Below, piece after piece: positions 1 through 64,000 of a stretch of 64,000 nucleotides of DNA. Origin of the DNA: Marchantia polymorpha subsp. ruderalis. Lineage: Eukaryota; Streptophyta; Marchantiopsida; Marchantiales; Marchantiaceae. The number at the start of each line of letters is the position of its first letter. Within the stretch, counting starts at the first letter, position 1. The DNA lies in contig AP031352.1 of the NCBI GenBank assembly GCA_037833965.1, positions 7,110,501 to 7,174,500 on the forward strand, written 5' to 3'. The notes beneath the pieces were generated by a model. It saw only the letters and a list, made by a program, of their open reading frames with translations. It was not told the origin of the DNA and did not search any database. A program made the translations under genes and the position numbers.

Positions 1-2058
1 ATCCAGGAATTGGAATCTGATCTGGACTTTTCTCAGGGACCTTGTAAGCCGATTAAATACTGCAATCAATATACAAGGCCATCCATATGGAGCTGCAATG
101 TGTTAACATTGCAGATAGACTTGCATAGACTCTTATAGATAGACTTGCAGTAAAGCTATCATGCGAAAAAATTAATAAAAGTGTAATTTAGAAGAATTTT
201 AGTTTCTCTGTATTGTCATTTCTTCCTTACTTTGCAAGTTTGATGAAAATCGTGGAGCGAAGGCTTGCTTTGTTCGTTTCAATGAATTATTTTTTTGCCA
301 GCATGATTATCTTGCGGACATAGTTGGTCAAGTTTATACGTTGATTATACAGCAGTTAAAATAACAATTCCTGTAACTGACTGCGAGCAAGTGTGTCCAT
401 CACTCTGCTAGGACAATGATAAGTCATGATATCGAGAGGCAGTACTCTCTATAGGGATGTAAATAGAGTTGGGGCATCTCAGGGGTTTACTGATGTTTAT
501 GTGCAAGATTAAGATTTTGATGTGATTTACCGATGATTTACCGGACACTGAACAGGACGTTCCTCTTCTAATTATTTTTTAAAAGTGAAAATTCCCAAAT
601 TTGAATTTTTGTTGTTCTTTTGGTCTAGTGAATGGTACTATACATACATTCTGCAATTTTTCCAGATTAATGAAAAATATAGGACTAATATATAAACAAA
701 CTTTATTACTTGCTAGTTTCACACTAATCTCAATCTAAGATCACTACTACGAAGATCATCTAGCCATGTTATTAAGCCCTAAATAGTGTACACATGTTAG
801 ACTTTTTACTCTCTTATCAATTTAAAGTGCACACACACACACACATATCACTACAAGTCATTCATCACAATACATCGATTTTATTTCTTGGCACAAATGT
901 GTAATAAAATCTAGCTTAAGACTTTGAGAATTTTACATATGTTCAATTTTCTTTTTTTATCATTATTGATGGAAAACCAGTGAGATTATTGCATAAGTTG
1001 TCAGATCAACTGATTGTAATATTTTATTAGAAAGCCTTAAGTAACTTTCCTTGACATTTGATAAAATTCTAAAACTGACGAAAAATGTTCAACCTTTACA
1101 TGTCATCCATCGAATACTATCAGATCAATCTCAGAACTCTTTACCAACACTAAAAAGAAAAAAAATACTTGCTATACTAAAAACTGTTGAGATGCAGCTT
1201 TTTTTGTTTTCTTATGTTAGAGTCAACTACTTGTGACATCTATAGTCGAAGTAATTTTCTAAGCTGTACTATGTTGCTTGTTATGATAAACATCGCTTGT
1301 TTGTAAATATATGTATTATTAATACCAGGGATACTAACTTTGGAATCCAGATCACTATTTCTAACATCCTAAGAAGATCAATGATTAATATTATATATGA
1401 AAACTTCATCTACTTCATATCATTGAGCAGAGAGATGGAAAATGACATTATCATTACACATAAGAGTTGCATGCAACTTTAATTGGAAAATTCGATTCAC
1501 GATCTATGCCATTATCCAATGTTCAAAAATAATACATCTACTACGTCAGATGAGATACTGTATATATTATCATATGTCTGTACTAAAACTTCATCTGATG
1601 GAGAAGATTTATCCATCAAAATTATGGATCTTTAAAGTAGATAAAACATTTTTTGGGTTCCAATTGATTTATACTTAACAGTTGCTTTCAATGTTCAAAG
1701 AATGCTCGTTGTTGTCTTCTAAGTTGTGCAGGTGGACAGATCAAAGATATAGCATTTTCTTGACGTTGTATTTAAATGTGCCATTCTTAAGTAGAATAAT
1801 ACATATATAAATTTTCAAACTTTTTGCATCAATTTTTTATTTCTGAAGAACGATTTATAAAAGCGTCTATTATTATGTAAAATTTTAAGATTGTATTTTG
1901 AAATAGAAAGAAATTTCCAAACAAATTAAAAATTCAAGACAAGGCTTTAAGTTTATTGCAAGGTAAATGCTTATATAATGATCGCTTGAAAATTTCTGTA
2001 GCATAATCACTCTACAACTCTATATGTCAACAAGTGTAAGTACTCAAATATCTTAGTG
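1..2058. other. Gene-free AT-rich flank
   Basis: Open frames here are at most about 78 codons, have no recognisable motif and lie in AT-rich sequence. Apart from a short CA repeat near 830 I see no RNA gene or element terminus. It is the left flank of the gypsy insertion. Confidence 0.6.
830..845. repeat. (CA)8 microsatellite
   Basis: Uninterrupted CA dinucleotides read directly from the sequence. Confidence 0.9.
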
Positions 2059-2063
2059 ATATA
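2059..2063. repeat. Left target-site duplication ATATA
   Basis: The five bases ATATA directly precede the TGTGGTA start of the left LTR and recur directly after the right LTR at 18641-18645. A 5-bp duplication is standard for Ty3/gypsy integrases. The flank is itself AT-rich, but the exact match at both predicted borders makes it convincing. Confidence 0.93.
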
Positions 2064-2566
2064 TGTGGTACCCCACTTTTGGCAATTTTGAGGAAATTAA
2101 AACATTTTTGGAAAACTGTACCCCGGCAGCATTGTAAATAGCCTTCGGTACATCAAAACAGAGTGAATCCGGAAGATCGCGGGGATTCTCGAGGGATCTT
2201 GTAGAATCTGGGATTTGGGGTGCAGTAGTAAGGTCAGGCACCACCCTCCCTGCAAGCTCCGCAGTTAGGATCTCTACGGCGCAAGGCGCAAAACCCGCCT
2301 TCGGAGGTTGCGTCCGCGGCTGTAGGGAAACCCTCGTAATTAGGTAACCCTCGGGCGCCTTGACCAAGTTAGGATCCCGTTGGAAAGAGCTCGACGCGCT
2401 GATTCCAACGAGCCCAAGAACGCTTGGAACGGACGAGGACTTAGGGAGTTATCGCTACTGGAAGAAACGGAGGCGGTCGCCTGCGGCGGAAGGAGTTCGC
2501 CACCGGCGCGAATTCCGCCTGCGCGGAAGGGGGATTCAAGTTTTGTCCTATGCGCGGACGAAGGCG

Positions 2567-3020
2567 TTCGCCTGTGCACAGGCGAAGTAGGGTTAGGGAT
2601 GGCGCGAAGTCCGCCTACGCACAGGCGTTCGCCTGTGCACAGGCACTTCGGCGTCGGCGGGAAATCCGCCTTGGGCCCTAGAAATGCGCCTTGTGAGGTA
2701 GAAAGTGTACGGCGCCTTCCGCGCCAGCGCAGCGCAGCGTACGTCGGAAGACCGCCAGAGTAATCCAATCGGTACGGACCATGCGGACGGCACGGGTGGA
2801 TGCGCTCTTGGACGGACGGAGTTGCGGCGGCGGAAGCGCCGACGGAGAGACAAGGAACGGACAGACTGGACGGAGACGGCTGACCACGGTCAACGCCTTC
2901 CGCGCCAGCGCAGCGCCGCGGACGGAATTCGCCTGCGCACAGGCGAACGCCTGTGCACAGGAGGATGTTCAGGTTCCGCGCCGGCGGAGAATCCGCCGAG
3001 GCCCCTGCCTGCGCACAGGC
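2567..3020. repeat. Cluster of GCCTGTGCACAGGC-type palindromes in U3
   Basis: A 14-bp palindrome, GCCTGTGCACAGGC or its TGCGCA/TACGCA variants, occurs at 2569-2584 (within a perfect 20-bp palindrome 2567-2586), 2613-2626, 2631-2644, 2931-2944, 2949-2961 and 3007-3020. More copies lie inside the U3 ORF at 4732-4745, 4749-4761 and 4780-4793. The same set is present in the 3' LTR. Such spacing could be binding sites for a dimeric protein or a spreading short repeat; the sequence does not say which. Confidence 0.85.
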
Positions 3021-3307
3021 AGGAGTTGAATTTTCGTCCGACATGCGGACACACGCGTCAAGGCAGAAGGAGATTGGCCGAGGGGCGGTACGAACAAGTG
3101 TACCGCGCAAGGCGGAAAACTCGCCTTCGGCGCTACGCCCCCATGTCCGGAGGGTGACACGCTCGCGGAGTTCAAATCCGCCAATTCGAGCGTGAGAGTT
3201 TAATCGACGACGGCGGAGCGTGAAGCCGCGCGTGAGAGCGAAGACCGTTCCAGCGTACAGCCGGCGCGGCCATCAAGTGAGACGTTCTTCACGACCAAGA
3301 GACGACC

Positions 3308-6300
3308 ATGACCTTCGACCGGGCGGCGGAGAGCGTCCCATTCTTGAATTCGCGATTCCAATCTCTTGTGCGCGCTGCGCGCATCCATCTGCTGGCTGCG
3401 GACCATTCTCGTCGTCGTCGCACAGGAGATTTCTTGTTGATTGAGGGAGAAGTGAGTGCGCGTGATTTGGAATTGAGAGCGATTAGAGTTTGCCGAGAGA
3501 GAAGGAAACGCGGACAGTGCGGAAGTAGAATGAGCGGGCGAGCGAACCCCAGGAACGCAATGACGAGACCGAGCAGATTGCGGATGGTGCCACTTCGCCT
3601 GCCGCAGAACGGGCTGCGCGCTTTCGAAGAGCGCTTAATAGCAAGAAAGCTCGATTTCTTGCTATGGGGATGGAATTACATCTGCGCGAATATGGTGCGC
3701 GAGTGGCTAGAGCCACAGGGACCACCCTCGCGCGGATTGCGTCCGCATGTTGACCGGTGGACAGTCCAAGATTGGGCGCAGGCGTTGGGAAGATGTGCTG
3801 GCATGCCAGGGCATCTCCTTTTCGACAGCGAGAGCATCAAGGTGACCAAGCAAGAAGAAGCGCAATTTGTGGAGCTGTTCAAGACCGGGAGGTCTACCAA
3901 GAATGGGTACAGGACCCGTGATTACAAAGATCGATTTCGCCGGACTTTGTCCGCGGCGCTGATGCAATTACTGCAGCCGCACCGCGCCTGCTACATCACA
4001 TTGTGGCAGGTCTCTTTTGTGGAGTGCGTCATCGAGGGAACTCCAATTCACTGGGCGAGCATCCTGCACAGAGTGATGCGACAGCACGCGTTTGAGGAGA
4101 AGGGGGGAACGCTAAACCATCTTTCTCCTTTCCTCATCAATTTTTATCGACAGCGGAATTGTTTGACAGCGGCGGAGCTTGAACATTTTCCGCCATTGTC
4201 CATCGACCATCCCGGGAAGTATGTGCGGGAGAACGAGGTCGACACTGATGCGGAGGAGTCACCGACTTCTACCCCATCAAGACGGAGGGATGAAGGGAGA
4301 CACACCCCTGCGGCGCGAGTGCCGCGGAAGCGGCGATGGAGGGAAGAGGCCGAAGAGGAGCAGCATCAAGAACTCTCTGCTCCCATTCGACCGCGGCCGC
4401 TGTGCGAGCCATACAGCCGGCCGAAGCAGAAGGCACGCAGACTGGTGTTGCCAGCTGACAGTGCAGACACGGCGACGATTGCGACGGAGATAGGAAGTGC
4501 GTCGCCAGAGAGACGAGAGGAAGCGCGGACGACCGCAGGAGCGACGGGCCACGCTGCAACCTCGTCGGGAGAGAGGCCGCCTACGGGCCAAGGGCCTCCG
4601 GAGTTACCACGTGCGATGCGGACAGATGTTCCGTTTGCGCACAGGCGAACCTCCGCGGACGGACGAGCCTCCGCGGATCGGCGAACACAAGTGGACGTGG
4701 ATCTACGCTTACGCGTGGGAAGGAGCAGTCCGCCTGTGCACAGGCGCTCGCCTGTGCACAGAATACCTCCACACGTGCCGCCTGTGCACAGGCAAGAATC
4801 ACCCCCGTTCCAACGTAGGAAGGGGAAGGAGCCGGCGGAAGAACCGCCTACGAGACAGCGGCCCTCGGGGCCAGACCCTCCGGCGCACCACGCGCCGCAA
4901 TTCGCGCCTTCGGCGCCAGGGCCTTCGAGCCGAGGGGATACGAGCAGAGAGCGTGCGGAGGCCGCACCATCGGCGGGAAGTACGCCGATAGATGCGCCTT
5001 CGGCGGTAGGGCCTATAGGCCAAGGAGCATCGGGCGTGCGGCCCCCGGCCATGTCGCCTTCGGCGATAGATGTCCGCGGCGCTACGCCTGCGGCGGACAA
5101 GGCGCCGGCACATGCGCCTGCGCACGGGCCGGGCACAGCCCCCACGGACCGATCAAGGGAGCAGCAGACGGAGGAGCGGAGTGACTGTCCGCGGGACGAC
5201 ATCTCGATGCGCGATGCGCAATCCAACCCCGCGCAGCCACCCTCCGCTCGATCGCCCTCGGCGACGGACGACGGCGACAGAGAGAATGCGGTGGGCAATC
5301 AACCAGCGAGCGACGGGGATGCCGCTCGGATACATTCGCCTTCCGCCTTAGACATTTTGGCGACGAGCAGCGAGGCTGCAGCCGTGCCTTCGCAGGCAGC
5401 ACACGTCGAGGACGTGCAGCCCCACTCGGGGCAGTCGCCGACGCAATCAATGGCGACTGAAATTCTCCACTCGGATGATGAGGACGGAGGCTCCACGGAA
5501 GAAATGTCAGGAGCAGAAGACACCGAGGAGGAGGAGGAGGAAATTGTTGGAGCGCCGGCGGCGGCGCTCTCTGAGCAGGTGATTCCGTTGCTGCGGTACT
5601 TGGATCGCAAGGTCGATAAATACGCCGACCCACTCCAGCCGGGATCTTACATCGAGTTAGTGCGCAGGCGGACTCGCACTAAAGTCCACACCAGCAAGCT
5701 ATTAGCTAGAGTGGACCAGGAGTTGAGGGACTTGAAGGAGAAGCATGAGTGCTTGTGGGGACAGTACAAGCTTAATCAGAAATTCTACAAGCACTCCGAG
5801 AAGATGAAGGATGAGAAACTGGGCGAGCTCACCAAGGAGCAGGTGAAGGTCAAGGAAGCACTCAACTCTGAGCAGGCCGAGAATCGGATTTTGTCAGAGG
5901 AGCTCGTGCGACAGACGCGGTTGTTGGAACAATGTCAGCTCGCACGGCAGGCGGATGAAGAATTAATCCGCAGTTTACAGTCAGAGTGTGGCGAATTGAG
6001 GGCGCAACGTGCTGAAGCCGAATCGCAATTAGTGACCATTGAAGAGGATCGCAGGAAGGAGGCGGATCGCACGAAGGTGGAGACGGCGAAGCGAGTCGCC
6101 CACTGTCTCAAGGGCTACGCCCACTGGGAAGTGAAGGCGCAGGAGAAACTCACACTGCGTGAGTTTGAATTGCGCGCAGCCGGGTTGTTGTCAGGCGACA
6201 GTAGGAGTCGGCGGAAGGTAGCGAAGAAGCTCGAGGCCTTTCTGTCGAAGGCACAGGATACCATGTCCGCCCTCGAGGGGGAGGTGTCCGCGGCGTTGCA

Positions 6301-6430
6301 GCGGTTGGGACTGCGTAGTCGAGCGGAAGAGTGGCAGGGTAGGGAGTTAGTGCGCGGCAGTCGGCCGCGCAGGAGACGTAGTACAGGTTCCGCGGAGTGT
6401 AGTGTAGCGTGGTTCCGTGCAGGCGTGTAG
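3308..6430 (+). CDS. U3-encoded ORF, 1040 aa, coiled-coil protein of unknown function (5' LTR copy)
   Basis: This is a long open frame entirely inside the LTR, ending 37 nt before the TATA box. Residues about 97-300 form a Trp/Arg-rich folded-looking region whose pattern (a Trp-Gln-Val-Ser-Phe stretch, a Gly-Thr-Pro-Ile-His-Trp-Ala motif, then a His-Leu-Ser-Pro-Phe-Leu-Ile block) resembles the putative plant transposon protein domain found beside plant gypsy elements; this is a by-eye resemblance only. Residues about 310-720 are Pro/Arg/Ala/Ser-rich and probably disordered, with repeated PVHR units coded by the DNA palindromes. Residues about 723-745 are very acidic, and about 800-940 form a Glu/Lys/Leu/Gln-rich coiled coil. 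The tail is Arg-rich. The start is the first ATG of the frame after 3300. The two LTR copies differ at only two residues. I do not know its function; a structural, Gag-accessory or env-replacing role are all guesses. Confidence 0.75.
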   Translation: MTFDRAAESVPFLNSRFQSLVRAARIHLLAADHSRRRRTGDFLLIEGEVSARDLELRAIRVCRERRKRGQCGSRMSGRANPRNAMTRPSRLRMVPLRLPQNGLRAFEERLIARKLDFLLWGWNYICANMVREWLEPQGPPSRGLRPHVDRWTVQDWAQALGRCAGMPGHLLFDSESIKVTKQEEAQFVELFKTGRSTKNGYRTRDYKDRFRRTLSAALMQLLQPHRACYITLWQVSFVECVIEGTPIHWASILHRVMRQHAFEEKGGTLNHLSPFLINFYRQRNCLTAAELEHFPPLSIDHPGKYVRENEVDTDAEESPTSTPSRRRDEGRHTPAARVPRKRRWREEAEEEQHQELSAPIRPRPLCEPYSRPKQKARRLVLPADSADTATIATEIGSASPERREEARTTAGATGHAATSSGERPPTGQGPPELPRAMRTDVPFAHRRTSADGRASADRRTQVDVDLRLRVGRSSPPVHRRSPVHRIPPHVPPVHRQESPPFQRRKGKEPAEEPPTRQRPSGPDPPAHHAPQFAPSAPGPSSRGDTSRERAEAAPSAGSTPIDAPSAVGPIGQGASGVRPPAMSPSAIDVRGATPAADKAPAHAPAHGPGTAPTDRSREQQTEERSDCPRDDISMRDAQSNPAQPPSARSPSATDDGDRENAVGNQPASDGDAARIHSPSALDILATSSEAAAVPSQAAHVEDVQPHSGQSPTQSMATEILHSDDEDGGSTEEMSGAEDTEEEEEEIVGAPAAALSEQVIPLLRYLDRKVDKYADPLQPGSYIELVRRRTRTKVHTSKLLARVDQELRDLKEKHECLWGQYKLNQKFYKHSEKMKDEKLGELTKEQVKVKEALNSEQAENRILSEELVRQTRLLEQCQLARQADEELIRSLQSECGELRAQRAEAESQLVTIEEDRRKEADRTKVETAKRVAHCLKGYAHWEVKAQEKLTLREFELRAAGLLSGDSRSRRKVAKKLEAFLSKAQDTMSALEGEVSAALQRLGLRSRAEEWQGRELVRGSRPRRRRSTGSAECSVAWFRAGV

Positions 6431-6466
6431 CGTAGTGCAGTGTAGTGTTAGGTAGGACTTAGAAGG

Positions 6467-6474
6467 TATAAAAT
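6467..6474 (+). promoter_or_regulatory. LTR TATA box (TATAAAAT)
   Basis: A strong TATA motif lies 37 nt after the U3 ORF stop, so transcription should start near 6495-6505. This sets the U3/R border and places the long ORF in U3. It would drive the genomic RNA covering R, U5, gag-pro and pol. Confidence 0.7.
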
Positions 6475-6629
6475 AGTTCCAGGCGTTTTGCCTGGGGTTC
6501 TTTCCCAAACTCAGAAGTATAGTTCAGGAACCCATTTCCTTTGCGTGTTTGTGTCCTTGAGTTCTGTCACCACGCACGAGGAGTTACAACTTAGCGTTCC
6601 GCATTTTGTAGCTGAAGGCCTTCGGCCGA

Positions 6630-7347
6630 ATGTTCAGAGCTAGTCCATTGGTTAGAGACTTGAGTAGTTCGGATCTGCACCTGCGGGTGACTGCCGATGC
6701 TCAGAGCCAGTGACTAGTTAGATACTTGAACAGTTTCGCCCCTACACCTTCGAGTGTTCCTTTCTGATTGTACTCCTTGGGATTTTTCCCCTGAATGCCA
6801 AAGTGAAGTTTTGCTACTTCGTGTAAGCCTTGGTTGTAAATTCAGGTTACGCTGCAGCAGGTGCCTTGAGGGTAACCCCTGTAGTATTTCTGGGAATGAC
6901 AAGTGCCTGAGAATTCAAACTCTTCAATAGACTGTTGTTGTGTTACTGGAATGTTTCACAGTGAGTCCTTCAGTGTGGACCTGTGTTCTCTGCGCGTTTT
7001 GTGAGTTGAGAGTGTTGTTCACCGCGTCTGAGTGACTTCGATCCGAAGTAGGTAGTCCAAACCGGGTTTCCTACACTAGCAGCAAGCTAGTGGAAGCGTT
7101 GTAAAAGCCGGAGTTGGAAGTCACTGCCCGCAGCTTTGCCGAGTGTGCTCGTGAGAGACGTTCCCCCTGAAATCTTGAAGTAGAGGTCCTAACGGATCTC
7201 TGGGTTGTGTTTCTGTAGTTTCAGGTGTGTGTGTGTGTGTGTGTTACGCTGCACTGTGCGACCTCCGAGTGCGCTCCGAGTGGACACTTGCAGTATTTCT
7301 GGGAGTGACAGTCGCCTGAGAATTCAAACTCATCAATAGTCTGTTAA
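6630..7347 (+). repeat. Degenerate direct repeats in the R/U5 leader
   Basis: Two repeat pairs are visible. About 6846-6940 resembles about 7243-7347; shared blocks are GTTACGCTGCA, AGTATTTCTGGGA and CCTGAGAATTCAAACTC followed by TCAATAG. About 6628-6672 resembles about 6698-6735 (CAGAGC.AGT, TTAGA.ACTTGA). The same pattern recurs in the 3' LTR. Confidence 0.7.
7225..7244 (+). repeat. (GT)10 microsatellite in 5' LTR
   Basis: There are ten GT units here and twelve in the 3' LTR (18420-18443). This is the only length difference I saw between the LTRs. Confidence 0.9.
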
Positions 7348-7463
7348 ACGTGACACTTTGTACCCTGTGTGTTCCTCTGTCCCTGTGGGTTCGACCTTTC
7401 TACCACTATATTGCAGTTTTAGCCTTTAGTGGGTTATTACATAAGAAGCCGACAACTTCTTTT

Positions 7464-7480
7464 TGGCGCCGCTGCCGGGG
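7464..7480 (+). promoter_or_regulatory. Primer binding site, tRNA-Asp type
   Basis: TGGCGCCGCTGCCGGGG starts 22 nt after the LTR end. Plant tRNA-Asp(GTC) ending CCCCGGCAACGGCGCCA would pair at 16 of 17 positions; the variant base is the C at 7472. tRNA-Asp priming is known for Athila-type gypsy elements. The site is not repeated after the 3' LTR, as expected. Confidence 0.85.
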
Positions 7481-7527
7481 ACAGTTGCGTCAACACCGGG
7501 GTTTTTACGAGCAGCCATGCTCGGTGA

Positions 7528-10380
7528 ATGTCGACTGGGGCTGGCGGGAGCAACCTAAGTGCTAGAGCTGTCCGCAAGTTCCGACGAGATTCAGAGAAGG
7601 CCGTGGAAGAGACACGGCGTCAAACCAAGAAAACACCAAAAAGAGTACCTAAGCCTAGTTCGGCCGACATCCTTGGGGAACCTACCCCCGGCGACTCGGA
7701 ACCAAACTTGGTGCTTACAGTTCTACTAGATATTCCTTGCACGGACCCGCCTAGTGAAGTAGAACCGACCGCCCGAGGACCGTCGACAGACACACTGATG
7801 GCGGACGGACAAGCCAATGTGCGGCTACCTCAGCCGATTACTAAACATTCCTACCCGAAGTACAAAGGGAGTGGGGATGACGACGATGCAGATTCATACA
7901 TCAAGTTATTCGAGTCGGTGTCTATTGCCAATCGCGAGATCGCAGACGACGACCGACTAAGGATCTTTCCAAGCCTTCTGCGGAAGAAAGCGAGGAGTTG
8001 GTATAATCACGAGAGCATCGATCCGACTGGGTTGACAACATGGGCCCAGCTGAAGGAGAAGTTCCTTCGTCGCTTTCGCGAGCTCGGCTACGACAGCCGG
8101 GTTTTGACGAAGTTACGTAATTTGCAGCGAGAGAAGAAGGAGAGTCTGCGTGACTACACTGAGAGATTTATGGACCTCCTCGACAGAATACCGAAAACAG
8201 GACCAGGGTCCCCTTTCTCGGTACAACAAGCTGTGGATTGGTACGTGACCGGTTTAACTCGGGAGATGGAGACTTTTTGCCGACGCAGCAAGTGCGACAC
8301 TATTGAGGATGTGATTGCATCGGCAGAAGCCTTCGAAACTTCCACTCTCAACCGCAGAGGGAGAGAGAGACGGGAGTCGAAGGAGCGCAAACCGAAGGGA
8401 GGGCGAAGACGGCGTAGAGGTACAACTCCGTCATCGGAGGAATCGTCTTCGGACGAGAACCGTTCTTCATCCGAAGAAGAGGAAACCTCATCGTCGGAGG
8501 AGGAGAAGAAGAGGAAGAAGCATGGGTCAGCGAAGAAAAAGGGCATCCGACGAGTGACTACGGACAGAGCGCCGGGAGATATAGCTTCGAAGATGGAGAC
8601 CCTTGTGAAGGACTTCGCCGATCTCAAGGTTCAAGTGGTAGGCGGGCATGATCGCCGAAAATCACCCGGGAGAGTGCGAGCGAACTTATGGTGTACTACG
8701 TGCGGGGCGGTGGGACATGCAAACACCGAGTGCCTTACCACCCGGCCGTCATATCCAGTCAATGCAGTAGAGTGGGCGCAACCGTACTATGGAGAGCACC
8801 CTCAGTACTATGGAGAGCACCCTCAGTACTATGGAGAGGCTAGCGAAGAGACAGCCTACGCCGTCCAGTCGGTGCCTACCCCTCCTGCGGTTTCAGCAAT
8901 GCAAGTTCCACGATATATTCCGGTGGATCGGGCCACTACGGTACCTGTGAGGCGGAGAGCACCTCCAGGGACGTTTGACCCACCGCCACCGCGAGCTTGT
9001 TATAATTGCGGGGAAGTTGGGCACTTCTCACCGCAGTGTCCCCATCCAAAAAGGCGAAACGATTATGCTCCGACATGTAGTAATTGCAAGAAGGTCGGGC
9101 ACACTGCGCCAGAGTGTGATCAGCCACCAGTCCCTCGGCCAGTGGTACGATTTGTGAACACTCCTGCCAAGGAGGACGTGCAAGTTAACCAGGTCGAAGT
9201 AGGTTCAGACGGGGATGGCGAAGACGAAGAATGGCCGGCTGAAGAGGTTATGTGCGCACGGGTCGAAACTCGTAGCTCCAAGAAATCCAAGGAGCAAGAG
9301 CGTGACACTCGCAAGCACGAACGGAGAACCGCCGACCGGACGGGAAAAGGAAAGGAGAAGACATCCAGCAAGTCCGACTCGCGACCTGCTCGGAGGTCTT
9401 CGACTACGCGGGAGGCACCAGCAGTGCGCCCCCAGGCAGCAGTCGAGGACGAGCCAGTGCGCCTACTGAAACGGGACTATGCTCCGGATATCCGCAACGA
9501 GGTAGCCAACCTGTTGCAGGAAGCGATCCGCACTCAAAAGGATCCACCGCGGCCAGACCTGACATCCTCCCTTGGGGCGAAGTTGGCAGCCACCGTGGAA
9601 CCTCGCAGAGCGTCGCCGACCCCGGCGCCCCAACGCGCCCACTATGACTTGGTTGAGGATCTCGGGAGTCGAAAAGTGAACATTACGTTCAAGCAGCTCT
9701 TGGAGGACAATAAGACGTATCGGAGAATGTTGATGCTTTCGCTACGGCATCCGCGGAAGCCGCGCGCGTCCACATCCTCTCAAGTATATCAAGTGGAGAG
9801 CGAAGACCAAGGGCCACCCGAGATCGATGTGGAGATAGCAGGATGTTGTGTACGCAGAGTGCCAATCGACTCTGGATCAGGAGTCAACATAATGACGGAG
9901 GATACAGCGAGAGCCTTGGGGTTCAGTCAATACGAACCCTCGAAGCGTGTGTTGAGATTAGCGGATCAGACGCGGAGAATGCCTGCAGGTATGCTGCGCA
10001 ATGTCAAGACAACCATCGGGGGTGCGGACTTTCGGTTGACGTATATCATCCTTCAACCGATGATGAAGCAGGGCTATGACGTTCTGCTCGGGCGACCATG
10101 GCTATATGGTGCACAAGTCAGATGTGACTGGCGAAGACATCGCCTTAAGTTTCCTCATCCTTCGGAACCGACCAAAACCATTACAGTGCCCTGGAATAGG
10201 GTCAGGCACGAAGGAGAGACCCCATCGACAAGTGCAGGTTACACATCGGGCGAGGACAGTGAGTCGACCGCGCGATCGGATTCCAGTGGTACCGAATCCG
10301 ATTACTTCGTGGGATTCGTTGCCTGCTGTTCGGTGGAAGAAGAAGAAGAGACGGAAGCTATTCAGCCGGAAGACGAATAG
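7528..10380 (+). CDS. gag-pro: Gag-protease polyprotein (950 aa) of the gypsy element
   Basis: The frame starts 47 nt after the primer site. Residues about 107-270 form the retrotransposon Gag (capsid-like) domain, with the WYNHES and FLRRFRELGY-type blocks. Residues about 300-335 are an acidic Ser/Glu tract between basic stretches. Three zinc knuckles of CX2CX4HX4C form lie near residues 389-402, 491-504 and 518-531, for RNA packaging. Between the first two is a short tandem repeat of QYYGEHP units near 421-440. The aspartic protease follows, with catalytic DSGSG near residue 781 and the LLGRPWL flap-partner motif near 853. The C-terminus is acidic. The ORF ends with TAG at 10378-10380, in frame with pol. 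Confidence 0.95.
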   Translation: MSTGAGGSNLSARAVRKFRRDSEKAVEETRRQTKKTPKRVPKPSSADILGEPTPGDSEPNLVLTVLLDIPCTDPPSEVEPTARGPSTDTLMADGQANVRLPQPITKHSYPKYKGSGDDDDADSYIKLFESVSIANREIADDDRLRIFPSLLRKKARSWYNHESIDPTGLTTWAQLKEKFLRRFRELGYDSRVLTKLRNLQREKKESLRDYTERFMDLLDRIPKTGPGSPFSVQQAVDWYVTGLTREMETFCRRSKCDTIEDVIASAEAFETSTLNRRGRERRESKERKPKGGRRRRRGTTPSSEESSSDENRSSSEEEETSSSEEEKKRKKHGSAKKKGIRRVTTDRAPGDIASKMETLVKDFADLKVQVVGGHDRRKSPGRVRANLWCTTCGAVGHANTECLTTRPSYPVNAVEWAQPYYGEHPQYYGEHPQYYGEASEETAYAVQSVPTPPAVSAMQVPRYIPVDRATTVPVRRRAPPGTFDPPPPRACYNCGEVGHFSPQCPHPKRRNDYAPTCSNCKKVGHTAPECDQPPVPRPVVRFVNTPAKEDVQVNQVEVGSDGDGEDEEWPAEEVMCARVETRSSKKSKEQERDTRKHERRTADRTGKGKEKTSSKSDSRPARRSSTTREAPAVRPQAAVEDEPVRLLKRDYAPDIRNEVANLLQEAIRTQKDPPRPDLTSSLGAKLAATVEPRRASPTPAPQRAHYDLVEDLGSRKVNITFKQLLEDNKTYRRMLMLSLRHPRKPRASTSSQVYQVESEDQGPPEIDVEIAGCCVRRVPIDSGSGVNIMTEDTARALGFSQYEPSKRVLRLADQTRRMPAGMLRNVKTTIGGADFRLTYIILQPMMKQGYDVLLGRPWLYGAQVRCDWRRHRLKFPHPSEPTKTITVPWNRVRHEGETPSTSAGYTSGEDSESTARSDSSGTESDYFVGFVACCSVEEEEETEAIQPEDE

Positions 10381-10386
10381 CAATTA
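10378..10386 (+). promoter_or_regulatory. Candidate leaky amber stop, TAG CAA TTA
   Basis: The gag-pro stop TAG is directly followed by CAATTA, an exact fit to the type I readthrough context UAG CAR YYA defined in tobacco mosaic virus. The next in-frame stop is the end of pol at 13221. Readthrough would give a Gag-PR-Pol product of about 1897 residues. Recoding by stop suppression is documented in plant LTR elements (soybean SIRE1). The motif is seen; its use here is inferred. Confidence 0.8.
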
Positions 10387-13221
10387 ACTGTGGGACTGGG
10401 AAGGAGTGAGACGAGTCACACCGAGGGCATTGTCGACCCTAGTGACTGTCACGAAGTACAACTCAGTCCCGGCAAGTGCTTGAAGGTATCAAGCGCAGTG
10501 AGAGGAGACGAGCTAAGGAAAGTACAGGCGTTCCTTAGCCACTATGTCGACGTCTTCGCCTGGAAGATCGAGGACATGAAGGGGATACCTGCACGGTATG
10601 GGGAGCACCGTATCGATTTACTGGACGACTCAGTACCCATACGACAGCGCCAGTATCGCCTCAACCCAAAGTACTCCTTGCTAGTGAAAGAGGAGATAGA
10701 TAAGTACTTGAGCGCTGGTATTATTTATCCTGTGCTCAGCAGTGAGTGGGTGTCGCCGATTGTTATCGTACCCAAGAAGTTGACGGGTAAGATACGAGTG
10801 TGTCAGGATTTCCGGAAGTTGAATGCGGCAACACGCAAGGATCATCACCCGTTACCATTCACGGATGCCATTCTAGACCATGTCGCAGGACATGAATGTT
10901 ATAGCTTCCTGGATGGGTTCTCAGGTTACAATCAGGTGTCTATCCGTGAACAGGACAAGGATAAAACTACGTTCACAACCGACTGGGGAACTTACGCATA
11001 CCACAAGATGCCCTTCGGTCTGTGCAACGCGCCTGCCACCTTTCAACGGATGATGACCAATATCTTTCAGGAACAACTGAGGAAGTTCCTAGAAATATTC
11101 ATAGATGACTTCTGTGTCTTTGGGAAGCGGTCTGAACACCTAAGTCACTTGAAGCAGACTTTCGATAAATGTAGAGAGAGCAGTTTATCGCTGCATCCCG
11201 AGAAGTGCTTTTTCTTCATGACTAGTGGGATCTTGTTGGGTCATCGGGTCTCGGCAGAAGGCATTGCGGTGGACATCGAGAAGGTCAAGGTTATACTCGA
11301 GCTTGAGCCACCCGCGAATCTAAGAGAGCTGCGAGCATTCCTGGGTCATGTGGGCTACTATCGAAGATTCATACACATGTATGCAATACTGGCGGCGGAC
11401 CTGACCAAGTTGTTGAAGAAGGACGAGCCTTATGCTTGGGGTGCGAACCAGCAGACAGCATTTGAAGCTCTGAAAGCGAAACTCACGACTGCTCCCGTAC
11501 TAAGGAGTCCAGACTGGAATCGACCATTCCATGTTTACGTTGACACTTCGGCATTCGCCATCGGTGTAGTACTGAGTCAAAAGGATGACAACAAAAAGGA
11601 CTACCCGATCTACTTCGCGAGCCGACAACTGTCTCTAGCAGAGCGGAAGTACACCACGACGGAGAGAGAAGCGTTGGGGATGGTGTACTCCTGTAAAAAG
11701 TTCCGTCACTACCTAATCTGTTACGAGTTTGTGTTCCATGTGGACCACTACGCATTGCAACACCTAGTTAAGAAAGCCGACCTATCCGGTCGAATCGCCA
11801 GGTGGGTGTTATTACTACAAGAGTTCACCTACACAGTCCAGACCAGGAAAGGGGTGCACCACGAAAATGCGGATTACTTGTCCCGATTATGGACACAGCC
11901 GACAGAGGAGGAATTGGTGGACGATTTTCCAGATGAAGAGTTATTTCAGTTGTCTACAGGACATGAGTCCCGCTATGCCGACCTGTATCGATATCTGCTA
12001 ACCCTCCAGTGCCCCGAGGGCATGGATTTGGAACAGCGAACTGTCTTTATTCATAAGGCAGGCCCGTACCAACTCCAGCAGGGGGTTTTGTTCAAGAAGA
12101 TGGCGGATGAGCGCTTATGCAGATGCCTGGAGGAATCAGAAGTACCAAGAATAGTGAGTGCGATGCATACAGAGGAGGCGGGTGGACACTATGCCACCAG
12201 GAACACGGTCACAAAGATCCTAAATGCGGGATATTGGTGGCCGACCATGTTTAAGGATGTTCTCGATTACATCCGCAAGTGCGACAGTTGCCAGAGGACG
12301 GGGAGACCGACGCCTACAACACGCTGGCCCCTGACTCCCATCATGCCTCTAGCACCTTTCGAAAAGTGGGGTATTGACTTTGTAGGGCCGATACAACCAG
12401 TGACTAGAAGTACACGAAGGCGCTACATTCTGGTAGCAACGGACTACGCCACCAAAATGGTAGAGGCCAGGGCCACCAGAAGGGATGATGCTGCCACAGT
12501 GGCCGCATTCTTGTTTGAGTCGATCATCACACGCTACGGATGTCCCTTAGAGCTAGTGAGCGACCGGGGCACGCATTTTCTGAATCAGATCATCGAAGAT
12601 CTGACACGGTACTTCCACATCAAGCACCGGAAGACTACTCCATACAATCCTAAGGCAAATGGACTGACGGAGAAGTCCAATGGACTGCTGTGTAAAATAC
12701 TACTCAAGGTCACGGTGAATCACGCTCACGACTGGGATACGAAGCTAGCAGCCGCTCTATGGGCGTACCGCACAGCTGAGAAGATCACGACCAAACAGAC
12801 ACCATACTTTCTGGTGTATGGGCAACACCCGATCCTCCCAATCGAATTTGAAGTACCCACACATCGAACGATGGATTTGCAGAGGATGGGCGCAGAGGAG
12901 AGTCAGCTCTACAGGTTACAGGAGGTCACGCTGCTGGATGAGAGGAGAAGAGACGCCGAAGATCGCACCAGGAAAATCCAGCTCCGCCGAAAGGAGAGGT
13001 ACGATAAAAAGATCAAACCGGTACTACTGCAGGCGGGTGATTTGGCATTGCTCTACGACAGCAGGCATGCCAGATTCCCAGGCAAACTGCACCTAAGGTG
13101 GATGGGACCTTACAGGGTTGTCGAAGTCTTCCCGAATGGGTCCATCCAACTTGCGGACCTGGCCGGCGATTTGTTAGGCACCCGAGTGAACGGGTGGCGG
13201 TTGAAGAAATACCACATGTGA
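10381..13221 (+). CDS. pol: Pol: reverse transcriptase, RNase H, integrase (946 aa downstream of the readthrough stop)
   Basis: This is in the same frame as gag-pro. There is no ATG near the 5' end (the open frame begins right after the amber stop), which supports expression by readthrough. RT is at residues about 70-320, with the FIDD catalytic box near 239. RNase H starts near 377 (HVYVDTS, then the TTEREAL block). Integrase has an HHCC zinc finger (His pair near 595-605, CDSCQR near 633) and the D,D,E core at WGIDF near 662, VSDRG near 725 and GLTEKSN near 764. A GPY/F-like module (WMGPYRV) lies near 907, close to the C-terminus, with no chromodomain. No frameshift or stop interrupts it. 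Confidence 0.95.
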   Translation, partial: QLTVGLGRSETSHTEGIVDPSDCHEVQLSPGKCLKVSSAVRGDELRKVQAFLSHYVDVFAWKIEDMKGIPARYGEHRIDLLDDSVPIRQRQYRLNPKYSLLVKEEIDKYLSAGIIYPVLSSEWVSPIVIVPKKLTGKIRVCQDFRKLNAATRKDHHPLPFTDAILDHVAGHECYSFLDGFSGYNQVSIREQDKDKTTFTTDWGTYAYHKMPFGLCNAPATFQRMMTNIFQEQLRKFLEIFIDDFCVFGKRSEHLSHLKQTFDKCRESSLSLHPEKCFFFMTSGILLGHRVSAEGIAVDIEKVKVILELEPPANLRELRAFLGHVGYYRRFIHMYAILAADLTKLLKKDEPYAWGANQQTAFEALKAKLTTAPVLRSPDWNRPFHVYVDTSAFAIGVVLSQKDDNKKDYPIYFASRQLSLAERKYTTTEREALGMVYSCKKFRHYLICYEFVFHVDHYALQHLVKKADLSGRIARWVLLLQEFTYTVQTRKGVHHENADYLSRLWTQPTEEELVDDFPDEELFQLSTGHESRYADLYRYLLTLQCPEGMDLEQRTVFIHKAGPYQLQQGVLFKKMADERLCRCLEESEVPRIVSAMHTEEAGGHYATRNTVTKILNAGYWWPTMFKDVLDYIRKCDSCQRTGRPTPTTRWPLTPIMPLAPFEKWGIDFVGPIQPVTRSTRRRYILVATDYATKMVEARATRRDDAATVAAFLFESIITRYGCPLELVSDRGTHFLNQIIEDLTRYFHIKHRKTTPYNPKANGLTEKSNGLLCKILLKVTVNHAHDWDTKLAAALWAYRTAEKITTKQTPYFLVYGQHPILPIEFEVPTHRTMDLQRMGAEESQLYRLQEVTLLDERRRDAEDRTRKIQLRRKERYDKKIKPVLLQAGDLALLYDSRHARFPGKLHLRWMGPYRVVEVFPNGSIQLADLAGDLLGTRVNGWRLKKYHM

Positions 13222-13245
13222 GTGTTCGCGTGGGCGCTCACAATT

Positions 13246-13256
13246 GAGGAGGGGGG
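13246..13256 (+). promoter_or_regulatory. Polypurine tract GAGGAGGGGGG
   Basis: An 11-nt purine run ends two bases before the 3' LTR, the standard place for the plus-strand primer. Confidence 0.9.
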
Positions 13257-14502
13257 CATGTGGTACCCCACTTTTGGCAATTTTGAGGAAATTAAAACAT
13301 TTTTGGAAAACTGTACCCCGGCAGCATTGTAAATAGCCTTCGGTACATCAAAACAGAGTGAATCCGGAAGATCGCGGGGATTCTCGAGGGATCTTGTAGA
13401 ATCTGGGATTTGGGGTGCAGTAGTAAGGTCAGGCACCACCCTCCCTGCAAGCTCCGCAGTTAGGATCTCTACGGCGCAAGGCGCAAAACCCGCCTTCGGA
13501 GGTTGCGTCCGCGGCTGTAGGGAAACCCTCGTAATTAGGTAACCCTCGGGCGCCTTGACCAAGTTAGGATCCCGTTGGAAAGAGCTCGACGCGCTGATTC
13601 CAACGAGCCCAAGAACGCTTGGAACGGACGAGGACTTAGGGAGTTATCGCTACTGGAAGAAACGGAGGCGGTCGCCTGCGGCGGAAGGAGTTCGCCACCG
13701 GCGCGAATTCCGCCTGCGCGGAAGGGGGATTCAAGTTTTGTCCTATGCGCGGACGAAGGCGTTCGCCTGTGCACAGGCGAAGTAGGGTTAGGGATGGCGC
13801 GAAGTCCGCCTACGCACAGGCGTTCGCCTGTGCACAGGCACTTCGGCGTCGGCGGGAAATCCGCCTTGGGCCCTAGAAATGCGCCTTGTGAGGTAGAAAG
13901 TGTACGGCGCCTTCCGCGCCAGCGCAGCGCAGCGTACGTCGGAAGACCGCCAGAGTAATCCAATCGGTACGGACCATGCGGACGGCACGGGTGGATGCGC
14001 TCTTGGACGGACGGAGTTGCGGCGGCGGAAGCGCCGACGGAGAGACAAGGAACGGACAGACTGGACGGAGACGGCTGACCACGGTCAACGGCTTCCGCGC
14101 CAGCGCAGCGCCGCGGACGGAATTCGCCTGCGCACAGGCGAACGCCTGTGCACAGGAGGATGTTCAGGTTCCGCGCCGGCGGAGAATCCGCCGAGGCCCC
14201 TGCCTGCGCACAGGCAGGAGTTGAATTTTCGTCCGACATGCGGACACACGCGTCAAGGCAGAAGGAGATTGGCCGAGGGGCGGTACGAACAAGTGTACCG
14301 CGCAAGGCGGAAAACTCGCCTTCGGCGCTACGCCCCCATGTCCGGAGGGTGACACGCTCGCGGAGTTCAAATCCGCCAATTCGAGCGTGAGAGTTTAATC
14401 GACGACGGCGGAGCGTGAAGCCGCGCGTGAGAGCGAAGACCGTTCCAGCGTACAGCCGGCGCGGCCATCAAGTGAGACGTTCTTCACGACCAAGAGACGA
14501 CC

Positions 14503-17500
14503 ATGACCTTCGACCGGGCGGCGGAGAGCGTCCCATTCTTGAATTCGCGATTCCAATCTCTTGTGCGCGCTGCGCGCATCCATTCGCTGGCTGCGGACCA
14601 TTCTCGTCGTCGTCGCACAGGAGATTTCTTGTTGATTGAGGGAGAAGTGAGTGCGCGTGATTTGGAATTGAGAGCGATTAGAGTTTGCCGAGAGAGAAGG
14701 AAACGCGGACAGTGCGGAAGTAGAATGAGCGGGCGAGCGAACCCCAGGAACGCAATGACGAGACCGAGCAGATTGCGGATGGTGCCACTTCGCCTGCCGC
14801 AGAACGGGCTGCGCGCTTTCGAAGAGCGCTTAATAGCAAGAAAGCTCGATTTCTTGCTATGGGGATGGAATTACATCTGCGCGAATATGGTGCGCGAGTG
14901 GCTAGAGCCACAGGGACCACCCTCGCGCGGATTGCGTCCGCATGTTGACCGGTGGACAGTCCAAGATTGGGCGCAGGCGTTGGGAAGATGTGCTGGCATG
15001 CCAGGGCATCTCCTTTTCGACAGCGAGAGCATCAAGGTGACCAAGCAAGAAGAAGCGCAATTTGTGGAGCTGTTCAAGACCGGGAGGTCTACCAAGAATG
15101 GGTACAGGACCCGTGATTACAAAGATCGATTTCGCCGGACTTTGTCCGCGGCGCTGATGCAATTACTGCAGCCGCACCGCGCCTGCTACATCACATTGTG
15201 GCAGGTCTCTTTTGTGGAGTGCGTCATCGAGGGAACTCCAATTCACTGGGCGAGCATCCTGCACAGAGTGATGCGACAGCACGCGTTTGAGGAGAAGGGG
15301 GGAACGCTAAACCATCTTTCTCCTTTCCTCATCAATTTTTATCGACAGCGGAATTGTTTGACAGCGGCGGAGCTTGAACATTTTCCGCCATTGTCCATCG
15401 ACCATCCCGGGAAGTATGTGCGGGAGAACGAGGTCGACACTGATGCGGAGGAGTCACCGACTTCTACCCCATCAAGACGGAGGGATGAAGGGAGACACAC
15501 CCCTGCGGCGCGAGTGCCGCGGAAGCGGCGATGGAGGGAAGAGGCCGAAGAGGAGCAGCATCAAGAACTCTCTGCTCCCATTCGACCGCGGCCGCTGTGC
15601 GAGCCATACAGCCGGCCGAAGCAGAAGGCACGCAGACTGGTGTTGCCAGCTGACAGTGCAGACACGGCGACGATTGCGACGGAGATAGGAAGTGCGTCGC
15701 CAGAGAGACGAGAGGAAGCGCGGACGACCGCAGGAGCGACGGGCCACGCTGCAACCTCGTCGGGAGAGAGGCCGCCTACGGGCCAAGGGCCTCCGGAGTT
15801 ACCACGTGCGATGCGGACAGATGTTCCGTTTGCGCACAGGCGAACCTCCGCGGACGGACGAGCCTCCGCGGATCGGCGAACACAAGTGGACGTGGATCTA
15901 CGCTTACGCGTGGGAAGGAGCAGTCCGCCTGTGCACAGGCGCTCGCCTGTGCACAGAATACCTCCACACGTGCCGCCTGTGCACAGGCAAGAATCACCCC
16001 CGTTCCAACGTAGGAAGGGGAAGGAGCCGGCGGAAGAACCGCCTACGAGACACCGGCCCTCGGGGCCAGACCCTCCGGCGCACCACGCGCCGCAATTCGC
16101 GCCTTCGGCGCCAGGGCCTTCGAGCCGAGGGGATACGAGCAGAGAGCGTGCGGAGGCCGCACCATCGGCGGGAAGTACGCCGATAGATGCGCCTTCGGCG
16201 GTAGGGCCTATAGGCCAAGGAGCATCGGGCGTGCGGCCCCCGGCCATGTCGCCTTCGGCGATAGATGTCCGCGGCGCTACGCCTGCGGCGGACAAGGCGC
16301 CGGCACATGCGCCTGCGCACGGGCCGGGCACAGCCCCCACGGACCGATCAAGGGAGCAGCAGACGGAGGAGCGGAGTGACTGTCCGCGGGACGACATCTC
16401 GATGCGCGATGCGCAATCCAACCCCGCGCAGCCACCCTCCGCTCGATCGCCTTCGGCGACGGACGACGGCGACAGAGAGAATGCGGTGGGCAATCAACCA
16501 GCGAGCGACGGGGATGCCGCTCGGATACATTCGCCTTCCGCCTTAGACATTTTGGCGACGAGCAGCGAGGCTGCAGCCGTGCCTTCGCAGGCAGCACACG
16601 TCGAGGACGTGCAGCCCCACTCGGGGCAGTCGCCGACGCAATCAATGGCGACTGAAATTCTCCACTCGGATGATGAGGACGGAGGCTCCACGGAAGAAAT
16701 GTCAGGAGCAGAAGACACCGAGGAGGAGGAGGAGGAAATTGTTGGAGCGCCGGCGGCGGCGCTCTCTGAGCAGGTGATTCCGTTGCTGCGGTACTTGGAT
16801 CGCAAGGTCGATAAATACGCCGACCCACTCCAGCCGGGATCTTACATCGAGTTAGTGCGCAGGCGGACTCGCACTAAAGTCCACACCAGCAAGCTATTAG
16901 CTAGAGTGGACCAGGAGTTGAGGGACTTGAAGGAGAAGCATGAGTGCTTGTGGGGACAGTACAAGCTTAATCAGAAATTCTACAAGCACTCCGAGAAGAT
17001 GAAGGATGAGAAACTGGGCGAGCTCACCAAGGAGCAGGTGAAGGTCAAGGAAGCACTCAACTCTGAGCAGGCCGAGAATCGGATTTTGTCAGAGGAGCTC
17101 GTGCGACAGACGCGGTTGTTGGAACAATGTCAGCTCGCACGGCAGGCGGATGAAGAATTAATCCGCAGTTTACAGTCAGAGTGTGGCGAATTGAGGGCGC
17201 AACGTGCTGAAGCCGAATCGCAATTAGTGACCATTGAAGAGGATCGCAGGAAGGAGGCGGATCGCACGAAGGTGGAGACGGCGAAGCGAGTCGCCCACTG
17301 TCTCAAGGGCTACGCCCACTGGGAAGTGAAGGCGCAGGAGAAACTCACACTGCGTGAGTTTGAATTGCGCGCAGCCGGGTTGTTGTCAGGCGACAGTAGG
17401 AGTCGGCGGAAGGTAGCGAAGAAGCTCGAGGCCTTTCTGTCGAAGGCACAGGATACCATGTCCGCCCTCGAGGGGGAGGTGTCCGCGGCGTTGCAGCGGT

Positions 17501-17625
17501 TGGGACTGCGTAGTCGAGCGGAAGAGTGGCAGGGTAGGGAGTTAGTGCGCGGCAGTCGGCCGCGCAGGAGACGTAGTACAGGTTCCGCGGAGTGTAGTGT
17601 AGCGTGGTTCCGTGCAGGCGTGTAG
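14503..17625 (+). CDS. U3-encoded ORF, 1040 aa (3' LTR copy)
   Basis: Same protein as at 3308-6430, with two amino-acid differences (Leu to Ser near residue 28 and Gln to His near residue 516). This copy lies downstream of pol and within the predicted genomic RNA, so it is the one most likely to be translated, from a spliced or subgenomic RNA or from an internal start. It occupies the place where Athila-type elements carry an env-like ORF, but no signal peptide or membrane segment is evident here. Confidence 0.75.
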   Translation: MTFDRAAESVPFLNSRFQSLVRAARIHSLAADHSRRRRTGDFLLIEGEVSARDLELRAIRVCRERRKRGQCGSRMSGRANPRNAMTRPSRLRMVPLRLPQNGLRAFEERLIARKLDFLLWGWNYICANMVREWLEPQGPPSRGLRPHVDRWTVQDWAQALGRCAGMPGHLLFDSESIKVTKQEEAQFVELFKTGRSTKNGYRTRDYKDRFRRTLSAALMQLLQPHRACYITLWQVSFVECVIEGTPIHWASILHRVMRQHAFEEKGGTLNHLSPFLINFYRQRNCLTAAELEHFPPLSIDHPGKYVRENEVDTDAEESPTSTPSRRRDEGRHTPAARVPRKRRWREEAEEEQHQELSAPIRPRPLCEPYSRPKQKARRLVLPADSADTATIATEIGSASPERREEARTTAGATGHAATSSGERPPTGQGPPELPRAMRTDVPFAHRRTSADGRASADRRTQVDVDLRLRVGRSSPPVHRRSPVHRIPPHVPPVHRQESPPFQRRKGKEPAEEPPTRHRPSGPDPPAHHAPQFAPSAPGPSSRGDTSRERAEAAPSAGSTPIDAPSAVGPIGQGASGVRPPAMSPSAIDVRGATPAADKAPAHAPAHGPGTAPTDRSREQQTEERSDCPRDDISMRDAQSNPAQPPSARSPSATDDGDRENAVGNQPASDGDAARIHSPSALDILATSSEAAAVPSQAAHVEDVQPHSGQSPTQSMATEILHSDDEDGGSTEEMSGAEDTEEEEEEIVGAPAAALSEQVIPLLRYLDRKVDKYADPLQPGSYIELVRRRTRTKVHTSKLLARVDQELRDLKEKHECLWGQYKLNQKFYKHSEKMKDEKLGELTKEQVKVKEALNSEQAENRILSEELVRQTRLLEQCQLARQADEELIRSLQSECGELRAQRAEAESQLVTIEEDRRKEADRTKVETAKRVAHCLKGYAHWEVKAQEKLTLREFELRAAGLLSGDSRSRRKVAKKLEAFLSKAQDTMSALEGEVSAALQRLGLRSRAEEWQGRELVRGSRPRRRRSTGSAECSVAWFRAGV

Positions 17626-17661
17626 CGTAGTGCAGTGTAGTGTTAGGTAGGACTTAGAAGG

Positions 17662-17669
17662 TATAAAAT
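17662..17669 (+). promoter_or_regulatory. TATA box of the 3' LTR
   Basis: Copy of the motif at 6467. Here it could drive transcription out into the right flank. Confidence 0.65.
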
Positions 17670-18640
17670 AGTTCCAGGCGTTTTGCCTGGGGTTCTTTCC
17701 CAAACTCAGAAGTATAGTTCAGGAACCCATTTCCTTTGCGTGTTTGTGTCCTTGAGTTCTGTCACCACGCACGAGGAGTTACAACTTAGCGTTCCGCATT
17801 TTGTAGCTGAAGGCCTTCGGCCGAATGTTCAGAGCTAGTCCATTGGTTAGAGACTTGAGTAGTTCGGATCTGCACCTGCGGGTGACTGCCGATGCTCAGA
17901 GCCAGTGACTAGTTAGATACTTGAACAGTTTCGCCCCTACACCTTCGAGTGTTCCTTTCTGATTGTACTCCTTGGGATTTTTCCCCTGAATGCCAAAGTG
18001 AAGTTTTGCTACTTCGTGTAAGCCTTGGTTGTAAATTCAGGTTACGCTGCAGCAGGTGCCTTGAGGGTAACCCCTGTAGTATTTCTGGGAATGACAAGTG
18101 CCTGAGAATTCAAACTCTTCAATAGACTGTTGTTGTGTTACTGGAATGTTTCACAGTGAGTCCTTCAGTGCGGACCTGTGTTCTCTGCGCGTTTTGTGAG
18201 TTGAGAGTGTTGTTCACCGCGTCTGAGTGACTTCGATCCGAAGTAGGTAGTCCAAACCGGGTTTCCTACACTAGCAGCAAGCTAGTGGAAGCGTTGTAAA
18301 AGCCGGAGTTGGAAGTCACTGCCCGCAGCTTTGCCGAGTGTGCTCGTGAGAGACTTTCCCCCTGAAATCTTGAAGTAGAGGTCCTAACGGATCTCTGGGT
18401 TGTGTTTCTGTAGTTTCAGGTGTGTGTGTGTGTGTGTGTGTGTTACGCTGCACTGTGCGACCTCCGAGTGCGCTCCGAGTGGACACTTGCAGTATTTCTG
18501 GGAGTGACAGTCGCCTGAGAATTCAAACTCATCAATAGTCTGTTAAACGTGACACTTTGTACCCTGTGTGTTCCTCTGTCCCTGTGGGTTCGACCTTTCT
18601 ACCACTATATTGCAGTTTTAGCCTTTAGTGGGTTATTACA

Positions 18641-18645
18641 ATATA
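18641..18645. repeat. Right target-site duplication ATATA
   Basis: Matches 2059-2063 exactly and follows the terminal TTATTACA of the 3' LTR. Confidence 0.93.
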
Positions 18646-21198
18646 CAATGTAGAATTTTGCACTTACCTGCAAGTCCAACCTTCCTATGAGAGTATTGAT
18701 GTGTACTCACTGTTTTAAAAAGAAAGTAGTAAGCAAACATGATTCATAAATCATACATCAAGATACAGTGTATCACTATAATGTAAATGTTTCATTTTAA
18801 AATTTTTTTATCAAGAATATTTACTTCATCCGATGTATATTGACTAAGGCTTGTAAAGTAAGACAAATAGGAAATCATATTTGAAAGTACAAATGAGTTT
18901 TATTATAAAACATTGAAATCTTCGATTAATAATTAACTTTTAAAATTTTTTAATATCTTCATATATAATGAATAATCGAATATATATTCACATATACTGG
19001 TCTTTAAACTTGGTTCACTTGCTAGGTGAAGATTTCATCATGAGAAGCTTGATATCTTTTTGAAATCTTTGTATAATTTACGGTATTCCATATATTCGAT
19101 TTTTTTAAGAAATGAATTATAAAATATTTGATTAATATATATGTATTTTTCTTTTTTAACGAAGTCTAAATAATTATATTCTTAGATTAGAATTATTTTC
19201 TACTAAAATATCATATAAGAAATGTATCACTAGTTTCAATTTTTTCTTGAAATTTTTTAGCTTCTTTTCACTTAATGATCTTACATCTAGTTGAGTATTC
19301 TACTAGATCCATGATAGCAGTGTCTGTTTTGAAAGGCAAATAACCTCAAGTACTATCGGAATATGATTTTTTTTCCCTATTTCCCATGGAAGTCCCGGGG
19401 CGGAATAATAATACTAACCATCCTCTTGCCATAATGCGCAGCTTCGGACAAGACGTCTACTGTTATCCGAGCATTGACTGTCAAGTCAAATGTATTGGCC
19501 TTTCTGATTACTCAGGCTGCTTGAGAGAGCACTGCTCGGTCATAGTACGCCTGACTCAGCGTCCAATTTCATATGGAACTCCAAACGGGTCATTCAACTT
19601 TCAGTCGTTTCTTATTGTGAAATATAGGGACGGCCTGTAAGAGGTAGGTCTGTTTCAACCTCTAAAATCAGCACCTATTTCTAAAAGATACAATTGATTT
19701 TTTTTTCTAACTCTGAATAATTACATATATGACATTATATTACTTTAGTCTCAAAAATGTTTTGAGAAAAGACAAAAAAGAGCGTAGAAATGAGCTGTGG
19801 GTTTTTGAAAACTGGTTCTTGCACTTGCTAGTGTTTCGCAGTAGCCATAATGTGCAAGTATCAACTTTTGTTAGATTATATTCAAGTCAAAATATGAGTT
19901 CTAGGTTCTGAGCTCTCCATCTTCTATCAATCATACGTGCCTTCAATGTCAACGGCTGTAACCAATTGTAACTGTCTTCACTTGTATTTAGACCCTAACG
20001 AAGACACCCATTACCAAGCCACTAACAAAATTATATCTGAAGAGCATTTTACTCATGTGTTTGTGTAAACGAAAGATTAAAACCCGTATGATCTGTTTGT
20101 TGTATTTTTTCCTTGACATTTATCCACAATTTTCATCATCTTCTAATAAGACAATATCTATATTACAAAGTAATCACGTGATTATTATAAACCAATACCA
20201 ATATGCTAAAATTTAAAAATCAGTTGTAACAAAGTCTACAGCTAGTATGATATTTGATCTGATGAAGAATATCGAAACTTTCTTTGAAATTCAAATAATA
20301 ATATAACTTAAAATATCATTTAAGTTTTACAATGTAAGGAAAATTTGTAAGAATCGATTGACTCAGGTTCAATACAGTTCTCAAAGCTAGAAATAACCTT
20401 TGAGTAATACTTCAAGTTATCTATTTCATTTGATCAATTTTTGTGGTGACATAGAAACTCCCGTGACCTTGAATTTTTGATATTTCGGGATACTCGATTG
20501 TCACGTTTCTTTTTCGAGAAGTCACTATTTCCGAAAAGTTAAAGTACACTCTGACACGGAACCTAACCCAACTCATTCTGGAATTACCTACCGAGCGATA
20601 AGCGTCGTACTATATACATGTCAGTTTACCGAGAGAAAGTACAAATCTTGATTGGTTGGGGATCAATGTCCGATGTGACACACCAGCGCGGAAGTGTAGT
20701 GACATGAGCGAGAGCTGGGTACAAGGAACTTCATATTTAGAACGTCAACTTCCCGATCCAGCTTGCAGTTCAGAATTCACTCCTCGATGTGGTGATATCT
20801 GCTTGTGGGGCAGGCAACGAGCCCCATGAAACAACAAAAGAAATAAGGCAGCACCCGAGTTGGTGGTGATCGTCAGTTTTATTATTGACTCTTGAAGTAT
20901 TATATGAGTTTTTTTCGACCAGAAAGCACGAGTAACATCGGTTATCGCGACAGTCATCAAGATTTTAGTGAAAGCTGAAGCCTCTGTAAGCCAGAATAAC
21001 ACATGTATTCAAGTGTATCATAAATTTGGTTGCTACTCTTCTGGGCATTCTTAATCAGATAGAGGGCTTCATAAGGATATCCTTCTGTGTGTTTTTTTTT
21101 TATCGTTCAAAACCTGGTGAGAAGTCATTCGTGGCATTTGTATCGTATGATGGTGGCCAACAGGCATTTTCAGGCTTAAGATTCTGAAATTCAAGAAG
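18646..21198. other. AT-rich intergenic DNA
   Basis: There are only short open frames (84 codons at 19386-19640 is the longest) with no recognisable motif. A TATATAC motif at about 20610 lies some 590 nt before the SAWADEE start codon and could be part of its promoter, but this is weak. Confidence 0.45.
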
Positions 21199-21946
21199 AT
21201 GAATCGGGGGCCAAAACTGGAAATCCGCTCCAGAATAGACGGGGCATGGTACGATGGTGATCTTATATTGGAAGGAAACCTCGTGCGTGTTCATTTTTCG
21301 GGATACTCCCGCGATGACGATGAGGTCTGGAGAATATGCGCTGTGCAGGATAAACGTTCCATAATTGGAACAGAAAAAGTAAGATTGAGATCTCGACAGT
21401 TTCAGGACCAAGAATGTTCCAGTATTAAGGAGGGCACTGAGATCTGTGCAATCTTGAGAACGGACGAGTTTATCAAGTATTACGACGCTGTTTTGATCAA
21501 GGTAAATGTATAAATACACTCATATTGTTCATCACAATCGAGTTTAGTCTCAACTTTATTTATTACTATCAACGGCTTTTGATAATGTACTTCTGTGTCA
21601 TTCGCCTGAAATGAAGATCTCTATATGTACTTCAAAACAATGTGTATCCAAATTTTCAACTGACTGATCATTTCCCACAACACAACCAATGCTGTATTTC
21701 CTGCAGGTCAAGAGAACACCTCACATACACGGCGTTTGTTTTTGTTCTTTTCAAGTCGCATGGAAAGGAGGACCTAGAGAGGGTCAAAAAGCTTATTTGA
21801 AATGTGGCGACATTTGTGTTCTGAGGTTGAACAAAGAAGTACTCTATCGACATCCTGTCATCAAAATGCTCACAGATCTGGCAGGAAGAAATCCCAAAAC
21901 CAGACTTTCACGCGTCGAACAAACTCGAAAGATGGAGAAGAGATAA
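21199..21946 (+). CDS. SAWADEE (tandem Tudor-like) domain protein, two exons, 180 aa
   Basis: Exons 21199-21501 and 21707-21946 are joined by a GTAAAT donor and a CTGCAG acceptor with the frame kept. The N-terminus (residues 7-16, LEIRSRIDGA, then Trp-Tyr-Asp) and the VRVHFSGYSRDDDEVW block match the first half of SAWADEE domains such as that of SHH1, which reads histone H3 tails in RNA-directed DNA methylation. Exon 2 carries the H-x-H...C-x-C zinc-binding signature (H107, H109, C112, C114). The tail is short and basic. No homeodomain is visible, unlike SHH1, so this is a domain-only protein, a fragment, or a gene with 5' exons I did not find. Antisense frames over it are shadows. Confidence 0.6.
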
Positions 21947-24900
21947 CAATTATTCCTCGTGTGAAATAAACATCAAGAAAGGAGGGATGTATTCTGTAAA
22001 AAAGGAAGAGTTTGAAGTTTCTACTCAATGAGATCAAGATCCCGGAAAGAGTCGACGATGATGGAGATAATTTGTCATAGGGAGAGTAGACACTTCTGCA
22101 TTGTACAGTTTTTTCTGTTGTGAACACTTTTACGTCGTTGTTTTCACGATGTCTAAAATTGTATATCTTTCATTTAAGTTGCAACTGTTCAGTACCACTG
22201 ACAACACAACACCTCTTGCGTTCAAGATTTCATTTTGTCCAGGACCGATTCAGATCACAGAAAAAAAACACGATAAAGAAATGTCGGAGAAATTTTTTGA
22301 CATTAATATCAAATTTTGATACAGATATTTGTGTTAATAGTGATGAAGCAGTTCCAGATTCAGTTCAACCTTTTGGGATCGTCTTCCGCTGGATTCGTGT
22401 TGGAAGAACGTAATGGACTGAACATACTCATATCTGCAAACGTGCAGGTTCAACTCTCATGTGTGTAAAATTCTCGCTATCGTACACGCATCGCTGCCAT
22501 TGACTTCAACATTAGACGGGTAAAAGTGGGATTCTGACTTCTATTCAAGAACCGCTCTTAGCTTTCTTTCTCAGGTAGAGATTAAGACATGGTCTGCTCA
22601 GATGCTGTAGTACTTGAAATTCCACTTTATACCACCAATGGTCGTTTGCATACTTCTTGCTGTAGGTTCAGCTTGATTGTTTGGTTTTCCTTGACTTGAT
22701 GTTAATCTGTATGGCTAGGGCTATCCGTTCTGGGAGCACATTAGGGACACAATGAGCTCACAAAAAAAAATCGTTAATGAAAAGTAGAAGGCATGCAGTG
22801 TTAACAGGTCCATGGATCTTGACATTCATTTGATTAAAGGCCCACTCCTTACAAAACTTGGAGCAGTTCGGCTAGAAACTGCATACCTTGAAGTCATGGA
22901 ATCCGTTTATTTCCTTTTCATAAAGACTTGGCTCTAAATATACATGCAGAGCCATTTATTAATTTCGTCAAGATTGATGTAGACACTGCTCGCCAGCATG
23001 ACTGAATCGAAGCTGTTGCATCAGACTCTCGGACACATTCGAATTCAGCCATGAAGAATACAATTAGAACCAATGAGGAACGAACGTTTCACAGCAATTG
23101 ATTTAGACCTGAACGCTCCGAAAATTGTAGACAAGTAGACTTTTGTACCCTCGCCTCATATTAATCGATGTTTCTCCGCATGTTGTTACCATACAATTAG
23201 ATACCATTGAGATTTCTAAAATATCAAATTGAAATTGTCTGTAAACAACAGAGCATCCAATTGGAGCCAATAACCTAACGCAAAAGTGTAAAAAGTATTA
23301 TTATGTAACAAATGTTTTGTCTCCTTTCAGCATTCTGGAAGCTAACAGTTTAATTCTGATTATTTATGCCAGCACGAATTCGATTCGTATGCAAAGCCTG
23401 ATCGATCTGAGTGGAATCCTGTTTCAGTTGTCAAGTTGAAATTTTTGGTGAAAATGCCTCTTTTGTCCAGACGATAACCGGAGGACTCCAGCAAGAACTT
23501 AACGAAAAAGTGAACGGTACTCATCTCCATATTTTTTCTCCTCCTCTCAGTCACACATTTTCAGTGTTCATTCATATTCGCATACCAGCTAGATTAACCC
23601 ATTGCATTCGTCCAAAAAGTTGAAAATATTTGATATTTGACCCATAACGGCTAATCTTTTTTTGCCTGACCTCTGCATAATGTTTGTACGTTTTGTACTC
23701 TAGGATCCTAAACCATGACTCCTCCAGTCTGCCGAAATTAATCCGGCCAAAATTCCATAGATTATAAATGCTGCTAGAGGGTATTCCACGTGGACGTCTT
23801 TACAATGTATGGAATTTTGGCCAGGGTAAGGAAGGGAGTTGATGTAAGAATGACTGATGCCGAGACAACCCGGGAGTACATGCGCTTGAATTTGCTAGTG
23901 AACTATGGATCGGGAACATCGTTGGGCTTCTAAGTTGACAGGAAGTTACGATTAGGTGTACAAATTCATGGTCATTCGAAACTCAGCAATGGAGAGCAAG
24001 TTGAGCACAAAAGAAAGATAAGTAATAAGAGAAATACAATTTGCTTATATTTTTCATTTCATTTCATATGGCAACAATGTTTCCAAATACTACGTCGGTT
24101 GAAAACGACTTCTCTATATATATATATGATCTCGCACCATCTTGACAAGACTTTCCTTCGCAGGTATTATACATGCCAAACAATTCGAAATGTTCAAGAC
24201 GATTATCTCCAAGGACGAAAAGTAGTGAAATGACAGTGTTAATGCAAAACATGCCAAAATAAATTTTTTTGTTGGCATAATAACGTTATTTCTAACAAAC
24301 CTGACATTTTCCAGAATTTATGAGGTATGTACTAAACCCAATCGATCTCAAATTGGTGCATCTAAGAAAACTCAGGTTAATATCTTAGACTAAATTTATT
24401 TTACACTATCTACTTGTTCAGTACAAGACCTGTGTGATCCATGACAATAAAATGGTGGGTTATCTTGTGGACTGGGGTTAGATGTTTACTGTCTAGTATT
24501 GTGGTAAACATCTCATAAGAGTTCACGATCTCCACTGTTGAGTCATAAAATAGAAAAAAATAGTTTATCATAAAATTTGTGGCATTGGAAACATATTTAC
24601 GATTATTAAGTCTTAGTGGTGAGAAAATTTTTGTTGGGGCTTTGTGATCTTTTGAATGGAACTTAATTTTTATTATTCGTAGTATTCAAATTTCACATCT
24701 TCGTTGTTGATTGTGAGAGATTCACACAAATAAAAGTTTGATTCTGTTCAATGTTTTGATCAACAGATAGAATATAGAAGTCTGATTTTGAAAGATAAAA
24801 TGAATGAAATATTTCAAAGTCACAGGGTAAATATTAAAATACCGGAATCAATCTCAAGACGAAAGGAAAATCATTTGCTGAAATATTTAACTTGAAGGAA

Positions 24901-25253
24901 ATTATCATTTGGATTTAGTATATTAAATTTGAAGATTCTTCGTTCAATTTAGCTTTACATGATAAAAAAAGCTTCCCTTGGCAAATTTATGAATATATTC
25001 ATCCCTTAATAGAGTTAATAATATTTAAATATCTAATATATTAAATAATTAAATTAATTAATAATATTATTATACTCTCATTTGTCATATTTGATAACAG
25101 TTTTCCGATATGCTTCTTTGAGGTCTTCAAACCCAATGAAAATTTAATTGAGCTCAACAGTAAGAGGGATACCACTTCATCAAACTTGGGTAATAGACAT
25201 TTTCTCTTATTCCTAAAGTTTTTGAATTTTTTTTTGTTTTGCAAAATTCAGGT
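21947..25253. other. AT-rich intergenic DNA
   Basis: No open frame over 97 codons and no recognised domain. There is a TA repeat near 24114-24128. I see nothing else I can support. Confidence 0.45.
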
Positions 25254-26876
25254 TGTATTCTGTGTGAGCCAAAACTCCCCACCTTTCAGCGTTTGTAATC
25301 CAGGTGAGGGTTCAAGCTCCCATAATCTAACTTCTCTGATCTCAAGCCATATGCTCTAAGTGTATTCAAGACAACGAGATCATAAACACTCGCTCTTCCA
25401 CAGACAAATTGTCCAAAACTGAAACTATCAACTTGCTGTCTGCTATTTTCACAAGAGGGGCAGACAAGCTCTTCGTAACATAAAGATCTAACCCAACTCT
25501 GCGTGACCTTCTCAATACCACAGCCGTTGTGGGCTTATCCTATAATGAGTGCCACATCTCGGACACACTGCCTCGGACTAAGTCAAGTGACACACCGGCA
25601 GCACAAGGTGACACTCTTCCTAACAGCAATCTTCACAGCCGGGGAACACGATTCTACTATCAACACTTCGCTCGATTCTTCCTCTTAGTGATCAACTCAT
25701 TCTCAGCCCAACGATCCCCTTGGCCCTCTCAGCGATCCACTCGGCCCTCACACACACTCTCGACTCTCCCTTCCACCCTGATTCCACTTCAAAAATCTGA
25801 GAGACCACACTCTCCCTCCCACACAGCGATCCTCTCCGCCCTCTCCCACACTCTCACAGCCTGTACTCACTGCTCACCTTCCTTCGACAGCCCCAGAACC
25901 CACCAGTTTTCTCTCTCAGATTTAACTCTCACGTTTCAGTTTCAAATTCAGATTACGACTGTCAGATTTCAGTCTCATATCTCACTTCAATTTCAGCTCC
26001 CACTCACAGATTCGACACTTCGATCTCAGACCCTGATTAAATTTCACTCTCAGATTTGACTCTCCACCCTCGAGAATTCGCTACCTCCTCCTTCGAATTC
26101 CCAACACTCTCTCCTAATTCTCACCACTTCCCCGCGAAAATCACTCACGTTCACACTCTATCCCTACGACCGATTCCACCTGCGTCCACACACAATGACA
26201 CCCCTCAAGATCTCCGTTCCCAGTTCAAAATTCCTTCTTCAAAGTCCGAGGGTCGAGGGACCCACAGGCCGCTTGAATGCCGTTCTCGCAATGATGGGTA
26301 ACGGCCTGCCTCTCACGCTTGACTTCACACCGCCGCCGCCGCCACACTTGTACATTCTACATTCATGACCACGCCGACTTCCGCCTTCGGAAATCTTCTT
26401 CCGCGTATCGCCGAAGGCATCCTACCGCCGAAGGATCTTCCGCCGAAGGCCCCTGCCCCGAAGGCCCTTCGCCTAACCATATCAGCCACTTTTGACACTC
26501 ATTACTAAATGATCCGTCATCCGTTTCAAGAGTTCTTGGGCTCGTTGAAACGAGCGTGTTGAGCTCTATCTATCAAGACGCTAACTAAATCAAAGCGTTA
26601 CGAATTGAAAAAGTAACGAGGGTTTTAATCTTCCGCCGAAGTCACTTTACCGCCGAAGGCCTTGCCCCAAAGGCGGTTCGCCTAACCATATCAGCCACTT
26701 TTGACACTCATAACTCAGTGATACTTATCCGTTTCCAGAGTTCTTGGGCTCGTTAGAACAATCGTGTCGAGCTCTATCCATCAAGATTCTAACTAAATCA
26801 AGACGTTACTAATTGAAAAAAAAGTTACGAGGGATTTACTCTATCATATTTCTTAAAAAAAAACTAGGCTACCACA
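25254..26876 (-). repeat. Relic LTR (solo or truncated), related to the complete gypsy LTR
   Basis: Read on the minus strand it starts TGTGGTAGCC at 26876, like the TGTGGTACCC start of the intact LTR. It shares the block AGAGCTCGACRCG..., then CGAGCCCAAGAAC (intact LTR 2387-2420) and many GCCGAAGG/CCTTCGGC units. A terminal ACA could lie at 25254 on this strand. I see no target duplication, no primer site and no internal coding sequence, so it is an old solo or broken LTR. The 25.7-26.3 kb part is pyrimidine-rich on the plus strand; its 176-codon open frame is not a gene I can support. Confidence 0.6.
26438..26838. repeat. Tandem duplication inside the relic LTR, unit about 209 bp
   Basis: The block CGCCTAACCATATCAGCCAC followed by TTTTGACACTCAT recurs 209 nt apart (26470 and 26679). 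Both units go on through TTCTTGGGCTCGTT, GAGCTCTATC and TAACTAAATCA. The two units have clearly diverged. Confidence 0.85.
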
Positions 26877-27719
26877 CCTCCTAGGTATTACACCAACTAC
26901 TAATCTTGCCAAAACTTTCAAAAATACTCCAAGCATAATTTTGCAAAAGCTTAAATCCAAAATTTTAACTCTCATAAGGTTAAAAAGACATGTGAGGGCA
27001 TTTTTGTGCTCACATTCTGCCTCTATGAGATGCACTTCCTACTGATCAGCATTATAGTTAGGTACTACAACTGCAAAGAACGACAACTTTGACAAGATAA
27101 AATAAAACTCGGTACAATTTCATGCAGCCATGTTAGATGAGAACCTGATGACATTGCCCATTCCACACCGTCTCACAACTTTCGGTGCTATTTCATCTCT
27201 AAAAACCAAACACGGGTGTTACCATACTTTTCTCTCTATCACTTGGCCCATGCAATACCCACATACACGGAATGTGAGGCTACCTTAGCCTCAAGATATC
27301 CAGTTTAAAACCTTTCAGATATTCACTTGAAGATATTTTCGTTCCATTGTTAAATTTCTGTTCTCATGTGGATTTCTCCAAGATTGCTCTTACAGTATGG
27401 AGATTGAAGATGACGTGTGAAGTTCAAATGGCTTCAATTCATACAACTACCTACCGTAGTCGCCTTCAATGACATGAAGGGCAGTTCCGGCTCAGATTGT
27501 CCCTGCTTCAATGACATGAAGCAGGGACAATCCAAACCGGTTGGCAGAAGTCCCAGAATCAAGGAATTCTAGATTCGATTGGTAACACCTTTAGACTCGT
27601 GTGAACCACCGAGGCTACTAGAACTCCTCATGCATATCGTTTTCGCTGAATCTGACATCGACGCTTTGATGACCAACGACGCTTTTTGGGTACAGTGCCA
27701 TCTAAGATGTCGATGTGTG
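26877..27719. other. Intergenic DNA upstream of bHLH copy 1
   Basis: No gene seen. It contains the perfect hairpin at 27495-27532. Confidence 0.45.
27495..27532. repeat. Perfect 15-bp inverted repeat, 8-nt loop
   Basis: The arms are GATTGTCCCTGCTTC and its exact reverse complement, separated by AATGACAT. It lies about 190 nt upstream of a TATA box. It could be a cruciform, a small-RNA precursor or a regulatory palindrome. Confidence 0.85.
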
Positions 27720-27727
27720 TATATAAA
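27720..27727 (+). promoter_or_regulatory. TATA box, likely promoter of bHLH copy 1
   Basis: TATATAAA followed by a GC-rich stretch; transcription would start near 27750. A 5' non-coding exon spliced to the acceptor at 28498 (TTAATTGCAG) would link it to the bHLH gene. Confidence 0.5.
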
Positions 27728-28582
27728 GGGTGGGGCCGGGTCCATCTAGGTGCAGTACTCAATTCAGCTTGGTGGAACTGAATTCATTGCCAGATGAGAG
27801 TGTGTGACCGTCCAGACTTGAAAACCTTGAAAACAGCTTAAAGAAAGCAAAATTTGAGGGCATTTTTAAAATCGCATGTGGTCGCTGAGAATCGCACAAG
27901 GCAGCTTACATTACAGTCTGACTGTCCTGCTCCAACGACAGCCATTCTTGTGAGTCCCCTTAGATTCTGCTTGCTGTTCTTACTACTACTCTGATGAACA
28001 ACTCGTGCTTTTAAATCTGTACTATAAGATTTATACGATGAAGACTGTCAGAGGATTCATTGAGTTTACAGATGTGTTTTACAGTGGTAATAGCACTTGC
28101 CCTGTAGTTTACATATCATTGGTCTAACCGCAAAGCATGATCCAGATGCAACGAGTTCTACACCTGCATTTGATTTACTTCTTCCAGTGAAAGTTCGAAA
28201 GTTCGAAAAAATAAATTTCATTCTGAGTTGAACTTTTCTACGACGAGAAATGAATGGATAGGGGTCTAATCTCATAGTTCACTCTGCTCTCGACTCAAGG
28301 CACTGCTTTGGAAATGAAGCAGGCCATGAGTTTTAATAATGTGGTTGTCTAGAGTGATAATTTTGAGAACCTAGTCTTATTGTCTTAGAGACGGGTGACG
28401 AGTAGGGATTAATTATGTATGCAGGCAAAAGAGATGATAAATTGCGACCAGTGATACCTATCAGTGATCAATGATAGTTATCAGTCGGTTAATTGCAGTC
28501 ACCAACGTCGAGAAATCATTGTGTGGGACTGACATTGAACGATTTCCTTTTGTCAGAGAGCGTGGAGAAGGGTTTGGATCTC

Positions 28583-31403
28583 ATGCTCAACTGTGACATG
28601 TCCAGAAAAAAGAGTCGCGCAGAAGGGTCGTCATCGTTGACATATGATCGACATGGGTTTTCGGCGCGAGCTGGAATTTGTTGTCCAGATGAACTATACA
28701 ACGAGCATCTGGCTCTTCTAAACTGGGGGCGTCGAAGTGAACCACCACTGGACATGGCTGTTTCAATGTTTCCAATTCCTCTCCAATCATTGGAGTGCGA
28801 GGACGCGAATCCACAGAATAAGGACGTCACTGTTTCACCAATGTGCATCATGAGGCCTGAGTTCTCACTCGAAAATTTTCCTGACCCAGACAACAGGTAC
28901 AACCAATTTCGAGAAGTTCAGGAGCACGTACAGCAAGAGGACTTCTCTAACATTTCTAGCAGTTTTCCTGAGACTTTCACGGATGGTACTCGATTTTGTG
29001 TTCCTCAGTATCCTGTCCAGGAAGGGATAAACAACGCAAGCGGAGATTCTATAGCAAGTGCTGCAGCTCAAGAGCAGGTAGATGCCCTCGGTGGACTGAC
29101 ACTTACACCGTACTCCAACAACTTCTTAGATCAGATGTTTCGTGAGCCAGCAGCTGTCCATGTTCATGGGCATCATCCTATCAATCTTGGGAGTAACTCA
29201 CAACTTCGGGACGGTATCGACCCTTGCATTCGGTCAAAGCATAACTCTTGTTCCACCTTGGAGGCCTCCTATCCAAGTCCCGCATCGCAGTCAGCCCGGG
29301 AATCTATCTTGAGAACGACAGTTCCACCTTCACCTGGAGAGTTGTCATGTCAAGACCATGCTCTCATGCAGCTGCAGCTGAACTTTGCTCTGAACGACGA
29401 GTTCATACGACTCCAGGGTGCCCAAGGCAAGTCACGCTCTCACGATCCGATACTGTCTCTTTTGCCAGCCGTGGATACGTATTTCCCTGAACGTGATGGG
29501 AAAAGTGGTTTGGAATCTTCTGGAGAGATAATGAAGTTCGAGGCGAATTTGGACACGGACGTGGACACAAGTTGCGGACTCAAGATGCCCCAGCTGCATG
29601 TTTTGCATGGGAAGGCTCCAACTAATCTGCCACCCTTGAATGGGGCTCATCTGGCAGCTCCAAGTCCCATGCGATATCCAGAAGGAGGTTCAGAGGCGGG
29701 GCTGATCTGTGCAGGTGGTAGACAGAAGAAGGACATACTTGCTGCGCCTGTTGCAGAAGCCCCACACTTCCATAAACGGGCATCTTTCAGCAGAGTGAAC
29801 TCTGATCCAGCACCCCTCGCTCCGCAACATGGGTCGGCCAGCATGGATACCAGCAAGGCCAGAAATGCTCAGAACAGGGATCGAGTTCCATCCAACAAGT
29901 GTGTCGCTCAAACACCTTCACACTTGGACGCTGGCCCTGTTTCATCGACATTTGCCAGGGAAAAACTACGCCGTGAGAAGCTGACCGAGAACTACAACAC
30001 CTTAAAATCTATGCTCCCAAAACATACCAAGGTAACTCGCTTCGCCTTTCTTCCTTTGTTAGTTATAGCGTGACAGATTTAAATTTGGGAATTTTGACAT
30101 AGCTTTCTTTGATTGACCCGAGTGACCTGTATACACAAGTTGATGTCTTTGGTAATTATATAAATAAGTGGCACTGGGTATCTCTGACAATGAATTCTGA
30201 ATTCTGAAAATTATTATAAATTAAAGGCCAATGATGCTAAGGAAGTAGAGGCGCATACTGAATATATCTTAAACTTCACCCAGTCATCATATGCATAGCC
30301 TTATTGAAAACGATCTACCAAAAGACATGTGAAGTAGACATGAGTTCATATGTCTCATTAAAAAATGAGATATTCAATAAGACATTGTTGGAAGTTGGAG
30401 ACCCCTTCACTAAGAATTTGAGTTCTCAAGGAGAATCTTTCACCTTCAAAAGCAAGCAATATACATTTGGGCGAGGTGTTTTGTGGTGCATGTATAGACT
30501 ATTCCCGTATTATTTCCTAAGAATTAATGCTTAGTTGCTCTCCACAAAAGTCGACTCTAGCAGAAATGTCAATTTGAATTTCAGTATTGAAGCATGGTGA
30601 AGATACGAGGAGCACGGGAAGTTTTAACGAGAAAGAATTGGCCTTTTGATGTAGGTAGATCGAGCGTCAATTTTGCAGGCAACAATAGCCCGTGTGAAGC
30701 TTCTAGAAAGTGAAAAATCCTATCTTGAGAATATGAAACAAAAGAGGTCGATCATGAAAAACCTTCAAGCACAGGAAAAGGCAGCTGAAGGTCAGATATC
30801 AGAGCAAAGCGGCGAAGTCGACTGTCATTGGCTTAAGAGGACTTCTCGTCATGGCACACGCGTGGACATGCGCATAGTCCATGATGAAATGTATGTCAAC
30901 ATAGTCCAGCAGCATCTGCCGATGTTCTTGTTGCGGATAATGTCGTTTCTCGAAACCAAGTTGAAACTTGATATCCTGAATGCGACAGGGAGCGTCATCA
31001 ATGGTTTCGATGTCTACAACTTTGAACTTAAGGTGATATGTGATTTCCAACATGCACATGCTGTCATTCATTTCGTTATAAGTTCTTGTCTTTTCCTGCT
31101 TCAACGCTCTATTTCTAGAGCTTGAGCTGCATTGATAGCTTCTGAATCCCTACCTTTCTTACATCTGTCATTTGAACACACAATACTCTTATCAGCCACA
31201 GCTGTGCTATAAATTTGTATTGTTCATGAAAAGTAATTCCACAATCTCTACAGAACTTTAGAGATCATTGCTGCACTTGAGTCTCACAGTCATCTTGTCA
31301 CTTGTCATCATTTGTCGTTTATTTGCAGATCAAAGGAGAATTATGTGGAGATGCGAGTGAGGTGATGAGAAACATTATGGATACATTGGACTCAGTGATT
31401 TGA
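28583..31403 (+). CDS. bHLH transcription factor with ACT-like C-terminus, tandem copy 1
   Basis: Exons are 28499-30031 (first in-frame ATG at 28583), 30655-31032 and 31329-31403, giving about 633 aa. Joins use GTAACT/GATGTAG and GTGATA/TTTGCAG sites with codon phase 0, and the same joins occur in copies 2 and 3. Residues 1-460 are a long region without a recognised domain. The basic region and helix 1 (AREKLRREKLTENYNTLKSM) keep E and the RR pair of E-box binders but lack the usual His. Helix 2 (VDRASILQATIARV) opens the next exon. The C-terminal 115 residues have the beta-alpha pattern of the ACT-like dimerisation domain of plant bHLH proteins (subfamily not settled; IIIf- or IVa-like). Upstream exons may exist because the frame is open from the acceptor to the ATG. 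Confidence 0.75.
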
Positions 31404-34363
31404 GCAAACATATACATCAGCTTACTTCATATTCCAACATTTTTACTGCAACATGTATTCTATTTGTCCTTGTATAACAAATTAAAATATGCTAAGCTAC
31501 AATTGACGAATTTTGAATTCCATTTTCATAGTATAGTCACTGTTCGAATGATTGTATCAGTAATGTATCATACTCTGATCTAGACGTGGATCCATGTAGC
31601 GCGAAGTGACTAGCTTCTGTCTTGGTCATATTGGTGATTTGACGTTCACAGTGGATTTCCTTTTCTTAGAAGGTTTTCATATACTACGTACATAATCAAG
31701 TTATGTGATTAAATTAGATAATCTGATATTCCCAAGACTGTAGGGTTAGAATCACTTGCATCTTCGTGAGGAAGAAAGATCAAGTCTAATCTGATATTAC
31801 CTTATTTTATTTTTAATCATTGTGATAACTTCTAAAAATGTAGTCATTCTCATTAAGTGTATTATAGATGCGCTTATATTAGAGGCTGTGTAAATGTAAG
31901 ACCAAACCGGTACGGAGATTAATTCAGACAGGACTACATCTATATTTCAAATCATTTCGCTTATATGTTCACTTGATCAAATATCATACTTCATTGATTC
32001 ATAAATCCATAAAGTAAGTAATTTGATGAAGTGAATATTGATGATCAAGTCTGGGCATCTGTGTGTCCGGATACCATTTCCTATCATGATGTTATTCTGT
32101 ATCTTTATAGTTCGCTTTCATAAGATATGATCAAGTATAATTTCTAACTTTTTTACTTTGCAATATTCTCCTATTTCATGTTTTAGTAAATTCAGGTGAG
32201 AAATTTAAGCCCTTATCATCACAGGTAAGAATATTTAGGATCACAGTAAGTTACTATCAGATTAAAAATTTATACAAGAAAATAGAAGGGAGAAAAAATT
32301 GAAAAAAGATATAGCATTGTTCACTAACTTATTGATATGAAGTTGAAAACTGCGATGTTCTTGTGTAACAGTTAAACATACGTGTGTTAACAACAGTGCG
32401 TTCACCCTCTTCTTCTAAAGCAACAAATGAGTTAGTATAGCAATAAATCACTTTACATCATATCTTGGGATTCCTTCCCATTTGATCATATTTGTTCTTA
32501 ATTTTCATCACATATTACTTCATTTACAAATGAGTAAAGGAATTTGTGGACCTGTCAAAGTACAATGTCAAGGAAAAGAACTAGGTGATTCAAGTTTGCC
32601 CTCAAAGGTTCACTAAAACCGAAGTCAACTAACGTGGAACCTATAGAAAGTAGTTTCAAATGGGGATAGAACAGATTGATAATATCATCGAACATTTTGC
32701 AAATGGGTTTAGCTTTGCATGATCGGCCATAAATTTTATCAGTAGGAAATATGGCAGCGTAAGTTTTGGACTGGTTTGAGACTTGGAGGTTAAGATGCAA
32801 GATCGCACATGTAAAGGCCTCTTGGAAACGTCAAATCACACCCTTTATATTTGGTAGATGTCCCGGCGTATCATCCTTTGACTGTAAACCATTTTCAATC
32901 AATACGATCTAATAAAACGATATCGTTAGCACTGTTGGATAATTCCACCAGAAAAGTTTGATTGTAAAATACTGAACACAAGAACAGGTAGAGTAGTTTC
33001 CATAGAGAAAGACGAGCCGAGCAGTCTCACCAATTTGAATTTTTCTTTAATTTTCTGTCTGCAGTTGCTACGTATGTATACTGTGCTTGTTGGAAATTCA
33101 TAAAAACTCATTATGACTGGTGAAGATGCAAGGACGCTCTCGAAAAGTCAAATCCATGCTTCTTCTACCCACATAACTATTTCATACGCAGATGTCTTAC
33201 CACACTACCCACAACATCTAATACAGCTGGTTCCTTCGAGGCAGATAATGCAAGGGGGTTCCAACATCCGATGACCTGTCTTTTCAGTTATGTTTGTAGG
33301 AGGAGGCTTCTATTGTTCTTGATAGAAGGTCCTTTTCTGATGAAAAATTGAGATATGTTGGTGAAGATGCAATGAAGCCCCTGGCACGTGCACATGTAGA
33401 AACCATGTTCCCAATCACATCACATCACCATGTTGAGAGTTGTGTCCAATCGGCTTAAGAATTCCCAGATAGATAAGGAATCAGGTACACGGGAACGAAC
33501 AACCAGTACATTGCCGTCGTTAACTTGAAAGACACCTTTCCTGTCAGACGAACCACCAACAACCGAGTTGGCACACTTCAGATGTGTTAGAAGTCTGGCG
33601 CGGTGGATCCTCGTGCAATGCATGGTAGAAGCATGGACAGCTCACGGACATGTCTTAGAATTGCGGGTGTGACCAGCACACGTCGGTCTTGTAGCGGTCA
33701 GTATGAAATTAATTGGCGTTTTCATCCGGTCATGATTTATTTATATCCTTGAGGTTGCATCAGGATTTAAAAAAATGCTGGGAAACTTGTGGCCCCAAAC
33801 CATTGCGCTCTCAGCTAAGAAGAATTACATTCCCACAAAGTGGCCACTTTGGATCCCAGAGTAAGCTGGCTGACACGGCCATTGTTTTCATCTTGATGAA
33901 TTTACATAATCTGTTTCCTGTCAGCACTGCATTTCTTTGAAAGTAACTATCTTCGTTTAGGCTATCAAACTAAATTGAAATCACATAGTGAAGTGTTGTG
34001 AGGGGGCATTAAATCACCTTTGGCTTGAAAATCGAATCTTACGAATGAAATATATTGCAAGGTCTATGCCAAAATTCCATATCTGGCTTACTACCTTTCA
34101 AGTTCAGAACTACTACAATAACATGAAGCAGTCAAGAAAATAAAGAGGTATGGATCATATGTTATACACTGCTCGACTCTAGTTAGTTAGGAAAACGACT
34201 TTCTTTTGTGCTATAGCACAAAACGAATGCTTCGGCCTTGTGAAGTACTTTATCCAGGAGATCTTAGTTGTCGTTTATAGCTTCGCTTTGGTGATCTTCA
34301 GGGTTTGCAACTTGTTTGCGACTCAAAAAGTAGGTCTCTGCCGTCACCAGATATTTAATATAC
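31404..34363. other. Intergenic DNA between bHLH copies 1 and 2
   Basis: No supported gene. A minus-strand frame at 32555-32800 and another at 32926-33111 read protein-like but match nothing I know and are short; they may be decayed gene or element fragments. A 20-bp palindrome lies at 34204-34223. Confidence 0.35.
34204..34223. repeat. Perfect 20-bp palindrome TTTTGTGCTATAGCACAAAA
   Basis: Read directly. It lies 160 nt before the open stretch that may hold 5' exons of bHLH copy 2. Confidence 0.9.
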
Positions 34364-34876
34364 ATGAATCAGCAGTGCAGACGAGCAACAAATGCATCCC
34401 ATGATCCTTGGATGTTTAAGAACTCTCAAGGAACGAAGACTATTTTCGAGGCGCAGTCAAACTCTCAAGCAATCCAAGTTTTTGGATCTGGAACTGAAAC
34501 TCAAGGGCTTCTATTCACCGGTTTACTTTGGATCAAAGTCCAAGTCCCTTTCGTGAGATGTCGATGCTGGACCACAAAGAAACTGAAATTACGGGTGACA
34601 GAAGACATCAGTAGCACCACAATATTGTTGAAGGAGCTTGAATGATTTTGTCACCTACTGTATGAACCGGGAGATTCCAGAGAGCGAGAAGTGCAGGACC
34701 AGTATCATCAACTAGCACTCCATCTGCGAGACCCTTCATTCAGCTTTTTTGGTATTGGTATTTCTGATCATATAATCCAAGTAGGAATGAAAAATATACT
34801 TACAAAAAATGGCACGATGATATATGAAATGGATATTGACCTTCTTCATCATCTACAGCTAACTCCACACTCTTAA
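34364..34876 (+). other. Possible 5' coding part of bHLH copy 2, broken by an in-frame TGA
   Basis: One frame is open from an ATG at 34364 to 34876 except for a TGA at 34643-34645. A GTAGGA donor at 34781 and an AAATAG acceptor at 34920 would join it in frame to the open stretch 34921-34983 that leads into copy 2. If real, either an unseen intron removes the TGA or the 5' end of copy 2 is damaged. No domain is recognised. Confidence 0.3.
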
Positions 34877-34983
34877 CACATTCTCATCTCAAATATATAC
34901 CATTTTTTGTCTTCAAATAGCTGGGTGGAGGATATAGTTTCCCTACTCCTCTAGCTCATTTTGACCCAACTTCTCATGCAGAC

Positions 34984-37489
34984 ATGAACTACGCTTCCAT
35001 ATTCGAAGAACATGCGGCTCATACTCCAGCAGCCATGCCAACAATGCGAACACCAGGAACATACTTAAGGACTGATTCCGTTGTAGTGCCTGGAGGACAG
35101 ATAGCTCACTTTAAAGATATCATGGAGCATTCTTCAGTCCGGACAACTGAGTTCACACCAATACAGGGTACGATGGTCAGAATATCGTCACAGGAGTCGT
35201 CGCTTCCGCCATCGGCACAGCTTACTAGGCTTCAGAATTCTCAGGTCAGTTCGGAATCCTGTGGTGAGACTCAGCAGGTTTTTCCAGACATGCATGTGCT
35301 TATAACTTGCCGATGCCACAATATGAATACTGTGCAGGGAGAAGCTGTGAGGGAGAATAGTTTTCCTCCCTTGGGGGCGATGAACGCTCTCATGAAAACT
35401 GCATCAGACAACTCATACGAGGGCATGACTCATGCACAGGAGATACTCTGCAGGCCGAAGCCTGTTTTATCAGGCCCATCCTTCGCTAAGGTGGGAAGTC
35501 GTTGGAGACTAAATTCTTCTCCCATTCCAGTCTCTCCGAGCCCTTCTGACTTGGCCTCGAGCTTGAACATGGACAACACTAAAATAGATATTCCGCCAAA
35601 AAAGAGGACTGCGTCGAGACGGTCAAAATTTGACCCTCCATACGTCTACAAGTGCGTCAAAGGGAAACTTAGACGCGAGGAAACGGCCGAAAACTATAAA
35701 ATTTTGAAATCCCTGATTCCGCGACCCATCAAAGTATGCTCCTTTACTATTCCTCATTTGACTTGTGCTTTGGACTTTTAATCTGTCTCTGGTCTTGTAG
35801 ATTTTTAAATTCTTCTGGTGTGACTTAAATTATAAGGTCTGTGAACCCTCTTCACTTTACTGGTGGTTACATTTTCTGAGTAAGATATTTGAGCCTCAAT
35901 GTACTTTCAGGTATGGAGTCGCGTAGTTTTAGTTGCACATAGGTAAGGAGCATTTATTCCAGGAAAAGGTACAATTCAGGAAGAAGTCAATCTTTAATTA
36001 ATTTACTCGTGATCTGGCTGTCAAAGTCGAATATCAGTTATGTGCATACTTTTCGAGTACTGAAACAGCCACAGTTTTGAAACATCTGTAACACTTCCAG
36101 CTGTCACGTGCTTGGACAACAACAACTGACCAGATGGTTTCAGCATTAGATCGTACTCACTTGCGCTGTAGGTTCAAAGCTGACCATATGTGAGATTTTT
36201 TAAGCATTAAGATGTAGTCTGTAGAGGCACATATCATGCGCATCTCATTTTTTTTTCATGCACAGCGTTGTAAGTGTCCTCCAATCTCAGTTTAACACGC
36301 ATCTTTAGATTCAACAATAACTTCGTATGTTCACGAGTCTCAAACGTACAGAAGGCTTGCATATTTATAACTCGCTACCCTCGAAAGATCCGACAATCTC
36401 TTCACAAGTTTCTCATTCACAAGAGCGCCCGGTCGAGCTCCATGAGTTCAATCATGATTCAATCCAGACTCCATACTTCTTTAATATAAATGAGTGACTT
36501 GATGTTTAACGATATCGAGGTGTTGTGTATCATCTCTCTAGACTTGAAGTGGTCTCACAGCTCATATATCCTGAGGGCAATACTGTTCGCCAATCAGCTC
36601 TCTTGTAAGCTTATATCAAGAGTATAGCCTGTCGGTCTTGGGTCCGAGATTCTCACTCATGGAGTCCCAGAATGACGACTGTTCAACTGTGAACGAAGAG
36701 ATTCTGTTTTTCATGCAGGCAGATCGAGCGTCCATTTTGGAGGAGACCATAGCTCACGTGAAGAATTTGGGAGATCAGAAAGCAAGTCTCGAGAAAATAA
36801 AGCACGAAAAATTGAAGGAACTGTGTCAGCAGAGAGCGGAAAAGGGACAGTGTCAGGAATGGGAGATGAGTGGAGAGGCGAACTGTCTATGGATGAAGAG
36901 AACTTCTCGTGGAGGGACACAAGTGGATATCCGCATAGTTCAGAACGAGATCAGCGTCAGCGTAGTTCAGAAGCATCTGCCGAGGTTTCTCCTGCGCATG
37001 GTGACGGCTCTAGAATCAAAGCTCAAACTTGAAATTCTCAACGTCACAGGTCATGTCATTGACGATTTTGACGTTTACAACTTCAGAGTTGAGGTGAGAT
37101 CTACTCCTTAAATTTCAGCCAAATTTTCTTTCTGTTCCACTCACTAAAAGAGTCGTAATCTGGGCCCGCTGACCTTCAAACAAATTGAACGATTCTACAT
37201 ACCATAGTTGGGAATTGAGCTTTGGCTGGTCTCATTTCACGTGTTACTCAAATCTAGGCCTAATCGATCAAAATATGGAGTTCATATCAATCTTGTTGCT
37301 CTCATGATGACCTTTGCTTATTCCTTCCCTTATTTCTTGAGGTTCGTAGAGATCTTATTCCATTTCTTTTCTCTCACTTGGTCCTTTGTCTCTTAACTAC
37401 AGATCAAAGGCAGTTCATGCCCTCAAGCAAATGAGATTATGGCAAATATCATGGAGACCTTGGATTCAGTGTTTCTGAACCACGGCTGA
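34984..37489 (+). CDS. bHLH/ACT-like factor with degenerate basic region, tandem copy 2
   Basis: Exons are 34984-35733, 36719-37093 and 37403-37489, giving 403 aa from this ATG; the frame is open back to 34921 behind a possible acceptor. Introns begin GTATGC and GTGAGA and end CATGCAG and AACTACAG, at the same codon places as in copy 1. The basic region (VKGKLRREETAENYKILKSL) keeps RR but has Gly where the E-box-contacting Glu belongs, so normal E-box binding is doubtful. Helix 2 is ADRASILEETIAHV. The C-terminal 110 residues match copies 1 and 3 (WMKRTSRGGTQVDIRIV, then LPRFLLRMV). It may act as a dimerisation partner. The ATG could be internal. Confidence 0.68.
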
Positions 37490-39691
37490 TTTTCACCAGA
37501 ATTATGCGGTTGTCATAATCTTATCAGTCAGAAGCTATCAGCTGAAATGGAACTGCAGCTGATATTCCATTGCAGCAAACCTTAATATGGACTCGGATAG
37601 GTCACAAGATCTTTGGCATTTTCATATAACTAGAGTTTGAAATGTTTTCATGAAACATGTACGTAGTAATATGTTGAGAATTGGACAGAAAACCACAAGA
37701 AAACATATATTGATAGCTTGACAGGGTTATCCTTCATGTGATGTTTACACACATTCACTATTTTACAATGTTGGGCATCAACTTGCTACTAAGATGTATA
37801 GTTAATCTTGGACATTATACGAGGAACTTCAGTTTGCATGTGAATCCTTGTTTAATTTGCAAGATAGATTGTCCTATTTAATATTCAGTACGGAGAATAC
37901 GTCAAGAGAATACAAGCTAGTATTCAGTTTGCCTGTTGACAGAAAGAACAAATAGTTATAACATTGACATGTACATGGTTACATCTATACGAATTAATAC
38001 GCAAATGAACATCATGCTGAATAACAATCACCAATTCTCCATTGGTGATCAATTCATCTGTATTCCCTCTGATGACACGCGTAGATGGGAACGTTTTATT
38101 ATATTACTTTGTTATATTCGTTTCGGGATCTTCATTTAAAAAAATAATTTGACAACAAAAACGATAAATTATGTTTAAATTTAACGACCCTCCGTGATAT
38201 GAATGATATATGGTCAAAGACTATATGACCTTTTAAAAAATGTAGATATCATTCTCAAAGCTAACTTAAACTATTAAAATTGAACAGGATATATATCAGA
38301 ATATACATATATTGGAACATCCTGTTCATAAGTCTTGATATCCAGACGAGATGATGTATAAATTTATAACTCAGCTAAATTCGAAGAGGCAATTAGAGAA
38401 ATTATATGAATGGACCACTCAAGGTCGTGTCCACACTTATCACTACTTTTGAAATAACGTATGCGTTCCTGTCAAGCTATATATTGACAAGTCCATGAAT
38501 AGAATTGAACACTGCCAGATGGACAGACAAGGCGAACCGTCAGAAAAGTTATGTGCGCAACAACCTGCAGCTGAAACGTTGGTCAAACGAAATTCAACAA
38601 GCCAAACCAAATTGTCGTGGAACAAAAGCTGCGCCGCCAGTAGCTAAGAACAGTTTGGACCAATGTTACAGCTGCAAATGACATCTCGAAGGAGGTCAAC
38701 CGAAGAAAGAAAGCACTGAATTCGGGTGTCCGGCGTTGCCGCAGCCTCCAAATTTCTCAAGCATGCATAGTCTTTTCAGTGCTACGAAAACCTTGCACAA
38801 ATCTCCCACCATAGTTTCCAGCACCACGGCCAAAAGCGTTCGGGGTGAGAATGGAGATTCCGGGCCTCTCTACATGGTCGTTACATTCTCTGGACCCCGG
38901 GTTGTAACTGTAATTCTATTACAGTTACAAGATCTTTACTGTCAGATCGATGAAAGCAAGCAACATTAATTGCAAAACAGCGTGCCATTAAGATGAATGC
39001 TGCTTACTGAGGTTCTTGGAAGAGATCTGATTCTATGTGTCGTCGTCGAAATTAATTTTCAGATAGACTTTGTACTACAAAATCAGTCATGTACGTCTAA
39101 ATCACACTCATCTATGACATAACAGCTGTCATCGACAGACAGGACTTAATTTAATGCAGGGCCATCATGATATTGGAGGTCTAAGTTGACCTCATGCAGA
39201 TTTACATCTAATATCGAGTGCGAAGGGTGTAGACAGCCTGCTCCCAAGGTACCCTTACATCATTCACTGCAAATCAAGTTGGAAAAGACAAACCAGAAAT
39301 TTCTAGCTATTCACTGCAGACCACTCTGAGCTTCTTCTTGAACCATGTGACACTTCGATTTTCGGTGTAGCGAAACTGCAATCGAGTGCTTCGGAATATT
39401 GTGGACTTTAACCTCTAATAATTCATTATAACTAACAAGTGCAGAGCTTTAAGACTATATTTGGCAAGGATTTCGAGGTTCTACGTAGTCCAGAAAATGC
39501 CACGTAGTGCATTGACTTTGTTCCCAGGTCAAATTTGATGTGGTTCACCTGTGTAAATATACGCTTGATATCGAGAATTATCGTGTTGAAGGCATTCTCT
39601 AATCTTCGTTGAGGTCTCGATTAGTTGACAACAGAGGCAATCCAGGTCTTGATTCTTGATCTTAATAAACCTTGGCACAAGCTGGTAAACC
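37490..39691. other. Stretch between bHLH copies 2 and 3
   Basis: No basic/helix-1 exon for copy 3 is recognisable. A 50-codon frame at 38495-38647 has a short Pro-Ser-x-Lys...Ala-Gln-x-Pro pattern like copy 1 just before its basic region and may be a relic of the missing exon. Another frame at 38736-38969 is unrecognised. Confidence 0.35.
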
Positions 39692-40519
39692 ATGGAGCCT
39701 GGTGCAGATGACACCATCCAATCCATCCATGCAGAAGAAATTGCGTTTTTGATGCAGGGAGATGGAGCGTCCGTTTTGGAAGAGACTATCGCTCACGTGC
39801 AATTTTTACAATATCAGAAGATACAGCTGGAGAAAGTGAAACAAGAAAAGTTGTTGAAGCTCAAGCATCAGAAAAATGAAACGGCTGAGGTCCAGGCATC
39901 AGAGCAAAGCGGAGAAGTGAACTTTCAATGGCTGAAGAAGACCTCCAGTCATGGCACAGAAGTTGACATGCGCATACTTCAGGATGAGATCCATGTCAGT
40001 ATAGTTCAGCAACATCTGCCGAGGTTCCTACTGCGCATGGTGACAGTTCTTGAAACAAAGCTGAAACTTGATATCATGAACGCCACCGGGAGCGTCATCG
40101 ATGGTTTTGACGTCTACAGTTTCAAAGTTAAAGTGAGATTCTCTTTCCTTAGTTCAACTAGGATCGTGCTCCTCTCTACTCTTGTTCGGGACCTTCGAAT
40201 TTATCTTTAATCACTTCACCCGATCCACCTCACATACCGGACCCTATTTACCTGCATCTTTCTTCCTCTTGGAGAGTCTTGAATTTTTTCGACCTTGTTT
40301 CCATCAGGTGACACTTACAGATCGAAAGAAGTCTTGGTAACTTTTATTGCATCTATATAGGAAGTGGAGTCAAAAAGGGGATAATCTTCCGTGTTAGAAT
40401 TGCAGGGATAATGATATTTCTAACAATGCATTACAATGCTGCAGATAAAGGGAAATTCATGTGCTAAGGCGAGCGAAATAATGAACAAGATCTTGGATAA
40501 CGTGGACTCGGTGTTTTGA
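39692..40519 (+). CDS. HLH-helix-2/ACT-like protein lacking the basic region, tandem copy 3
   Basis: Exons 39692-40132 and 40445-40519 give 171 aa, joined at GTGAGA/GCTGCAG at the same place as the last intron of copies 1 and 2. From residue 23 on it matches the last two exons of the paralogues (GDGASVLEETIAHV, then WLKKTSSHGTEVDMRI and LPRFLLRMVTVLETKLKLDI). Its first 22 residues match the stretch just upstream of the helix-2 acceptor of copy 2 (36659-36718), including the ATG. So it is either a truncated gene or a real short product that could bind and titrate bHLH partners without touching DNA. An acceptor AG at 39757 would also permit splicing from an unseen upstream exon. Confidence 0.55.
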
Positions 40520-41408
40520 AGACGAAGAGTTGACGTGCTCTTATAGTAATTTTTAGTTGGGAAATACAGCATCAGCAGCATTCGCTTTCTCTGCATCAAA
40601 CGTAGCTGTGATGTCCTAAACTGATAACTTAGAGATCGCAGTTGTCAACTAGCTGTGTGTTTAGACATGTTCCTGCGGATTTTCAGGTTCAAGGTGAAAG
40701 ACTTATAGCGCTACTAGTTAGATTTTCACTCATCTACTTTCACTTTTCCATGAAATGCATGCTCTAAGAACGACACCAAATTGCTAAACACACCTGTCCA
40801 GATAGGGGATTTTTTATTTTAGCTCCATAACGTTACTGGCGTTTTGACCAGGTGTACTAGTCGAAACAGGAGAAATATAATCTGATGATGATACGTAGTT
40901 CAGTTAATCATGCCAACAACCAAAGATTTTATTGACAAGTTATTTTTTGCGCTGTCAGTCTGAGCTTTAGGAGTTGCAAGAGAGTCCACTTTTTTATATC
41001 CATGATATTTGCAGATCAAGCGACAGTGGCTGTGAGGGAGGCTCGAGTTGCCAAAGCCCAGGAAGCTCTTAACTAAATGTTTTGTTTGTGGAGTATACAT
41101 AAGGGAGACGCTTTCATAGCACCTAAGATTTTGAGCGTATTCTTCATTCCTGAAGAATTAGAACTCGAGGGAGACGGCTAAATTTGTGATAAAAACATTA
41201 CCTCACTTACAGCAGTTTCTTCAAGTCATGTCCAGCGTATCTGGTGAAAAGTCTGTGTCTATCTAGTGGACTTGATATACAAATTTTCCTTTTACCATAA
41301 ATTTTAGAGTTCAAGATCATCAATGTATTAAGTATTGGGTGTCATTTCAGGTCGAGCTAAGTGTCCTCTGCTGAATTATCTGCAAATCTCATATCATCCA
41401 CTTATCCA

Positions 41409-41447
41409 AATCTGTATCATTCATTTAAAAAATGAATGATACAGATT
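41409..41447. repeat. Perfect 18-bp inverted repeat, 3-nt loop
   Basis: The arms AATCTGTATCATTCATTT and its exact reverse complement flank AAA. Confidence 0.9.
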
Positions 41448-43347
41448 CTGTGCTTTGGCCCTTCATGTTCGTACCTTCCATATTCGTTTCGTTTTCCTAT
41501 CATGTCAGGCCGATCCTTCTGTCTAGCAAATATGAAGATTGCAGATGGTGCATTGCCCTCTTTATGAACCTTCTTAATATTCAGAAAAGGTTTCCGACGT
41601 TGCAACACTTTCGGCTGAGATTCGTAAAATAAATAGCTCCTGGCCAGCCACATCTCAACTAATTGTTAAGTACAGCATGCACAAATTTGGTACAGTCGCT
41701 GCATGGTGACACTGGATTTCTTCAGCGGTTCCTGGAACGCAAGTTTCTCAATCTTGGTTCTGAACACAAGGCATATGTGCAATAGCATGTCTGTTGAATT
41801 CAGCTTCTGCGCAGTGCCATGCGGATAAAACTCAGCCGAAGACAGATGTTCAGTATTAGCTTCACAATCTAATTTCATGATTATTAGTATTCATTACATA
41901 ATTACCTACTCGTTTAGGTAACAACGCTGTTCCAGTAACACCACGAATTACGGCTCTTGACGTGACAGCTCAATTTCACTATTAGCTAATTGTTTACATG
42001 TGTAAGTATGTACATAATAGGAATAAATTTCTTCAACTTGTTAGCATTATGCTGAGGATTATGCGGAAAACTTCAGACCGTTTTGTTTACATCAAATATT
42101 GTAAATCAGCACTGTGGATACAAATATGACATATTCTAATAACTTCATAATTGCGTACGTGACTGTGGATAAAATGTTACATACTCATAATTCAATCAAG
42201 ATTATAAAACAAAAAAAGCTCCAACTTTTAGAACTATAGAAATAGTAGATTATATATATATATAGAGAAACATCTACGGTGTCTTCAAGATCAAACACCT
42301 GAATGAGCATAGTAAATCTACAATTATATCATTTCTCTTACTTGATAAATAAGTTCTAATATATCTTCTTGTTATAGATACTTGTCATATATATAGCGAC
42401 CTGTTGACATGAATGATTTGGAAGATTTATTCATGTTCTAGATCGAATGGGAATTAGAAATGTAAATTCTAATGCAACTATGATCAAACGTTGTGTGTGT
42501 TACAATATTTTCAAATAAGGTTTTTTTTTCAAATCAAATGTTTTATATTTTTTGGCATTATAATAAATATAAATCAACACCTTCATACAAATTTTAGTAG
42601 AATCGAAAATTTCCACCACATCTAGAGGATGTTTGGCTTGAACATGTTCAAGGTCAGATTAATAGCAATATACTTAAAGTCATTTGACAGTGTTAAAAAC
42701 GTCATATATATAAAACCAAAACCGTTTCTTAAGATCATCTCAAATCGCAAGGAAGAAGTTCGTATTATACAGTTTATCAACAAGGGGCTTGGAGCCAGAT
42801 TGCTGATGTGAAGATTGAAGAGTTATTGTTAATATGTTTAAATAATATTTATCCTTACAATACTTTGCAAATTGATAAATTTGAATCGAGTATCGACTTG
42901 GTTAAAATCCAGGGTGTTAAATCAAATTTGATTATATTTATAAGACAAGATGAGAGATGAAGGGCAAACTCATTATTTCACTAGTGCTTAGCCTGAAAAG
43001 CCGATATATCTTACACCTCGCAATCTCCTTCAAGATATATGTTTACCAACCGCATCCAGATCCAAAATACATAGTCGGGAAACCTATAGCCCACGATACT
43101 TGGCTGCGGATATTTCATAAGTGATTTTCAATTTTACCCGCTTGCAATTCACAGCAATGACTTTTGAAGCGGGCTTCCCGCAGTCTGGCCTCATACAGTA
43201 CAACAGACTCCTGTCCCTAGTAATATTGGTTTTCATCAATCAAAATCAATATGGACGGTGTTTGATCATTCAGGATAACATGCGCTCAATATTCATCCAT
43301 CGATTGGTATTTCTAGGGCATATACAACTTATTTCTAGGTTGAAATT

Positions 43348-43397
43348 TTGTTAACGGATCAGACAGTGATCACATGAACACCAAAATCCGTTAACAA
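43348..43397. repeat. 12-bp inverted repeat TTGTTAACGGAT, 26-nt loop
   Basis: Perfect arms 43348-43359 and 43386-43397. Confidence 0.85.
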
Positions 43398-43615
43398 GGA
43401 ATGACTGACGTTCTTCACGACGAGATCAATCAGATGAGGCGTACATCATATGTGCATGAGCCTGTTCTGAATCTCGTGTTATTACACCAGTGTGTCACTC
43501 AGTCATCATGATCTGGCCATCTATGCTGAAAGCAATAATGCTAGATATCCAACGTGCATAATAATAACAACTTTTAATGCATAATAAATGTTCTTACCGC
43601 AGACAATATTATTGA

Positions 43616-43669
43616 CATGATCTATCGTCTCTTGGATGCATACACGCATCAAAGACACGATAGATCATG
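43616..43669. repeat. 24-bp foldback with two mismatches, 6-nt loop
   Basis: Arms 43616-43639 and 43646-43669 pair at 22 of 24 positions around ATACAC. Beyond them TTCTTACC (43601-43608) can pair with GGTAAGAA (43669-43676), leaving a bulge on the left side. The shape is like a small pre-miRNA or an old MITE. No coding frame competes. Confidence 0.75.
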
Positions 43670-44212
43670 GTAAGAAAATTTTAAAAAGCCATTGCCATCA
43701 GGTGAAATCTCTCCAAAGAGTCATGGGAACAAACATACGATACATATGGATGTGTGTAGCTATTATCAACGAGCTGACCACCACACATGAGGAGAGCTCA
43801 AGATGTCTGAAATTTGTTGAAGATTGATGACGATACCCAAATAAGAAGTTTGATAAGAAGTATGTAAACCAGTATTGACATACTGATTGAAACTGTGATC
43901 GCTGAGACCCACTAGACTCGGCGATAGAAAAAAAATATTTTGCTTTTCAATAATAGCAGACCTTTGATGAAAACGGCAAACCAATTGAAGTGTGATTGAA
44001 AGCGAGTTTCAAAAGTCTCAAGGTTTTTAATGGTTATGCAGCACGATGTCAAAGCGCCGTGGAAAGAGCCCCCAACTAGTCGTTAGGGAGGAAAAGTAAT
44101 AGCTGCGCAACGATGTTTTCCACAATTTTCAATTCCAATTTGAGTATGTGGATGAAATATGAGGATATCGCCACTATTGGTTTAGATCCGCCCCGGAGGA
44201 CAGGAAGCCTTA

Positions 44213-44251
44213 ACCTCATGGTGTGTGAATGGCCGAAGCCAATTCCCGTCC
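44213..44251 (-). repeat. Dispersed repeat, copy A (inverse of 63326-63364)
   Basis: 39 nt are the exact reverse complement of 63326-63364, 19 kb away. Copy B continues into AAGGGTTCAAAT, which looks like a tRNA B box, so a tRNA-derived SINE is possible. Confidence 0.8.
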
Positions 44252-44660
44252 TTGTCAAGGGGGTTGATAACCTTCTCTCGGCTCAACGAACACATGAGTT
44301 TTTTTTGTCAAAACAGATATCATGTCTTCACAAAATCGCGTTTTTTCTTCTTTGCTAGTTTTTTTGTATCTTTCCAAACGTGCTGACTACTATTGTGGTT
44401 TTCCTAATTTTTTCTTGCAGACAGGGACCAAGTATTACTGGGTGTTCACTGTCTGCTCGAGTTTGGAACCTATCTGTTATGCGAATTTGAAGCGAAGTAA
44501 CCACAGACTTTGCGTCATGACCTGTGATTAACAAGGGAATATCCAGCCAAACTCCAGACCATGAGGGAGCACGAGTGGTGTTTTACGCGACGTACTACAT
44601 CGATCTCAATGACACGTCTGTGGAGTGTTTCTGGAAAGAACAATCACATTTTATTTTCGG

Positions 44661-44697
44661 AGTCTAGAAAACCTTTAAATTAAAGGTTTACTAGACT
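44661..44697. repeat. Imperfect inverted repeat AGTCTAGAAAACCTTTAA
   Basis: The arms AGTCTAG-AAAACCTTTAA and TTAAAGGTTT-ACTAGACT pair almost fully with essentially no loop. Confidence 0.75.
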
Positions 44698-45943
44698 ACA
44701 TGTGGCGGTTACGAATAAAATGCCACATTTTGGGAAGCCTGCAATAGAATCAAGTTCCGCCCTCCTGCTCTTGACTTTGATCTCTTTTTCAACAGTACAG
44801 GAAGGCGTATCTTCCACAGACTTCTTGATCGTTAGTCTCGCAACTCTGGATTCTAACGCATAAGATTGAGGTGCATGCTTCTAACGCATAATTCTGGAAT
44901 TTGATCTATCCCCAAGGTTTCTGCTAACAACATGTACAACCTCATCACTAGAATAAGAAATCGTTATAAAGTTCAGCCGCCGGTGTCACCTGAGGCATAC
45001 TTGTTCTATTTTTTCTCCACTTCCATTCTAAATATTCCACTGTACAATAATTTTTTTCATCTTAAATTCACACTTTATTGGCAATTACAGCACAAAGATT
45101 TTTTTAAACATTAGAACTAAAACCTTCGGCTACTTTGTTCGAACAATATGAAAGTAATATAGTAGGATTTTAACCTTATATAGTAAGTATAATTGGACAT
45201 GTGTTTATTCTTATATATCACTTTTCATATACCTAGAACTTGAAAGCTTCTACAAAGAAACAAAATCTAAACTTTTAGCATAGAACTTTTTCTTGAATCA
45301 GGCCCACCCACCTTCTGAATGTTAAATTAAAGTAAATATTTTATTGTTCTCAAGAAGATTCGAAACTAAATGGCATAGATGCTTCGGCTATGATTAAAAA
45401 AAAAGACAATGTCCTGAGATGTATCATGTAATAAACTTGAAAGAATTTACAATTAGAGATTTACCGTGCATTGAAAAAAGATTCTAACTAAATTTATTGA
45501 ATCTGGAAAAGTAATAATTCCAATAAACTACCACATAGTATTTGTGCAACCTCTTACTGTATTATCAATATATCCAAGATTAATTCTTTTGTCGATTAGA
45601 GAACATCATAAACAAATGTTTTCAAGTTTTCTTAAGTACTTGTATATTTCTCATACGATTGCTATTTCTTGTGCAGATAATTTTTCCTAATAGACTCTAC
45701 GATTAGAGTATTAAGAAAAGGAACGCTTCTTGTAACATCTGATCTAGTTCCAGGCTGTCTATCTAGTAACTTGTCTAACCAAGTTGATAAGCTGAGTCAG
45801 GTACGTGATGAGGGTTGCAAGATGGTACTAAGCAGATTTCTTCAAGTTGCAAATGCGATCCGTTAAGATGGGAATATTTCAAGTGGACGTCTTCCTGCCA
45901 GAGGTGAGCAAACATTTAGATAGCTGATTTGAAGAAAGTTTCT

Positions 45944-46510
45944 TCAACATGTCTCACTTGAGTGCCGTGCAACCTTAGAGAGTTCCGGCTCTCGGATTCT
46001 GAGATGCATATGAACATGTGGCTGAAAACACTGAAGGAGATGGTGATCTTTGGTTGTTGTGTAACTGAACCAATCAGCTATGATCCAATTGAGAATTAAT
46101 CCGAAAATACAACACAGTACGACAGACTGGGAGGCAATCGCTTTGTCTTGAAGTTCCTGAACAAATGGACCATAAGAATGCAGTTGCATGGGACTTGACA
46201 TGAGAATTGACGACATAAGAATGAATTGTACCACCACCACAGTTATGAGCAGATATATGAAAGCTAGTCCCACTTGTGGCTGAAACACAATTGTGCTTCA
46301 AGGAGTCAAGGAGTCTTCACCGTCAGTTATATAACCAGGGTCGAACATCAATGATCGGTTATTATTAAGGAGTCCCAAAGTCTTGGAAGTCTTAGAAATC
46401 AGCTTTCTTGTAGCAGAAGTAGTAAAAGGTGTGAAGAAGCAGTTTGTGAGTGTGGGAGACCACCACTGCAGCCGAAAGTTCTCCTCCAGATCAAAGACTT
46501 CGATCACCAT
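45944..46510 (-). pseudogene. Possible small membrane-protein ORF broken by an in-frame TGA
   Basis: On the minus strand one frame runs from an ATG at 46510 to 45944, broken only by TGA at 46300-46298, which sits in a small GACTCCTT duplication. After the TGA are two hydrophobic stretches (GLAFIYLLITVVVVQFIL and SVVLCCIFGLILNWIIADW) that look like membrane segments. I do not recognise a family. The ATG is only 54 nt from the start of the divergent F-box gene. It could be a decayed gene or chance. Confidence 0.25.
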
Positions 46511-46564
46511 CTTTAAGCATCTGAATAAGAACCCTAGTCAACACTGTCTGGCCTCAGCACTGCA

Positions 46565-48061
46565 ATGGCTCACAACATTCCAATGGACCTGAGGATGGCA
46601 AGATCGCTGCTTGAGTTCAAAAAACGGGATGACGAGTTCGAGGAGAATGTAATAGAAAACATCCTGTCCAGGATTCCGTTCCCGTACATTTTTAAGACTT
46701 GTATCCTATCCCGGCACTGGTTCTCCAAATTCCACCTTGCCGCTCGATTCCGTACTTCTTTCCACGAGAAAATCATCCGCTTCAGCCACACCTGGCGATC
46801 CTACTGTCCTGCTTTTGTCAGAATTGTAAAGGAGCCTTCTAGCATTGTTCCGACTCCTACGGGGAAAGTTCGAGACTCGAGGTACGAGGTGGTGTGTTTT
46901 GATAAACTGCTCAACGGCTGGAAGATTTTCCCGAGATTGGATGTGCCGATATCTATTAGAAACAAGGCACAAGGTTGCAATTATTACCTGTCCGTAGGGG
47001 GCTGTTTACTGGCCTTCAGTTTTAAGCAATCTGAATCGCAAGAAATCAAAATCCTTATAGTCAACTGGCTGACAGGATGTTGGAGGCACATGCTAACTCC
47101 TGAACTTCTAGGGGCGCCAGGCTCCGGATTAAGTTGTGGAGGAGACTGGGACGTGCTCATACTTCCATTCGGGCCCTCCAGCTACAAACTCGTGGTGAAC
47201 AACATTGTCATAGAAGCGAATGATCAATGCAATTTGGTTTATTTGTCGGATCATATTTATGACTCTCAGACGAAGATGTGGATAAACCCTCGAACTCCAG
47301 TAAGCAATTCCATGGCAGAGTGCTTCCACCTCTCCCCTTACAGTGCATGTCTGGGCAATCTTCTGTTTCGGCTGTGGATACCACTCGAGGCCACAAGAAT
47401 AGAGACCAAGAACAGCATTATAATCATGGAAACAGATGTCGTCCAAGGAGTCAGTTTTGAAACAATTTTTCCCGGACAGCGACGCAAACCGACTTTATTT
47501 GGCGGTCTGTTCCATTGTGCTTCAGCTGTGTACATGGTGCTAACAGAAGCTCAGGACCAGGGACCCGGCTCGAGTGTGTGCGAGCCACCTCCAAAGGGTC
47601 GCAGGGCTCGCGATCCTCCTTTAGATCTGGATTACATACGATCTAAGCTTGCTGCTGCCAATCCGAGCTTCGAGGATGCACGAGCCGGGCTAGCTGCAAT
47701 ATCTTCTGCTAATGCCGTTCGGGCTCAAATTTTTATATATCGACCGGACATATCTGAAGTCTTCCCGATTTCAGAGAGTCCGCCACATATAACCTTATAC
47801 AAAGAGACAACAATGGCAGCGGATGGAGAGAGTATATTTTTTATCGGGCCTCGCGTGCAAGGGCATGAAGTCTCCGGGTCAAAGATCATAACGAGAAGAT
47901 TTTTGTCCAGTTTCAGAGTTGACGATCCTCAAGGAGGCTGGAGCATTCATCCTCCTTTCCCTGAATTGCGTCGACCATCCAGTCCGGAGGGCCCAAATTT
48001 TACTCGTTGGGAACGATTTTTCTCCTTTCATCCGGGCCAGAACCCGTTTGTGATGCCTTGA
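46565..48061 (+). CDS. F-box-like protein, single exon, 498 aa
   Basis: An F-box-like motif lies at residues about 27-60 (ENVIENILSRIPFPYIFKTC, then ILSRHWFSKF), the SKP1-binding part of SCF ubiquitin ligases. The rest (about residues 110-490) has Trp/Gly-spaced strand-like segments of the kind seen in plant F-box/kelch or F-box-associated proteins, but no clear kelch repeat. The ATG is the first in the frame. A GTAAGC donor-like site follows three bases after the stop, so a 3'-UTR intron is possible. The target is unknown. Confidence 0.75.
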   Translation: MAHNIPMDLRMARSLLEFKKRDDEFEENVIENILSRIPFPYIFKTCILSRHWFSKFHLAARFRTSFHEKIIRFSHTWRSYCPAFVRIVKEPSSIVPTPTGKVRDSRYEVVCFDKLLNGWKIFPRLDVPISIRNKAQGCNYYLSVGGCLLAFSFKQSESQEIKILIVNWLTGCWRHMLTPELLGAPGSGLSCGGDWDVLILPFGPSSYKLVVNNIVIEANDQCNLVYLSDHIYDSQTKMWINPRTPVSNSMAECFHLSPYSACLGNLLFRLWIPLEATRIETKNSIIIMETDVVQGVSFETIFPGQRRKPTLFGGLFHCASAVYMVLTEAQDQGPGSSVCEPPPKGRRARDPPLDLDYIRSKLAAANPSFEDARAGLAAISSANAVRAQIFIYRPDISEVFPISESPPHITLYKETTMAADGESIFFIGPRVQGHEVSGSKIITRRFLSSFRVDDPQGGWSIHPPFPELRRPSSPEGPNFTRWERFFSFHPGQNPFVMP

Positions 48062-51000
48062 TAGGTAAGCCAGAAATATGACTCTGTCAAACGTGGGATT
48101 CTGCTCGCAAGGCGGTCAGGGGTGGGGCACCATTCTTGATGTTGATTCTAGATTCAGTCAAATGTCACCTTCTACGTAGTATCTTTTCGATCTTTCAGAT
48201 TTGCAAAGTATGCCTTTCTAGCTAGGCTGTACGACCTTGAGATTGACAGCCAGCATTTACCTTAATTTAATACATGTTATTCTCTTGCAGTAGAGTTGGT
48301 CTGTCTACTTCAACATTTTTCTAGGCACAAGAAAAATCAAATTCTTTAAGACTATCCCGTACGTTTTCCGTTTGTATTTCACCACCATTCTCGTCTACAT
48401 GCAGGAAACTTTTACTGCACTTGACTGTAAAGGGTTGCAGATTTTCAGAATGCACAATTTCAACACAGCTTATACAACTGCATGGAGGCGTATTGAAATC
48501 ATTGATTCATAGAGATGTGACAAACAACTCTTTGAGGTTTTTGTCAGATAGTTATATGTTATAGTTTGTCAGATGCTTGTATATACCATTCATGAGAAAA
48601 TCGCGTAGTGGCTCAAGTTGTAATAAGAGTTGTAACCAGAGAGCTCTAAGTTGCCACAGAAACCAGAGAGCAAGAATTTCGTTTGAACTTTTGATCGTGA
48701 ACGATCCCGTTTCCGAAGAGATTTTCAAACAATTATCTTCTCGATCAGTAAAACTACATGATGTTCCTCAGCTCCAAATTCGATATTCATCGTCTTGAGA
48801 AAAATACTAGAAGTTCTTATCACTAATATGAAGTCCCCATGAACTTTAACTCATATGATCATATGAATTTGAGAAAAGAAGATGACTGTCGCAGCTCGTA
48901 ATCAAATGGTTGCTCGCTAGTTTTTGATGTTCCACTTTCTCTTTTAGGTGACTACGAGTATTTAGACCCAAAAGAGATCTGTACCATCATTAAGATGTAC
49001 AGATTTATTCGAAGAAGGTGAATACTTCAGAACTCGATCTCCTTTTGTGCCTTATCTGAAACATTTGTCTTTCAATAATCATATGCAATAAACAATGCCA
49101 CCTGGATTTTGAACTAAGTGAGTTTATATTAGAATCTGTAGAAATATAATGTGAGGATGATTCATCAGCTGAAGGGACGTGATGGATACGAACAATCTCA
49201 TCGATTCTGGAAGCATGCGAAACACTTGTCTAATTTCACCTGTAATACGTCGTAGAAGCGTTTGCCTCCCATCCACCACCTTCAGAAGATCGCCATCCAG
49301 GAGACTCGATTTTTCTCCATAAGACGTGAACCACAAGCAATGTTTCATCTTCATGAACAAGTCGGTAGTGCAGTCTGATGGAACCTTTGCGATGCTGTAA
49401 TTGGAGAGAACGTAGTGTGAACTCGGGGCTTCTTCGGTGCTGTTATCGGGTTTACATTAACTTGTGTCCTGAAAATCGAGACAGCTTCATACTTTCTCTG
49501 GGTTTTGCGGTAGGTGATAATTGGGGGAATGTACCGATCCTTGATCCTAGGCGTCTTAAGTACTCTCTTCCTTTTGGAGCAGAGTAAACATAATCCGGTG
49601 TAAAATACATAAATGGTAGGTATGTTCTTGTGAATTAGTAGATCTGTCAAGTACGATCTGTCTTTGGTAGTGGCAGATTAATGTGTAAATTATAGGGTGC
49701 TCAGGGAGCTGCCTCAGTAAAACGGATGTTTTGCTCACGCGTTTTGTAAATTGGAGCTGGGCTGTACAGCAGAGAGAAATCGAAGTTTTTAAACTCCAAG
49801 TGGCATGCGAGTTATGTCCTTTATTTATTCTCGTCAAGTCGAGTCGCGTTGATCGCTGTGTGGATTCTCGAGAAAGTGGAACTGTACTCGGTCCGTATGT
49901 CTTTAGTGTGACCGACGGTGGAGGGTCTCTCGCTTCCACCGGAGGCAGTGTGCCATCGAGTTTGGACCGTCGTCACCGAGCCTGGCCTTCGCGGGAGCTC
50001 GGATCCAGTCCTGTATTTGCCTTGACTGCTGCCGAAGGCCAAAGAGAGAACACTGTCTTGCCAGTGAATAGAGTTCGCTACCAACGTTTTACTTGTCAAT
50101 CTGGCGATGAATTGACATTGTTTCCGTAAAGGAGATGGACTGACAAAAAATTTGCTTGGCGGTATTATGGTGAGGTTCTTTATCGTCATTGTTCATGAAC
50201 TTCCGAAATTGGGAAGGTACTCTATCAAGAAATTCATATAATATTGCAAACATTTGAAAAAGGTTATTTTCATTTTTACTACAGAAACTTTGACTGAATG
50301 CGATAGTTCAGAATGTGATATGACTTGCGATATGTAAATAAAACTCAAAAACCTACTCATCTTCAAAGTCTAAGCATCAGATTCTTATCAGATATGATGC
50401 ACTTTGATGCAAGACGATTGGTAACGAAGATAGAGGTCATTCATTCTGCTTTTTGTGTGATGTGGTGAAAAGAAGCAGATTGGTTGTTAAGAAAAGGACG
50501 TTGAGCCAAATGTTCTGAAGTGCTATATAGATTATTTATTTATTTATTATCTATTAATAATAATAGATAATTGACTCGAGTTCGAGAAAAGATTCTCAAA
50601 ATTGCTCGTACACTACAACTTTGAAAAAATAAATAATATTATGTGGAAGCCTAAAAATGATATTCATGTTCGAATATTTAAAAATGACAAATAAAATTAA
50701 TAAAAATTCTTCGGACGCTAAATACTTATAACATACAGATCTACAACTTTGAAGTAGATGTTATTATCAGAAATGCAGAATCTGTATGATACTAATACAA
50801 TCATTTTCAAAATATAGTTATTTGTTTCAATTGATCTTTAAATTTTTGGCGTACTTGTCTAGTTACATGAACATAAGACTTTCCACCGTGATAGTGATCT
50901 TCTTAATAGTAGGAATACATTAAGTTGAGCGTGATAGGGCCTGAAGAAAATCATTCACTTAATATCTAACCTTGATTTTGAATGCTCCTGCTGTAATGTT

Positions 51001-51947
51001 TTTCAACTTTCTCTCGTAGTTTACTTTCCTCGAACAATGTGTCAAGTTTTGTAGCTATTGAGGGACAAGGACTACATACTTCCTTTTTGGATTTACCTGC
51101 TTGTTGCTTGTTGGATTATGGCACAAAGCTTTCAACTGCGTAAGAGCGGGTTGATGCAAAAAGTCACACCTATCCTTCAGTTTAACCCCTCGTCTAGGGT
51201 CAAAGTCTTCGATTTCCTTGGCTTTTTTTCCAGGACACCCGTGGACTTCAAAGGGATTTACTGTCCAACCTGCTGGATGCTTCACAGGAACGAAGGTGAA
51301 AGGAATGTCATTGCACTAAACCCGTCGAACATAAGTCGCCCAATAAGACTTGGGGGCCGACAATCGATTGATTCCAATATTTAACGATTGGCCAAGGACC
51401 GGAAGCATGTACAATTCGTACGCATGCAGTAAGGTCGTTACCATGAACGTCCACACATTGCCGCAAGATTCCTCATAAAAGTAGCGGCAATAACTCATAT
51501 AGAATGTTTTATAGATATTTATGTTCTTCCATTGCTTTGTGCGAACTTTACAATACTAGAGGAATCATGTTCGTGTATGTAGCCCTCCTTTCACGAGTCA
51601 GAGGGGGCTCATCTTTCGACACACGCGCAATGGAAAAGGGAGAAGTCCTCAAATAAGAATCTGCTCTGCTTTCCAATTGAATATAAAAGAAGTAAAGCAT
51701 AATCAATCCAATGACACTCTATGGATCCTCTACTGAACGTAGATTTGGTCCTTAGGGACCTTCAATATGACTGGGTAAAAATTCCTCTGCTATATACACT
51801 CATCAATTAACTCCGCTCAAAAAATCTCTTAAAAAATTGATAGACCCCTTTCTCTCGTGGATCTGATTGTCGAGAACGTCTACAATCCTGGTATGCTACA
51901 AATATTTACAAAGTTCTGGGCTGCGGGGACTGACTCTCTGCCTGCTA
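48062..51947. other. Intergenic DNA, no supported gene
   Basis: Frames at 49351-50189 overlap on both strands and match nothing I know. A minus-strand frame at about 51055-51306 reads protein-like (HPAGWTVNPFEVHGCPG, then DFDPRRGVKL) but is short and unrecognised. A perfect 11-bp inverted repeat (ATTATCTATTA, 4-nt loop) lies at 50546-50571. Confidence 0.4.
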
Positions 51948-54228
51948 TTAGCTCTGCAGCTTTCTGGGCGAGGCTTCTGAATCAATGCCGGGATCCAACT
52001 TCTGCTTGAAATCGGCTAATCTTTCGTACAAGGGTCTGAGTCTCAGAGTCAAGATGACGTCGACGACAAATCCAAGCGCTAAAACTACAGACATGCTTAT
52101 GAATAGAAGCTCAAAGCAGTGTGAGCCGTAACATTCTGTTTCACCGACAGCCGTGAACCTGGTGGAACTCAGCAAATCTCCCCAAATCACATTCTGCTTC
52201 GAAAGCGGCAAAGAATCGCTGTCGCTCATGTCGGGCCAGTCCGAATCGGCCGTTCGCCGTGATTCGAAATCGTATATGTATCCTGCCAGGTAAGAGAAGA
52301 GGAACGAACCCAGTGACATGTCGAGATTCAAGACATTGTATATAACTCCGAAACTCTTCAGTCCGAACATCTCCGAGGCGACTGGAACCATGATCGTCAC
52401 ATGGAAGCCGAAGCAGCATCCGACGATTATAGACCCGATGTGCAAAGCCCCCGGAACAGGAAATGCCAGAATCAAGTATCCGACTATCATGAGGACTTTG
52501 GAGGCAGCCATCCACGCCGTCCTTGGAATTCCTCTGGACCTGGAATGCGAGAAAAAAAATCGTCATGAGAAGGCGTTTGGACAGATAGAGATCGGAAAGG
52601 ATCCAGCAAACAGAAAGGATCGAGGCTTCTGACTCGGTGATGAGTTACTGAGTTTGTGAGCTCACCTGTAATAATACTCCGAAAGAGTGCCAGAGATGAG
52701 CCGGCCGAAGAAACCGAATATACTTATCAACGAGACGAACATCGTCACGTCGCTGTACCCGAGGGATCCTCCGATCTGAGCGACGTTGTTGATGGTGGCC
52801 ATGCCTGCGCCGACTCCCGTGAAGAATCCGAGAAAGAGAAGCCAGAAATCGAGCGACATCGAAGCTTGCCAGAAGGAGTAGTTGTCGCCCAACTGCTTGC
52901 CCCGGCAGTGCGAGGTCTCTTCCTCCTCGTCGTCCGCGCATCTCTTCTGGTCCACGACGAGATCTTGATTGACATGCTGAGCTTCGGCTGCTGCGGTCAC
53001 GAATTTGTGCAACAGTGGCTCCGTTGTGTCATCGGTGGGCTCTGGGGACCTGTAGAAGCTCGTTCGCTTCTTTTCAGTTTTCCGCAGTCGGAACCAGTTG
53101 TGCACGAAGAGCTTCGCCGGGACGATGATGGGAGAGAGGATGAACACCATCAGAATCCAAGCTAAGCCCTGCTTGACGGAAGGGGAGAGATTTTCTGCCG
53201 ACAGGGTGTAGCCCAGCAGGTAGACGGCGATGGCGACGGCGGCGATGTTGAGGGAGTTGAAGCACGACTGCTCCTCCAGATCTTCTTCGGGACCCGTGGA
53301 GACGGGGACCTCGCGCAGAAAGATTGCACCGATCATGCAAGTGAACAGCGGGACGAAAGCCAGAAGGAGAACGAATGCGGAGCTGGACCCGGTGAAGAGA
53401 GACGAGCAAATGACCGTGAAGATGGCTGTGCTCAGGCCCACGAAGCCCTTGAGAATGCCAGTCACCGGGCCCCTGCTCTGAGGAAAGTTGCGCAGACATG
53501 TCGTCAGGCACGCCGTGTTCATCCATGTGCTGCTGTTGCCTCCCAAGAACATCACTATGCACATCTGCAACAGGCACAACGAGTCCAGGATCAGAATCAC
53601 TCGCAGGTCAAATCTCTGTAATCGTCTAATCGACATCTCCTTAAACGCTACAGATCCTCGAGAGCGTCAGATTTCAGCTACAACTCTAAAAAATGGCCAA
53701 ATCAGGACATTCTGCCATCGCCCCTGCTTTATAACTTCTCGGGCTCCTGCCACTCTGATTCAAACAGAGCCCATTTTACATTACGACCTGGACTTCTGGA
53801 CACCAGATTCCTTCTCTACGTGATATGAACTTCAATTGCATTTGCTGAGAAAACAAGAAGAACATATCGAGGAGGAATGGAGAGTGTACTGTGTGTAGTA
53901 CCTGCCATAACGATGGGGGAGCTATGCGCTCGCTGATTATGAGCCAAGTCGAGCCGTAGCCCAGAAAACCCACACCTGCTCCTATGAGGAGAATAATTTG
54001 GGGAGGAAGGTATTCCGAGAGAAAGCCAGCCAGAAGTCCCACGCTTTTGCCTATATCTTTGGCAATGCTCAGCGAATTTAGCTCCACTTGACTGTACCCC
54101 ATAACATGCTTGAGATCGGAAGCATAGTTGGCGAATGTGTAATTGTTCCCCGCTATCGACTGCACCCATATCGCACATACAAATCCAACCCATTTGAACA
54201 TAATCCTTGCTGTTCTTGATTCTCCCAT
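51948..54228 (-). CDS. NFD4-like / nodulin-like MFS transporter, three exons, 605 aa
   Basis: Exons on the minus strand are 54228-53902, 53564-52666 and 52539-51948. Joins are CAG|GTACTA to TTGCAG|ATG and CAG|GTGAGC to TTCCAG|GTCC, and the frame is kept across both. Exon 1 holds the start of the nodulin-like domain (WVQSIAGNNYTFANYASDLK). Exon 2 begins with LGGNSSTWMNT and RNFPQSRGPVTGILKGFVGL, typical of NUCLEAR FUSION DEFECTIVE 4-type proteins, then a charged loop (DDEEEETSHC) and the second MFS half (FFTGVGAGMATINNVAQIGG). Exon 3 has the GFHVTIMVPVASEMFGLKSF block and last membrane spans, then a charged tail. About 12 membrane helices are expected; length fits the family. The substrate is unknown. 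A TATATATATA tract at about 54425-54434 could be its TATA region. Confidence 0.9.
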
Positions 54229-55386
54229 CTTGAACCTCTCTCGATTGCTTCTATTTCTTTTGGTTCTCCTTCTTCGCCGCTACAGATTCCCGCGGTCCTT
54301 CCAAGGAAGAGAGTTCCTGTGCACAATGTGCCCTTCGCAGGTCAGCAAAAAGGCTCTGCTCAACAACTACTAGACATGAGGACTTTACGCTCTCTGGACA
54401 ACAGAAACATCCGGATACTAAAAAATATATATATTTTTCTAAATCACACAATTCCTGTAGCTTGGAATCCAGCATCTGAACTTTCGCCTGTCTAAAATCT
54501 TATTTCAGTGCAACTCATATCTACGATTGTGACACGAGGTTTCAGCTTAAATACCTGGTCTCCAGGATCAAACTCAGCTCGTCTCTTGCTGTATCCCTCC
54601 TGGACGTGCCGCCCGAGTCCTCGACAAGTAAGTGATGGGACAAATCATACCATCATCACAGCTCGTGAAAATTTTATATCATCGCCGGAGTTCTCTCCTT
54701 CTGAGCGATTGATAGCCCACACGTATTTCTGTTCCACTCACCAACAGACGACCAGGACCCGTTCCCCCGTTCAATCTCTCCCGAATTATTCTGAGTGAGG
54801 CAGAGAGAGATCAAGAATGTCTGAAGGATAGGATCTTCACTGATGCGTTTGGTGTGTACTGCATCCGAAGAGCAGTCAGTCGTTCGGTTATCCTCTGAGC
54901 AGGTGGACGCTAATAAACACAGTCCTGTAGGTCCTTGAAGCACGATGAGAGCAGCTGCAGAGCAAGTACCGCGCCGGCTGAGTGACAGCATGAAAAAGCT
55001 TATCTCCTTTAGGCCATCGTCGTGAGAGCTCCGAATCAAATGCAAGACACTACATGACTGTGCTCTCATGCATACAAGTGTCAGCTGGTGTCTTCGAGAT
55101 TCTCAGCGGGGCTCCTCCTCTACCATATGAGTTAGTTGCACGAGTATCCGTCAAACCGGACCCCCTGTGCATGATTCTCTCGAGCGCCCCAGCTGCTTTT
55201 AACTTTCTAGCCATGCATCCCAAGTGTCTCACTACACCGGACACTGGCTCTCTCTCCGCCTATCCGATCCGGGTACCACCATCGTCGTCATCGTCGGGCA
55301 TTGTCACTTTTAATTCGCTCACGAAGTTCCGGTCGTTTCCAGTGTGAAAGTGTACGACCTGACCCGCAGCCACCCACCCCACCACC

Positions 55387-55415
55387 ACTCCTCCTCCTCC
55401 TTCTCCTCCTCCTCC
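55387..55415. repeat. (CTC)n-type pyrimidine microsatellite
   Basis: Runs of CTC/CTT triplets; on the minus strand they create an Arg-rich open frame that is not a gene. Confidence 0.85.
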
Positions 55416-55735
55416 GAATCCACCGCTCCCCTAATTCTCCCGCACCCCTGCTTGTGTACTTTTCCTCGCACCGGGCCCCATGAGCCTCCCTCAGAAACTC
55501 CCTCCCCCTGACAGCCCGCCTTCTCAGCAGCAAGTCAGTCCAGTAAGGTTTCATATCACGCTCACTGGACGAGCGCCTGCAAATTTCTCCTCCTCCGTGG
55601 ACCGAGCGAAGCAAAGCAAGCTTAGTCCGGGCAACCGAGTGCCGTTCCGCGACACAGTCTCCTCTGCCCTGGACTTTCCCCCCACGACAATACGACAACT
55701 CGACAACAGTTTCCAGTTACAGTCAGGTGAAATAT

Positions 55736-55786
55736 AGTAAAGTTAAGTTAAGAACAGTGAAGTAAGTTAAAGTAAAGTAAAGTAAA
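55736..55786. repeat. AGTAA/AGTTA pentanucleotide repeat tract
   Basis: Imperfect 5-bp units (AGTAA, AGTTA) repeat about ten times. Confidence 0.85.
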
Positions 55787-58553
55787 CGGAACTCGAAGGG
55801 AGGGGGAAAAGGACGGTGTTCCGGGCGTCCGTACAGCGAGAAGGGACAAGCTGAGTCGAAAGTACCAAACTGTTCGGCCTGAGGACTTCGAGGGGAGGGC
55901 AGCGGTACGTGGCCTTCCACACAAGCATGCAAGATGGTCGGATCAGGCGGACGTGTCGCTCCCATCGGAGCTTCACGACCATAGATCCACAGACGGAGGG
56001 ACACGCGCGCAATCCGCTGCTGTCATCCTGGTGGAGGTCGAGTTTCCGGAGGTCAGGTGTCGCCGCCGGATTGGCGGCTTATAAGCTCTGGTGGTCCTCT
56101 ACCTCCCCCACGAGCCTCCGACTTGCCATCGACGGACGGCTCATGGACTCGGACTCCAGAGGCCGGGATGGACTTCCAGGCCAACCCCCCTCTTTTCCTC
56201 CGTTAGTTCCCAGACAGGGCCTCCGGGGGGAGGAAGGGAGGGAGGGACCTGGTTCGTTAAACGCCGCAATCTCAGGCAAATCTGCAACGGAATGGCAGAG
56301 AAGAACGAAGTAAAATAGCAGAAAGTAGTGAAGATTCAAAAAAAAACGATGGGGCTAGTTTCCATAGTATCACAGAGGAAATAAATTAACATGTTAACCA
56401 TCTCGGTTCAGAATTTTCCACAAACATCCTTATTAATCATAAAGTTTGTATAGTTTTTATTCTATTGACATTATATATCACCTGAAAGTAGAACCACTTT
56501 TTGAAACTAAAATTTAGTGTTATCTTAACTACATTCTTTCGTGAACATATTGAACTGGATGTCCATGTTTTCTAATACTTTCGAAGTTAGAGTACAGATG
56601 TGAGCAATGTGCGCATAGCACTTTACTGGGAGATCTCGATCCACTTGCGGATAATTTCCTTTTGTGGGACGTATCTAATATCAGTAACCACCCTGGTCTA
56701 TTTATACATGGGTAACCAATTTCGTTCTTGGAACGTCCGGTTCTTCGCGACTCCATGCGCGGTATGTCAGTGGGAGGCCACGTTCCATGTAATGAACGGA
56801 CGGACGGAGTCGGCTCTGGGAATGATTCTGGCGGATCGAGCCCTTCTATTTTTGTCTGGTGTCGAGAAGTGGAATGCAATTCCAAAGAGAACGAAGTGTC
56901 GTGCTATTTCCAATGGAGATGCTCGAAAGATGCGGGAATATGCTCCACTATTAAGTTGTGAGAGGAGGCATGTCGTTGACAGCTCGGGGGAGAGAAGATG
57001 CACTCTGGTGCACAGAATCGGAGATCGTTTCGTATCCAGATGTGGGCAAAAGTGCTGCCCTGAGGGCGGGACGTCATTCATGTCAACGGAAGATTGCGCA
57101 TGCATCGTAATTAAAATATGCGAGCGGTGAGCCCTGTAATGGCGTCTGGCCCATGAGCTGGCTGGCCCACAAGCAATTTCCTGTTGTTTGTTGGATTCTT
57201 TCCTTGGAGCTTCAGGTTCTTCAAGTACAGAATCTCTGTCCTTGGTCTCGACTCTAGTTCCAACATCGCCCAGGAGATATGTTTGTGGCGTTGTCTCTCA
57301 CGAAACTTTCAAAAGGTTGAGCTTAATTCGCCAGGCAGATTATTGTATTCCTACGCTAACCCCAAGGATGCAACGTATGACATGTTTTGTTGCGGTCAAC
57401 GCTCGAGCTGTCGAGATTTTCCTGCCCATAGAGTAGTCATCGATGTAGTGAGTAACCTGAGCTTTCCAGATTTTGCTGTAACGTGCAGCCGTCATCAATT
57501 GAAAAACTTGCTGATAAAATGCTCAAGGACCCTACCTGGAGCCGGGACCTCTCGAAGACGAGGCCTCGGCACCCACCTAGAGAAGTTCCCTACCTACCCA
57601 TCGCCCTCCGACCTTCTGGGATGGGTACAAGTGCCATCTCCGAAATGTACTGGCAGATATCCTCGAACGATATGGCTCCTGATCATCGACTTCCTAGACG
57701 CCAAAATCAAAATTCTGATGACGAATCCATCTGAGGAACCATCGTCGAAAGGACTGACGCGTTCGGAAGGGACAGCTCAAAGCTTCCCTTGAGCCCTCCT
57801 CCCTCACCCTCATGGTATTGGAAGTTTTTTCCGCTGGCAAAATATGAACTGACATTTATAGCAGTACAGCCAAACTGCACTTTATGTCAATGACATGTGG
57901 TCAAAGTACTGTAAGCGAGTTTATCAAGTTCCAGCAGCAAGTGTCATTCAGAAGAGACATAAAATGAGTGTCGTGAAGGAGGCCGTCTGGAATTTGTTCA
58001 TACATCTCTCTTTCAGAACTGTTTTAAATGTACGTCGTTGATTGACTGAAAAGACTGAAGCGACAACAAAATTGTATACTAACAGGGATTTATATACAGA
58101 AAGTTTTGTTTGCAGAGCCCCGAATTCCTGCCTTGCAGTCACAACCTCACGCGGAAAATGGAATATGGTGCTGAATATTTGCGTGAAACATGAGTATATT
58201 TCAAACTGAATATTTTTCGATAGCTATCGAATTCTTGAATAAGACCTCCCCACCTTCTCATGTCTCAGAACATGTATAACAGAAAATGTAGTGAACCCAT
58301 TGCAAAGCACGCGCATTGGTTTAAAACTTTGTTTATCGCGAAGATACCATGCAATCTCATCATACAGCCAAGAGGCTGTAAAGATGTTCGAGGAATAGAA
58401 AAGAAACATTCAGCACGGCATTTGGTTTTCAAAAAGGGCTGTTTCTGAAAAGAATAGATAAGTCTTTTCGATATTATGGGGGATGCAACAATAACACTCA
58501 AATTCGGTTGTATGCACTGCATATGTAGGAGTGTGTAAATCTTAATCAAACTA

Positions 58554-58588
58554 CATCTTGTGGTGGTCTTCATAGAGACCACAAGATG
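58554..58588. repeat. 11-bp inverted repeat CATCTTGTGGT, 13-nt loop
   Basis: Perfect arms 58554-58564 and 58578-58588. Confidence 0.85.
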
Positions 58589-59819
58589 GTTCTAAGCTCT
58601 AAGCATTCATGGTTTTATCAGCTGAAAACGTCATCTCTCACAACATCATACCAAAATTGGCTTTTATGTATATTTAGAGTAATCAAGTTTCATATAAAAA
58701 AATAAAAAACATTGCATATAAAGCTCATATTCATGTTTATCTAGAGTTTCATCGCTATATCATCGGAATAAAGAAAATAATAGTTAAATCCATTAATTTC
58801 ATCTCATAGTATTATAACAACACACAAAAACTTCCAAAAAAACATATGTCTACAAGTTCTATTGAGTAAAGATTGCATGTTTTAAATGTAAATATGTATG
58901 AGCCACATCATACTTCGTGATATGCCAAAATAAATGAGAGTTAAACTTCAAGTGAACACAACGATGCAACCAAATTCACATATAAGTTTGTGATTCATCC
59001 CTTATAAAATTTATTTTCTTTAAAAACACAAACTCAATACTGAAAACCTCAAAGTATGTGTCATCAAAAATTATGTCCAATTTTCTAATACTGTTAAAGT
59101 CTAATACTAGTTTAACTAACTAAGTTTACAATAGTTTGAAACAACTTGAACTTCGTAAATTCATAAAAAACTTAAATCTGATTCAAATCTTAGAATGTGT
59201 TATTTTTATCAACAATATGATTCATTTGCAAAATAAATTGATCTATTCTAACATAATCTTTTTTAACAGAATAAAATTATTTTGTAGCCAAAACATGATA
59301 GAGTAAATATTATTAATGCAACTATGAGATGTGCAACAAGTATGTTGCATCCTACAAGCAAGTATTTTTGTAACCATCTTTAGTTAGTTATAATTAAAAT
59401 AGAAAATACTCAATATGAAGTTATAATTACTTTATGATGCACTAGTCATAGTTGCTACGTCAACAATACACGTGTTTGATAGGTAGAGAGTATGTGTGTT
59501 TATTAACAGCACCACGTCAGTGATCTGTGTGCTTGTTAGTTAAAGATTGAATGTATTAGTAAGTGTGTTAATTGAGAGCGTCACGTCAGCACTCCGTGTG
59601 CTTTGTCGTATAATTTGCCATATCATTCATCAACTAGAAGTTGAATGGATAGTGGGAATGAGAATTTATTCCTAAGTACTTGTTGGTAAAAACTATATAA
59701 TGAAGATTAGAACCATTGTTGGTATAATCTCATCTTCAAGATTTATGTTTTAATCTTCAAGTGAACTTCTCTCTAAATCTTTAGTGTTACACTCAATTTA
59801 ACAGTATTGTAAAAAGTAC

Positions 59820-62060
59820 AGAATATGTTAAGCCAATCAAGTTTATCATGTGAATTTTGGACTGAATCTGTCAACATCGCAGTGTAATTGATAAATCTTT
59901 CTAGTTCTAGTGCAATTAATTTCTTGATACCATTTGAATTGAAAGACAAACGGATGGCTGAGTAAAGTTGTTTAAATTTTTAGTTGTGCTTTTTATTCTC
60001 TCACTTCCAAGAAGTATAAAACTAAGTTGGATTCTACAATCAAAAAGTGTAGTTTTCTTGGATATGCTAGTGATGTGAAGACTTATAGGTTATGGCATCC
60101 AGTAGACGGTAAAATTATTATTAATATGAACGTTTCTTTCAATGAGCCAAGATCATTTAAAGAGCTAAGTAGTTTTAAACTTCACATACTAACAAGAGAA
60201 AATTTCCAGCCACTCATATTGTTATGGGATAGATTCATCATTATGTGACCAATGATTTGCCACAAGAAGGAGCATATATAGAGGTGGATGAAGTCAATGA
60301 GAAACAGGAACTAGATGAACAAGTTATTATTGATGAATCTAATGTATCTACATCATATAATAGAGATCAATCAGAATCTTCTATTATAAAATCATGAAAC
60401 TGTGTTAGTAGAACTTATGAAAGGTATGATCTATGAGCCAATTCATCCATTTTCAAAGATTGTGACATTGATATAGAGGATTGAGATGGTATTGCGCTAA
60501 TGTAGGAAGAAGTTGAAACTTCTTTGTACAAAAAATCTCAAGCTTCGGTCAACAAGCTTGAATGAAATGCAGCTGTGGAGCGGAGAGATGCAATTGCTAA
60601 TTGACAACAAGACTTGGGAGTGGTTGAACTTAGTAAAAATCAAGCGTTAATTGATTTCAAATGAATTTACAAGATGAAGTAAACTGAAAGAGGTGACGAA
60701 GCGATAATCTTCTAAGCCAAGTTGATGGCGGAAAGTTTCAAGGAGTAGAATGGTGTGAACTACAACAAAGTTTTCTCACCTATAACAAAGTTTGTTACAA
60801 TTCGTCAAGTATTAGTCTTTTGTTTTTTGATGATATGGACGGAATTATAGTTTTTTCTCATGGATATTTAAAGAAAAAGATATACCTGGTACAATCAATT
60901 GGATTTGAGATTAAAGGCTAGGAGATGTTAGTTTGTAGATTGTTAAGATCACTATATGGACTAAAGCAAGCTTCTAACCAGTGAAACACGCGTTTTGATG
61001 ATTTCATGAAGACACAAAATTTTACAAAATGTGTATGATTCTTGTGTCTACATAAAGTAGGTGAATGATGAGACTTTCAAACTCATTACTTCCGTACTTT
61101 ACATTGAGTTTATTGATCATCTTGGCAAAAGAACCAATTTGATGTTGATGAATGCAAGAATGAGTTGAAATCTACATTTAAGATGAACGATTCAGGTGAG
61201 TCGAAGAGAAAATTATTCATGTATATTCATAATAATTTTGAAAAGAAAAGTCTATGGTTGAATCAGGTCAAATATGCTTGTGGTATATTTGACAAGTTCT
61301 TTACTTCTGTATAGGTAGAAGAAGCTCATATAGGTGGTGGTCAACGAGTAAACATGACCAATACTAAAGAAGTATGGACTTCTTTGGTAGCACATTTTTA
61401 ACTTTTTGTTGCTCAATGATCTAGGAATGTCATTGAGAAAATAAAAATATCCTGTGTTTCTATGAATAAGCTATTAGCACCCTCATGTATTTGATGATGT
61501 TCACTAGGCTTTATATTACTCTAGCTATGAGCAAGGTGAGCAGGTACATGTTGAATACATAAAACTTTCACTGGGAAGCATTGAGATGAATTTTTAGATT
61601 TTTGAATAGTACTATAGATTATGTTTTATTCTTTGATGGTTTATTGGACAATGTCAAATCCTTATTGGGCTACGTTGATGTCGATTACAGACAAGATCAG
61701 GACACGAGAAAATCTACAACAATATATGTGTTTACACTTTGATGGTGAAAGCATTAATTGTATATCTACCTAGCAGAAGTGCGTATCTCAGTTTAGCACG
61801 GAAATTGAATAAACAGCGGCAGCAAAAGTGGCAAAGGAAGCTATTTGATTAGACATGCTTATCATGAAAATGGTATTGAATTGAGGTCAATATTCATTGT
61901 GATAACCAGATTGCTCTGCATCTATCTCCAAACCATGTTATGAACAAAAGGTTGAATCCCATCGTCATCATGTATCATATATTTAGATAAGCATTTTTTG
62001 ATAAATCGATTGAGTTAGTCAAGATATACAGTAAATTCAATTGATATGTGATCAAAGTTA
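59820..62060 (+). mobile_element. Decayed Ty1/copia pol remnant (integrase end, RT, RNase H)
   Basis: Across several frames with many stops one can read, in copia order: the integrase C-terminal part (FWTESVNIAV near 59855, then KKCSFLGYASDVKTYRLWHP at about 60040-60100), the RT start (GVNYNKVFSPITKF near 60755), the SLYGLKQAS motif near 60950, and an RNase H-like end (HCDNQIALHL near 61900, then IELVKIYS near 62010). Gag, protease and the 5' LTR are not seen, and the block after the RT start looks deleted. It cannot code for a working protein. A GGGGGAGC purine run at 62103 may be the old polypurine tract. Confidence 0.85.
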
Positions 62061-62119
62061 TTCTTTTGTAGAGTTTTAAGCTACATTATGCTAGTTATGC
62101 ATGGGGGAGCACCGGTAAA

Positions 62120-62440
62120 ATTTACTAGCATAATATTTTCATTTACTTTTCTATATTATTACTTTATATTGTTATGCATTCAATTTAGTTCTAATTAACT
62201 CTTGTTGTAAAGAGTAGTCTTATTTTAGATTTTTTTCTAGAATTTCTTGCAAAATAAAAATATTAAGATAAGTAAGTTATTTTATTTTTATGCTAGCAAG
62301 TTTTCAATTACCACTTTATATTATTATTTTATTCTATTATTGTTACGGTTTAATTCTAATTAACTTTGATCAACAAGAGTGTTCTTGTGTTAAGATTTTT
62401 TCTATAACATCCTGCGGAATAATTATATAGAATGCAAAGT
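62120..62440. repeat. AT-rich tandem duplication, unit about 165 bp
   Basis: CTAGCA...TTTTCA, TATATTATTA and TTCTAATTAACT recur about 165 nt apart (for example 62191 and 62356). It follows the copia remnant and may be part of its old 3' LTR. Confidence 0.65.
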
Positions 62441-64000
62441 ATGTTGTTTCATGAATTATGGATGAAATTGTTGTGATTAACTCATGTTTTAAAGTAATTT
62501 TGACCTAGCTAATTTTAGCTAGCAAAAGTCTCTTCAACCTGGATATTTAACCAGTAATTCTATACCAAATCACTTCTTCTTATCAATACATAATCGCGTG
62601 TTCTTTTTTACAGTGGACACAACACTATGTGGTGAACACGTTATCATCATGGTGTAGTGTGTACTTGTGTGTATTTAATGTTAATACGTTATATTGATTC
62701 TCGGTTATATGTTTACATACAATACTTAATATAATTTTAAGTATATTGAAGCTTTTGTGGACATTTGTCATACATTGCTTACACATATTGAAGTAACTTT
62801 AAAGATTGATGAAGCTTTATTATGATAAAAAAATTATATTTTAAATCAATATTACTTTTTTTTTGTAGATTTTTATATATGAATCATGCATATCTTATCA
62901 AGTATAAACAGAAAGTGAATTGATGTATATATTTATTTGTTTTAAATTTAAACTTTAACATAAAGATAACTTAAACTTTTCAAAAAAATCTGTCACTTGA
63001 AAATTATAAGAAAAAAATTTGTCAAAAAAATTTCATCATAACAAACATTTTTATTATTTTTCAAAAACTTTTTAATATATCAAATTTTTGTTAAAATACG
63101 TAATTTGTGTTATACAGTTAGATTACGTAATGTGTAATTTGTAGAAATTTTAGCAACATCTTTTCAAAAATCGCATTAAGTCTTGATGGGAATCAATAAA
63201 AAATGGTCTACAATAGTGTCAATTAAAATTAGATCAGATCCTTGATCAAAGTATTAAAGAGGTTAAAGAGACCGGTCCATCAAGCGTCAATCTTTAGAAT
63301 CCTTACCGTGTTTGAGATGAACCTTGGACGGGAATTGGCTTCGGCCATTCACACACCATGAGGTCAAGGGTTCAAATATTTTCACACATCTTTCAGGGCC
63401 TCCACCTCTAGTTCCCTATTGGAACATATCCTCTTCATATTTAACTGAAGTATTTGCAATAGATCATATTTAAAGTATGGAAGCTGATTTGGATAAATTT
63501 CTCATCGAATTACCTTCTGAAAATTGCGGAGCATCATACTTGTCAGTGTATATCGATTTTTCCGGGTATCTATTTATTAGTAAGCATTACTCACTGCTTG
63601 CAGGGTGTAAGTATATTTTGTGGGGTCGTCAAATTCCGCACGCATAATTTGTCTGAACATCAAGTATGTCATACCATCACTTGCTAGAACCCAAAAAGAT
63701 TCTAGTCATCTGGTCTATCAACCGTCAGGGTTGTCCAGTCCTGTGTACTGAAATTCGGTGGTATTGGACCTTTGGTAATATTATTAACATTCTTGGAATG
63801 AACAAAGAACAATATGTAAGACAAATGGAAAGATAGAAAATTGACGCCATTATTTTCCTACTACTAGAGTTAGGCTGAGAAGTCAGCTACAACACGTCTG
63901 TTTTCGGTGTCCCTTTTTGCTTTCAATCCTGAGACTAACTTCTTGAAAATACACCACCAACTGAGATATTCAGAGAACTTCGACAAAACTCTACGAGAAT
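62441..64000. other. AT-rich end of window
   Basis: No open frame or RNA gene that I can support. Only the dispersed repeat at 63326-63364 stands out. Confidence 0.45.
63326..63364 (+). repeat. Dispersed repeat, copy B, followed by a B-box-like motif
   Basis: 39 nt are exactly the reverse complement of 44213-44251. Directly after it is CAAGGGTTCAAAT (63365-63377), which fits a tRNA/SINE B box. No clear A box was found upstream. Confidence 0.8.

What the first reader, a model, noticed from the sequence alone, without database searches (positions are those of the whole stretch)
3308..6430. A 1040-codon ORF lies wholly inside U3 of each LTR
The sequence shows an intact frame in both LTRs, ending just upstream of a TATA box, with two residue differences between copies. 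Known parallels of U3-coded proteins are few (mouse mammary tumour virus sag; nef partly in U3). In plant gypsy elements extra ORFs normally lie in the internal region. Here the env position is empty and the ORF sits past the polypurine tract, so it is copied with the LTR. It may be a new accessory-gene arrangement, with a transposon-protein-like N-part, a disordered middle and a coiled coil.
Basis: partly seen in the sequence, partly recalled or inferred. Interest (0 to 1): 0.88.

Follow-up and report, generated by a model that had tools for sequence, protein, structure and literature searches.

The report
Selected gene inside retrotransposon's long repeats
A mobile element in a liverwort carries a whole protein-coding gene inside each of its two terminal repeats, an unusual place for a gene, and comparing copies shows that natural selection has preserved the protein.

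Summary
The window carries a young Ty3/gypsy element with 5.4-kb LTRs (99.8% identical, TSD ATATA). Each LTR holds an intact ORF wholly in U3, ending 36 nt before the TATA box. The likely start is Met85 (window 3560), giving 956 codons, not 1040.
The host genome could be searched (241 Mb, 9 contigs; the named relatives of the protein are all Marchantia). An exact 28-mer from the ORF occurs 2201 times. Of 48 pol copies scored, 13 had a listed ORF copy beside them; of the other 35, six were fetched and all six had it. In copies chosen by pol or by non-coding R-U5, amino-acid-changing variants are about four times rarer per site than silent ones (ratio 0.24-0.29; 0.97-2.02 in shifted frames). A diverged lineage (49% protein identity) has the same layout. 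A solo LTR keeps the frame open.
So this is a real accessory gene under purifying selection, carried in U3 like MMTV sag. The protein has a conserved N-terminal domain of no known family, basic motifs, a low-complexity middle and a long, probably coiled-coil helix. A nuclear trans-acting role is inferred; no RNA data were available. New variant of a known kind.

The parts
2059..2063 (.). 5-bp target-site duplication ATATA, left copy
   Evidence: flank comparison
2064..7441 (+). 5' LTR (5378 bp), TGTGGTACC...TATTACA
2064..3559 (+). U3 leader upstream of the likely start codon: no TATA motif, probably non-coding
   Evidence: no TATA; codons 1-84 show little or no coding constraint (small counts)
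3560..6430 (+). likely true U3 gene, 5' LTR copy: Met85 onward, 956 codons
   Evidence: ATG present in all 8 copies aligned; constraint begins here; 7 Marchantia gene models start at this Met
3560..4243 (+). conserved N-terminal domain, residues 85-312
   Evidence: dN/dS 0.17-0.22 to 7 diverged copies; gap-free local alignment to 11 of 12 relatives tested
4244..5512 (+). Ala/Pro/Arg/Ser-rich, probably disordered middle with basic motifs and an acidic run, residues 313-735
   Evidence: composition; fastest-evolving part
5696..6190 (+). single long helix, probably coiled coil, residues about 797-961
   Evidence: AlphaFold2 model of residues 736-1029, mean pLDDT 79, pTM 0.32; no coiled-coil predictor was run
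6467..6475 (+). TATA box TATAAAATA of the 5' LTR promoter, after the ORF
7464..7481 (+). primer-binding site TGGCGCCGCTGCCGGGGA (tRNA-Asp type by recall)
   Evidence: sequence
7528..10380 (+). gag-protease ORF (950 codons)
   Evidence: Pfam Retrotrans_gag and zf-CCHC above cut-off, aspartyl protease just below its cut-off
10378..10386 (+). gag stop UAG CAA UUA, in frame with pol: probable read-through signal
   Evidence: same codon at 536 of 536 matched places in the genome
10381..13221 (+). pol: RT, RNase H, integrase (946 open codons)
13246..13256 (+). polypurine tract GAGGAGGGGGG
   Evidence: PPT-LTR junction found 472 times in the genome
13259..18640 (+). 3' LTR (5382 bp)
14755..17625 (+). 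likely true U3 gene, 3' LTR copy (956 codons); the copy that the genomic RNA would contain
18641..18645 (.). 5-bp target-site duplication ATATA, right copy

Best explanation
This is a genuine accessory gene of an abundant, recently active Ty3/gypsy family in a Marchantia-like liverwort. It lies entirely in U3, so reverse transcription copies it into both LTRs. Steps shown: the U3 position, an open frame in most copies seen, purifying selection on the protein within and between lineages, and persistence of the frame in a solo LTR. Steps inferred: the protein is made from the 3' LTR copy by a spliced or subgenomic mRNA, or from a TATA-less promoter in the 1.5 kb of U3 before the start (which would also let 5' and solo LTRs express it). 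The product, with an N-terminal domain, basic motifs, a flexible middle and a probably oligomerising coiled coil, most likely works in trans in the nucleus on the element's own DNA or RNA (transcription, silencing escape or nuclear entry).
For: U3 anatomy. Longest simulated ORF 523 codons in 500 runs versus 1040. Copies chosen by pol (window + 6): 26 silent and 19 changing sites in codons 85-1040, ratio 0.24, against 0.97 and 1.07 in shifted frames. Copies chosen by non-coding R-U5 and intact in the C-half (window + 20): 67 silent and 61 changing in codons 545-1030, ratio 0.29, against 2.02 and 1.32, Fisher p 6e-10 and 2e-6; with the 8 broken copies added (29 sequences, stop codons skipped) 0.29 against 1.56 and 1.57. 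Diverged copies: dN/dS 0.17-0.22 in the N domain. Same LTR layout in diverged L039. Of 48 pol copies, 13 have a listed ORF copy beside them and 6 of 6 fetched from the other 35 have it too. Solo LTR L005 with TSD TGCTT and open frame. Long helix. Basic motif PRKRRW, with like motifs in most relatives that cover the place (by eye).
Against: No transcript or peptide data. Nuclear location rests on motif shape only. The N domain has no recognised family and its model is poor (pLDDT 40). No TATA motif in U3 before the ORF, and the one candidate splice acceptor upstream is not conserved in two of the diverged copies (by eye). Of 30 R-U5-anchored LTRs, 8 have a stop, frameshift or truncation in the part seen, and 1 of 6 fetched pol elements has a premature stop, so single insertions persist without it. 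All 7 diverged copies carry 1-8 stops, and some pairs among them have pN/pS up to 0.76 (N) and 0.83 (C). Non-coding controls are not all near 1: in the first set one of three non-coding U3 frames gave 0.36 and R-U5 0.45-0.68; frame 0 against pooled R-U5 gave p 0.027. In the pol-chosen set the N domain has only 5 silent and 1 changing site, and in residues 740-1030 the +1 frame is as low as the true one (0.33, 0.39).
Confidence: 0.6

Rival explanations
1. The gene is real but its product is a structural or movement protein (env-like replacement or particle component) rather than a nuclear regulator.
For: It is the only gene after pol, the position of env-like genes in plant elements (PMC7264820). 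A long helix, probably a coiled coil, fits an oligomeric structural protein.
Against: No transmembrane or signal segment was noticed by eye in the translation (no predictor run). Basic motifs and the charged middle resemble nuclear proteins more.
Confidence: 0.2
2. U3 acts only in cis as DNA or RNA (long promoter or packaging region) and the open frame is a by-product of GC-rich repeats.
For: U3 is GC-rich with short palindromic repeats inside and outside the frame. Two antisense ORFs of 256 and 310 codons also exist. Some non-coding control frames also give low ratios (0.36-0.68).
Against: Frame-specific constraint: 0.24-0.29 in frame and 0.97-2.02 in shifted frames. Gap-free N domain in 11 of 12 relatives tested. 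Simulated chance ORFs never passed 523 codons.
Confidence: 0.03
3. Selection acted on a host or helper version of the gene, and LTR copies are passively carried captures.
For: Named relatives are annotated as ordinary Marchantia genes.
Against: Family copies L003, L005 and L008 lie between LTR ends, and diverged L039 has an LTR start, TATA and R-U5-like sequence. Gene model P0018 starts with residues V-V-P-H-F-W, the translation of the LTR's first bases (by eye). Constraint is seen among LTR copies themselves. No single-copy host homologue was seen, but none was searched for systematically.
Confidence: 0.07
4. The gene is specifically an anti-silencing factor like the VANC proteins of Arabidopsis VANDAL elements (recalled), binding the LTR repeats.
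For: High copy number and young LTRs. Basic motifs plus a long helix. Short repeats in U3 that could be targets.
Against: No sequence relation tested or found; no methylation data.
Confidence: 0.1

Closest known systems
Mouse mammary tumour virus sag (and Naf) in U3 of the LTR
   Same: Whole accessory ORF in U3, duplicated with the LTR; MMTV has a second U3 promoter, P2, for it (PMC9412291, passages).
   Different: Vertebrate betaretrovirus with env, unrelated protein. Here a plant Ty3/gypsy element without env and a frame of 956 codons. Promoter use unknown here.
Extra ORFs (aORFs) of plant Ty3/gypsy elements: Grande gene23, RIRE2, Retand ORF4, PvRetro13 ORF2
   Same: Extra protein after pol of unknown function. 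The review reports nuclear location for Grande gene23, an SMC domain in PvRetro13 ORF2 and a transposase-28 domain in Retand ORF4 (PMC7264820, parts 1 and 2 of 3 read).
   Different: Those lie in the internal region between pol and the 3' LTR and the four named are antisense. This one is sense and inside the LTR. No PF04195 match.
Rice Retrosat2, RIRE3 and RIRE8 ORF0
   Same: Long LTRs (about 3 kb or more) and an extra ORF that evolves faster than gag-pol (PMC3485330, passages).
   Different: ORF0 lies upstream of the gag-pol ORF; the passages do not place it in the LTR. No sequence comparison made.
HIV nef (recalled)
   Same: Accessory gene reaching into U3.
   Different: Only partly in U3; unrelated protein.

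Membership tests
Ty3/gypsy LTR retrotransposon | gag, protease, RT, RNase H, integrase in gypsy order | tested here: met
   Pfam domains in order; protease match just below its cut-off
Ty3/gypsy LTR retrotransposon | LTRs, PBS, PPT and short TSD | tested here: met
Tat-type elements with additional RNase H | extra RNase H domain (PF13456) | tested here: not met
   no PF13456 match at E<=1 in the pol frame, while a Tripterygium relative has it
U3-encoded accessory gene (MMTV sag type, by position) | complete ORF within U3, upstream of the LTR's TATA box | tested here: met
   diverged copy L039
U3-encoded accessory gene (MMTV sag type, by position) | protein produced from an LTR or spliced transcript | not testable with these tools
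   no RNA data available
MMTV Sag protein family | sequence homology to Sag | tested here: not met
   the 5 families listed for 29 members at E<=0.1 include no superantigen
Plant aORF proteins with transposase-28 domain (Retand ORF4 type) | PF04195 match | tested here: not met
   no match in 29 members at E<=0.1 or 16 members at E<=10; remote kinship stays open
Env-like plant aORF | sense ORF between pol and 3' LTR | tested here: not met
   37 nt between pol and 3' LTR
Env-like plant aORF | transmembrane segments | not tested
   no predictor run; none seen by eye

The most novel reading that the evidence does not exclude
Each LTR of this family, including solo LTRs, is a self-contained gene unit: a U3 promoter drives a trans-acting nuclear protein that keeps the family active. 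The many LTR copies would then be a dispersed gene family that survives loss of gag-pol, a transposon-encoded regulator that spreads and persists as promoter and gene in one.
Probability: 0.25. Interest if true: 0.9.

Novelty: new variant of a known kind. Interest (0 to 1): 0.74.

Why it matters
Genes wholly inside an LTR are known from few elements (recall; MMTV sag), and the review of extra ORFs in plant elements describes them in the internal region in the two of three parts that I read (PMC7264820). Here selection on such a gene can be measured directly, because one genome holds many copies (536 exact gag-stop matches, 2201 exact N-domain matches). The layout has testable consequences: the gene is copied twice per insertion, survives in solo LTRs, abuts the promoter, and must be expressed in a way that differs from gag-pol. 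It also suggests that the 26 Marchantia 'hypothetical proteins' found as relatives are mostly LTR genes, which was checked for only a few.

Tried and rejected
Chance ORF in GC-rich DNA: rejected by simulation and by frame-specific constraint. A first selection proxy from protein data alone (conservative replacements against simulated neutral change) was replaced by DNA counts once the genome answered; it was mostly clear for N and C domains, weak for P0003 and P0015, and mixed for the middle. A first within-family count used loci partly ranked by ORF similarity, which favours low change, so it was repeated on sets chosen by pol or by R-U5. N-domain fold: model too poor to search, so no fold search was run; the helix model was not searched because such helices match many proteins. 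No solved structure matches the A3 profile. Weak Pfam matches were set aside as low-complexity or coiled-coil noise: Inj_translocase in the window protein (E 0.029, below cut-off), and in one or two relatives Extensin_1, SCNM1_acidic, CENP-K, FtsX_ECD and a few weaker ones. No sign of kinship with gag. Pol in viral contigs: nothing. Codon usage favours the true frame only slightly. The diverged LTR remnant at 26876 (-) was compared as a possible ORF-less relative; only its 5' part aligns convincingly, so it says little.

Literature: among the titles and abstract openings listed I saw no plant element with an ORF inside the LTR; two searches returned no paper. Subscription papers are mostly missing from that library. 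Seen: PMC7264820 parts 1-2 of 3; passages of PMC9412291, PMC11963269, PMC3485330, PMC10714607, PMC9985172; all others by listing only.
Full report
What is there. The element spans 2064-18640. The LTRs are 2064-7441 and 13259-18640, 99.8% identical, with seven point differences and one 4-nt difference in a GT run, so the insertion is young. TSD ATATA flanks it. After the 5' LTR come a PBS at 7464, a gag-protease ORF (7528-10380) and pol (10381-13221) with RT, RNase H and integrase. Pol ends 37 nt before the 3' LTR, and the purine tract GAGGAGGGGGG lies just before it. Within each LTR the only TATAAAATA is at 6467/17662. The ORF 3308-6430 (twin 14503-17625) ends 36 nt before it. It is therefore wholly in U3.

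Chance. Among 500 simulations of the LTR with an order-2 Markov model, the longest ATG ORF in six frames averaged 188 codons and never passed 523; the real one is 1040.

Relatives. Protein searches found 28 relatives, 26 annotated 'hypothetical protein' of Marchantia polymorpha and 2 unnamed. Only the roughly 8000 candidates sharing most words were scored, and low-complexity words may crowd out distant kin, so absence elsewhere is weak evidence. One gene model, P0018 (94%), begins with residues V-V-P-H-F-W after a short lead, the translation of the LTR's first bases (read by eye), and P0017 matches LTR sequence upstream of the ORF (E 5e-4). Pol relatives reach 77% over 73% of pol in Riccia sorocarpa.

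The genome. After several busy answers the window's own genome could be searched: 241 Mb, 9 contigs. Protein search with the ORF scored 44 of 13076 candidates and all 44 had the frame open, but this ranks intact copies first. Therefore copies were also chosen by other parts of the element. By pol: 48 of 4932 candidates were scored, at 99-100% identity, one with a stop. Thirteen of these 48 had an ORF copy at an LTR distance. Of the other 35, the first six listed were fetched: all six had the ORF at the expected place, and five were open throughout; L042 has a premature stop. The remaining 29 were not examined. By the non-coding R-U5 stretch: 40 of 2735 candidates scored, 30 fetched. Two of the 30 are the window's own. 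In the last ~500 codons 22 of 30 are intact, five have one or two stops, one changes frame (L024) and two lack most of the frame (L023, L031). Exact-match counts: N-domain 28-mer 2201, gag stop 536, PPT-LTR junction 472. The excess of N-domain matches over twice the gag count suggests many solo LTRs or fragments, though stretches that vary differently are not strictly comparable. One solo LTR was verified: L005, with TSD TGCTT and an open frame.

Selection within the family. Codons with two forms that differ by one base were counted. Chosen by pol (window plus L040-L045, 7 sequences): codons 85-1040 have 26 silent and 19 changing sites, ratio 0.24 per site; frames +1 and +2 give 0.97 and 1.07. 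Chosen by R-U5 and intact in that part (window plus 20): codons 545-1030 have 67 silent and 61 changing, ratio 0.29; shifted frames 2.02 and 1.32 (Fisher p 6e-10 and 2e-6); R-U5 itself 0.64-1.01. With the eight broken copies added (29 sequences) the ratio is 0.29 against 1.56 and 1.57. Codons 1-84: 0.82 (2 silent, 5 changing). Results that cut the other way: in the small 740-1030 stretch of the pol-chosen set the +1 frame is as low as the true frame (0.33 and 0.39), while the larger R-U5 set separates them clearly (2.22 and 0.21); and in the earlier set of 12 one of three non-coding U3 frames gave 0.36 and R-U5 0.45-0.68, with frame 0 (0.25) against pooled R-U5 at p 0.027.

Selection between lineages. 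Seven diverged copies (L039, L046-L051), chosen by me from the P0001 list mainly for long open stretches, were compared with the window copy. dN/dS (Nei-Gojobori) is 0.17-0.22 in the N domain, 0.39-0.49 in the middle and 0.17-0.47 in the C part. dS is 0.7-1.7, partly saturated, so these are rough. Among the diverged copies themselves pN/pS has a median of 0.29 (N, range 0.17-0.76), 0.72 (middle) and 0.40 (C, range 0.24-0.83) over 21 pairs. Residues 33-84 give pN/pS 0.78 over all pairs against 0.31 for 85-312. All seven carry 1-8 stops, so they are relics whose lineages had been under selection before.

Start codon. Constraint starts at residue 85, the ATG there is present in all 8 copies aligned, and 7 Marchantia gene models start there. 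Indels upstream are mostly multiples of three, so a short upstream extension in some lineages is not excluded.

Same place in a diverged lineage. L039 (49% protein identity) has an LTR start TGTGGTA at 485, 5' LTR sequence 71% identical to the window's, the ORF match at 1622-4327, TATAAA at 4382 and R-U5-like sequence after it, cut off by an inverted younger LTR piece. The U3 position is thus probably older than the split of these two lineages.

Protein. Residues 85-312 form a conserved domain with no Pfam family and no solved relative by sequence; its model is poor (pLDDT 40, mostly helical). The middle is rich in Ala, Pro, Arg and Ser with basic motifs such as PRKRRW and an acidic run. Residues about 797-961 form one long helix, the greater part at high confidence, read as a coiled coil.

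How it may work. The 5' LTR copy lies upstream of the element's TATA box, so only the 3' LTR copy would be part of the genomic RNA. As the last cistron it needs a spliced or subgenomic RNA, or its own promoter. MMTV offers a precedent: U3 holds sag, driven in B cells by a second U3 promoter, P2 (PMC9412291, passages). No TATA motif was found in U3 before the ORF, so a promoter there would be TATA-less. Nuclear action is inferred from basic motifs and from what is reported for aORF proteins of other plant gypsy elements (PMC7264820).

Verdict. Observation confirmed, interpretation largely supported, with a shorter coding region. It is a new variant of a known kind: an accessory gene, but in U3 of a plant Ty3/gypsy element.

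Noticed in passing
10378-10386: gag-protease and pol are in one frame, separated by UAG CAA UUA, the leaky stop context of tobacco mosaic virus (recalled). With the flanks fixed and the codon left free, the genome count stays 536, so 536 of 536 have TAG.
   Followed up: partly
G000 C2:31348187-31381761, C3:22619739-22642156, C4:10351176-10373600: Gag-stop copies at regular steps of about 11.2 kb, which is the element minus one LTR: head-to-tail arrays that may share LTRs, perhaps from unequal recombination.
   Followed up: no
25672-26876 (-): Diverged LTR remnant starting TGTGGTAGCC; aligns to this element's U3 (score 284 against a maximum of 200 in 100 shuffles), best in its first ~600 bases; neither the ORF nor R-U5 is detectable.
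   Followed up: partly
44173-44293 (-): U6atac minor-spliceosome snRNA, 71.9 bits.
   Followed up: no
52662-53636 (-): ORF with Nodulin-like and MFS domains, probably an exon of a host transporter gene.
   Followed up: no
2569-2584 and 4731-4746: Perfect 16-bp palindrome CGCCTGTGCACAGGCG and related short repeats occur both in the non-coding U3 and inside the ORF's fast-evolving middle; possible self-spreading repeats or binding sites.
   Followed up: no
P0023 (Marchantia polymorpha gene model): Has the same N domain (71% identical over 220 residues) but an unrelated-looking C-terminal part, possibly a different element family or a gene-model fusion. Its genome search did not complete.
   Followed up: no
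P0036 and other Riccia sorocarpa pol proteins: Pol up to 77% identical in Riccia, yet no Riccia relative of the U3 protein was found: the gene may be younger than this pol lineage, or unannotated, or missed by the word-limited search.
   Followed up: no
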